Shown here in pieces: positions 1-37,583 of a stretch of 37,583 bases of DNA (positions within the stretch are counted from its first letter, which is position 1; every line of letters starts with the position of its first letter). This DNA comes from Candidatus Firestonebacteria bacterium RIFOXYD2_FULL_39_29. Its GTDB lineage: Bacteria; Oederibacteriota; D2-FULL-39-29. The stretch spans positions 1 through 37,583 of the forward strand of contig MFGV01000049.1 of the NCBI GenBank assembly GCA_001778375.1, written 5' to 3'. The notes beneath the pieces are model-generated. The model saw nothing but the letters and a program-made list of their open reading frames with translations, did no database searches and was not told the DNA's origin. A program made the position numbers and the translations under genes.

Positions 1-104
1 ATCCGGGAAAAATGTTTAAGTTCGGTTAAAAAACCGCTTCTTGGTTCCAGTTGTCAAAGAACGGTGTTTCTAGAAATAATTGCGACACAGTCTGAATACT
101 TAAT

Positions 105-190
105 AATTAAATCTTAAACTAAATCATGGTACCTATATTAATAAACTTCCTTACGTTTAGTGCTTAGTGCTTTGACCTTAGTGCTTGTTT
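105..190. repeat. dispersed intergenic repeat, copy A (with the rest of 1-221)
   Basis: This AT-rich stretch contains 'tatattaataaacttcc' at 134-150, followed by several 'tagtgctta' units up to about 190. The same block in the same order recurs at 12535-12650. No gene is visible in 1-221. Bases 1-100 hold nothing I recognise. Confidence 0.6.
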
Positions 191-221
191 CAAATTTAGT
201 GCTTAGTTATTAGTCGTTGCA

Positions 222-743
222 TTAAACTAAAGTTATACTATCTTCGCTGTCCTGTTCAGTCAGTCGAATCTCAACGACTTCTTTAAACGAAGTCGGGATA
301 TTTTTTCCGACATAATCAGCATGAATAGGGAGCTGCTTATGACCTCTATCTATAAGCACCAGGAGCTGTATTTTTTTTGGTCTTCCAAGATCAAGAAGAG
401 CGTCTATTGCCGCTCTGGTACTTCTTCCGGTATACAAGACATCATCAACCAGGATGATATTCTTCCCGTCTATACTGAATTTTACATCGGTAGGTTGCGC
501 ATCCTTTGCAATCTTCAAACCCACGTCATCTCTATAGAAAGTAATATCGATTGCTCCGACAGGAATAGTCTTCCCGCTTATCTTTTCTATGCGAGAAGCT
601 ATCCTCGCCGCAATATGGTCTCCACGGCTTCTTATACCAACAAGCGCTATCTCATCCAAATTATCGTTCTTTTCTATCACTTCATGAGCCAAACGCGCCA
701 GAGTCTTACCGAGACCGTCCTTATCCATTATCTTTTTTGACAT
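222..743 (-). CDS. pyrR: bifunctional pyr operon regulator / uracil phosphoribosyltransferase PyrR
   Basis: A 173-aa phosphoribosyltransferase of the PyrR family. The PRPP-binding loop ILVDDVLYTGRSTR lies at residues 97-110, and the N-terminal region with GIRSRGDHIA is typical of the family. PyrR binds pyr mRNA leaders when UMP is high and favours transcription termination. Many members also convert uracil and PRPP to UMP. I chose the ATG at 743 because GGGAGG lies 6 bases upstream; an in-frame ATG at 773 would add 10 atypical residues and has no such site. No pyrimidine biosynthesis gene follows within the window, so the gene may be monocistronic, controlling itself and distant pyr loci. A PyrR-type leader lies directly upstream (837-981). 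Confidence 0.93.
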   Translation of the reverse strand: MSKKIMDKDGLGKTLARLAHEVIEKNDNLDEIALVGIRSRGDHIAARIASRIEKISGKTIPVGAIDITFYRDDVGLKIAKDAQPTDVKFSIDGKNIILVDDVLYTGRSTRAAIDALLDLGRPKKIQLLVLIDRGHKQLPIHADYVGKNIPTSFKEVVEIRLTEQDSEDSITLV

Positions 744-772
744 AGAAACCCTCCCACGCAAGAGATTACGCA

Positions 773-794
773 TCCGCCAGTAATTTTAGGCGGA
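773..794. repeat. TCCGCC/GGCGGA stem-loop repeat, copy 1
   Basis: A short palindrome with arms TCCGCC (773-778) and GGCGGA (789-794) lies between the pyrR attenuator and the pyrR start. A near-copy at 22698-22719 shares both arms and the flank that follows (gat.agatta). Related stems occur at 22655-22672 and 22828-22849. Confidence 0.6.
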
Positions 795-836
795 TTTTTC
801 GATAAGATTAAAAGGCTGATTGCGCTGATACAAATC

Positions 837-877
837 AAAAAAAAAGCCCTTCTAACGGAGTTTTCCGTTAAAAAGGC
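837..877 (-). terminator. intrinsic terminator (attenuator) in the pyrR leader
   Basis: On the minus strand the hairpin is GCC..TAACGGA / aaac / TCCGTTA..GGGC (877 to 846), followed by nine U residues (845-837). It lies between the pyrR promoter and the start codon. That is the position expected for the terminator that PyrR stabilises when pyrimidines are plentiful. Confidence 0.88.
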
Positions 878-912
878 ACTCATATTTCCCAAACAAACTA
901 CTTTCATCTGAC

Positions 913-935
913 TCCTTGCCAACCTCTCGGTGTTG
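913..935 (-). promoter_or_regulatory. PyrR-binding loop of the pyr leader RNA
   Basis: The leader RNA contains ACACCGAGAGGTTGGCAAGG. Its 3' part matches the conserved PyrR-binding core GAGAGGYUNNCAAGG exactly; two positions of the 5' part differ from the Bacillus consensus. It lies 36 bases upstream of the attenuator hairpin. The core runs into AAGGAG, which is followed 4 bases later by an ATG (907), so the same element could also mask a ribosome binding site. Confidence 0.85.
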
Positions 936-951
936 GATTTAAAGGTAGTGT

Positions 952-981
952 AATATATCAGTTTTATTGTGGAATTGTCAA
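952..981 (-). promoter_or_regulatory. sigma70-type promoter of pyrR
   Basis: On the minus strand, TTGACA (981-976), an 18-base spacer and TATATT (957-952) predict a start near 945. The PyrR-binding loop would then begin within about 10 bases of the transcript 5' end. Confidence 0.7.
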
Positions 982-1105
982 GTTGTTTTTGATCAGTTGC
1001 TTTTTGATCAGTCTGCTTTACAGTCTTTTTTTAGCTATAGCAGAGTTTCCTCAATACAGTAAAAGAATAACCTCCTCAACAATTATGCACTTAATATTTT
1101 TTTGT

Positions 1106-1133
1106 TTGACATTCTGATTTATTCTGTTAAAAT
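1106..1133 (+). promoter_or_regulatory. promoter of the AGE epimerase gene, probably giving a leaderless mRNA
   Basis: TTGACA (1106-1111), a 16-base spacer and TAAAAT (1128-1133) lie directly before the ATG at 1139. The predicted transcription start coincides with the start codon. No Shine-Dalgarno sequence is present. Confidence 0.7.
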
Positions 1134-1138
1134 ACAAT

Positions 1139-2305
1139 ATGAAAAACTTTCAAAATTTGTCAGAGTTCTACTTAAAGCAGCTTCTTAACGATACTATTCC
1201 TTTCTGGGAAAAGTACTCTCTTGATAAAAAATACGGAGGGTATTTCACTTGTATTGACCGTAATGGAAGAGTTTACGATACGGACAAATTCATGTGGCTC
1301 CAAGGCCGTCAGCTTTGGACGTTCTCAATGCTCTACAATCGCCTTGAAAAACGCGAAAGCTGGTTAAATATTGCAAAATCCGGAGCTGATTTTATACTAA
1401 AACACGGGAGAGACAAAAAAGGCAACTGGTATTTCTCCTTGAACCAAAAAGGAACACCTCTCACTCATCCTTACAATATATTCTCGGATTGCTTTGCTTG
1501 CATGGGACTGGCACAGTATTCAATGGCAGCCGGGGATAAGAAAGCTGAAAGGGTTGCTCTTGAGACGTTTTATAATATTTTAAAGAAACGGGGAAATCCG
1601 GCAGGACAATATTCAAAAGCTTACCCCGGCACAAGACCCCTTATGTCTTTTGCGATACCAATGATATTAAGCAATCTGGTGCTTGAACTTGAACCGTTAC
1701 TTGATGAAAAACTTGTGGAAAGATCGATTGACGATGCCATAGACAATGTAATGAATATTTTTTATGACAAAAAAACAGGTCTGGTTTTTGAGTATGTTTC
1801 ACCGGACGGTTCTCATTCAGACTCTTACAAAGGCCGCCTTATTAATCCCGGACATACGATTGAAGCAATGTGGTTTATGATGGACCTTTTCGAAAGAAGA
1901 AACGACCAAAAGAATATTGAAAAAGCCTGCGATATCGCGATGCGCACCCTGAAATTCGGCTGGGACAAAGAATTCGGCGGAATATATTATTTCATGGATG
2001 TAAAAGGAAACCCTGTAGAACAGCTTGAGTGGGACCAAAAACTCTGGTGGGTACACCTTGAAGCTCTGATAACATTAATCAAAGGTTACCGTCTTACCGG
2101 CAGAAAAGACATGCTAAAGTGGTTCGAAATAATCCACAACTACAGCTGGAAACACTTCCACGACGAAAAATACGGTGAATGGTACGGTTATTTAAACCGC
2201 AGAGGCGAAGTACTCCTTCCTTTAAAAGGCGGCAAGTGGAAAGGCTGTTATCATCTTCCCAGGGCTCAACTGGTAATTAGTAAAGAACTGGAAAGGTTGG
2301 CATAA
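1139..2305 (+). CDS. N-acylglucosamine 2-epimerase / cellobiose 2-epimerase family protein
   Basis: A 388-aa protein of the usual length for the AGE family, an (alpha/alpha)6 barrel that interconverts C2 epimers of sugars such as N-acetylglucosamine/N-acetylmannosamine, glucose/mannose or cellobiose. Typical motifs are NPGHTIEAMWF (His239, Glu242), WDQKLWWVHLEAL (about 298-310) and the C-terminal KGGKWKGCYHLPRAQ (His372). The histidines in the first and last motifs correspond to catalytic histidines of the family. There is no signal peptide, so it should be cytoplasmic. It is transcribed alone, convergent with the DUF4434-like gene. The ATG directly follows a good promoter, suggesting leaderless translation. 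The exact substrate cannot be read from sequence. Confidence 0.9.
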   Translation: MKNFQNLSEFYLKQLLNDTIPFWEKYSLDKKYGGYFTCIDRNGRVYDTDKFMWLQGRQLWTFSMLYNRLEKRESWLNIAKSGADFILKHGRDKKGNWYFSLNQKGTPLTHPYNIFSDCFACMGLAQYSMAAGDKKAERVALETFYNILKKRGNPAGQYSKAYPGTRPLMSFAIPMILSNLVLELEPLLDEKLVERSIDDAIDNVMNIFYDKKTGLVFEYVSPDGSHSDSYKGRLINPGHTIEAMWFMMDLFERRNDQKNIEKACDIAMRTLKFGWDKEFGGIYYFMDVKGNPVEQLEWDQKLWWVHLEALITLIKGYRLTGRKDMLKWFEIIHNYSWKHFHDEKYGEWYGYLNRRGEVLLPLKGGKWKGCYHLPRAQLVISKELERLA

Positions 2306-2315
2306 TAGACGTAGC

Positions 2316-2343
2316 ACGTTCCACGTTGCTCATGTTACTCACG
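2316..2343. repeat. dispersed intergenic repeat (ccacgttg..catgttact)
   Basis: The element between the convergent AGE and DUF4434-like genes is repeated at 22571-22597 with few differences. Both copies begin right beside a gene end. Bases 2306-2385 hold no clear intrinsic terminator. Confidence 0.5.
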
Positions 2344-2385
2344 AAAAAAGAATAACTAGCCTCTCCTGATTTAGTGGACTATTTT

Positions 2386-3333
2386 TTATTGTGTTGCATC
2401 CCCTTTCCTATACTTCTGATAATCCGCATAAAGTTTCTGTGCGGCAAAAACACCAAGAGGTTTTTTGCTTCCGGGTTTATCCATTAAGCCGTGGACCTGA
2501 TAGCAAAGTATTTTTTCAACAAAAGGAGCTTCATTTACCAGCTGTTTTTTTATTCTTTCTATGTCCGCAGGAATAAGACCGGACTTATAGACGTCACCCT
2601 CAAATTCGAAAACTTCCAGGTCTGTCCAGAGTTTGATATTTGTTTTGTCGTGGATCTCTTTTAGATTCTTATACATAGAAGTAGTATCTTCAGGTTTTCT
2701 CCACCTTACGCCAATACTGTCCTGATAAGCAACTATATCTACTCCTAGCCTTTGTAATTGTGAAATATACTTTTCATCATTAACCGGCTGTCCTGTAACA
2801 TAAGGAGCGATAAGCACCGGTTTTTTAGATATTGTTTTTATATAGCGCGTAATTTTTTCAAGTTTGTCTACGCAAAGCTCTTCAAAATATGATTTTATAC
2901 CGCTTTCATACGGAATGTACCAGCCTTTAAACGCCTTTAGCCCGCCATAACCTTCATCCAACTCTTTTATCAGCTTTTCGGATTTCTCCACCTGCCAATC
3001 TTCAGTCGGATAATCAACACACTGCTCGGTTACCCAGCCTACTCCCACAAAAACATTCATATTCAGTTCGCCTGCCTGCTCTAACACCGCTTTTAAAGCA
3101 TCAGTAGCTTTAATCTCATATTTCGGGAATAACTTTGACTTAAAAAAAGACTTACCGTGGAGAGAAACTGCCATTATTACAACCGTATCAATACCGAGTT
3201 CCTTCATCTCCCGTATCTTTAATTTCCAATCTTCATCGGTAAAGAGAGCGGTTTTATCCACCCAATATTTCCCGTCAAAAGCAGAATGATGTTTAAAATC
3301 AAAGAATGAACCTGTGATCACCGGCTTTATCAT
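2386..3333 (-). CDS. DUF4434-like TIM-barrel protein
   Basis: A 315-aa protein without a signal peptide. The N-terminal pattern (PVITGSFFDF, then W..KIREMKELGIDTVVIMAVS, then LEQAGELNMNVFVGVGW) matches DUF4434-type proteins, which are glycoside-hydrolase-like TIM barrels of unproven activity. An internal IPYESG segment with an acidic residue could contribute to the active site. AGGAGA lies 5 bases before the ATG. The acyl-CoA synthetase terminator is only about 30 bases upstream, so expression needs read-through or a promoter buried in that hairpin region. The neighbouring AGE epimerase supports a carbohydrate role; the substrate is unknown. Confidence 0.65.
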   Translation of the reverse strand: MIKPVITGSFFDFKHHSAFDGKYWVDKTALFTDEDWKLKIREMKELGIDTVVIMAVSLHGKSFFKSKLFPKYEIKATDALKAVLEQAGELNMNVFVGVGWVTEQCVDYPTEDWQVEKSEKLIKELDEGYGGLKAFKGWYIPYESGIKSYFEELCVDKLEKITRYIKTISKKPVLIAPYVTGQPVNDEKYISQLQRLGVDIVAYQDSIGVRWRKPEDTTSMYKNLKEIHDKTNIKLWTDLEVFEFEGDVYKSGLIPADIERIKKQLVNEAPFVEKILCYQVHGLMDKPGSKKPLGVFAAQKLYADYQKYRKGDATQ

Positions 3334-3361
3334 ATTTCTCCTTTTCCATTTCCAGTTCTGT

Positions 3362-3394
3362 AAAAAAGCGGCAGGGAAAATATTCCCCTGCCGC
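3362..3394 (-). terminator. intrinsic terminator of the thioesterase/acyl-CoA synthetase operon
   Basis: On the minus strand, a 9-bp perfect stem GCGGCAGGG/CCCTGCCGC (3394-3368) is followed by six U residues (3367-3362), 15 bases past the stop codon at 3409. Confidence 0.9.
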
Positions 3395-3408
3395 CGGAAA
3401 AAACTTTT

Positions 3409-5526
3409 TTACTTAAGTATTATCCTTGCATCTGCGAGCTTACAACCCTGTCCTTTTGCATGTACAATGATCGGATTCATATCCACCTCTGCTATATCTT
3501 CACATTCCATCATCAACTGGGAAAGACGGCAGATGCAATCAGCTATGGCATCCGTATCACAGGCCGGTTTACCTCTTACACCTTCCAGAATTTTATAGGT
3601 TTTTACCGATCTTATCATCTTCTGTGCCATTGAAAGCCTGACAGGTGCAATAGAGAAGCTCACATCTTTCATAACTTCGACAAAAGAACCGCCCAACCCG
3701 AACATAATAAGAGGGCCAAAGGAATCATCTCTTTTGGCTCCGACTATTACTTCCTCTCCGCGTTTCGCGCACTGCTGTATATTTACACCCCAGATCTTTG
3801 CTTCAGGTTTAAGAATTTTTACATTCTGCATCATCTCAGCATATGCGCCCTTTACTTCGAGTTCAGACTCCAAACCGACTTTTACACCTTTTACATCTAT
3901 TTTATGAATAATATCCGGAGACACGATCTTCATCACAACCGGATAACCTATTTCATTTGCGCGTTTTGCCGCCTCTTCAGAGGTAGGGCAGAGAAAGGAT
4001 TTAAGCGTGGGAAACCCATACGCATTAAAAACTTCCAAAGATTCAAGTTCAGGAAGATATTTCCTTCCGTCTTTTTTTGCTTTCTCAATTACTTTAAGCG
4101 CCGCCGCTTTGTCAGCCTTAAACTGAATGACCTCTGTCTTTGGAGCAAAAACATTCTGACCATATTTATACATAACAGACATCGTCATTGCAGCTTCTTC
4201 CGGGAATCTGTAAACAGGGATATTGTTTTCTTTTAATATATCAATACCCTTTGAAACATCTACTATACCCATAAAGCAAGCCAGAACGGGTATCTTGGTA
4301 CCTTTGACACACTTTACTACCGACGTCGCAATCTCTTCAACATCAGTTACAGACTGAGGTGTTAGAAGTACAATTACACAGTCCACATTTTTGTCTTTCA
4401 TTATATGCTCAAGCGCCCATTCATACCGGTCATGCTGGGCATCCCCTATAACATCAATCGGATTATTAAAATTTGAAGTCGGCGGAAGTTTTTTTCTCAG
4501 TTCGGTAATAGTTGCAGGATCCAGTTTGGCAAGTTGCAATCCAAATTTAATTGCTGCATCGGTCGTCATGATTCCGGGACCACCCGCATTAGTCACAATA
4601 CATACTCTATTTCCTCTGGGTATGGGCATGTGCGCAAAAGCCAGGGAAACGTCAAGCAGTTCTTCTACGGTATTTGCCCGTATCACCCCGCATTGATTAA
4701 ATAAAGCTTCATACATTTCATCTGAGCCGGCAAGCGCTCCGGTATGGGAAGAGGCGGCTTTTGCACCTTCTGCCGTTCTTCCGGATTTCATCGCAACTAT
4801 AGGTTTCATATTATTTACATCGTCATTGATCTCACTGGCAACCTTTAAAAACTCTCTAGGGTTGGACATATCTTCAACATACATGATTATCACCTTGGTA
4901 ACCGGGTCATCCTTAAGATATTTCAACAGGTCCATTTCTTTAAGTCCTGCTTTATTGCCCATAGAGACGAACTTGGAAAACCCGATATTTAAACCTTTAG
5001 CATAATCAAGTATCGCCGTGCCCAAAGCGCCTGACTGAGTAATAAAGGCAATATTCCCGGGCTTGGGCATAAACTTCCCGAAAGCCGCATTCATTGAAGA
5101 CTTTGAATCCGGATTGATAACACCCAGACAATTAGGTCCAATCAATGCCATATCATATTTTTTTATTATTTCCACAACCTGTTTTTCAAGAACCACCCCT
5201 TCCCCTCCGACTTCTTTAAATCCAGCCGAGATAATAATAATACCTTTAATCCCTTTCTTTCCGCATTCTTCCAATGAAGCCGGAATATAATTGGAAGGAA
5301 TAACAATTATGGCCAGATCAACGCTATCAGGTATCGAAGTTACGGATGGATAGCATTTTACACCGAGTATAGATTCGGCTTTTGGATTCACAGGATAAAG
5401 GATCCCTTTATATCCGCCCTCTATGAGATTAGTGAAAATAGTACGACTCAGCGTATTTTCCTTGGTTGAAGCCCCGATCAGCGCAATAGACTTCGGATAG
5501 AATACTTTATCCGCGTTTTCTAACAT
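3409..5526 (-). CDS. acetate/acyl-CoA ligase (ADP-forming), fused alpha-beta subunits
   Basis: A 705-aa single-chain ADP-forming acyl-CoA synthetase, which converts acyl-CoA, ADP and phosphate into a free acid, CoA and ATP. Residues 1-130 form the CoA-binding Rossmann domain (SIALIGAS at 13-20). PNCLG (131-135) and ITQSGALG (162-169) belong to the succinyl-CoA-ligase-like domains. SSHTGALAG (259-267) contains the phosphorylated histidine, His261. Residues from about 480 to 705 form the ATP-grasp part (EVIVGAKRDDSFGP, FGLGGSFVEV). AGGAGC precedes the ATG. It lies 12 bases downstream of a hotdog thioesterase in one operon. The role is most likely substrate-level ATP synthesis from acyl-CoA in fermentation. 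Acyl specificity (acetyl, branched or aryl) cannot be told. Confidence 0.92.
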   Translation of the reverse strand: MLENADKVFYPKSIALIGASTKENTLSRTIFTNLIEGGYKGILYPVNPKAESILGVKCYPSVTSIPDSVDLAIIVIPSNYIPASLEECGKKGIKGIIIISAGFKEVGGEGVVLEKQVVEIIKKYDMALIGPNCLGVINPDSKSSMNAAFGKFMPKPGNIAFITQSGALGTAILDYAKGLNIGFSKFVSMGNKAGLKEMDLLKYLKDDPVTKVIIMYVEDMSNPREFLKVASEINDDVNNMKPIVAMKSGRTAEGAKAASSHTGALAGSDEMYEALFNQCGVIRANTVEELLDVSLAFAHMPIPRGNRVCIVTNAGGPGIMTTDAAIKFGLQLAKLDPATITELRKKLPPTSNFNNPIDVIGDAQHDRYEWALEHIMKDKNVDCVIVLLTPQSVTDVEEIATSVVKCVKGTKIPVLACFMGIVDVSKGIDILKENNIPVYRFPEEAAMTMSVMYKYGQNVFAPKTEVIQFKADKAAALKVIEKAKKDGRKYLPELESLEVFNAYGFPTLKSFLCPTSEEAAKRANEIGYPVVMKIVSPDIIHKIDVKGVKVGLESELEVKGAYAEMMQNVKILKPEAKIWGVNIQQCAKRGEEVIVGAKRDDSFGPLIMFGLGGSFVEVMKDVSFSIAPVRLSMAQKMIRSVKTYKILEGVRGKPACDTDAIADCICRLSQLMMECEDIAEVDMNPIIVHAKGQGCKLADARIILK

Positions 5527-5538
5527 ATTATGCTCCTT

Positions 5539-5982
5539 TCAAGCAATAAATTTCTCTCTGTTATTAAGTTCTTTTTCCAAAGTCTCCAAATCCACCTTTA
5601 TGCATTTCGCTGTAGAGGTTGCGATCAACTCCCCGCTCTCAGAAACAGCTGAACCTTTCACGAATATTATATTCCTGACTTCTTTTTCTATTTCGGCTGA
5701 AAAAACTATTTTCTCTCCTACCATTGCAGGGTTTCGAAGACGGATATTCAGTTCCGCACTGACTACAGGACTATTGTATTTTTTCCAGGGCAGGTTTACC
5801 ATAACCTCGTCAAGTACCAATGAAAGCATTCCGCCATGCACGACATTAGAATAACCTTGGAATTTCTTAGGAAAAGTATATTCGGTGAATATTTTCTCGC
5901 CTTCCACTTTGAAGTCCAGCTTAAGCCCGTCGTGATTATTTTTTCCGCAGGCAAAACAAAAATGATCATCTCTCCAGGACAT
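5539..5982 (-). CDS. PaaI-family hotdog-fold acyl-CoA thioesterase
   Basis: A 147-aa 4HBT-superfamily protein. The hotdog-helix motif NVVHGGMLSLVLDEVM supplies the usual His-Gly and acidic catalytic positions. The N-terminal FCFACG segment resembles PaaI-like members that start with a Cys-rich turn. Members hydrolyse acyl-CoA to free acid and CoA. It is the first gene of an operon with the ADP-forming acyl-CoA synthetase. The ribosome site before the ATG is weak (AAAGG about 12 bases away). tRNA-Tyr ends 65 bases upstream on the same strand, so co-transcription is possible. Confidence 0.8.
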   Translation of the reverse strand: MSWRDDHFCFACGKNNHDGLKLDFKVEGEKIFTEYTFPKKFQGYSNVVHGGMLSLVLDEVMVNLPWKKYNSPVVSAELNIRLRNPAMVGEKIVFSAEIEKEVRNIIFVKGSAVSESGELIATSTAKCIKVDLETLEKELNNREKFIA

Positions 5983-6047
5983 TTAACTACCAACCTTTGA
6001 ATCATCCAATCAGACAAGGAATATAACTATCAATAAGCCACATATTT

Positions 6048-6135
6048 TGGTGGGCAGGGAAGGATTCGAACCTTCGAAGGCTAACAGCCGATAGATTTAC
6101 AGTCTATTGCGATTGACCAACTCCGCAACCTGCCC
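6048..6135 (-). tRNA. tRNA-Tyr (anticodon GTA)
   Basis: A complete class II tRNA with acceptor GGGCAGG/CCTGCCC, a long variable arm, the T-loop GGTTCGAATCC and the anticodon loop ctGTAaa. A genomically encoded CCA lies at 6050-6048. A weak stem CCAC/GTGG pairs its 3' end with 6038-6041. Confidence 0.95.
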
Positions 6136-6142
6136 AAAACAA

Positions 6143-6196
6143 ATAACGTCTAAAAGTCCATAATGTCTATAAAGTCCAAAGTCTTACATTTAATGT
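6143..6196. repeat. dispersed 'aaagtcc/aaagtct' repeat, copy 1
   Basis: An AT-rich string of 'taaaagtccataa' and 'ctataaagtcc' units followed by gtcttacatttaatg. The same units occur at 17688-17740 and 17868-17898. It fills part of the spacer between the two tRNA genes. A 'tctattgttcta' motif at about 6266-6278 also recurs near 21810 and 23180. Confidence 0.5.
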
Positions 6197-6297
6197 ATTA
6201 TTATTTATTTCAAAAGCAAATAACACTGAAAAACAGAGAAACTGCAAATAAATAGTAATTGACCTTCTATTGTTCTACTTTCCATTGTTCAATTGCT

Positions 6298-6330
6298 CTC
6301 CAGATTTTTTGCTGCGCAGCAAATCTGGAG
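6298..6330. repeat. palindrome overlapping the tRNA-Gly 3' end
   Basis: Outer arms CTCCAGATTT (6298-6307) and AAATCTGGAG (6321-6330) enclose a 3-base bulge and the self-complementary GCTGCGCAGC. The right arm contains the tRNA discriminator, CCA and last acceptor base. There is no U-run of terminator quality right after it. Confidence 0.8.
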
Positions 6331-6401
6331 CGGGAGACGGGGATCGAACCCGCGACATTCAGTTTGGAAAACTGATACTCTACCAACTGAGCTACTCCCG
6401 C
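6326..6401 (-). tRNA. tRNA-Gly (anticodon TCC)
   Basis: A complete cloverleaf with acceptor GCGGGAG/CTCCCGC, D-arm AGCTCAGTTGG, anticodon stem CAGTT/AACTG with loop ttTCCaa, T-arm GCGGGTTCGATCCCCGT and an encoded TCCA end. It is intact, unlike the decayed copy 140-225 bases upstream. Confidence 0.95.
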
Positions 6402-6449
6402 GTTTTTTATAATTCCTTTATTTCAAATACTTCTGCTTCCCGGCTCTAT

Positions 6450-6480
6450 CAGTTTTTCATATTTAGGAAAACTGTACTCT
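6450..6480 (-). pseudogene. tRNA-Gly anticodon-arm fragment
   Basis: The plus strand reads CAGTTT, then ten extra bases (ttcatattta), then GGAAAACTG-TACTCT. This is the anticodon arm of the neighbouring tRNA-Gly(TCC) with an insertion in the loop and one lost base. No other cloverleaf parts are attached. Confidence 0.5.
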
Positions 6481-6543
6481 GCTCGTTTGCCGCTCAGGGA
6501 AAACCGACTCCCTTCTCACTCGCAAGTATACCCACTTATTATC

Positions 6544-6626
6544 CGTTTACATTTTGGGAGGTAACACTCTACCAACTGAGCCTTGCCATATACCTGAACA
6601 CAGTGAATGGTTTATGGTACTCCCGC
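6544..6626 (-). pseudogene. decayed tRNA-Gly (probably CCC) split by a 36-base palindromic insert
   Basis: On the minus strand, GCGGGAGTA (6626-6618) equals the 5' end of the intact tRNA-Gly. After 36 foreign bases (6617-6582) the D-arm resumes with GCTCAGTTGGTAGAGT (6581-6566). A degenerate anticodon arm GTTACCTCCCAAAATGTAAAC follows at about 6564-6544. The insert folds as CCATATACC/GGTTTATGG with one mismatch. No recognisable T-arm or 3' acceptor follows. I infer a pseudogene of a second glycine tRNA. Confidence 0.65.
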
Positions 6627-6704
6627 ATAAGAACAATGACAAATTAAACACCAACGATGAATATTCTAGCATTTAAAAGGCTTTTAGTAAAGTCAAAACT
6701 ATAG

Positions 6705-6794
6705 TTAAAAATTAAACTGTTTTTGCCAAAACGCTCTGTGTGTCATTGGCGAAATTAAGGATAAAAACATTATCGTCAATATTATTTTTTGCAT
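6705..6794 (-). CDS. 29-aa mini-ORF with signal-peptide-like N-terminus
   Basis: AAGGAG lies 6 bases before an ATG that opens MQKIILTIMFLSLISPMTHR and ends after Phe-Asn-Phe, 29 residues in all. The N-terminus looks like a secretion signal or single membrane helix. It starts 17 bases after the stop of the pseudopilin-like gene, so it is probably translated from the same mRNA. It may be the remnant of a truncated secreted-protein gene or a genuine small membrane peptide. No homologue is recognised. Confidence 0.4.
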   Translation of the reverse strand: MQKIILTIMFLSLISPMTHRAFWQKQFNF

Positions 6795-6810
6795 TTATCA
6801 CTCCTTTTTC

Positions 6811-7152
6811 TTATTGAACATTGCCTTTTACATTTGCTTTTATTTCCAACATTTCGGGATTATCATACCACCCGCCAGTTCCATCAAATCTTGTAACATT
6901 CTTATTACTTTTTGATATTGGCTCTTCCGGTATCTGTTCTATGTATTTTGGGATTAAGGCATCTAAATTAACCGGCCGCTTGCCATTATTTTCACTATAA
7001 TAAATAGATACAGCAGCTAATATTGCCGCTCTATTACCTTTTGTCGCACCTTTTCTGGCTTCATCAAGAGTCTTGGCGATATACGGAATACCCAAAACCA
7101 TAATAACGAATAATCCAACAAATAAAGCAATAATTAATATCTTCTTCCTCAT
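6811..7152 (-). CDS. pseudopilin-like membrane-anchored protein
   Basis: A 113-aa protein with one N-terminal membrane helix (about residues 3-24, KKILIIALFVGLFVIMVLG). A helix rich in small residues follows (GATKGNRAAILAAVSIYYSENNGKRP), then a short C-terminal domain with LIPKYIEQIPEEP and GTGGWYDNPE. This layout is that of type II secretion or PulG-like pseudopilins (helix, alternating alanines, Y-P-L..L.P.Y....P). The prepilin peptidase motif GFTLIE is missing, so it is not an ordinary processed pilin. I chose the ATG at 7152 because AAGGAGAGAG precedes it; an in-frame GTG at 7170 lacks support. No other pilus genes are nearby. Confidence 0.6.
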   Translation of the reverse strand: MRKKILIIALFVGLFVIMVLGIPYIAKTLDEARKGATKGNRAAILAAVSIYYSENNGKRPVNLDALIPKYIEQIPEEPISKSNKNVTRFDGTGGWYDNPEMLEIKANVKGNVQ

Positions 7153-7312
7153 CTCTCTCCTTGTTATCACTACTCAATAAACTATTAATATTTGGAGTAT
7201 TCTGTGCCTTGTGAATTGAATGCTCTTCTTGTTTAGGAGAATTATTATTTTTATCTTCAGAAAGAGAACTTTTATCACGCTTGTTTGTCTTGAAAACCCT
7301 TCTCTTTCTCAT
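7064..7312 (-). CDS. small hydrophilic ORF overlapping the pseudopilin start (doubtful)
   Basis: An 82-aa reading frame starts at ATG 7312, just after GGGGGG and 16 bases past the stop of the frameshifted regulator. Its first 55 residues are Lys/Asp/Ser/Asn-rich and low-complexity. The last 27 overlap the pseudopilin gene in another frame and look like a shadow. It could be a real short gene, or the original N-terminal extension of the pseudopilin separated by a frameshift. No family is recognised. Confidence 0.25.
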   Translation of the reverse strand: MRKRRVFKTNKRDKSSLSEDKNNNSPKQEEHSIHKAQNTPNINSLLSSDNKERDEEEDINYCFICWIIRYYGFGYSVYRQDS

Positions 7313-7328
7313 CTACCCCCCTGTTTGG

Positions 7329-8640
7329 TTACTTAATAATTTCCCAATACCCTTCTTTTCTGCCTCCACGCCTTTTTATTATTTTAGCTCTAACCAATTC
7401 TGCCAAATGATACTTTATTCCATCTTCAGTTATCCCCCCAATTTTACTGGCAAGGTCTTTTCTTGTTATTTTGGGATTTTGTTTTATTAAATCCAGTATT
7501 TTTTGGGCAGTCTTATGGGTAGTCTGTTCAGAAACACTACCCATAACATCTTTCCTTTTAAAAACAGTAAAGAACTGCCGTCCTATTTCTTCAAAATCGG
7601 CAGTCGGTTCTTTGGACAAGATTAACTTTATTCCCCTTCCCCATCTTTCAACAAAATGAACACGATGGAACATATCAGCAAGAAGTTTCGTTTCTTCTTT
7701 CTGAAGATTTACATTTTCTAATTTTGGCTATCGTCAGCCCTCCGTAAAGAAGACCAGGACTCCTAATCTCAAGACGGTCTCTGAATATAGCGACGTGAAC
7801 CGAGTCATCATTATAATAATCCCTGTGGCAGAACGCATTGATTACCGCTTCCCTGGATGCCGCTTTATCAATTTCTGGGACGTCTACTCTTTTAAAACCT
7901 TCAAGACGCATTCCGACGTTTATATGCTCAAGGATATATTCCTCAGCTCTTTGTATTAGTGTGAAAAGGTCTCCCTCAAAATCTTTCATATCAATAGGCG
8001 TGACGGTATCTGTAGTGGCAAATACACCACACCTTAACTTGGCATTTCTGAGAAAATTCTGCGGCTTCTTGCCAAAAAGTATAATGGCTGTATTCAAAAG
8101 CTTTCCCTGCCGAAGAAGGTTCAATTTGCTCAGAGAGTTCTTTATATCGTCATATTTAAGACCAAACGATTTAAGGAATACTTTCAACTTGTTAGGGCTT
8201 ATATCGCTCAACTTTGCATCAGGACAGACTTCAGAATCCCATTTAAACTTGTCTTTATTCTTTTCAAGGATAAAGTTTTCCAGTTCTTTGGCACTCATCT
8301 TCCTGTCTTCATCCTCGACTCTGATATATGCCCTGCCGTAAACATAATATGGCGTTTCTTTTCCTTTGAAATGGACTTTGATGCAGGACTTGCCTTTTAG
8401 TTTAATCTTTGTAATTGATGGATATATTTTAGATTCAATGCCGTTGGCTACTTCCCTGGATATGTCTCTGATGGTTTCCGAGCCGATTTGCTGACCAACT
8501 GCTTCCCCGTCGTTTTTTACGCCAAAATATAATTCACCTGCCTGATGTTTATTTAAAATAGCAACAATGGATATAACCGCTTCTTTTAATTCAGAGGTGG
8601 ATTTTTTAAACTCCAACGCCTCCGATTCTCTCCAACCCAT
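7329..8640 (-). pseudogene. AlbA_2 (Schlafen-like) / RecG-like regulator, frameshifted
   Basis: Two adjacent frames join into one protein of about 436 aa. The first (8640-7675) starts with an AlbA_2 domain (ESEALEFKKSTSELKEAVISIVAILNK.. then GELYFGVKNDGEAVG) and continues with the DxxxREAVINAFCHRDY segment and LEIRSPGLLYGGLT. It ends in RRNETSC-stop. One base out of frame, the DNA reads RRNELLADMFHRVHFVERWGRG, the usual continuation. The second part (7673-7329) ends in a winged helix (KITRKDLASKIG..). The shift is one extra base near 7685-7687. GGAG precedes the ATG. Family members are DNA-binding regulators, often in mobile or accessory regions. It may be a pseudogene, a frameshifted gene or a sequence error. 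Confidence 0.75.
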
Positions 8641-8723
8641 AGTAACTCCATGTAAATAAATCCATATTTTTTACGGTTCAAATCCTTTACTATCCAATGA
8701 GTATTATGTATTATTTTACCAAT

Positions 8724-8752
8724 TTTATAAAGAATTTTGTCAAGAATGTCAA
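8724..8752 (-). promoter_or_regulatory. promoter of the AlbA_2 regulator gene
   Basis: On the minus strand, TTGACA (8752-8747), a 17-base spacer and TATAAA (8729-8724) predict a start near 8717 and a leader of about 77 bases. Confidence 0.6.
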
Positions 8753-8803
8753 GCCAAAGTAAGAATGTCCGGTTTTTAACGGGTTTCGCAAGAAATGTCT
8801 CGA

Positions 8804-8832
8804 TTGACTTTTGAGTTTAAATAATATATCAT
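8804..8832 (+). promoter_or_regulatory. promoter of the first DUF2723 gene, probably leaderless
   Basis: TTGACT (8804-8809), a 17-base spacer and TATCAT (8827-8832) end 7 bases before the ATG at 8840. The predicted RNA start falls on the start codon. No Shine-Dalgarno sequence is seen. Confidence 0.6.
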
Positions 8833-8839
8833 TTGTTAA

Positions 8840-11464
8840 ATGAAAAAAACAAACAATATATCGAGATATTTAAGTATTTTAGCCTTTATATTTCCTCTAT
8901 CTATATATATATTAACAGCATGTCCGACAGTTTACGTGGGCGATTCAGGAGAAATGATAACGGCCGCTTATTATCTGGGAATACCACACCCTCCGGGATA
9001 TCCCCTTTACACAATGTTTGGAAAGCTCATGAGCACTCTCCCTTTATTCACAATCGCATATAGAGTCAACCTGACTGCATCATTCTTTGGCGCACTATCA
9101 ATACTCTTTTCTTATCTCCTTTTCAGAAATATTTCCTGTATATTCTTTAGAGAGACACGGGAAAAATCACCGGCAATTATGGATATAGCAGCATTCTTAT
9201 CGGCCATTTCTATCGCTTTCTCTTTCACCTTCTGGAATCAATCACTAATAACTAAAGGCGGACTTTACACCCTGAATTTACTCATAATAATTCTGGCACT
9301 CCATATACTCCTTCGTATTAGTGTTGAAGCCAAGCATCTTAACATGAAAAACTTCGTCTTACTTGGTGTGATTTGCGGGCTTGGTCTTGCTAATCACAAT
9401 ACAATGGTGCCATTGACCCTGTTTTTTGCGATATATACAGCCGGTGTTGTTTTCATTCAGGATAAAAAGAGAGCACTTGTCTGTCTGCCATTGATACTGA
9501 TCACAGCACTTGTCTCCGCAGCAATACTATATCTTTACCTTATAGTAAGAGCTAACGCAGCCCCGGTAATTAACTGGGGAAATCCTGAGAACATGGAGAA
9601 CCTGTTAAGACATATCTCAAGACAACAGTATCTTATAGTCGATCAGGGCAAAAGAACCATATCACATTTCTTCGTAGAACTCTACGGCTACGGACTTGCC
9701 GTCTTCAGCCAGAAGAACTTCCTGTTTATATTATTTCCTTTTGGAATATATTCCCTCTGGAAACATTCAAAAAAATATCTTTTATTAACCATTATGTTAT
9801 TTCTTTTTACCAGCGCAGGTTTTGCCGTTTTCACTAATTTTTACTTAAACACTCACGATCTTTATATTGTTGATCCTTTTCTTATTCCATCGTTTTTTAT
9901 GCTCTCACTCTTTTCTGTTATAGGATTATTTTTTATTATAGAAATACTTCTTCCAAAAAAGCTCCCTGTTTATGTACTTGTTTCAGTCATCGCAATTTTT
10001 TCTATTCTCTTAATACCTTTTAATTATTTCAAGTCAGATAAGAGCAAAAACTGGCTTGCTTTTAAATACGGAGCAAATCTTTTCAGAACAATAAAGAAAA
10101 ACAGCACCTTATTTACAGCAGGAGATAATGCAACATTTATAACCTGTTATCTGTCTAAAGTAGAAAAGATCCGCCCCGACATAATAATCCGTGATGACAC
10201 AGGGAATGTTTTTGACAATATTTATGGCAAGGATTTTCACGGTCTTGAGTTTGGCAATTATTATAAGCGTCTTAACGAAACACAATGGAAACTGATAAAC
10301 GAAGCAATAACCCCGGTTTACTGTGTAACCGGAAGCAATCTAAATAATGCACCCGGTTTTCAAATGAAACCCGACGGCGTGCTTTTTAGAATAGTTAAAG
10401 ATGCCGGGCAAAATATTGATACTTTTGATTTTTCCAAGTACGATACAAGCTCGTATGAAGACAATACTTTTTATAAGGATTTTTTGAACCGCGAACTTAT
10501 ATCCCTCTTTTACTTTTCAATGGCCGAAGTTGCTTTTGATACCGGTAACAAAAAAAGCGCTGAACACTATTACTTGAAATCCGAGGAATTCGGCGGCGAC
10601 ATGGCAACTACTCAGAATAACCTGGCAATATCTTACATAAGAAAAGAGTTCTATAAGAAAGCTATTGAACACGCTACAAAAGCTATAGATATTGATCCCA
10701 GATTTGCAGATGCCTACAACAATCTGGGGATTTCATACTATAAGTCCGGGAACTTTAAAGAGGCAATAACATATTACATCAAAGCTATAGAAACCGGGCC
10801 GAGAGACACATACCTTTATAACCTCGGGCAATTATATAGGGATGCAAATATGCCAGATGGAGCTATAGATGCTTATCAGAGAGCGCTTCTTATTAACCCC
10901 TACATACCCAAGGGTAATTATATTGTAGGGAATGCATATTTTGATAAAGGTGAATTTGACAAAGCAATTGAGTTTTACTTGAAAGGCCTCATTGTAGAAC
11001 CGGACTCCTTTGAAATTTACACTAATCTCGGAGCTGTTTACGACAGAAAAAGCATGTTAAAGGAATCAGGAGATGCATTTAAAAAAGCAATTTTTCTAAA
11101 TCCAAAACTCCCTGAAGCTAAGTACGGTCTTGGAAGTGTCCTTCAAAAACAAAAAGACTATGGAGCCGCCCTTAAGAACTATAGCGAAGCCGTAAGTATA
11201 AATCATAACTTTGCAGAGGGCTGGAATGCTCTGGGACTATTGCTAAATTCCACAGGCAACTACAAGGAAGCAGTAAACTGTTTCAAGAACCTGACAATAC
11301 TTACGCCAAAAGACGTGGAGGCCTGGAACAATCTCGGGATTTCATACGGAAGCATTAATGAATTTAATGAGGCAATTAAAGCATGGGAGAAAGCGCTTTC
11401 ATTAGACCCAAATTACAAAAACTCCAAACTAAACATCGAAAAAGTAAAGGGAATGATGAAATAG
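8840..11464 (+). CDS. DUF2723-TPR membrane protein A (TMEM260-like, candidate protein O-glycosyltransferase)
   Basis: An 874-aa protein. The N-terminal half is a multi-span GT-C-type membrane domain with the DUF2723 signature VYVGDSGEMI (Asp35, Glu38) and LGIPHPPGYPLYT just after the first membrane helix. Further family motifs are FWNQSLITKGGLYTLN (about 131-146), ANHNT (184-188) and VINWGNPENMENLLRH. After the last helix (about 400) comes a lumenal or periplasmic linker, then nine TPRs from about 550 to 870. Human TMEM260 has the same signature and TPR tail and is a protein O-mannosyltransferase, so I infer a polyprenyl-phosphate-sugar-dependent protein glycosyltransferase. The bacterial substrate is unknown. 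Two paralogues lie at 12718 and 17667. Confidence 0.85.
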   Translation: MKKTNNISRYLSILAFIFPLSIYILTACPTVYVGDSGEMITAAYYLGIPHPPGYPLYTMFGKLMSTLPLFTIAYRVNLTASFFGALSILFSYLLFRNISCIFFRETREKSPAIMDIAAFLSAISIAFSFTFWNQSLITKGGLYTLNLLIIILALHILLRISVEAKHLNMKNFVLLGVICGLGLANHNTMVPLTLFFAIYTAGVVFIQDKKRALVCLPLILITALVSAAILYLYLIVRANAAPVINWGNPENMENLLRHISRQQYLIVDQGKRTISHFFVELYGYGLAVFSQKNFLFILFPFGIYSLWKHSKKYLLLTIMLFLFTSAGFAVFTNFYLNTHDLYIVDPFLIPSFFMLSLFSVIGLFFIIEILLPKKLPVYVLVSVIAIFSILLIPFNYFKSDKSKNWLAFKYGANLFRTIKKNSTLFTAGDNATFITCYLSKVEKIRPDIIIRDDTGNVFDNIYGKDFHGLEFGNYYKRLNETQWKLINEAITPVYCVTGSNLNNAPGFQMKPDGVLFRIVKDAGQNIDTFDFSKYDTSSYEDNTFYKDFLNRELISLFYFSMAEVAFDTGNKKSAEHYYLKSEEFGGDMATTQNNLAISYIRKEFYKKAIEHATKAIDIDPRFADAYNNLGISYYKSGNFKEAITYYIKAIETGPRDTYLYNLGQLYRDANMPDGAIDAYQRALLINPYIPKGNYIVGNAYFDKGEFDKAIEFYLKGLIVEPDSFEIYTNLGAVYDRKSMLKESGDAFKKAIFLNPKLPEAKYGLGSVLQKQKDYGAALKNYSEAVSINHNFAEGWNALGLLLNSTGNYKEAVNCFKNLTILTPKDVEAWNNLGISYGSINEFNEAIKAWEKALSLDPNYKNSKLNIEKVKGMMK

Positions 11465-11537
11465 CAAAACACTTGGGATAAAATTCTAAATACAAAATAA
11501 GAATTTTAAGCAAATCTTTCATTGACTTACATTTCAT

Positions 11538-11882
11538 TTAACAATTTATCAAGCCGGACAACATCTTGGAAATATCTTCAATATCCTTTTTCAGTTCTTC
11601 ATTTTTGACGTTATCAATAAGTTCTTTACGCTTACAAATCTCTAAAATTGGAACACATTCAAATGCGGAGCCTCTTGATATTCTAAAGAAACTTGCCCTA
11701 TCCAGTTTATGATACCTGCCATTACCCTCTGCAATATTTGCAGCAATTGAAAGTGAAGCTCTGTTAAGCTGATCTGCCAAATAATAGTTACCTCTCTGAA
11801 AATTCCTGGTTAGATCGCCGATTTTACCTGCAAAATCAACAGACTTTCTATATACATCCAGTTTTTCGAATAGGAAACCCAT
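11538..11882 (-). CDS. four-helix bundle protein (23S rRNA-intervening-sequence protein family)
   Basis: A 114-aa protein of the IVP/S23 family, usually 110-125 aa. Recognisable parts are LDVYRKSVDFAGKI, the LADQLNRASLSIAANIAEGNGR motif, the FFRISRGSAFECVPILE helix and the C-terminal helix DISKMLSGLI. The fold is a homo-oligomeric four-helix bundle. The biochemical role is unknown, and most members stand free of 23S genes, as here. AGGGGTG precedes the ATG. It sits on the minus strand between two plus-strand DUF2723 genes, close to tmRNA and a pair of palindromic repeats, which suggests it was inserted there. Confidence 0.88.
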   Translation of the reverse strand: MGFLFEKLDVYRKSVDFAGKIGDLTRNFQRGNYYLADQLNRASLSIAANIAEGNGRYHKLDRASFFRISRGSAFECVPILEICKRKELIDNVKNEELKKDIEDISKMLSGLINC

Positions 11883-11971
11883 ATTTTCACCCCTTTAAAC
11901 GACGAATATAATCTGATAAATAGATACAAAGCCAAAAATCACATGAACTTGAAGAACATAAAACAAAAGAC

Positions 11972-12135
11972 GAAAATCGAGAATCGAAAGTTGACCGAAT
12001 CTCGACTATCGATTTTCTACTTATATCATGCTACTTTTAAAAGAACTCAAAACAAATACAGAACAACAAACCGAGAATCGAAAATCGAGAGTTGACCGAA
12101 TCGATATATTTCTCGAATCTCGACTATCGATTCTC
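11972..12135. repeat. two copies of a covarying palindromic repeat
   Basis: Copy 1 (11972-12017) has arms GAAAATCGA and TCGATTTTC. Copy 2 (12073-12135) has GAGAATCGA and TCGATTCTC. Both carry the inner pair TCGAGA/TCTCGA and the core agttgaccgaatc. Both outer arms changed together (A to G, T to C), keeping the pairing. Copy 2 has about 17 extra bases in the middle. Confidence 0.75.
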
Positions 12136-12136
12136 T

Positions 12137-12165
12137 ACCAATTTAAAGCTTAGCTTTAAATTGGT
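12137..12165. repeat. perfect palindrome including the tmRNA 3' ACCA
   Basis: A 13-bp perfect stem, ACCAATTTAAAGC and GCTTTAAATTGGT, with a 3-base loop. The right arm's TGGT is the complement of the tmRNA discriminator and CCA. No U-run follows, so it is not a normal intrinsic terminator. Confidence 0.85.
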
Positions 12166-12507
12166 GGAGGTGGCGGGAATCGAACCCGCGTCCGAAAGTA
12201 CATTCACGAAGATTACTACCTGCATAGCCCGTGATTAAGGCTTCGCCTGTCCGGCTTTCACGGACGAAATCCGTTCAAGCTAGCTCAAGAACTTTCTCGC
12301 CCCTAAACCCCGGAGCACAGTTTAGATAGCCAGCCTACTAATGGCGTTCAGCCGGCCTCGTAGGCGAAGACCGGGGAACGTGACAGCTTAAGCTGCCAGC
12401 GCTAAATTTGAGTTAGCGTTTGTGTTTTGCCGCCTGTTTTAAGAAGGTTGACGGCACCTCTGCAGGCAATCCGCGCTTCAATACCCCCGTCGAATCCATG
12501 CACCCCC
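12162..12507 (-). ncRNA. ssrA: tmRNA (transfer-messenger RNA)
   Basis: A one-piece tmRNA of 346 bases. The 5' end GGGGGTGCATGGATTCGACGG and 3' end GGTTCGATTCCCGCCACCTCCACCA form the tRNA-like domain. The acceptor GGGGGTG/CACCTCC has the G3-U70 wobble that marks alanine charging. The tag frame ends Asn-Thr-Asn-Ala-Asn-Ser-Asn-Leu-Ala-Leu-Ala-Ala-stop (TAA inside GCAGCTTAA). The in-frame codon before this is CAA, so the resume codon is uncertain. Pseudoknot-forming GC-rich segments follow the tag. It rescues stalled ribosomes with SmpB. It lies between DUF2723 proteins A and B, on the opposite strand. Confidence 0.96.
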
Positions 12508-12534
12508 AGGGACTTCAAATTCTAAGAACTAAAT

Positions 12535-12650
12535 TCTAAATCCTAAACAAAATCTTTGTATTTATATTAATAAACTTCCCTTTTAGTGATTAATGCTTTA
12601 ATTTTATTTTCTTTATTTAGTGCTTAGAGCTTTTACCTTAGTGCTTGTTT
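12535..12650. repeat. dispersed intergenic repeat, copy B
   Basis: Shares 'tatattaataaacttcc' (12563-12579) and the run of 'tagtgctta/gcttgttt' units (12616-12650) with 105-190, in the same order and spacing apart from a short insertion. It lies just upstream of tmRNA, where a tmRNA promoter would be expected. Confidence 0.6.
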
Positions 12651-12717
12651 TAATTATATCACATAACATCTAATATTCCAGTAGAAATTGAAAGTTTTTT
12701 ATGCTAATTTAATGATT

Positions 12718-15081
12718 ATGACTAAAAAGAAAAGTATTGCAGGAGTAATTGTTTTTTTAGTATCACTGACTGTTTACCTTGCCACGGTCTGTCCGACAGT
12801 ATATGTCGGTGATTCCGGAGAGATGATAACTGCAGCTTTTTTCCTGGGTATCCCCCACCCTCCAGGTTATCCTCTTTTTTGCCTGATAGGAAAAGCACTT
12901 TCCTTTCTTCCTATTTCCACTATTGCTTATAGAATCAACCTTGTAGCAGTTCTTTTCGGAGCCTTGACGGTCAGTATACTTTTTCAGTTTTTAAGTAAGC
13001 TTTTTCTTGATCTTGGTCAAAAAGGTCAAATATTCCCTTTAGCTTGTGCTTTACTTTTTGCTTTTTCAAAAACCTTCTGGGCACAGGCACTCATGGCAAA
13101 AGGCGCGCTTTATACAATAAATGCTTTCTTTATAATTACTCTTATCTATATGATTTATTCCAACAGAAATAATATGACCAAAATTAACTTAATTTTGATA
13201 GCACTGGTCAACGGACTCGGACTTGCAAATCATAACACTATAGCCCCGCTTTCTTTTTTATTTTTACTCTATGCCGTATCGTACTCAAAATCCATCAAAC
13301 AGGCAATATCATACAGTTTGATATACGCAGGCACTGCAATTTTTTCAGCATTATTAATATATATGTACCTTCCTATCAGATCCGCCGGAAATCCTGTTAT
13401 AGACTGGGGACATCCGGCATCTTTTTATGGTTTTTTAAATCATGTCCTTAGAAAACAATACAGTTTTTTTGCGACTTCAGAAAGAAGTATTCCTTTATTT
13501 TTAGAACAGACAAGGTTTTACTTCAGTTATCTCTCAGACCAGATGACACCGATATTTGTTCTTATTGCCGTACCCGGAGCAGCGGCACTCTTCAAATTCT
13601 CAAAAAAACTATTTTCCATCCTGTTAATTACATTTTTATTGACAGGCTTCGGTTTATTACTTTTGAGCAATCCTCAAATGAACGCAATTGATAAATTCAC
13701 TCTGGAAGTGTTCTTCATCCCCTCATATTTTGTTTTTACGGTCACAATACTGTTTGGCACTGGTTTAATACTTACAATATTAAAAAACAAATTGGCAGTT
13801 CCGATAATCACAGTAATTGCTCTTTTAAGTATTTTATTGGTTCTTAAAATAAATTACTTTGAAAACGATAAAAGTAATAACTTTATCTGTCATGATTACG
13901 GAGTAAATATACTCCGGTCTCCCGTCCCCGGCTCGACAGTTTTCGTTTCAGGAGATAACGGAACTTTCGCTGCTGCATATTTTAAATTTGTCGAAAAAGC
14001 AAGGCCGGACATTGAGGTTTATGATGATTATGGCAGAGTATTTAAAAATATTTACGGTCCTGATTTTTTATTTATGCCGGCAGGGGTTTATGAAAAACGT
14101 GTTACCCAGGTTCAAAGGGCTTTAATAAATACATCAATTAAACCCATATATTGCCTTGGCGGCAGCAGTATTTATGGTATGGACGATATACCTACGGTAA
14201 GCGAAGGTATACTTTACCGCGTTAAGAGCGCAAAAGCTATTGTCTTCCCCTTCCAGCCTTTACTGACCAAACGCGGACTTGACGACAAAAACATCTATCT
14301 TGATTATTGGTGCAAAGAAATAGCAGCCGGATATTATATGCTTGATGGCGACAGGTATTTTGAAAAAAAGAACCTTGAGGCAGCAAAAGCAAGCTATAAA
14401 AAAGCCGCCGAAATCGGCAGTGAAAGTTCAAATATCATGAGCTTGATAGGACTGGCCTTTGGGAAGTTCTCTATCGATGAGGCATTAACACTCTATAAAG
14501 AGACCGCAAATTCAACTTTGCGATCGCCCGAAATACTTAACAACTTAGGTGTTGCTTACTTTAAAAAAGGCCTTTATGACCAGTCTATATCCGCTTATGA
14601 AGAAGCTGTAAAGCTGGAGCCAAACTACTTTAAGTCTTATTTTAATATAGGTGTTTCTTTCAATTCCAAGGGAGACTTAAAGAAAGCTCTTGAGTATTTT
14701 GAAAAGACCATTCAAAAAAGCCCTGCGTATGTGGATGCTTACTATGGAACAGCAAATTGCTACTTTTTCCAAAAAGATTATGCAAACGCATTTAAATTTT
14801 ATGTAAAAGCTACTGAGATAAATCCAGAGTTTGCAATAGGATATAATGGGGCTGCTGCAGCAATGCACTCCCTCGGAAAATATTCTGAAGCCGTTAAATA
14901 CTACGAAAAAGCAATATCTTTCAAACCTGATTACATTGAAGCTTATGGTAATCTCTCAGGAGCTTATCAAGCCTTAGGTAACAAAGAAGGAGCTATCAGG
15001 ACATTAAAAACAGCTTTAACTTACTTCCCCGATAATCAAGGAATCATACAGCAACTGAGAAGTCTGGGAGAGAGATACTAG
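12718..15081 (+). CDS. DUF2723-TPR membrane protein B (TMEM260-like)
   Basis: A 787-aa paralogue of protein A. DUF2723 signature: VYVGDSGEMI (Asp32, Glu35) with LGIPHPPGYPLFC. Other conserved parts are FWAQALMAKGALYTIN, ANHNT, YLPIRSAGNPVIDWGHPASF and NHVLRKQYSFF. About a dozen membrane helices are followed by a soluble linker and seven TPRs (about residues 545-780). I placed the start at ATG 12718 because MTKKKSIAGVIV lines up with the N-termini of A and C. ATG 12712 is nearly as good; starts further upstream add unaligned residues. No Shine-Dalgarno sequence is visible. It is convergent with paralogue C. Function is inferred as for A: a membrane glycosyltransferase using a lipid-linked sugar. 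Confidence 0.84.
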   Translation: MTKKKSIAGVIVFLVSLTVYLATVCPTVYVGDSGEMITAAFFLGIPHPPGYPLFCLIGKALSFLPISTIAYRINLVAVLFGALTVSILFQFLSKLFLDLGQKGQIFPLACALLFAFSKTFWAQALMAKGALYTINAFFIITLIYMIYSNRNNMTKINLILIALVNGLGLANHNTIAPLSFLFLLYAVSYSKSIKQAISYSLIYAGTAIFSALLIYMYLPIRSAGNPVIDWGHPASFYGFLNHVLRKQYSFFATSERSIPLFLEQTRFYFSYLSDQMTPIFVLIAVPGAAALFKFSKKLFSILLITFLLTGFGLLLLSNPQMNAIDKFTLEVFFIPSYFVFTVTILFGTGLILTILKNKLAVPIITVIALLSILLVLKINYFENDKSNNFICHDYGVNILRSPVPGSTVFVSGDNGTFAAAYFKFVEKARPDIEVYDDYGRVFKNIYGPDFLFMPAGVYEKRVTQVQRALINTSIKPIYCLGGSSIYGMDDIPTVSEGILYRVKSAKAIVFPFQPLLTKRGLDDKNIYLDYWCKEIAAGYYMLDGDRYFEKKNLEAAKASYKKAAEIGSESSNIMSLIGLAFGKFSIDEALTLYKETANSTLRSPEILNNLGVAYFKKGLYDQSISAYEEAVKLEPNYFKSYFNIGVSFNSKGDLKKALEYFEKTIQKSPAYVDAYYGTANCYFFQKDYANAFKFYVKATEINPEFAIGYNGAAAAMHSLGKYSEAVKYYEKAISFKPDYIEAYGNLSGAYQALGNKEGAIRTLKTALTYFPDNQGIIQQLRSLGERY

Positions 15082-15239
15082 TTCATAAAGTTTGTAAAGT
15101 TTTTAACGTTTATAAGGTCCAAATCTTTGAAAGATATTCTTTAAAAAATACTTGTTTTTCTTTACTTCTTTAAATTCAATATATGCCACCGCTAAAAATA
15201 ACTTTACAAACCTTAAAAACCTTACAAACTTTATAAACT
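15080..15239. repeat. 40-base inverted repeat between convergent DUF2723 genes
   Basis: Left arm 15080-15119 and right arm 15200-15239 are reverse complements at about 33 of 40 positions, each made of 'gtttgtaaagttt'-like units. They abut the stop codons of paralogues B and C. The pair may act as a two-way transcription barrier or may be an expanded repeat of the 'aaagtcc' family. Confidence 0.7.
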
Positions 15240-15240
15240 C

Positions 15241-17667
15241 TCACTTTACATACTTAATCGCTTCCCTTGCTCCCTTATGATCAGGTTTCAATTCCAATGT
15301 CTTCAACCAGCAGTTCTTTGCTTCAGCGAGTTTGTTTAGCTTTAAATATGCGACACCAAGATTATAATGCAGATCGGCCAGCCCCGGATTATATTTCACC
15401 GCCAACTCATATTCTTTTACTGCTTCGTTAACCATATTTTTATTGATATAAATATTCCCGAGATTTGCCCTTGCATAAGGATCGTTTGGCACGACCTGTA
15501 AAATACTCTTGTAAATCTTCTCAGCTTCAGGATACTTTCCTTGTTTTTCACAGGCGATAGCCAAACTCACATAAAGATCAGACTTTCCGGGATATTGTCT
15601 GAATAACTTTTCCAGAACCGGCAAAGCTTTCTCAAGATCTTTATCCTCGATATACATAAAAACCAAAGCCTGAAAACTTTCAGACTGCCCCAATTTTGCC
15701 GCCTCGAGGTAACTTTTTTTCGCCTCCTCACTTTTCCCCATTGCTGATAACGCAATACCCATATTATGGTAAGGAGCAGCAATGGCCGGAGAGTCTTTAA
15801 CCGCCATTTTAAACTCCCTTACTGCATCTTCCAAACGGTTAAACGACAAGTAGGCATTGCCGAGATTATTTCTTCTCTCAAAAGAGGTCTTGTGAAGCTC
15901 TACGGCCTTTTCCATCTGCAATAAGTATTCATGGCTGCAGCTAAAACGTCCATAAACGGTTCCAATTTCATGCTGAACCCAATCCATATCATAAGCTATT
16001 TTTGCGGCAATATTGAGTTCACTTACCGCTTCTTCTTTTTTCCCTTTACTAAGAAAGGAATCTGCCGCGAATATATGATAACGGGCCAGCATATCCCTGT
16101 TAAAAATATCATATTTTTGCCAATCTGACGGATACTTAAAGCCGGGAATTGAAGTTTTTTGCCGCAAACCAAAACCACTGTCATTTATCCTGTACAATAT
16201 TCCTTCAGCTGTTTTTTTAAAAGCTTTATTCGCAAACACCCCGCTCTCAATAGTGTGATATATAGGTCTGCCTGAATTTATTGCCGCTTTGAGATAGCCT
16301 TCTGCTTTCGCTGACATATAATTTTTGTAAACCACTCCCCTATCACTCTTTGTGAGCAAAGTTCTATACGTAGTACCGTTTTCATCACAAACTATAACAT
16401 CAGGCCTGGCTTTTTCAACAAACTGCAAATATGCCAATTGATAAAGCGGTGTGTCCTCATTACCAAATATTATCGCGTTTTTTTCACAGGAATTTAAAGT
16501 GTCAACACCATAAGTATAGGCAAGATAATTATCACTTTTGTCATTAGCGCTATAATTTATCTTTAATAAGGAAATTGCGAAAAAAAGGATTGTGATGAGC
16601 AGAACAAATGATACAATTTTATTTTTATATTTGTCTTTTAACATAAATGCTCCAAAAACAATCCATAAAAGAACACACACATAAAGAGGAATAAAAAAAA
16701 GATTATTCACCTCCCTTGACGCTTGAGTGAGTTCAGAATTAAGAACAACAACAATACCTCCTGCAACAACAATAAATATCGCAAGGGTCATAAAAAACAA
16801 AGGTTTGATCAGTTTTGCCATATAATAGCAGCCCGCCGCGGCCAGAATAATCAGAACCACTGTATATTGTTTATTCAAAAGTATAAAAATATTTTTTAAC
16901 TGGGAAAAAAACACTGAGAAGTTAAAAGCTGTCTGATTTAGAGAACCGTACTGCCGTCTTAAAATATGATCCAGCATTCCCTTTAAATCCGCCGGATTAT
17001 TAGAATTGATAAGAGGGTATTCTAAAGCCCTTACAGGCAAATAGAGGTAAATAGTAAGTCCGGCAAGAAACAAAGATACACAACCGATAATTAGTTTTAT
17101 TCTCTTAAATGTATTTCTATCAGCAAGCCAAATAAACAACAAAAAGCCCGGCAAAAACCCTATAGCTGTCTGATGGTTTGTAAGGCAGAGCCCGTAAAAC
17201 AAAGAAGCAAGATACAGATATTTATCTTTTTTAGCATAATACCACAACACCATCTCATAACTGATGAGAATCAGGAAGAATATATTCAGTATATACAGAG
17301 CACCTTTTGCAGTCGTTGCCTGAGACCAAAAAGATTGTGAAAAAGCAAAAATAGCTGCAAAAAGAAAGGCAAATATCCCGGAACCTGAAATTATTTTTTT
17401 TAAAAGATGGAACAGGATAAATACCGTCAAAGCAGCAAAAAATACCGCCGTAAGATTAACCCTAAAAGCAATATTACTGACCGGTAAAAAACTAAACAGT
17501 TTCCCGATCAGGCAAAACAACGGATACCCCGGAGAATGAGGAATTCCCAAAAGATACGCCGCCGATATCAGCTCTCCCCCATCCCCGACATAAACCGTAG
17601 GGCAGGCGGTCGCAATATAAAGTGTCAGCGTTATCAAGAACAGGAAATAACCGAATAATTTTCGCAT
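15241..17667 (-). CDS. DUF2723-TPR membrane protein C (TMEM260-like, DGGE variant)
   Basis: An 808-aa paralogue of A and B. The signature reads VYVGDGGELI (Asp29, Glu32) with LGIPHSPGYPLFC, so the serine of DSGE and the first proline of HPPGYP are replaced. Other conserved parts are FWSQATTAKGALYILN, TNHQT, YLPVRALEYPLINSNNP and DHILRRQYGSL. A multi-helix membrane half is followed by eight TPRs from about 535 to the C-terminus. GAGGTC precedes the ATG. TadA lies 213 bases upstream on the same strand, with a repeat-filled spacer. The motif changes could mean another sugar or acceptor. Confidence 0.84.
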   Translation of the reverse strand: MRKLFGYFLFLITLTLYIATACPTVYVGDGGELISAAYLLGIPHSPGYPLFCLIGKLFSFLPVSNIAFRVNLTAVFFAALTVFILFHLLKKIISGSGIFAFLFAAIFAFSQSFWSQATTAKGALYILNIFFLILISYEMVLWYYAKKDKYLYLASLFYGLCLTNHQTAIGFLPGFLLFIWLADRNTFKRIKLIIGCVSLFLAGLTIYLYLPVRALEYPLINSNNPADLKGMLDHILRRQYGSLNQTAFNFSVFFSQLKNIFILLNKQYTVVLIILAAAGCYYMAKLIKPLFFMTLAIFIVVAGGIVVVLNSELTQASREVNNLFFIPLYVCVLLWIVFGAFMLKDKYKNKIVSFVLLITILFFAISLLKINYSANDKSDNYLAYTYGVDTLNSCEKNAIIFGNEDTPLYQLAYLQFVEKARPDVIVCDENGTTYRTLLTKSDRGVVYKNYMSAKAEGYLKAAINSGRPIYHTIESGVFANKAFKKTAEGILYRINDSGFGLRQKTSIPGFKYPSDWQKYDIFNRDMLARYHIFAADSFLSKGKKEEAVSELNIAAKIAYDMDWVQHEIGTVYGRFSCSHEYLLQMEKAVELHKTSFERRNNLGNAYLSFNRLEDAVREFKMAVKDSPAIAAPYHNMGIALSAMGKSEEAKKSYLEAAKLGQSESFQALVFMYIEDKDLEKALPVLEKLFRQYPGKSDLYVSLAIACEKQGKYPEAEKIYKSILQVVPNDPYARANLGNIYINKNMVNEAVKEYELAVKYNPGLADLHYNLGVAYLKLNKLAEAKNCWLKTLELKPDHKGAREAIKYVK

Positions 17668-17687
17668 AAGAGACCTCAGATATAACC

Positions 17688-17898
17688 GTCCATAAAAGTC
17701 TGTAAAAGTCCGTAAAGGTCTATAAAGTCTTTTTTAAAGGAGCTATTTATTTGTCTATTTTGACATCTTTTTTCCCAACTGAAAATAAACACAAAACACC
17801 CTACGCAATTTTACTTTTCCCATAAAAACCTTTATCTATATCATCCTCTATATAGAATAACAACTCATTAATGTAAGACGTTAAAGACTTTTATGGAC
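17688..17898. repeat. 'gtccataaaagtct' repeats, inverted pair
   Basis: GTCCATAAAAGTCT occurs at 17688-17701, followed by tandem 'gtaaaagtcc/taaaggtct' units to about 17740. The exact reverse complement stands at 17885-17898, inside the last codons of tadA. The spacer between DUF2723 protein C and tadA is otherwise featureless AT-rich DNA. Confidence 0.65.
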
Positions 17899-18339
17899 CT
17901 TCCGTTTTCCCATGAAAAACGCTTTCATAATCTCCCTACATTCTTCCTGCATTATTCCACCCTTAACTTTCACCCTGTGATTAAGTTTTTTGCTGTTTGC
18001 AATCCGGAAGACACTCTTCACTCCCCCCGTCTTTGGTTCTGCGGCGCCGTAAAAAAGATTATCCACCCGGGCCAGGACTAAAGCACCTGCGCACATAGCA
18101 CAGGGTTCTAAAGTCACATAGATAGAACACCCGTTTAACCGTTCATTTTTTATTTTTTTGGCGGCTTTTCGAATTGCGAGTATCTCAGCATGAGCTGTCG
18201 GATCTTTTAATGCTTTAACTTTACTGTATGCGCGAGCGATAACTTTACCGTCTTTGACAATGAGAGCCCCTACAGGAACTTCATTATTCTTGTAACCTTT
18301 TTTGGCTTCCTTTAGAGCTTCACTCATAAAGCATTTCAT
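17881..18339 (-). CDS. tadA: tRNA-specific adenosine deaminase TadA
   Basis: A 152-aa zinc deaminase that converts A34 of tRNA-Arg(ACG) to inosine. Zinc and proton-shuttle residues are visible in DPTAHAEILAIR (His50, Glu52) and TLEPCAMCAGALVLARV (Cys80, Cys83). NNEVPVGALIV is also typical. The length is normal. The start may be ATG 18339 or ATG 18327 (SEALKEAKKGY); neither has a clear ribosome site. The last codons, for Val-His-Lys-Ser-Leu, are formed by an intergenic repeat, so the C-terminus has probably been replaced. The PFP gene ends 39 bases upstream on the same strand. The substrate tRNA-Arg(ACG) is at 22882-22955. Confidence 0.93.
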   Translation of the reverse strand: MKCFMSEALKEAKKGYKNNEVPVGALIVKDGKVIARAYSKVKALKDPTAHAEILAIRKAAKKIKNERLNGCSIYVTLEPCAMCAGALVLARVDNLFYGAAEPKTGGVKSVFRIANSKKLNHRVKVKGGIMQEECREIMKAFFMGKRKVHKSL

Positions 18340-18378
18340 TATATCGGACCGGTCAGACAGGGAAATAGCGCCATATAT

Positions 18379-20085
18379 TTAAATCTTAAAACTTAGGGAT
18401 TTGTATCCCTGATTCAGAGCTACGGTTATCGGCAACTGATTGCATGACGGCCCCCATAATTGCCTCGGGCCGGGAGAATTAAACAAATCAGTTTCAGCCC
18501 ATCTTTTTCTGTTTTTTGCAAAATACTTAAAAGCCGGTGAATCAAGTTCTACCAAAGCTTTTTCTATAACAAGCTCTTCCTTTCCGTGTCTGATTTCCAC
18601 ATTTAAAAGAGCAGGCAACGGTATTGCCAGAATCTTTCCGCCTTTATCCAGTTCAGTAAAAGAAACAATATAACCGGTTTTACCGGAAAGCGCAAGCGCG
18701 CCCACCGCCAAACCTAAATTGTAAGTATAGGCAGCATCAAACAAAGAAGGCACCCCGCAACGCCCTTCATAACCAAAAAAATGATTAAGTGTCGCAAATT
18801 CTACTTCTGGTGCTTCTTTCTTAATATGTTTTTTTACCATATCAATAAGAAGTTTTTCCGTAGGAATCTGCGAAACCTGCAGATTGCCATGCGCATCTCT
18901 GTCGAAAAGCATCATCTCCTGGATATATTCAGGCAAAGAGGAAAACAATTTCATATTATCAGCCGCCAGTACACAGGAAAGAACATCCCTTTTTTCCGCC
19001 AAGTCTTTATTCTCAAGCTCTTGTTCATGTTCCGCAACAGCCATATTTAATTCTTTAAGCATCTTAGTCATTTCCGGAATAAACTCAATAATACCTTCCG
19101 GAACAACGACAACCCCGTAATTTTTACCTTTCATTGCCCTTTCAATAACTACTTTTGCAATATCATCTATTATTTGATCCAGGGACATATTCTTCTCTGC
19201 AATCTCTTCTGAGACCAGAGCAACCGCAGGCTTTGTCTGAAGAGCAACTTCGAGAGCCACATGACTCGCGGCCCTGCCCATAAGCTTTACGAAATGCCAG
19301 TACTTTTTTGAAGAGGGAGTATCCTGTAAAATATTTCCCACCATTTCAGCGTATACTTTCGTAGCAGTGTCAAAACCAAAGGATATTGGAAGGTTCTTTC
19401 CTATCTGTAAATCCCCGTCAATAGTCTTCGGGACCCCGATAACCTGAACCCCGCTGCCGTCTTCTTTAATATTTTCAAAAAGAAATTCCGCAAGAAATGC
19501 CGCATTAGTATTAGAATCATCTCCGCCTATTACCACCAGCGCATCAAGCCGGTGCTTCTTACAGGTCTGTTTTACAGCCTCAAATTGTTCCGGAGTTTTG
19601 ATCTTAGTTCTATCCGAACCTAAAAAATCAAACCCGCCGGTATTTTTTATACGTTTGATGTCCTCAGGTTTTATCTCGAACAGATCCCCCTTTATCAGTC
19701 CTTTAGGCCCGGTTTTTACGCCAAGAAGCGTATTATCCTCACCCAGCATATCAAAAATACCAGCTACTACGTTATGACCGCCTGCCGCAGGTCCGCCGGA
19801 GAATAAAACAGCAACTCTTTTATTTTTGATCTTATCCTTGTTTGTTTTTGAAACGGCAAGCAGGATCTTATCCCCATTTGCTTTGACAACGTGAGGAGCC
19901 TTTGCCTGTACTTTAACAGGATCTTTAGATTTTACGGAAAGCCCTGAGGACTTCCAGCCTACCGGAGTAATTTTACCGGCTTTTAAAAACACCTTACAGA
20001 CCGGTGTCTTAAGTTTTCTTACCTCATCTTCAAAAAGTGACTTACCCTTTTCCGTGCTATTTAAATATTGTTCAAGCGAAGCCAT
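18379..20085 (-). CDS. pfp: diphosphate--fructose-6-phosphate 1-phosphotransferase (PPi-dependent phosphofructokinase)
   Basis: A 568-aa phosphofructokinase of the long PPi-dependent type, longer than the ~320-aa ATP enzymes. FSGGPAAGGHN (95-105) forms the phosphate-donor site. GGDDSNTNAA (187-196) has the second Asp typical of PPi enzymes, and PKTIDGD (219-225) has the matching Lys. MGRAASHVALEVALQT and FGYEGRCGVPSLFDAAY are family blocks. It phosphorylates fructose-6-phosphate reversibly with pyrophosphate. GGAGG stands 8 bases before the ATG. It is on the same strand between the MFS gene (upstream) and tadA (downstream). Confidence 0.92.
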   Translation of the reverse strand: MASLEQYLNSTEKGKSLFEDEVRKLKTPVCKVFLKAGKITPVGWKSSGLSVKSKDPVKVQAKAPHVVKANGDKILLAVSKTNKDKIKNKRVAVLFSGGPAAGGHNVVAGIFDMLGEDNTLLGVKTGPKGLIKGDLFEIKPEDIKRIKNTGGFDFLGSDRTKIKTPEQFEAVKQTCKKHRLDALVVIGGDDSNTNAAFLAEFLFENIKEDGSGVQVIGVPKTIDGDLQIGKNLPISFGFDTATKVYAEMVGNILQDTPSSKKYWHFVKLMGRAASHVALEVALQTKPAVALVSEEIAEKNMSLDQIIDDIAKVVIERAMKGKNYGVVVVPEGIIEFIPEMTKMLKELNMAVAEHEQELENKDLAEKRDVLSCVLAADNMKLFSSLPEYIQEMMLFDRDAHGNLQVSQIPTEKLLIDMVKKHIKKEAPEVEFATLNHFFGYEGRCGVPSLFDAAYTYNLGLAVGALALSGKTGYIVSFTELDKGGKILAIPLPALLNVEIRHGKEELVIEKALVELDSPAFKYFAKNRKRWAETDLFNSPGPRQLWGPSCNQLPITVALNQGYKSLSFKI

Positions 20086-20172
20086 GACTTATTCCTCCTA
20101 AATATTTGATATTTTATTGCAGTTAAATTCAACTTTATTATACAGTTTTAAAGCTTTTTTTTCTATAAAAAA

Positions 20173-21423
20173 TCAGTTAATATCTATTGTTTTAAGAAAG
20201 AGCATTTTTCGGCCTATTAAAAGCGCGCTTAAGCCACAGCCTGCGCCGCCTATGCATATTGTTACCGGCATTCCAAAAACATCTGCAAGTTTTCCCACCA
20301 GCAAACTTCCGAAAGGCTGCATTCCCATAAAAGCCATCGTATAGAGGCTCATTATTCTTCCCCTTTTATCTTCTTCGACTAAGGTCTGCAAAATAGTATT
20401 TGTTCCTGCAGCCTGCACCATCATCCCAAAACCGGCAATCACCAGGAATACTCCCGAACTCCATGCATTTTGAGCAAAAGAAAACATCATGAGTCCGGCA
20501 CCAAATAGAACGGAAGAAAGAATAACTATCCTGCCCAAACCTTCAGTGCTCTTCCTGCTCCCGAGGTAAAGCGCCCCTGCCAAAGCTCCAAATCCCGCGG
20601 CAGCCATCAAAAAACCGAACATCTTAGGACCGCCCTTAAGTATCTCCCTCGAAAAAGCCGGCATCAAAACCTGATAAGGCATTGCAATAAGGCTAGCAAT
20701 AGCAAGAAGCAGGAGGAGAGAACTGATTGTTTTATGTTTATAAGCGTAAGAAAAGCCTTCCTTAAATTCCGTAATTCCACTTTTATTGGTTCTCTTGAAC
20801 TCACGCGGTTTTATCTTCATCATAAGAAGGCTTGATATAACAGCAACAAAACTTATAGCATTCAAAGAAAAGCACCATCCCTCTCCGACTGCGGCGATCA
20901 AAAGCCCCGCAACGGTAGGACCTATCAATCTTGCCCCGTTTACCATACTTGAGTTTAACGCAATAGCATTTCCCAGATCTTTTTTGTCTTCAACCATATT
21001 AACAACAAAAGACTGTCTAACCGGAATATCAAAGGAATTAATAAGCCCGAGAGAAATTCCGAGCAGAATAGTATGCCATACTTGAATGGTTCCCGTAAAA
21101 ACAAGCACGGCGAATATAAAAGCCTGGATCATGGAAAGGATCTGGGTCAAAATAAGTATTTTATATCTGTCATACCTGTCGGCAACAACTCCGGCGAAAG
21201 GCGCCATTAAAAAGGTGGGTATCCTGCTTAAAAATCCTACAAGCCCGAGCATAAAAACAGAACCGGTAAGCCGATAAACCAGCCAGCTGACCGCAATCAT
21301 TTGCAGCCAGGTCCCAATTAAAGAAATACTCTGTCCCATGAAAAAAAGTCTATAATTCCTGTATTTCAAAGTACGGAACAAGTAAATAAGGCTTTTCTTT
21401 GCGGAACTTTCTACAACGTCCAT
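20173..21423 (-). CDS. MFS transporter, EntS/MefA-like (DHA3) exporter family
   Basis: A 416-aa protein with about 12 membrane helices. RNYRLFFMGQSISLIGTWLQMIAVSWLVYRLTGS at the N-terminus, and GVVADRYDRYKILILTQ as the loop 2-3 signature, are typical of the MFS_3 group that includes enterobactin and macrolide exporters. AVGEGWCFSLNAISFVAVI is a further family block. AAGGAAG precedes the ATG. The PFP gene starts 87 bases downstream. The substrate is unknown; multidrug or metabolite efflux is likely. An inverted repeat at 21468-21518 lies in its upstream region. Confidence 0.88.
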   Translation of the reverse strand: MDVVESSAKKSLIYLFRTLKYRNYRLFFMGQSISLIGTWLQMIAVSWLVYRLTGSVFMLGLVGFLSRIPTFLMAPFAGVVADRYDRYKILILTQILSMIQAFIFAVLVFTGTIQVWHTILLGISLGLINSFDIPVRQSFVVNMVEDKKDLGNAIALNSSMVNGARLIGPTVAGLLIAAVGEGWCFSLNAISFVAVISSLLMMKIKPREFKRTNKSGITEFKEGFSYAYKHKTISSLLLLLAIASLIAMPYQVLMPAFSREILKGGPKMFGFLMAAAGFGALAGALYLGSRKSTEGLGRIVILSSVLFGAGLMMFSFAQNAWSSGVFLVIAGFGMMVQAAGTNTILQTLVEEDKRGRIMSLYTMAFMGMQPFGSLLVGKLADVFGMPVTICIGGAGCGLSALLIGRKMLFLKTIDIN

Positions 21424-21467
21424 TAGCTTCCTTTATGAAAAATAATCACTGATGCAACACATAAGTC

Positions 21468-21523
21468 AGTTTACTGTTTACAGTAATTAAAATACTTTCC
21501 AACAGTAAACAGTAAACTTTTTT
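21468..21523. repeat. 14-bp inverted repeat upstream of the MFS gene
   Basis: AGTTTACTGTTTAC (21468-21481) and GTAAACAGTAAACT (21505-21518) are perfect complements with a 23-base loop. On the plus strand six T residues follow, giving a terminator-like shape that no plus-strand gene needs. It may be an operator-like site or another intergenic palindrome. The rest of 21424-21673 holds a decayed tRNA-like stretch at about 21615-21650. Confidence 0.55.
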
Positions 21524-21673
21524 AACTTCGCATCCGCCTAGGTAGATTTGGCAAAGGCATTATGGTCAAATATCTATACCTTTGCTCAACTTCCGTCCTC
21601 GTCTTTTAGCTTTTGCCGCGCCTCCGGGCATCCGACCCTCTGCGCCTCTATCTATCCTTCGTACTTGTTTTTT

Positions 21674-21750
21674 TGGTGCGCCCGGAGGGATTTGAACCCC
21701 CAGCCCTCTGGTTCGAAGCCAGATACTCTATCCAATTGCGCTACGGGCGC
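21674..21750 (-). tRNA. tRNA-Arg (anticodon TCG)
   Basis: Acceptor GCGCCCG/CGGGCGC, D-arm TAGCGCAATTGGATA, anticodon stem TCTGG/CCAGA with loop cTTCGaa (anticodon TCG), T-loop GGTTCAAATCC and an encoded ACCA. A complement of its 3' acceptor and T-stem, CCTCCGGGC, lies at 21621-21629. Confidence 0.94.
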
Positions 21751-21773
21751 ATTTTTTGACAAAGTCAAAAAAT
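21751..21773. repeat. perfect A/T palindrome abutting the tRNA-Arg(TCG) 5' end
   Basis: ATTTTTTGAC and GTCAAAAAAT with a 3-base loop begin at the base next to the tRNA 5' end. A similar palindrome, ATTTTTGC/GCAAAAAT, abuts the tRNA-Arg fragment at 23139-23156. Both are followed by 'agag' and a 'ttctattg' motif. Confidence 0.7.
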
Positions 21774-21912
21774 AGAGCAATCGAACAATAGAAATTAGAT
21801 AATCAATTGCGTTCTATTGCTCTATTGTCCATTTTCCAAACATCTTTAACATATCCAATTATACGATATATATTAGTTGTTTTACAGCGGAAACAATTTA
21901 GAAAGGGTTGTT

Positions 21913-22545
21913 TTACTTAGCTTTTAAAAGGGCTTTTATATCAGAACCGACTATTATCTTCAAATTATCTGTAATCTTCTCTATCGTCCAATTCCACCAT
22001 TTTATTTCCAATAATATCTTTATTTCTTCTTCTGAATATCTTTGCTTGATCGGTTTGGCAGGGTTTCCTCCTACTACCGTATAGGGAGGCACATCTTTTG
22101 TCACCACGGACCTGCTGGCGATTATCGCACCGTCACCAATCTTTATTCCGGGCATTATAAGAGCATCATACCCCAGCCAGACATCATTTCCAATTACAGT
22201 ATCACCTTTAAAAGGCAAATCCTTTATATCAGGCATTACTTTTTCCCAGCCGTTCCCAAAAATAGAAAAAGGGTATGTAGTAATACCGCTAATTTTATGA
22301 TTTGCGCCGTTCATTATAAACTTTACATCTTTTGCAATAGCACAGAACCTACCAATTATCAATTTATCCCCCATAAACGGATAGTGATACATAACATTCT
22401 TCTCAAATTTCTCCGGCCCCCCAGGATCATCATAATAACTGTAATCACCGACAATTATATTAGGATTTGAAATAATATTCTTAATAAACCCAACCTGGGG
22501 AAACCCTTTCATAGGATATTTAGTTTTAGGATCCGGTCCAAACAT
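21913..22545 (-). CDS. Vat/CatB-family xenobiotic O-acetyltransferase (left-handed beta-helix)
   Basis: A 210-aa hexapeptide-repeat acetyltransferase. FIMNGANHKISGITTYPF contains the catalytic histidine (His83) of the streptogramin A/chloramphenicol (type B) acetyltransferases. The hexapeptide coil runs through GDTVIGNDVWLGYDALIMPGIKIGDGAIIASRSVVTKDV. PYTVVGGNPAKPIKQRY is the standard C-terminal end of the coil. I chose the ATG at 22545 because GGAGGTG lies just upstream; the longer TTG start would place that site inside the gene. It may acetylate a drug, or a cell-envelope or small-molecule hydroxyl, as many chromosomal relatives have unknown substrates. Confidence 0.87.
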   Translation of the reverse strand: MFGPDPKTKYPMKGFPQVGFIKNIISNPNIIVGDYSYYDDPGGPEKFEKNVMYHYPFMGDKLIIGRFCAIAKDVKFIMNGANHKISGITTYPFSIFGNGWEKVMPDIKDLPFKGDTVIGNDVWLGYDALIMPGIKIGDGAIIASRSVVTKDVPPYTVVGGNPAKPIKQRYSEEEIKILLEIKWWNWTIEKITDNLKIIVGSDIKALLKAK

Positions 22546-22557
22546 AAGCACCTCCAA

Positions 22558-22866
22558 AAATTACGTTAAAACGTCCCACGTTGACATGTTACTAACGTTC
22601 TACAATCTGCTTCACTTACTATTTAAGCCCAGCATGTAGCGCTAAACACAATCTCGCCAACGCTTTGTGGCGGAAGTTGTTTAAGAACGATTCCACTTCC
22701 GCCAGTTATATTAGGCGGATCTTTTGATGAGATTACAATACTTCAGGATTCCACTGATACACGCCTATTTTCTTTTTCTAACTTGCTTCACTTGCTTTTG
22801 CCCAGCAGGTCACGCCTGACCGCGTGATCCGCCAACGCTTTGTGGCGGAAGTTGTTCAACGACTGA
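22558..22866. repeat. repeat-filled spacer with duplicated segments
   Basis: This gene-free spacer holds the 'ccacgttg' repeat (22571-22597) and two copies of a 27-base identical segment (22655-22681 and 22830-22856) carrying a CGCCA/TGGCG stem. A TCCGCC/GGCGGA copy lies at 22698-22719. Before each 27-base copy stands a 'ttcactt...gcccagca' block (22615-22635, 22792-22808). Its 'gcccagca' matches the 3' end of the tRNA-Arg(ACG) gene, suggesting partial tRNA duplications. Confidence 0.7.
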
Positions 22867-22884
22867 GCACTTATTTTTAAGTGC
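22867..22884. repeat. palindrome overlapping the tRNA-Arg(ACG) 3' end
   Basis: GCACTTA and TAAGTGC with a 4-base loop. The right arm includes the discriminator and last acceptor bases of the tRNA. On the tRNA strand the loop is AAAA and no U-run follows. Confidence 0.7.
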
Positions 22885-22955
22885 GCCCAGCAGGAGTTGA
22901 ACCTGCAGCCTTCTGATTCGTAGTCAGATGCTCTATCCAATTGGGCTATGGGCGC
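22882..22955 (-). tRNA. tRNA-Arg (anticodon ACG)
   Basis: Acceptor GCGCCCA/TGGGCGC, D-arm TAGCCCAATTGGATA, anticodon stem TCTGA/TCAGA with loop cTACGaa (anticodon ACG), T-arm CAGGTTCAACTCCTG. The 3' flank reads ACTT, so CCA is not encoded, unlike the other tRNAs here. A34 should be edited to inosine by TadA (17881-18339). Confidence 0.95.
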
Positions 22956-23050
22956 AATTTTGCCTTAATATATTCTACTATTATTTCAAATTCTCTCTTA
23001 ACTATCCGCATCTGACGTCAGATGTCCGATGTATCTTTTCACTTCGTTCA

Positions 23051-23176
23051 AAATCCAATTGCCCCCTTCGGGGATTCCTTCGCAGAGTCTTCCCAAAATA
23101 CCGGGCAGACTCTAAGCCGCTCAGTCGGCTATGGGCGCATTTTTGCTTGCAAAAATAGAGTCCGTCTTAAACGGAC
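23051..23176 (-). pseudogene. tRNA-Arg 5' fragment split by palindromes
   Basis: GGCTATGGGCGC (23127-23138) equals the 5' end of tRNA-Arg(ACG). 'atccaattg' (23053-23061) equals its D-loop side. Between them, about 65 bases carry hairpins: AGAGTCT/AGACTCT (23084-23090, 23107-23113) and GCCG/CGGC (23116-23129). Outside the fragment stand ATTTTTGC/GCAAAAAT (23139-23156) and TCCGT/ACGGA (23161-23175). No functional tRNA can form. The remaining gap to 23361 holds nothing else clear. Confidence 0.55.
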
Positions 23177-23361
23177 GTTCTATTGTTCTATTGTCTATTC
23201 TCAAAACATTTTCTGATCAAACGTATTATATCACAAAGAATTATACAAGGAAATGATAAATCTTTCCGGAGGTTTTAATATGTGCAACAAATTACTTTAA
23301 GAAATTACACCTAGAAACAATAAGCAGGCGCTTCATGTAGCTTTGCCCCCTTTTAAAGCAC

Positions 23362-24243
23362 TCATTTAAACCTTCGATGAAAATCAAACCCGTTTTTTTC
23401 AACATATTCTTTTAATTCCTTTTTGACTATAAATTTATTATTCTTTAATATATCGTAATACCCTTTAATGAATTCAAAATATTTCGAATCGGTATTTTCA
23501 CTAATAAAGTTTTCGTAACTTTTCTTGTTTTCATGCAATACGACATCCTTTTCATCAGAAATTCTAGTATTATCAGAACCAGCCACATATAGGCTTAACA
23601 AATTCTTAATCTCTTTCAGTATTTCATCTTTTCCTGCACCATTACATTTTTTATAAAAGTTTTCCCACCTTATTATTCTTTTCCTTAATTGTTCAAAAGA
23701 TATGCATAATCCGCCGTCCGCGCCCACTCTTTCCTTGTCTTCTTTTGCCTGAAAACCAATGTATTTTTTATACTCAAAATCAAAATCTTTCAATACCTCG
23801 TTGAGCAAAAAAGATCTATCCTCACATAAGAACCAATGCATCTCCATACTATCCACAATCCTCATTCCACATTTTTTAAATTCCAGCAACTCCAGACAAG
23901 TAGAATCATTTCTTAAGTTTTCAATCGAGGCAATATACGCAAAAAAATCATCGCTTTCCTCTTTCATTATCTTATCACGATTTTCTAAATATTGCTGATA
24001 CTTTTTATTCTCCAAAAAAGAATTATCGATTTTTCTGACTGCATAAAAGTAAAATAGATTGAATTCCAAGAACGCTTTTTCCGCTAATTCATTGTTTTTA
24101 AAATCAGAAATGAACCTATCCTTGGCTAACAATATGGAGTACTTGTCTTTTTTATCAAGATTTTCCAGAAATGTCTTATAATCTGAAACTTTGTCGGCAA
24201 ATATCAATGTTGTTGCAAAAAACAAAATAATTAGTTTCCACAT
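23362..24243 (-). CDS. secreted protein of unknown function
   Basis: A 293-aa protein with a Sec signal peptide (MWKLIILFFATTLIFA, cleaved before Asp-Lys). The mature part is charged and mostly helical by composition, rich in Lys, Glu, Phe and Tyr. Cysteines occur at ENLRNDSTCLELLEFKKCG, FLCED, GGLCISFEQLRKRI and KKCNGAGK, suggesting disulphides. The SFEQLRKRIIRWENFYKKCNG segment recalls periplasmic lysozyme-inhibitor-like proteins, but I would not assign a family. GAGGAG precedes the ATG. It follows the DUF3795 gene by 84 bases on the same strand. Confidence 0.7.
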   Translation of the reverse strand: MWKLIILFFATTLIFADKVSDYKTFLENLDKKDKYSILLAKDRFISDFKNNELAEKAFLEFNLFYFYAVRKIDNSFLENKKYQQYLENRDKIMKEESDDFFAYIASIENLRNDSTCLELLEFKKCGMRIVDSMEMHWFLCEDRSFLLNEVLKDFDFEYKKYIGFQAKEDKERVGADGGLCISFEQLRKRIIRWENFYKKCNGAGKDEILKEIKNLLSLYVAGSDNTRISDEKDVVLHENKKSYENFISENTDSKYFEFIKGYYDILKNNKFIVKKELKEYVEKNGFDFHRRFK

Positions 24244-24327
24244 ATCATCTCCTCAATTCTTTCGAATAACCCATGTGACAGAGCCCACTTATTTTACCTC
24301 TTCCAGATAATATATGCTTACCTATTC

Positions 24328-24864
24328 TCACTCTCTACAGCTGGTTACTTTTTCACAGTTATAGCATTTCCCGTTATGCACGCATACTACCCCGCCGCAT
24401 TTGGGGCAGTTCCAGTTCTTTCTTTCCAAAACAAGAAACTTTTTCATGCCAAGCTTTTTGATTTTCTTTAAATTTCCGATAGGGCTTTCTGTTCTTTTAT
24501 AACCGTCAAGGTATCTTTTTTCAAGCCTTTCCAGCATCTCACAGGGGAAATTACTGCATTCGTAACAAAATCTGATCTTATTGATATTTCCTGTTTTGCA
24601 ACGAGTGCATTTTTTATGGCGAGTATGCCGCAGAAAACCACGGAGGTAACTCCGTGGATGAATGCGGCATGAATAATAAATTGAATTCCATTCGCCGAAA
24701 CTCCGGACGTAAGTCCGCAGAGGTTCATTTCTTGGCTTGCAGCCGACGCAGTGCCGTATATTACCCCGCTTTTCAGGGAGGCCGCTTGAATAAGCAAGGT
24801 ACAAACTGCAAACCCCGCAGTTGATACCGCACGGGGCTATTAACTCTTCCGTGAAACTTTTCAT
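24328..24864 (-). CDS. DUF3795 Cys-rich protein with an apparent in-frame palindromic insertion
   Basis: A 178-aa cysteine-rich protein. LIAPCGINCGVCSLYLAY, then HCVGCKPRN, then KKCTRCKTGNINKIRFCYECSNFPCEML and a C-terminal CPKCGGVVCVHNGKCYNC zinc ribbon match the DUF3795 family. In typical members HCxGCxPRN runs almost directly into KxC..C. Here about 36 residues (from EPLRTYVRS to RHTRH) intervene, encoded by nested palindromes at 24625-24717. Reading frame and downstream motifs are intact. Cysteine spacing suggests metal binding; the function is unknown. There is no clear ribosome site; it begins 16 bases after the PLDc_N-TPR gene. Confidence 0.82.
   Translation of the reverse strand: MKSFTEELIAPCGINCGVCSLYLAYSSGLPEKRGNIRHCVGCKPRNEPLRTYVRSFGEWNSIYYSCRIHPRSYLRGFLRHTRHKKCTRCKTGNINKIRFCYECSNFPCEMLERLEKRYLDGYKRTESPIGNLKKIKKLGMKKFLVLERKNWNCPKCGGVVCVHNGKCYNCEKVTSCRE
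24625..24717. repeat. nested palindromic element inside the DUF3795 gene
   Basis: Outer arms ATGCCGCA (24625-24632) and TGCGGCAT (24663-24670) enclose inner arms CCACGGAG (24638-24645) and CTCCGTGG (24650-24657) around loop gtaa. A second hairpin, CGGAC-gtaa-GTCCG, lies at 24704-24717. It coincides with the extra residues of the protein and keeps the frame open. Confidence 0.8.
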
Positions 24865-24880
24865 TAAAAAACGGGTACAA

Positions 24881-25660
24881 TCACAAAAGAATGACTGTCC
24901 CCTTATCCTCCTTTTTCTTCAACCTCTTCAGATTCATTCTGGAAGTATTTATCCATTCTTTTTCGGTTCTCCGGTAATTCGGGAAGAATTTTTTTGAACG
25001 TTTTACAATGTCTTTATATATGAGAATAGCCCTGTCTTTTTGGCCCATTTTTTCAAGTAAGAGAGCCAACCGGCAGCGGGGCTCTTCACCCTCACCATAT
25101 TGTTCCGCCAATTTCTCATAGATACCAAGTGCTTCTAAATCCTCATTGAACGCTTCATGGATTTTTGCAAATAATAAATCTACTTTGTTTTTCTCGTAAT
25201 TCGGCGATTGTCCTTTAAGTTTAATAAGGTTAGCTTTTGCCTCCTCATAAAGTTTAGCTTCAAATAATGAGCGGCATAAAAATAAGGACAGAAAATCATC
25301 ATTCTTATAAGCCCCCTGCAAACACCCTTTATATATTTCGACAGCTTTAAACGGTTCGGCTTTTCTTAAGTAATAATCCCCCAAAGCTTTTTTATTTTCC
25401 ACGGAATCACACGTTTCAAGTTTTTCCTTGAGCTTTTCAAGTTCACTCCCGGGTTTCAAAATATTGAAAATACTTTCAAACAGTCCGGAAACAGAATGAA
25501 ATCGAAAACCCGGTAATAATTCCATTAAAACATAAATAGCAGTTCCTACAAGGGGAAAAGCAAGAACAAGCCACAACCAACTCCAGCTGCGTCCCGACTT
25601 AATAACATGAATCACATTTAATATTTGAATTACAGGAATAATATAGAATAAAATTCCCAT
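24881..25660 (-). CDS. PLDc_N-type membrane protein with TPR-like repeats
   Basis: A 259-aa protein. The first 55 residues (MGILFYIIPVIQILNVIHVIKSGRSWSWLWLVLAFPLVGTAIYVLMELLPGF) form two membrane helices with the SGR..W.W..L.FPLVG.. pattern of the PLDc_N (cardiolipin synthase N-terminal) domain. No phospholipase HKD motif follows; instead come TPR-like helices (ALGDYYLRKAEPFKAVEIYKGCL, ALGIYEKLAEQYGEGEEPRCRLALLLEKMGQKDRAILIYKDIV). I start at ATG 25660, where the family pattern begins; a GTG at 25690 would add ten residues. It is probably an inner-membrane scaffold with cytoplasmic TPRs. It is first in a row with the DUF3795 gene. Confidence 0.75.
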   Translation of the reverse strand: MGILFYIIPVIQILNVIHVIKSGRSWSWLWLVLAFPLVGTAIYVLMELLPGFRFHSVSGLFESIFNILKPGSELEKLKEKLETCDSVENKKALGDYYLRKAEPFKAVEIYKGCLQGAYKNDDFLSLFLCRSLFEAKLYEEAKANLIKLKGQSPNYEKNKVDLLFAKIHEAFNEDLEALGIYEKLAEQYGEGEEPRCRLALLLEKMGQKDRAILIYKDIVKRSKKFFPNYRRTEKEWINTSRMNLKRLKKKEDKGTVILL

Positions 25661-25893
25661 TTGACTTCTAAAGCATGAAAGATAATTCACCCGGCCCCCA
25701 GTCCATATTTTAAATGTAGTTAAACCTGTTTACGAACTATGGCAACATAAAAGTATTTTATTCAAATAACCATATTTAAGTGATTATAACACAATGGTTT
25801 TTAAAAAGGAATATTTATATGAAGTTTTAGGGGAAACCTATTCTTAATCTTTGATTAACCCTAGTTTTTTTACATAACACAGACTTTTTTTAG

Positions 25894-25899
25894 TATAAT
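25894..25899 (+). promoter_or_regulatory. -10 element (TATAAT) for the 347-aa envelope protein
   Basis: A perfect TATAAT lies 31 bases before the ATG, with AAAGGAG between. The -35 is weak (TTTACA at 25869-25874, spacer 19). The rest of 25691-25893 shows nothing else clear. Confidence 0.5.
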
Positions 25900-25930
25900 A
25901 TAATTATATCCAACAAAGGAGTTCACAATT

Positions 25931-26974
25931 ATGAAGAAATTAACTATTGCTCTCTGTTTTATCCTAATGCCGGCTTTATTTTGGGGTGCCCCTAAGGCAC
26001 CGGTAAAGAAGGTCATTGAAAAAACAAAAGTCGTAGTTGCGATGACCGGCATTCGTTCAAAATCACTACAATCAATAAAAACAAATATTTATGACGAAGC
26101 TATCTATACATCACTTATGAAAATAAAAGGGATCTCTGTTATTCCCCAGAAAACAATGGAAATTTTTGATCTTAATATTGAGGAAAATAATAGTGTTAGC
26201 ATAAAAAATGCGGTTGGAATACTCAAGGCGGACAAGATAATATGCTGCTTTGCTGAACAGATCAATTCCGACTATACTATTGCCTTTTATATTTTTGACG
26301 GAAACTCCGGAGAGCAAATATATTTTAAAGTCTATAAAGCCAAAGACAGTATTTCTTTTTTAAAAATTATTAGAAACTGTATAACAGAAGCAGAAAGCAC
26401 CCTGATACAGCCAAAGAATTTAAAGGCAGTTGAGAAAAACATTACAAAATCGGAAGCAACTAAGGAGACGACGAAAATAGAATTGATACCGGTCGAAGAA
26501 AAACAGTCCATTTCTTCCGAACCGACACAACAAATAAATATTCAAACAAAAATTAATCGTCTTAATATTGAATTATCTTTATATGATTTTGTTAACAATG
26601 GTTTAAACCCTGATTTGAATAATACTTTTTTATTCGCCGTAAATTACGAAATGTTCATTCCCTTAAAGAATCTTACGTTAAGCGCCGGACCTTTCTATTC
26701 TCAAATGAAAGGCAATAATAATATCGGTCTAAGAATCAACGGTTATTATTACCCATTTTCAAGCAATTCTATTAATATCTTTTTCTCAATTTCAGGAGAA
26801 GGCGGTCTTAGCCTGACAAACAGCGCAAAGACTATTTCCTGTGAAGCCAAGATAGGAGCAGAAATAACTTTTGGTACTGTAGAACTATTTGGAGAAGGCG
26901 GAGTATGTCTGAGAAAAGGCTCTACAAATCTAAACATCCTGATCAATTCCGGTATCAAAGTTTATATATTTTAA
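25931..26974 (+). CDS. secreted two-domain protein, probable outer-membrane C-terminus
   Basis: A 347-aa protein with a Sec signal (MKKLTIALCFILMPALFWGA). The first domain (about 30-155) has the alternating pattern VVVAMTGIRSKSL..IYDEAIYTSLMKIKGISVIP..ILKADKIICCF.., like the CsgG/FlgT-type periplasmic fold that reads 'sum of lipoprotein activity in the cell'. A Lys/Glu/Thr/Ser linker (about 155-210) leads to a C-terminal stretch of amphipathic strands (NIELSLYDFV, LFAVNYEMFIPL, NLTLSAGPFY). It ends in Val-Tyr-Ile-Phe, an outer-membrane barrel-type terminus. AAAGGAG stands 9 bases before the ATG. The function is unknown. Confidence 0.65.
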   Translation: MKKLTIALCFILMPALFWGAPKAPVKKVIEKTKVVVAMTGIRSKSLQSIKTNIYDEAIYTSLMKIKGISVIPQKTMEIFDLNIEENNSVSIKNAVGILKADKIICCFAEQINSDYTIAFYIFDGNSGEQIYFKVYKAKDSISFLKIIRNCITEAESTLIQPKNLKAVEKNITKSEATKETTKIELIPVEEKQSISSEPTQQINIQTKINRLNIELSLYDFVNNGLNPDLNNTFLFAVNYEMFIPLKNLTLSAGPFYSQMKGNNNIGLRINGYYYPFSSNSINIFFSISGEGGLSLTNSAKTISCEAKIGAEITFGTVELFGEGGVCLRKGSTNLNILINSGIKVYIF

Positions 26975-27067
26975 AAATAAGCACCAGAAAGCAGATTTTT
27001 CCAAAATGAAATACCTGCGTTAACTTTTTAAGGAAAGCCCTGTTATAATATTTGACGGTTTAAGCTT

Positions 27068-28876
27068 TCACCCGCCGAGTGTAGGTCTGTAATAACCGTC
27101 TTCTGCGTCTCGCCAGTGCTTGAGCATTATTTTTACTTTCATTTGAAGCTCTTCCAAAATATCAGGACCAACAAGAAAGACATGTTGTTCTTCTTTCGTC
27201 TTTGCAGTATTAATAAGCGGAACTTTTGATCCTTTGAGTATTGAAATCAACTCATTTGTATTATCAAGTTCCCATCTTAAGGAGCGGTACATGAACCAGA
27301 AAGCCGGGGTCCCGCGGGGATTTCCCGGAACTTCAGGGTCAACTTCAGATGTTTTTGGATGAAGAGCATTCCATCTATCCCGTTCGTATGATAGAGTTGC
27401 AACCTGTAGAGTATGCCTTATTGTTAAAGTCATGCATTTTCTGACTTTAAGCTGAAGCATCTCAGTCAAAAGATCCTGTTTAATTTTTTCATCTTTTACC
27501 TTATTGCTTGCTTTTTCAAAAAGATAAGCCGCATTTGCATAAATACCGGATATTGAATCGATCGCAATGGCAATTACAGTAGCATGATCCCATGTCTTCA
27601 CCTCAGATTCACCGGTAAAGGACATATAATCCATATAAACCGACGGCTGTGAACCTTTTGACTGATAAATATTGGGCAGCCAATAAGCTTTTTCATCCTC
27701 TGTCAATCTTTCCTGATGTGCAACCAGCGGTCTGTTAATCCACCGTAAGGCCAGCAATCCCATCATATATCTTGTCATATTAGCGACACTAGAAAGGGTA
27801 TCAGCCTTACTGATTTTATACCAGGCATCTACAACTTCGTTTACAACTTCCTTGCCATAAAGACTTTCTGCAAATTTCTCAAGTAATAATATTTTGTCTT
27901 TTTCAGTCCCAACACCTTCAAATTTCGAAAATATTTTCAAGGCATTTAATTCTTTTTCTTTTCCTACGAGCATAAAATGATCATTTTTTAAATTTCTCAC
28001 ATTAAACAAGCTTTCCGCAATTGAACATGGATTTGAATAATCATTCGGCTGGTAAGTCCGCTGTGTCCATGGAGGGATATTTCTTATTACAAGCGGCACC
28101 GAGGTGTCTCCCGGCATTGACCCGTGTCCTGTTATTATTCCCATTCTTGGTTTTAAATTTGCAATTATGCTTTCCAGTTCAGCCTGAGGAAACCAGGTGC
28201 TGATAAAAACCTCAGCCTCAATTCCGGAATCAGAAGCTCCCTGCTGCACAGCACTTAAAAAACCGACTACTCTTTTACCCATGTTTCTGAACCTGCAATT
28301 TGAGGCACCATTTTCATTCGTATAAAGCTGGCCGGACCAGCATATACCGCTGCCGGCGTCATTTGTTTTAAAACAAAGTGTATCAATAAGAGGCGCCTCT
28401 TTTAACAGTTTTGCTACTGCTTTACGGTATAATTCCAGAACTTCCGGATTGTCCACGCAAGGCGAAAAAAACAGACCAACGCTTCTCAAGCTGTTATCGC
28501 ATCTTGCGCCGCGCCAAGTAGGATGTTTTTCATAAACTTTTTCATTCAACCAGTGAGGCTCATTACCGTAGTAGGCTGCTTTAAGTTTATATTTTGCAAC
28601 AATAGCATGCCTTTTTTTCAAAAAATCCATCTGTTTTTTAATAAATTCCTTTGGGAAAGCGTCTTTCAGTTCTTCCGGTAAAACATGCTTAAAAATTGAA
28701 GTATCCCCTTTTGCCCATTCACACCAGGGGCTGTCAATGTCAAGTCCTTGAAAATCAGTTCGATCCAAAAGAGGAGATATCAAAATATGCGTCACCCCTG
28801 CGGTTTTAGCTTCCTTAACAAGTTTATCAAACTCCTTCAAATCACTTGTATTCGGTGAAAATATTAATTTTCCCAC
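27068..28876 (-). CDS. cytoplasmic TIM-barrel-like carbohydrate enzyme, unassigned family
   Basis: A 602-aa protein without a signal peptide. The N-terminal 330 residues look like a (beta/alpha)8 barrel: AGVTHILISPLLDRTDFQG, KYKLKAAYYGNEPHW, PLIDTLCFKTNDAGSGICWS, EAEVFISTWFPQ and PRMGIITGHGSMPGD as successive strand ends, with acidic residues in NEPHW and NDAGSG. The C-terminal 270 residues are helical (DHATVIAIAIDSISGIYANAAYLFEKA, RDRWNALHP, AFWFMYRSLRWELDNTNELI). This resembles alpha-glucuronidase-type barrel-plus-helical layouts, but no family is recognised. It starts at GTG 28876, preceded by AAGGAGG. As the last gene of the secreted polysaccharide cluster, it may process the imported product. 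Confidence 0.55.
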   Translation of the reverse strand: MGKLIFSPNTSDLKEFDKLVKEAKTAGVTHILISPLLDRTDFQGLDIDSPWCEWAKGDTSIFKHVLPEELKDAFPKEFIKKQMDFLKKRHAIVAKYKLKAAYYGNEPHWLNEKVYEKHPTWRGARCDNSLRSVGLFFSPCVDNPEVLELYRKAVAKLLKEAPLIDTLCFKTNDAGSGICWSGQLYTNENGASNCRFRNMGKRVVGFLSAVQQGASDSGIEAEVFISTWFPQAELESIIANLKPRMGIITGHGSMPGDTSVPLVIRNIPPWTQRTYQPNDYSNPCSIAESLFNVRNLKNDHFMLVGKEKELNALKIFSKFEGVGTEKDKILLLEKFAESLYGKEVVNEVVDAWYKISKADTLSSVANMTRYMMGLLALRWINRPLVAHQERLTEDEKAYWLPNIYQSKGSQPSVYMDYMSFTGESEVKTWDHATVIAIAIDSISGIYANAAYLFEKASNKVKDEKIKQDLLTEMLQLKVRKCMTLTIRHTLQVATLSYERDRWNALHPKTSEVDPEVPGNPRGTPAFWFMYRSLRWELDNTNELISILKGSKVPLINTAKTKEEQHVFLVGPDILEELQMKVKIMLKHWRDAEDGYYRPTLGG

Positions 28877-28920
28877 TTTTCCTCCTTAATTGATGTTTTT
28901 TTAGCATACCCAACTATCTG

Positions 28921-31278
28921 TTATTTTTTTCCGCTTGACACAAAAGATTTAACAATATCCGCTATTAATGCTTCTTTATCTGTTTTAAATGTAATTCCAT
29001 TCTTACTGCAAAACGGTTTTATTGTATCACTATTTGAAAAAGTAATCAGGTTACGGACAAATGTTGAAGGTTGTATATCTCTAAAGTATAGTTCTTTAGC
29101 AATTCTTTCGCGGCCATTGCTTTCTTGCAATCCGATATGATGAAAATGCTCTCCGCCGGGAACAGCCTGAACCAATTTAGTATAGCCTTCCAATGATAAT
29201 TCCGGAGTAATCATAGAAGGAACAGAACCCTCGTGAAATTTAAGTCTTATTTTATTTATACTTTTTCTTCCGGGAACTATTCCGGCTAAATCTGCCGTTG
29301 AAGGCGAAGCAGCAACACCTGAAGACGCCAATGTTAATGGTTGAGCAAAAGGCGGATAAAAGTATAAGGAAAGCGTCTGGTTTTTACCGTCAACAAATAT
29401 TGCTTTTTCATAAACCTTGCCCGCATCCTCCATACACGCCGTAACACCCCACTCCAGACAGGAGGCATCTACCCAGCCCGAAGATTTTGTCCCTTGATCT
29501 GTTATCACAGGTCTCACAAATTTTCCTCCGGCTTTCCAGACAACATAATGAGTACTGCTATTTATATGCAGTCCTCCAAAACGCCAGATAGGCCAACGGG
29601 TATTGTCCGACATTAACCAGTAAGGATATCCTTCATCAAACTGGTCCAACCTCCACATATCGTTTATTCTTTCACCGCTGCAAGTTGTTTTAATATGAAA
29701 ATTATTTTTACCCAACAAAATGGGAATTTCAATACCAATTGCACCGATTTTCACACCCTGAGCTGCCGCAGGTAAGTCTAAAGTATGAGTCAACAAAAAC
29801 TCCCCGGGCTTTGCCGTTTTTTCTATTGCCACAGTAAAGGGCCAGTTGATCTCTTTTCCTTTTTTTAATTCCCCTGAAATATTTATTGCATTTCCTGCCG
29901 CAGAAACACCCGTTACCCCCCCTTCTATTCTTACTTTGTCACTCAATACGCTAAATTGTGTTCCGGTATTATCAGGGATATTATTCATTACATCAACAAA
30001 AACCCCCTTCCTCGGTACTTTATACACCTGAATAAAAGATTTTCCGATTTCTTTTTTATCAGCAGCAACAGATATTTCCAGTTTATATTCACCGCCAAGT
30101 ACATCCGAAAAATCAAGGTTAAGAGAAGAAACAACAGGAAGTCCGGGATTTCCTGCAACGGTCACTGCAGGAAATACTTTAATCTCTTTATTATCCAGAG
30201 TAAGCAAACGAAGATTAATTATTTTCTGCCCGACACTATCACTTATGCATGAAATATTTGTAGTGAATTTATTCCCGACTTTTTCAGGAAGTCCGTCCAT
30301 TCCAATAACACATTCCTTCGAAACCAGACATACATGATTCATCCCGACAAATGGGACAAATGTAAATATCATATCAAGAGATGTTCCGGCCTTTAAAGGC
30401 TCAGCATACGCGCTCTTGGTCTCTATAGTATTTACTTTAGAGTCAATCTGGGCCATCGCTATCCCGCCCGTATAAGACATTCCAATACCCGTCTTTTCGC
30501 CCAAATCACATGTAGCAGCCCAATTATCAACAGGCTCAATTATTGCAAAATTTGCTTCCATTGTTGCTCTTACAGGATCAAAAGCAAAATGTTCCATTAA
30601 TCCTACGTTCATTATATAATAATTATCATTAGTCTCTTTTTCTTTTCCTGCAACCGGAGATAAAACCGGCGTCATTTTGACATTTTGGTCGCCAACAGCC
30701 GTAGATTTGAATACCAATCCAAGCCAGGGTCTCCCTTTTTTCAAGCTAAATATTCTGGAAACAATGACTTTGTCCTTATCTTTTCCCACATCAGAATCAA
30801 TCGTTATCTTTATTTCATTTGCATCATTTTTTTCAATCTGCATTTTGCAGGGTGTTTTTTCCAAATTAACACCACTCCAATTGACTTCCATTCCAAATGA
30901 GAAACTTCCGCATTTTTGCCCGGTAATTTTATTTATTATCTCTTCAATAACCCCGCCTTTACCGTTTAATATCTTTGCCCGCACAAAACCGTTTTCGATA
31001 ACAACACTATCCTTGTCTTCCTTAATAGAACAGGATTCTGCCAAAGCTTTCTTTTGTTTTGCAATAACATCTGATGAAATATTGCACTTACCCGCATTGT
31101 CAGTCAACGTATCAAACGAGTTTATTGTTTGATTATTCATAAATACTTTATCAAAAACACCGCTTCCATTTTTATCAACCACCACTTTAAAATTACCGTT
31201 CACTAATTCTTCGGCATTAACAATTCGTATTGCAAATATTACAAGGATCAAGCTTAGAATTATTTTTATATTTTTCAT
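28921..31278 (-). CDS. large secreted beta-rich protein, distant relative of the PcRGLX/YetA-like neighbour
   Basis: A 785-aa protein with a Sec signal (MKNIKIILSLILVIFAIRIVNA). Its N-terminal FKVVVDKNGSGVFDKVFMN resembles FEVNKTGSGFIDKLWLD of the upstream gene product. WVDASCLEWGVTACMEDAG..VDGKNQTLSLYFYPPF in its C-terminal half resembles WLDVSNSKYGVTLGVRKGW..VDSKTGKLTVNIWPPE. It therefore appears to share the RIFT/beta-sandwich parts of that family while lacking the clear helical catalytic barrel. An Ig-like middle section is likely. Its ATG overlaps the upstream stop (ATGA) with GGTGGAG in front, so translation is coupled. No catalytic residues can be named. Confidence 0.6.
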   Translation of the reverse strand: MKNIKIILSLILVIFAIRIVNAEELVNGNFKVVVDKNGSGVFDKVFMNNQTINSFDTLTDNAGKCNISSDVIAKQKKALAESCSIKEDKDSVVIENGFVRAKILNGKGGVIEEIINKITGQKCGSFSFGMEVNWSGVNLEKTPCKMQIEKNDANEIKITIDSDVGKDKDKVIVSRIFSLKKGRPWLGLVFKSTAVGDQNVKMTPVLSPVAGKEKETNDNYYIMNVGLMEHFAFDPVRATMEANFAIIEPVDNWAATCDLGEKTGIGMSYTGGIAMAQIDSKVNTIETKSAYAEPLKAGTSLDMIFTFVPFVGMNHVCLVSKECVIGMDGLPEKVGNKFTTNISCISDSVGQKIINLRLLTLDNKEIKVFPAVTVAGNPGLPVVSSLNLDFSDVLGGEYKLEISVAADKKEIGKSFIQVYKVPRKGVFVDVMNNIPDNTGTQFSVLSDKVRIEGGVTGVSAAGNAINISGELKKGKEINWPFTVAIEKTAKPGEFLLTHTLDLPAAAQGVKIGAIGIEIPILLGKNNFHIKTTCSGERINDMWRLDQFDEGYPYWLMSDNTRWPIWRFGGLHINSSTHYVVWKAGGKFVRPVITDQGTKSSGWVDASCLEWGVTACMEDAGKVYEKAIFVDGKNQTLSLYFYPPFAQPLTLASSGVAASPSTADLAGIVPGRKSINKIRLKFHEGSVPSMITPELSLEGYTKLVQAVPGGEHFHHIGLQESNGRERIAKELYFRDIQPSTFVRNLITFSNSDTIKPFCSKNGITFKTDKEALIADIVKSFVSSGKK

Positions 31279-33737
31279 TTTTCTCCACCTGCCTTACTTT
31301 CAAATTTGCCCGACATATACAATGCTTCCATGGCGAAGGCCAAACCGCGGTATTCCGTAGATGAAAATATTGGGAAAGGAGAAATATCTCCCGGTCTTCC
31401 CGGCCAAACATCTTTTGATAATATATTTGAAGGACTTTTAGACATATTTCCTAATCCGCCGCCAAATGAATTTTGTACCAGATTAAGGTATTTCTCATCC
31501 TTAAATGTTCTCCAGGCAACCGAACTAAGCTCAAGAGCATCCGAACCCGGTTTGGTTTTATCCGCATGCATTTTTATTATTTCTTTTACTTTAGCATCAC
31601 CCGTTAAATCATAATATTCCATTAATGCGCCCATTCCTCCAAATCCCGTGCATGCTCTATCCTGGACATGTATTCTTTTAGTAAAATCATTCATAAGGTA
31701 TTTTATATACTTTTCATCCAGCGTTCTTTCCCATGCCGTAAGAAGAGCCTGAGAAGAATGTGCGCCTGATTCAGAGCTATTATCCGCGCTTGAATGACCG
31801 AACCTGGTGGCTTCTCCGTCCTGCCATGCCATCACGCTTATCGCATCCCGGTCCAGAATATCCTTTAATCTTCCATCGGCCATTAAATAATACAAATCTC
31901 TGACCGGCGCAGGTGTTCCTCCTCTTGCTCCTATGTACGCACATCCCCAGTGCGACACATTATGCCTGTGCGCGCATCCGGAAACATTTCTGTAAGGTCC
32001 CCAGTCCCACGGATATTCCTCTGTATTTATCGTATCTACGTCCTGAACATGTTTAACATTAGCTTCTCCTAATTCAAAATCCCTTCTTTGCCCTGTCCGG
32101 ATATATTGAAATAGAAAGAACCAACCTACAGGTCCAGAATCATCACCGCCCAACCAGGCCCAGCGACCGATGTCTAATGCCCATCTTCCGGTTTTCGGTC
32201 CCTGGTTCATCCACCACATAACATCCCCATAATCAAACATACCGTACCATCTGGATTTTTCCTGCGAGTCAAGATAATAATCCATCATCCCGCCCAGAAG
32301 CTTTTCTGCAGTCGGGAATTTCTTCGGGTCATACGGTCTGTAATATCCTAAAGCCCTCGTTCCGGCATAATAATCCGGTCCCGGATGAATAATTGGAAAT
32401 GCATCAAATGCCGAAGCCACTGCCTGACTGTTGGCTTGTTTTGTATTTCCCGCATGAAAATAAAAGAACACATCAGTTGTTTTTGAAGTACCTTTTGAAC
32501 AATTTCTATTAAAATACTCAGCATTAACTCCGCCCCTCGCACCTGTTTCACCGGTATTCCACTCTCTTGTATATCTTCTGTAATCTAAAAGTCCGGATTC
32601 CGGAGGCCAAATATTCACCGTTAATTTACCAGTTTTACTGTCAACCCAGACTGATTTTGGAAAACTTTGCCAGCCCTTTCTTACCCCCAGTGTCACACCA
32701 TATTTTGAATTGGACACATCAAGCCAGCATAAAGGCCTGCTGCCGGATTCCAGAACAACATCGGAAATTCCGGCTTTACTATTACCCCAGACTTTATAGG
32801 TATCGGCATCTTCTATGAAAAGAGAAACAGAAGGAAATTCACCCGGCTTTATTTCTTTTATAGTCGGTGTCGTAATAACTGTATCTTTCGGGATATCTAT
32901 ACCAACAGATAATCCTATATTTCTGATCATATCAAAATCAGAAGCCCCCTCATATACATACCAGTGCTGACAGCCAATGAGACCACTGCCCGCATAAGCA
33001 TGAACTCTCAAAACAAAATCGCACTCACCCCTGCGCTTTAGATCTCCTATCAACTTGCTTCCCAGTAATTTATATTTATAATATCCTTTTATCAAAATAA
33101 CCGTGTGAACGGGTCCGTCTTCTTCAACTTCCAGCTTGGTTATAATCACTTTTGAATTATCTGCCTTCCCCTTTGCACTCCAATTTCCCGCATACCAGCT
33201 CTTGTCGGAATTCAGACTTACAATATTCATGAAATTCTTTTCAGCATCTTCAGGTTTTACAACCAATTCAGAATCAGCATATTTCCCGTCCCCATCCGAA
33301 TCCAGCCATAGTTTATCAATAAACCCTGAACCTGTTTTATTTACTTCAAATTTTACAACTCCCGTATTAACTTCCAAGCTTCCGTCTTTTTTCCTGGTTG
33401 TTTTAACCGGCTTTAGAACCGCCGGTTTTGAGCCTTTCCGCTCCAGATTTAATGAATACGTTTCTTTTGAATCTGCGATAAAATCCAGAGAAATCCATTT
33501 AAAACTTTTATCCGGCCAAAATGCTATCGGTTTTACCTGACATGGAATTTCTGTTTTTCCTGCCAGAACTCCTACTGAATCAATCGAAGTAACTTTGCCT
33601 CTAGCTATCGGCACTCCGCTTCGAACAGGATATACGCCCGCCCATTCGGTCTGACCAAAATCCACTTTCAACGGAATCGGCGCCGCAAGAACAGAAGCAG
33701 CTAAACACAAGAACAGACCGACAGATATTTTCTTCAT
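31275..33737 (-). CDS. secreted PcRGLX/YetA-like protein (exo-rhamnogalacturonan lyase family)
   Basis: An 820-aa protein with a Sec signal (MKKISVGLFLCLAASVLAA). The N-terminal RIFT barrel has the family pattern IPLKVDFGQTEWAGVYPVRSGVPIARGKV..IPCQVKPIAFWPDKSFKWISLDF. A middle beta-sandwich ends in WLDVSNSKYGVTLGVRKGWQSFPK..VNIWPPESG. The C-terminal half is an (alpha/alpha) toroid-like domain with WWMNQGPKTGRWALDIGRWAWLGGDD, CAHRHNVSHWG and SSESGAHSSQALL. Fungal PcRGLX (PL26) cleaves rhamnogalacturonan from chain ends; substrate here is inferred. I chose ATG 33737 (GGAGG upstream) because the signal peptide begins there. It overlaps the next gene by 4 bases. Confidence 0.78.
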   Translation of the reverse strand: MKKISVGLFLCLAASVLAAPIPLKVDFGQTEWAGVYPVRSGVPIARGKVTSIDSVGVLAGKTEIPCQVKPIAFWPDKSFKWISLDFIADSKETYSLNLERKGSKPAVLKPVKTTRKKDGSLEVNTGVVKFEVNKTGSGFIDKLWLDSDGDGKYADSELVVKPEDAEKNFMNIVSLNSDKSWYAGNWSAKGKADNSKVIITKLEVEEDGPVHTVILIKGYYKYKLLGSKLIGDLKRRGECDFVLRVHAYAGSGLIGCQHWYVYEGASDFDMIRNIGLSVGIDIPKDTVITTPTIKEIKPGEFPSVSLFIEDADTYKVWGNSKAGISDVVLESGSRPLCWLDVSNSKYGVTLGVRKGWQSFPKSVWVDSKTGKLTVNIWPPESGLLDYRRYTREWNTGETGARGGVNAEYFNRNCSKGTSKTTDVFFYFHAGNTKQANSQAVASAFDAFPIIHPGPDYYAGTRALGYYRPYDPKKFPTAEKLLGGMMDYYLDSQEKSRWYGMFDYGDVMWWMNQGPKTGRWALDIGRWAWLGGDDSGPVGWFFLFQYIRTGQRRDFELGEANVKHVQDVDTINTEEYPWDWGPYRNVSGCAHRHNVSHWGCAYIGARGGTPAPVRDLYYLMADGRLKDILDRDAISVMAWQDGEATRFGHSSADNSSESGAHSSQALLTAWERTLDEKYIKYLMNDFTKRIHVQDRACTGFGGMGALMEYYDLTGDAKVKEIIKMHADKTKPGSDALELSSVAWRTFKDEKYLNLVQNSFGGGLGNMSKSPSNILSKDVWPGRPGDISPFPIFSSTEYRGLAFAMEALYMSGKFESKAGGEK

Positions 33738-33811
33738 TTCAGATTCCTCCATATTGCATATATTTATTATCCTCACAACCCTTTTAAATCAATCTCAAAT
33801 CCCTTTTTCTG

Positions 33812-36800
33812 CTACCTGCTAATTTTTACTGTTTTTTCTTTTTTATATCCTATTTTAGCTTTTACAATCTGATAACTGTGTTTGTCTGTAACATAAATAG
33901 CATCCTTCGAAACTGCAACACTTTTAGGAAATAAAAACGGTATCTCGGGTTTACTTCCAAGCCTTCTTCCCGGACCTGAATCTGAGTTACCATATGAACC
34001 GAACCGAAGTAACGGATTTCCATTCGTATCCAAAACCTGTACTGCAAATCTTATTGCATCCGGAACATAAACTCTTCCATAATCGTCAACATCGAATCTT
34101 GAAGCATCGCAGGAACACGAGAAGTCACCTCCGCCTGAAGCCGCGGGAGAAGGAGCCACCCCGTCATATACCCATTGATAACCCGTCAGCCAAAGAGGCA
34201 CAATACCGCCTTCTGTATAACCCCAGAAATTAGGCTTTTCTTTGGAAGCTATTTCAGGATATTCAATTTTTCCTTCCAAGGTTGGCCAATAAATCCCGCT
34301 GCCGCCTATACCTGCCCCCGGAGAGAACTTAATAACACTTCCATATATTTTCATAAATCTGTTTCTGTTCATACTCCCGCCGCCGACAGGTTTGAATTTT
34401 CCATCAGAAATATTTAAAAAAGCAGGGTCATACTTTGTAAGATTATCAACACCCTGAATTCCATCAGCGCCTGTAACCGCTTTCGGATAAAATCTTCCCA
34501 AATACCTGATATTATCGCCTATATATACATTGCCCTGAAGATCTGATTTTACACCATTACTGCTGCCGCCTGTTGCACGGGCCACTTCTCTTTTCTTTAA
34601 AGTACCGTCAGGCGAGTAAACATTAACCTGCCCGTACATTGTACTTCCTATATTACGATATCCTCCTGTCGGTCCCGCAAATTCAAACACATATATCTCC
34701 CCATTTGAGGCAATAGACATCCCGCCTCTTTCTCCCAAATATGAATCTTTCAAAACAATTTTTTTTACAACTGCAAAATCCTTTTTAGGATCATATTTTA
34801 TAATCTGATACGGAAAAACTGACAGCGCATAATATGAACCGTCAGGTCCAATTGCAATATCAGCTCCTCCCGGAAACTTACCCGGAATCTCGTCCCCTGT
34901 CTTACCGTCAAAACATTTTACGCTTCCGCCTCTTATTGTTGAGTAGATTTTTTCAGTTTCTTTATCAACAATAACAAAATGATACATTGTATGCCGGCCT
35001 TTTTGTTTTATCGCAGCTTTATCTGACAGTTTCCTTTCTTCAAGAGTACCGCCTTTGTTTACATAACTTTTTACTCCATTTTTAATAACCCATATGATCG
35101 CAGGTTTTACGGCTGAATCCACCAAAACATGTCCGCCGCCTCCTTCAGGATAAGAAATAGCATCTTTAACCGAACCGCTTCCTGAAATATATACTAATTT
35201 TGACGGAACTTTTTTGTCATAAGATGTTGAAAGGACATAGCAATCATCCGTATTCTTATCTACCGCCATATATTCCGCGCCCGGAACCGGATAAGCTTTT
35301 AAAAATTTCCCATCTTTTGAAAAGACAGCTACTTCCCCGTTACCGCTGTCACCTACAAACACCTTACCGTCTTTTCCGACTGCTACGGAATCAGGTGAAT
35401 TTACATGAGCCTCCTTACTGCCTTTAAAACCTATTCCGCCTATAAATTCCTCAACTTCCGCATCGGGTTTCATTTTTGTTCTAAAAACCGCAGCCGGTTT
35501 TCTTGTAACCTCGTTAGATCTTGCATCATATGTATATGTCAAACTAACAGAGGTCATGTACACATATCCGCTGTCGGAATCTGCAGCCAAATATGCGCCG
35601 CTCCAGAGATTAGTCCATAATCTCGGGCCAAAACAATCCTTTGGCGTACTTCCGTCTCCATTAACGCTTACTAATCTCCATGTGTCCCATCTAAAATTCC
35701 TGCTAATAAATATTACCTGATCCTCTCCCATCACAGCCATTTCCTGGATCAGTGCTTCATCCCCATAAGGCAGGAAACTTCCATTCCTGTGATACTGGAC
35801 AGGTATGCTTTCTCCGTTTGCTAAATGCGCAAAATCAATCGCTCCAAGTTTTTCTTCCGGAATATCAGCAGGAAACGGAAGAACAGTTCTCGCATACTCT
35901 CCATTCCTGTCAAATGATTCTATTCTGGGCGCGACATCACGAACATTACTGTTCGAATGCATCAAATATACGTTTCCCTTCTTATCAATTGTTGCACCGG
36001 TAATTCTATCATTCCCAAAAGGTGTATACCCCATCAGCTTATCCAGTTTGGCTTCCATCCCAAGGGATATTTTCACACTGCAGCCGTCTAAAGATATTAC
36101 TTTTTTACCGAAATTATCCTTTCCGTCCCAATAAATAACCTGGGCTAGGCTTTTTTTCTGCAAAGGCTCCGGCGGGTTATCTCCCAATACACCTGATACA
36201 AGATTACGAACCGTTTTCCCGGTGCTATCCTTAATTTCTACTGTTACATCCGTAAATGTATTAGCTGTAAAACTTATTTTTACTTTACCCTTATCCATTA
36301 CAACCTCAGGTCCCTTTGTAAATTCCGGGGCAACTTCTTTCGCAGGTTTTATTACCTTAGGGTTATTCCCTGTTACTTTTTCAAAAGTCACCTGAGATTC
36401 TTTTACTACATGAGGCAAATCTTCCTGAGTTATTTTTTTCCCTTTTAATCCTTTTATATGCGCAAACAAATCAGGCCTGTGAGGAGTTCCGGAATACGAC
36501 GGAGCCCAAAAATAATCTGCTCTTCCTTTGCCGCCTGGTCCGTTCATATCCCCCCTGCTGATATTTACTCCAATTGTGCTTGTTATCTTACTAGACCTTG
36601 TAAAAGAAGCAAAGGGAATCTTAAGCTCAGCTGTCCATTCTTTTTCCCCGACAACAACTTTCGATTCTATATTGCCATTCCACGTAATATCCCCGCAATC
36701 CTGTTCTCTATGATATGAATCAGCCAACCCGCCTGCAGAACTTAACAAAATTTGATAATAACTCTTATGGCTGTTTGAAACATCAAGGAATATCTCAGCA

Positions 36801-37141
36801 TCCTCTTCCTGCCAGATGGTACCTTCATCCCTGCCGGTAACTTTTGATGCAAAAACACCTTCAGGTGCGGAAAATTTCAAGCCTATATAAAAATTATCGG
36901 CATCCTGGCAAAATAATGCGATACTCTCCCTTGGCGCAGAATCCCCGAAAATGTTTACAAACGGAGTCGTCCTTACCGCAGTTTTCCAGCAGACATCATC
37001 CAAAACACCGTCTATTTTTGGACCTGCCTTTACAGGCACCATATCTATCGTTGTTGGCACAGGAATTCCACTTTTTGCAAAAACCGGAGAACCGGACAAA
37101 AATACCAGAAATAGACCTGTCACCAAGATAACTTTCTTCAT
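33812..37141 (-). CDS. giant secreted CBM9-like / NHL beta-propeller protein
   Basis: An 1109-aa protein with a Sec signal (MKKVILVTGLFLVFLSGSPVFA). Residues about 30-230 form a CBM9/DOMON-like sugar-binding domain (GPKIDGVLDDVCWKTA..F, WQEEDAEIFLDV, EWTAELKIPFASF, GVNISRGD). About 285-375 is a FlgD-type Ig segment (TVEIKDSTGKTVRNLVSG...IYWDGKDNFGK). The rest carries NHL/six-bladed propeller repeats (SPDSVAVGKDGKVFVGDSGNGEVAVFSKDGKFLKAY; FLFPKSVAVSKDAIYVTDKHSYQIV). GAGGGGG precedes the ATG, and a strong promoter lies 49 bases upstream. It is first in the cluster and probably captures polysaccharide at the cell surface. Confidence 0.75.
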   Translation of the reverse strand: MKKVILVTGLFLVFLSGSPVFAKSGIPVPTTIDMVPVKAGPKIDGVLDDVCWKTAVRTTPFVNIFGDSAPRESIALFCQDADNFYIGLKFSAPEGVFASKVTGRDEGTIWQEEDAEIFLDVSNSHKSYYQILLSSAGGLADSYHREQDCGDITWNGNIESKVVVGEKEWTAELKIPFASFTRSSKITSTIGVNISRGDMNGPGGKGRADYFWAPSYSGTPHRPDLFAHIKGLKGKKITQEDLPHVVKESQVTFEKVTGNNPKVIKPAKEVAPEFTKGPEVVMDKGKVKISFTANTFTDVTVEIKDSTGKTVRNLVSGVLGDNPPEPLQKKSLAQVIYWDGKDNFGKKVISLDGCSVKISLGMEAKLDKLMGYTPFGNDRITGATIDKKGNVYLMHSNSNVRDVAPRIESFDRNGEYARTVLPFPADIPEEKLGAIDFAHLANGESIPVQYHRNGSFLPYGDEALIQEMAVMGEDQVIFISRNFRWDTWRLVSVNGDGSTPKDCFGPRLWTNLWSGAYLAADSDSGYVYMTSVSLTYTYDARSNEVTRKPAAVFRTKMKPDAEVEEFIGGIGFKGSKEAHVNSPDSVAVGKDGKVFVGDSGNGEVAVFSKDGKFLKAYPVPGAEYMAVDKNTDDCYVLSTSYDKKVPSKLVYISGSGSVKDAISYPEGGGGHVLVDSAVKPAIIWVIKNGVKSYVNKGGTLEERKLSDKAAIKQKGRHTMYHFVIVDKETEKIYSTIRGGSVKCFDGKTGDEIPGKFPGGADIAIGPDGSYYALSVFPYQIIKYDPKKDFAVVKKIVLKDSYLGERGGMSIASNGEIYVFEFAGPTGGYRNIGSTMYGQVNVYSPDGTLKKREVARATGGSSNGVKSDLQGNVYIGDNIRYLGRFYPKAVTGADGIQGVDNLTKYDPAFLNISDGKFKPVGGGSMNRNRFMKIYGSVIKFSPGAGIGGSGIYWPTLEGKIEYPEIASKEKPNFWGYTEGGIVPLWLTGYQWVYDGVAPSPAASGGGDFSCSCDASRFDVDDYGRVYVPDAIRFAVQVLDTNGNPLLRFGSYGNSDSGPGRRLGSKPEIPFLFPKSVAVSKDAIYVTDKHSYQIVKAKIGYKKEKTVKISR

Positions 37142-37189
37142 GTAATTATCCCCCTCTATATATTAAGTTGTTTTTCTTATCTGAATATA

Positions 37190-37218
37190 TTTATACTCTT
37201 CTTTTGTTGCTTTTTCAA
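37190..37218 (-). promoter_or_regulatory. sigma70-type promoter of the polysaccharide cluster
   Basis: On the minus strand, TTGAAA (37218-37213), a 17-base spacer and TATAAA (37195-37190) predict a start near 37183 and a leader of about 42 bases. No operator-like palindrome overlaps it. Confidence 0.7.
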
Positions 37219-37443
37219 TATCTGTTTTCCCTCTAATTCCACAGCAAATTACATATCAATTAGTTTGATTGGACAGAAAAGTAAATAAAGGTTTTCTTCA
37301 AGCTTAAAATGAAATATTTTAAATGAAAATATTTTTGTGCTTTTCGAAGGAACTATACAGAAACTATGAGATTACGACAGGAGGCGAAGAGGTCTCAATG
37401 AAACAAATATGGACCTTTCCAAGCTTATCCTCCTAAAAGATTG

Positions 37444-37484
37444 GCGGATCCGCTAAGGGCGAGATCTCGTCAGAAACTCTGACG
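37444..37484. repeat. cluster of three palindromes near the window end
   Basis: GCGGATCCGC (37444-37453), CGAGATCTCG (37460-37469) and CGTCAGA/TCTGACG with a 3-base loop (37468-37484) follow each other. The stretch 37219-37583 holds no supported gene; a possible gene off the right edge cannot be judged. Confidence 0.65.
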
Positions 37485-37583
37485 GACAGGCTACTAGGGG
37501 TTTTCTTTGGCATAACGCCATAGAGTTATAATCAAAAGATGTGTATGAAGTAAAACAGCGACGTATCCTGTATAATAAGTTTT

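Follow-up and report, generated by a model that had tools for sequence, protein, structure and literature searches.

TMEM260 has only recently been recognised as an O-mannosyltransferase, and the human enzyme targets IPT domains. Human TMEM260 belongs to CAZy family GT117 (PDB 9rql, 9rqm and 9rqn), carries the signature GDSGE...HPPGYP in EL1, and has its TPRs in a C-terminal module on the catalytic side, which is lumenal in human (PMC11292533). TMTC1-4 (GT105) likewise combine a GT-C membrane half with C-terminal TPRs on the same side, and have a DD motif in EL1 and an Asp in EL2 (PMC7801869). For TMEM260 and TMTC1-4 alike, recruitment of acceptors by the TPRs is a published hypothesis (PMC11292533). 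The PMT/POMT and ArnT enzymes (PF02366, PF13231) share the GT-C fold and the EL1 Asp, have an EL2 Asp, and possess no TPRs. In bacteria, DUF2723 proteins (Bacteroidota and others) belong to the same PF11028 family and have the EL1 acid; the literature searched gave no function for bacterial TMEM260 relatives.

Here we analysed a window of 37,583 nucleotides, which is one whole contig (C49) of the Candidatus Firestonebacteria bacterium RIFOXYD2_FULL_39_29 genome (3.0 Mb, 96% complete). The initial annotation had described three paralogues of 874, 787 and 808 aa with a common signature in this window and had counted 9, 7 and 8 putative TPRs in them, and we indeed found three intact reading frames, each with the motifs, PF11028 and TPRs. 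The features are as follows, with "Lys class" referring to the EL2 residue described below.

8840..11464, plus strand: gene 1, 874 aa TMEM260-like GT-C glycosyltransferase with a nine-TPR tail, Lys class (PF11028 E 7.9e-31 plus TPRs; 9rql E 1.1e-27; model pLDDT 91)
8939..9004, plus strand: gene 1 EL1 motif GDSGE...LGIPHPPGYP, residues 34-55 (D35, E38, H50)
9254..9262, plus strand: gene 1 EL2 site K139-G-G, a Lys and two-residue insertion replacing the EL2 acid (E at the human TMEM260 position)
9392..9403, plus strand: gene 1 NHNT motif, residues 185-188, EL3, start of TM6
10481..11458, plus strand: gene 1 TPR superhelix, residues 548-873, nine helix pairs and a cap in the model, with Pfam TPR matches
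12718..15081, plus strand: gene 2, 787 aa TMEM260-like GT-C protein with a TPR tail, Lys class (PF11028 E 3.9e-29; 9rql E 2e-36; GT-C fold in residues 1-521)
12808..12873, plus strand: gene 2 EL1 motif, residues 31-52 (D32, E35, H47), in near-invariant alignment columns
13099..13107, plus strand: gene 2 EL2 site K128-G-A, from a sequence alignment including human TMEM260
15241..17667, minus strand: gene 3, 808 aa TMEM260-like GT-C protein with a TPR tail, Lys class (PF11028 E 6.6e-29; 9rql E 1e-32)
17521..17586, minus strand: gene 3 EL1 motif GDGGE...LGIPHSPGYP, residues 28-49 (D29, E32, H44)
17299..17307, minus strand: gene 3 EL2 site K121-G-A, from the same alignment including human TMEM260

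The ATG chosen for gene 2 fits the start of its orthologue in L021 (787 aa), and the longest frame, from a TTG at 12688, encodes 797 aa. GDSGE/GDGGE...LGIPHxPGYP and NHNT/NHQT are common to all three proteins, and gene 2 and gene 3 are 37% and 30% identical to gene 1, respectively. Other genes in the window were also noted. A 23S rRNA-intervening-sequence (four-helix) protein gene (PF05635) lies between genes 1 and 2 (11538-11882, minus strand), and an AlbA_2/RecG-like gene (7329-8640, minus strand) is broken into two frames, 7675-8640 and 7329-7673; a longer gene similar to it (464 aa) is present on contig C7 (L142:3515-4906). Four large genes in a row (27068-37141, minus strand) have the appearance of a carbohydrate-use cluster and encode proteins of 602 and 785 aa without a Pfam match, a PcRGLX-like protein of 833 aa and a CBM9/NHL protein of 1109 aa.

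The DUF2723 membership proposed in the initial annotation was confirmed by a Pfam profile search, in which genes 1-3 scored 101-108 bits against a curated cut-off of 24.2, about fourfold above it (E 1e-29 to 1e-31), with the PF11028 domain near the N-terminus and the TPR tail behind it in each protein. When the membrane halves (~430-450 residues) were searched by sequence, human TMEM260 (9rql and two further entries) was the one significant PDB match, and the alignment spanned the whole membrane half (E 1e-27, 2e-36 and 1e-32 for genes 1, 2 and 3). Unlike the human protein, genes 1-3 have Lys-Gly-x in place of its EL2 Glu, and gene 1 has nine TPRs. PF08409 (TMTC_DUF1736) and PF02366 (PMT, GT39) were both absent among the listed Pfam matches of genes 1-3, in contrast to TMTC1-4 and PMT/POMT; PF08409 had no match in the genome, with the control genomes likewise silent, and the only PF02366 matches of the genome are on C41 and C30, outside the window. 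Remote profile homology nevertheless links the trio to the PMT/POMT and ArnT proteins, and a polyprenyl-phosphate sugar donor is expected for both. The GT-C plus TPR architecture is human TMEM260's own layout, already known and widespread; what is new here is the trio as an old unit and a Lys subfamily with a two-residue insertion. Two more proteins that combine a membrane part with TPRs and show a TMTC-like signature at the N-terminus (FNLDDNAIIKDN...) are encoded at L015:423-2081 (C80), directly after a Lys-class TMEM260-like gene, and at L143:2819-4750 (C5), the latter with a weak PMT_2 match; TPRs were found in both.

The full-length model of gene 1 (pLDDT 91, pTM 0.83) contained about 11 membrane helices, followed at about 406-520 by a small alpha/beta domain, and a tail of nine TPR helix pairs with a cap helix, matching the nine TPRs previously counted from its sequence. 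Given that Foldseek with this full model listed TPR and other helical-repeat proteins and no GT-C enzyme, the membrane half of gene 2 (residues 1-521) was folded and searched alone. This model (pLDDT 91.5, pTM 0.91) matched only GT-C glycosyltransferases in the PDB down to rank 37, including STT3, PglB, Pmt4, AglB, Pmt1/2, DPY19, AftD, EmbA/B, ALG9 and ALG3, partly as chains of larger complexes. Lack of a GT-C fold, which the initial annotation had named as refuting its proposal, was therefore not observed. The short loops of gene 1 at 103-110, 163-168, around 208, 303-311 and 371-374 carry Lys/Arg and would lie inside, which would place the GDSGE loop, the EL2 site, the EL3 NHNT motif and the TPRs of the model all in the periplasm, as the counterpart of the lumenal side in human TMEM260.

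The genome contains 11 PF11028 genes, and the family is present in 43 of 45 genomes of the phylum, with a median of 6 and a maximum of 16 copies. A set of 38 homologues, with members from Firestonebacteria, Elusimicrobia, Clostridia, Desulfobacterales and Planctomycetota, gave a PF11028 match in every case and a TPR-family match in up to 34. Under random placement, the probability of finding three of the 11 genes so close together (9 kb) is about 0.002; this closeness is unusual, yet it is paralogy rather than a new system. A survey of neighbours in related genomes, as proposed with the initial annotation, showed that the arrangement is conserved: the order and convergent orientation of genes 2 and 3 are kept in L021 and L023, and those of all three genes in L022. 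In L024, gene 2 has no gene 3 beside it, and L025 and L027 have gene 3 but not gene 2 at the site. Over the N-terminal 500 residues, genes 1 and 2 are 46-49% identical to their counterparts, and gene 3 is 38% identical. The trio is an old unit: each gene has an orthologous clade of its own, and gene order has persisted at 38-49% identity.

Two genes follow the gene 1 orthologue within a few bases in L020 (4271-7202) and L022 (8980-11911), encoding DUF5107 and NHL-repeat proteins in L022, and are possible partners or clients. Gene neighbours as acceptors were nevertheless rejected, since this pair is absent beside gene 1 in the window and the single DUF5107 gene of the genome is on contig C46. 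In the same genome, a Glu-class TMEM260-like gene, unlike the Lys-class genes of the window, lies in what looks by sequence like a polysaccharide-synthesis cluster (L014:8220-17695, contig C24).

The active site differs from that of TMEM260: the EL1 acid is conserved (D35/E38 near-invariant), but each of the three proteins has Lys in place of the EL2 Glu, together with an insertion of two residues. Among the 38 homologues, the gene 1 positions are kept in 37 (D35), 36 (E38), 36 (H50) and 34 (H186), and within the Lys class they are kept in 78/79, 78/79, 79/79 and 78/79, respectively, together with D429 (79/79); conservation of the EL1 Asp/Glu/His, the EL3 His and D429 in the Lys class equals that in the Glu class. 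In an alignment of 139 family proteins, including some duplicate records, the EL2 position is occupied by Lys in 88 proteins, by Glu in 38, by Arg in 10 and by Asp in 3, and the two-residue insertion directly follows it in 88/88 Lys proteins and in no others. The Lys class includes all three window genes and eight of the 11 family genes of the genome. Human TMEM260 has Glu (SIAAEVF) in the alignment with genes 2 and 3, and this Glu is invariant in 21 diverse Glu-class proteins. It is also present in the three Bacteroidota DUF2723 proteins read, which were sampled through plasmid records and further differ from genes 1-3 in having FWDCGE/FWDCPE in EL1 and no clear TPRs. The Lys label requires five changes on a quick tree of the family, and no Lys was found among the homologues read outside Firestonebacteria and Elusimicrobia, a small and pattern-selected sample. 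In Firestonebacteria-type genomes, 4-9 TPRs were detected in the Lys class (26 proteins) and 0-2 in the Glu class (12 proteins), although these sequences are related and non-independent; the link is weaker elsewhere in the phylum.

The corresponding acid has been studied in other GT-C enzymes. In ArnT it is D158, in EL2 and N-terminal to TM4, which is in contact with the sugar and forms a pair with a Lys of EL3; in TMTC1 the EL2 acid is D169 (PMC7801869). In Pmt4, D197, whose loop is not named there, is placed with D84 for metal binding (PMC12705809). M. tuberculosis PMT D176 is essential, its D176A exchange almost abolishing and D176N abolishing activity (PMC12331936). The EL2 site of the family is 92-104 residues past the EL1 Asp, compared with 103 residues for ArnT and 102 for M. 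tuberculosis PMT, and hhalign against the PMT/ArnT-like proteins of the genome was significant, with both loops a few residues out of register. From topology, conservation and this rough spacing, we infer that the EL2 Lys is probably equivalent in position to the EL2 acid of other GT-C enzymes. Because the Lys class retains the EL1 residues, the EL3 His and D429, it is unlikely to have lost activity. The presence of a fixed Lys next to where the leaving group is expected points to an altered mechanism or donor, and since genes 1-3 all have this Lys instead of the EL2 acid, the sugar and chemistry are not transferable from the human enzyme.

In close orthologues, the TPR tails share 67-81% identity and the GT-C halves 74-77%, whereas the tails of paralogues share 22-30% compared with 36-41% for their GT-C halves; among distant orthologues of gene 2, tail identity falls to 33-35%. 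This pattern is in line with different tail partners, and repeats under weak constraint could look similar. The earlier idea that the TPRs choose acceptors thus gains support from tails that are kept in close orthologues and diverged in paralogues, and it matches the hypothesis published for the human proteins (PMC11292533), with the TPR role itself remaining a putative one.

The initial annotation had seen no sugar-lipid synthase in the window; elsewhere in the genome, a candidate was identified among 11 GT2 matches. The GT2 protein encoded on C22 (L137:3809-4528, 240 aa) aligns along almost its entire length with the dolichol-phosphate mannose synthase of P. furiosus (E 2.6e-31) and is a candidate polyprenol-phosphate-sugar synthase by sequence. 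A second candidate on C54 is less clear (E 1.7e-26). Matches of the C22 type are present in 44 of 45 genomes, and because two of these do not have the TMEM260-like family, the presence of this GT2 is permissive rather than specific.

Taken together, the best explanation, to which we assign a probability of about 0.52, is that genes 1-3 encode active GT-C glycosyltransferases with 11 TMs that face the periplasm, belong to a Lys subfamily within the TMEM260 superfamily (PF11028; CAZy GT117), use a polyprenyl-phosphate sugar donor and recruit acceptors, most likely exported proteins, through their TPRs. It builds on the family, fold, EL1 conservation, Lys/insertion signature, orthology, synteny and donor-synthase candidate, from which activity, donor, acceptor and the roles of the Lys and TPRs are predicted. 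The donor would be made on the cytoplasmic side, the EL1 Asp/Glu (D35/E38 in gene 1) would activate the acceptor hydroxyl, and the periplasmic TPR superhelix would bring in a different set of acceptors for each paralogue. The EL2 lysine replacing the second active-site acid may donate a proton, stabilise the leaving phosphate or accommodate a donor sugar of different charge. By analogy, loss of an acid essential in M. tuberculosis PMT (PMC12331936) could mean another reaction. Of the bacterial protein O-glycosylation set originally proposed, the family, the GT-C fold and the EL1 acid stand and protein glycosylation is plausible; O-mannosylation of the TMEM260 type is not established, the EL2 Lys giving reason for doubt. 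A bolder version, which we hold only tentatively, is that the Lys subfamily is a mechanistically distinct protein-modifying GT-C class multiplied across the phylum, with a non-mannose sugar or a Lys in place of the carboxylate at the leaving group, and with each TPR tail serving its own exported proteins in a many-enzyme periplasmic glycosylation system.

The trio may instead act on lipids or surface polysaccharides, like ArnT, AftD and EmbB, with the TPRs holding partners of an envelope-assembly machine. The remote homology to PMT/ArnT-like proteins, the action of several fold-matched relatives on glycans (AftD, EmbB, ALG9) and the Glu-class paralogue in the polysaccharide-type cluster (L014) all speak for such acceptors. 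Yet the enzymes that match best in fold (STT3, PglB, Pmt4) use protein acceptors, the nearest characterised relative works on proteins, and the trio lies outside any polysaccharide cluster, and we therefore consider this rather unlikely.

More doubtful still is that genes 1-3 are plain TMEM260 equivalents, which would O-mannosylate exported proteins by the human chemistry, at Ser/Thr within their Ig-like (IPT) domains. The superfamily and layout are the same, the DPM-synthase-like GT2 is present in 44 of 45 genomes, and IPT/TIG domains are present in all nine nearest genomes, with 39 matches in this one. However, the EL2 Glu has changed to Lys with an insertion, IPT is absent from many genomes of the phylum with 5-15 family genes (G041: 15 genes, 0 IPT), and the copy numbers of family and IPT domains correlate weakly (rho 0.29, p 0.056). 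IPT domains, which are rich in this lineage, were thus not adopted as general acceptors; they are possible local clients. On contig C18 (127,554 bp; part = L154), an uninterrupted frame of 26,721 codons contains TIG/IPT domains (TIG matches at C18:116987-119656), and its product is a giant protein that is probably surface-exposed.

That the proteins are catalytically dead membrane anchors for TPR scaffolds is very improbable. The acid essential in M. tuberculosis PMT is missing (PMC12331936), and there is precedent for GT-C relatives without activity, such as PIG-U (PMC7801869), but conservation of the EL1 Asp/Glu/His, the EL3 His and D429 is no lower than in the Glu class, and both the Lys and its insertion are fixed.

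We regard the trio as GT-C enzymes that are active in the periplasm, with proteins as their probable acceptors. With its 11 paralogues in two active-site classes, whose tails have diverged among paralogues while close orthologues keep theirs, the genome offers a natural test of acceptor choice by TPRs in GT-C enzymes, and the same paralogue set is a test of how far GT-C catalysis tolerates a replaced second active-site acid.
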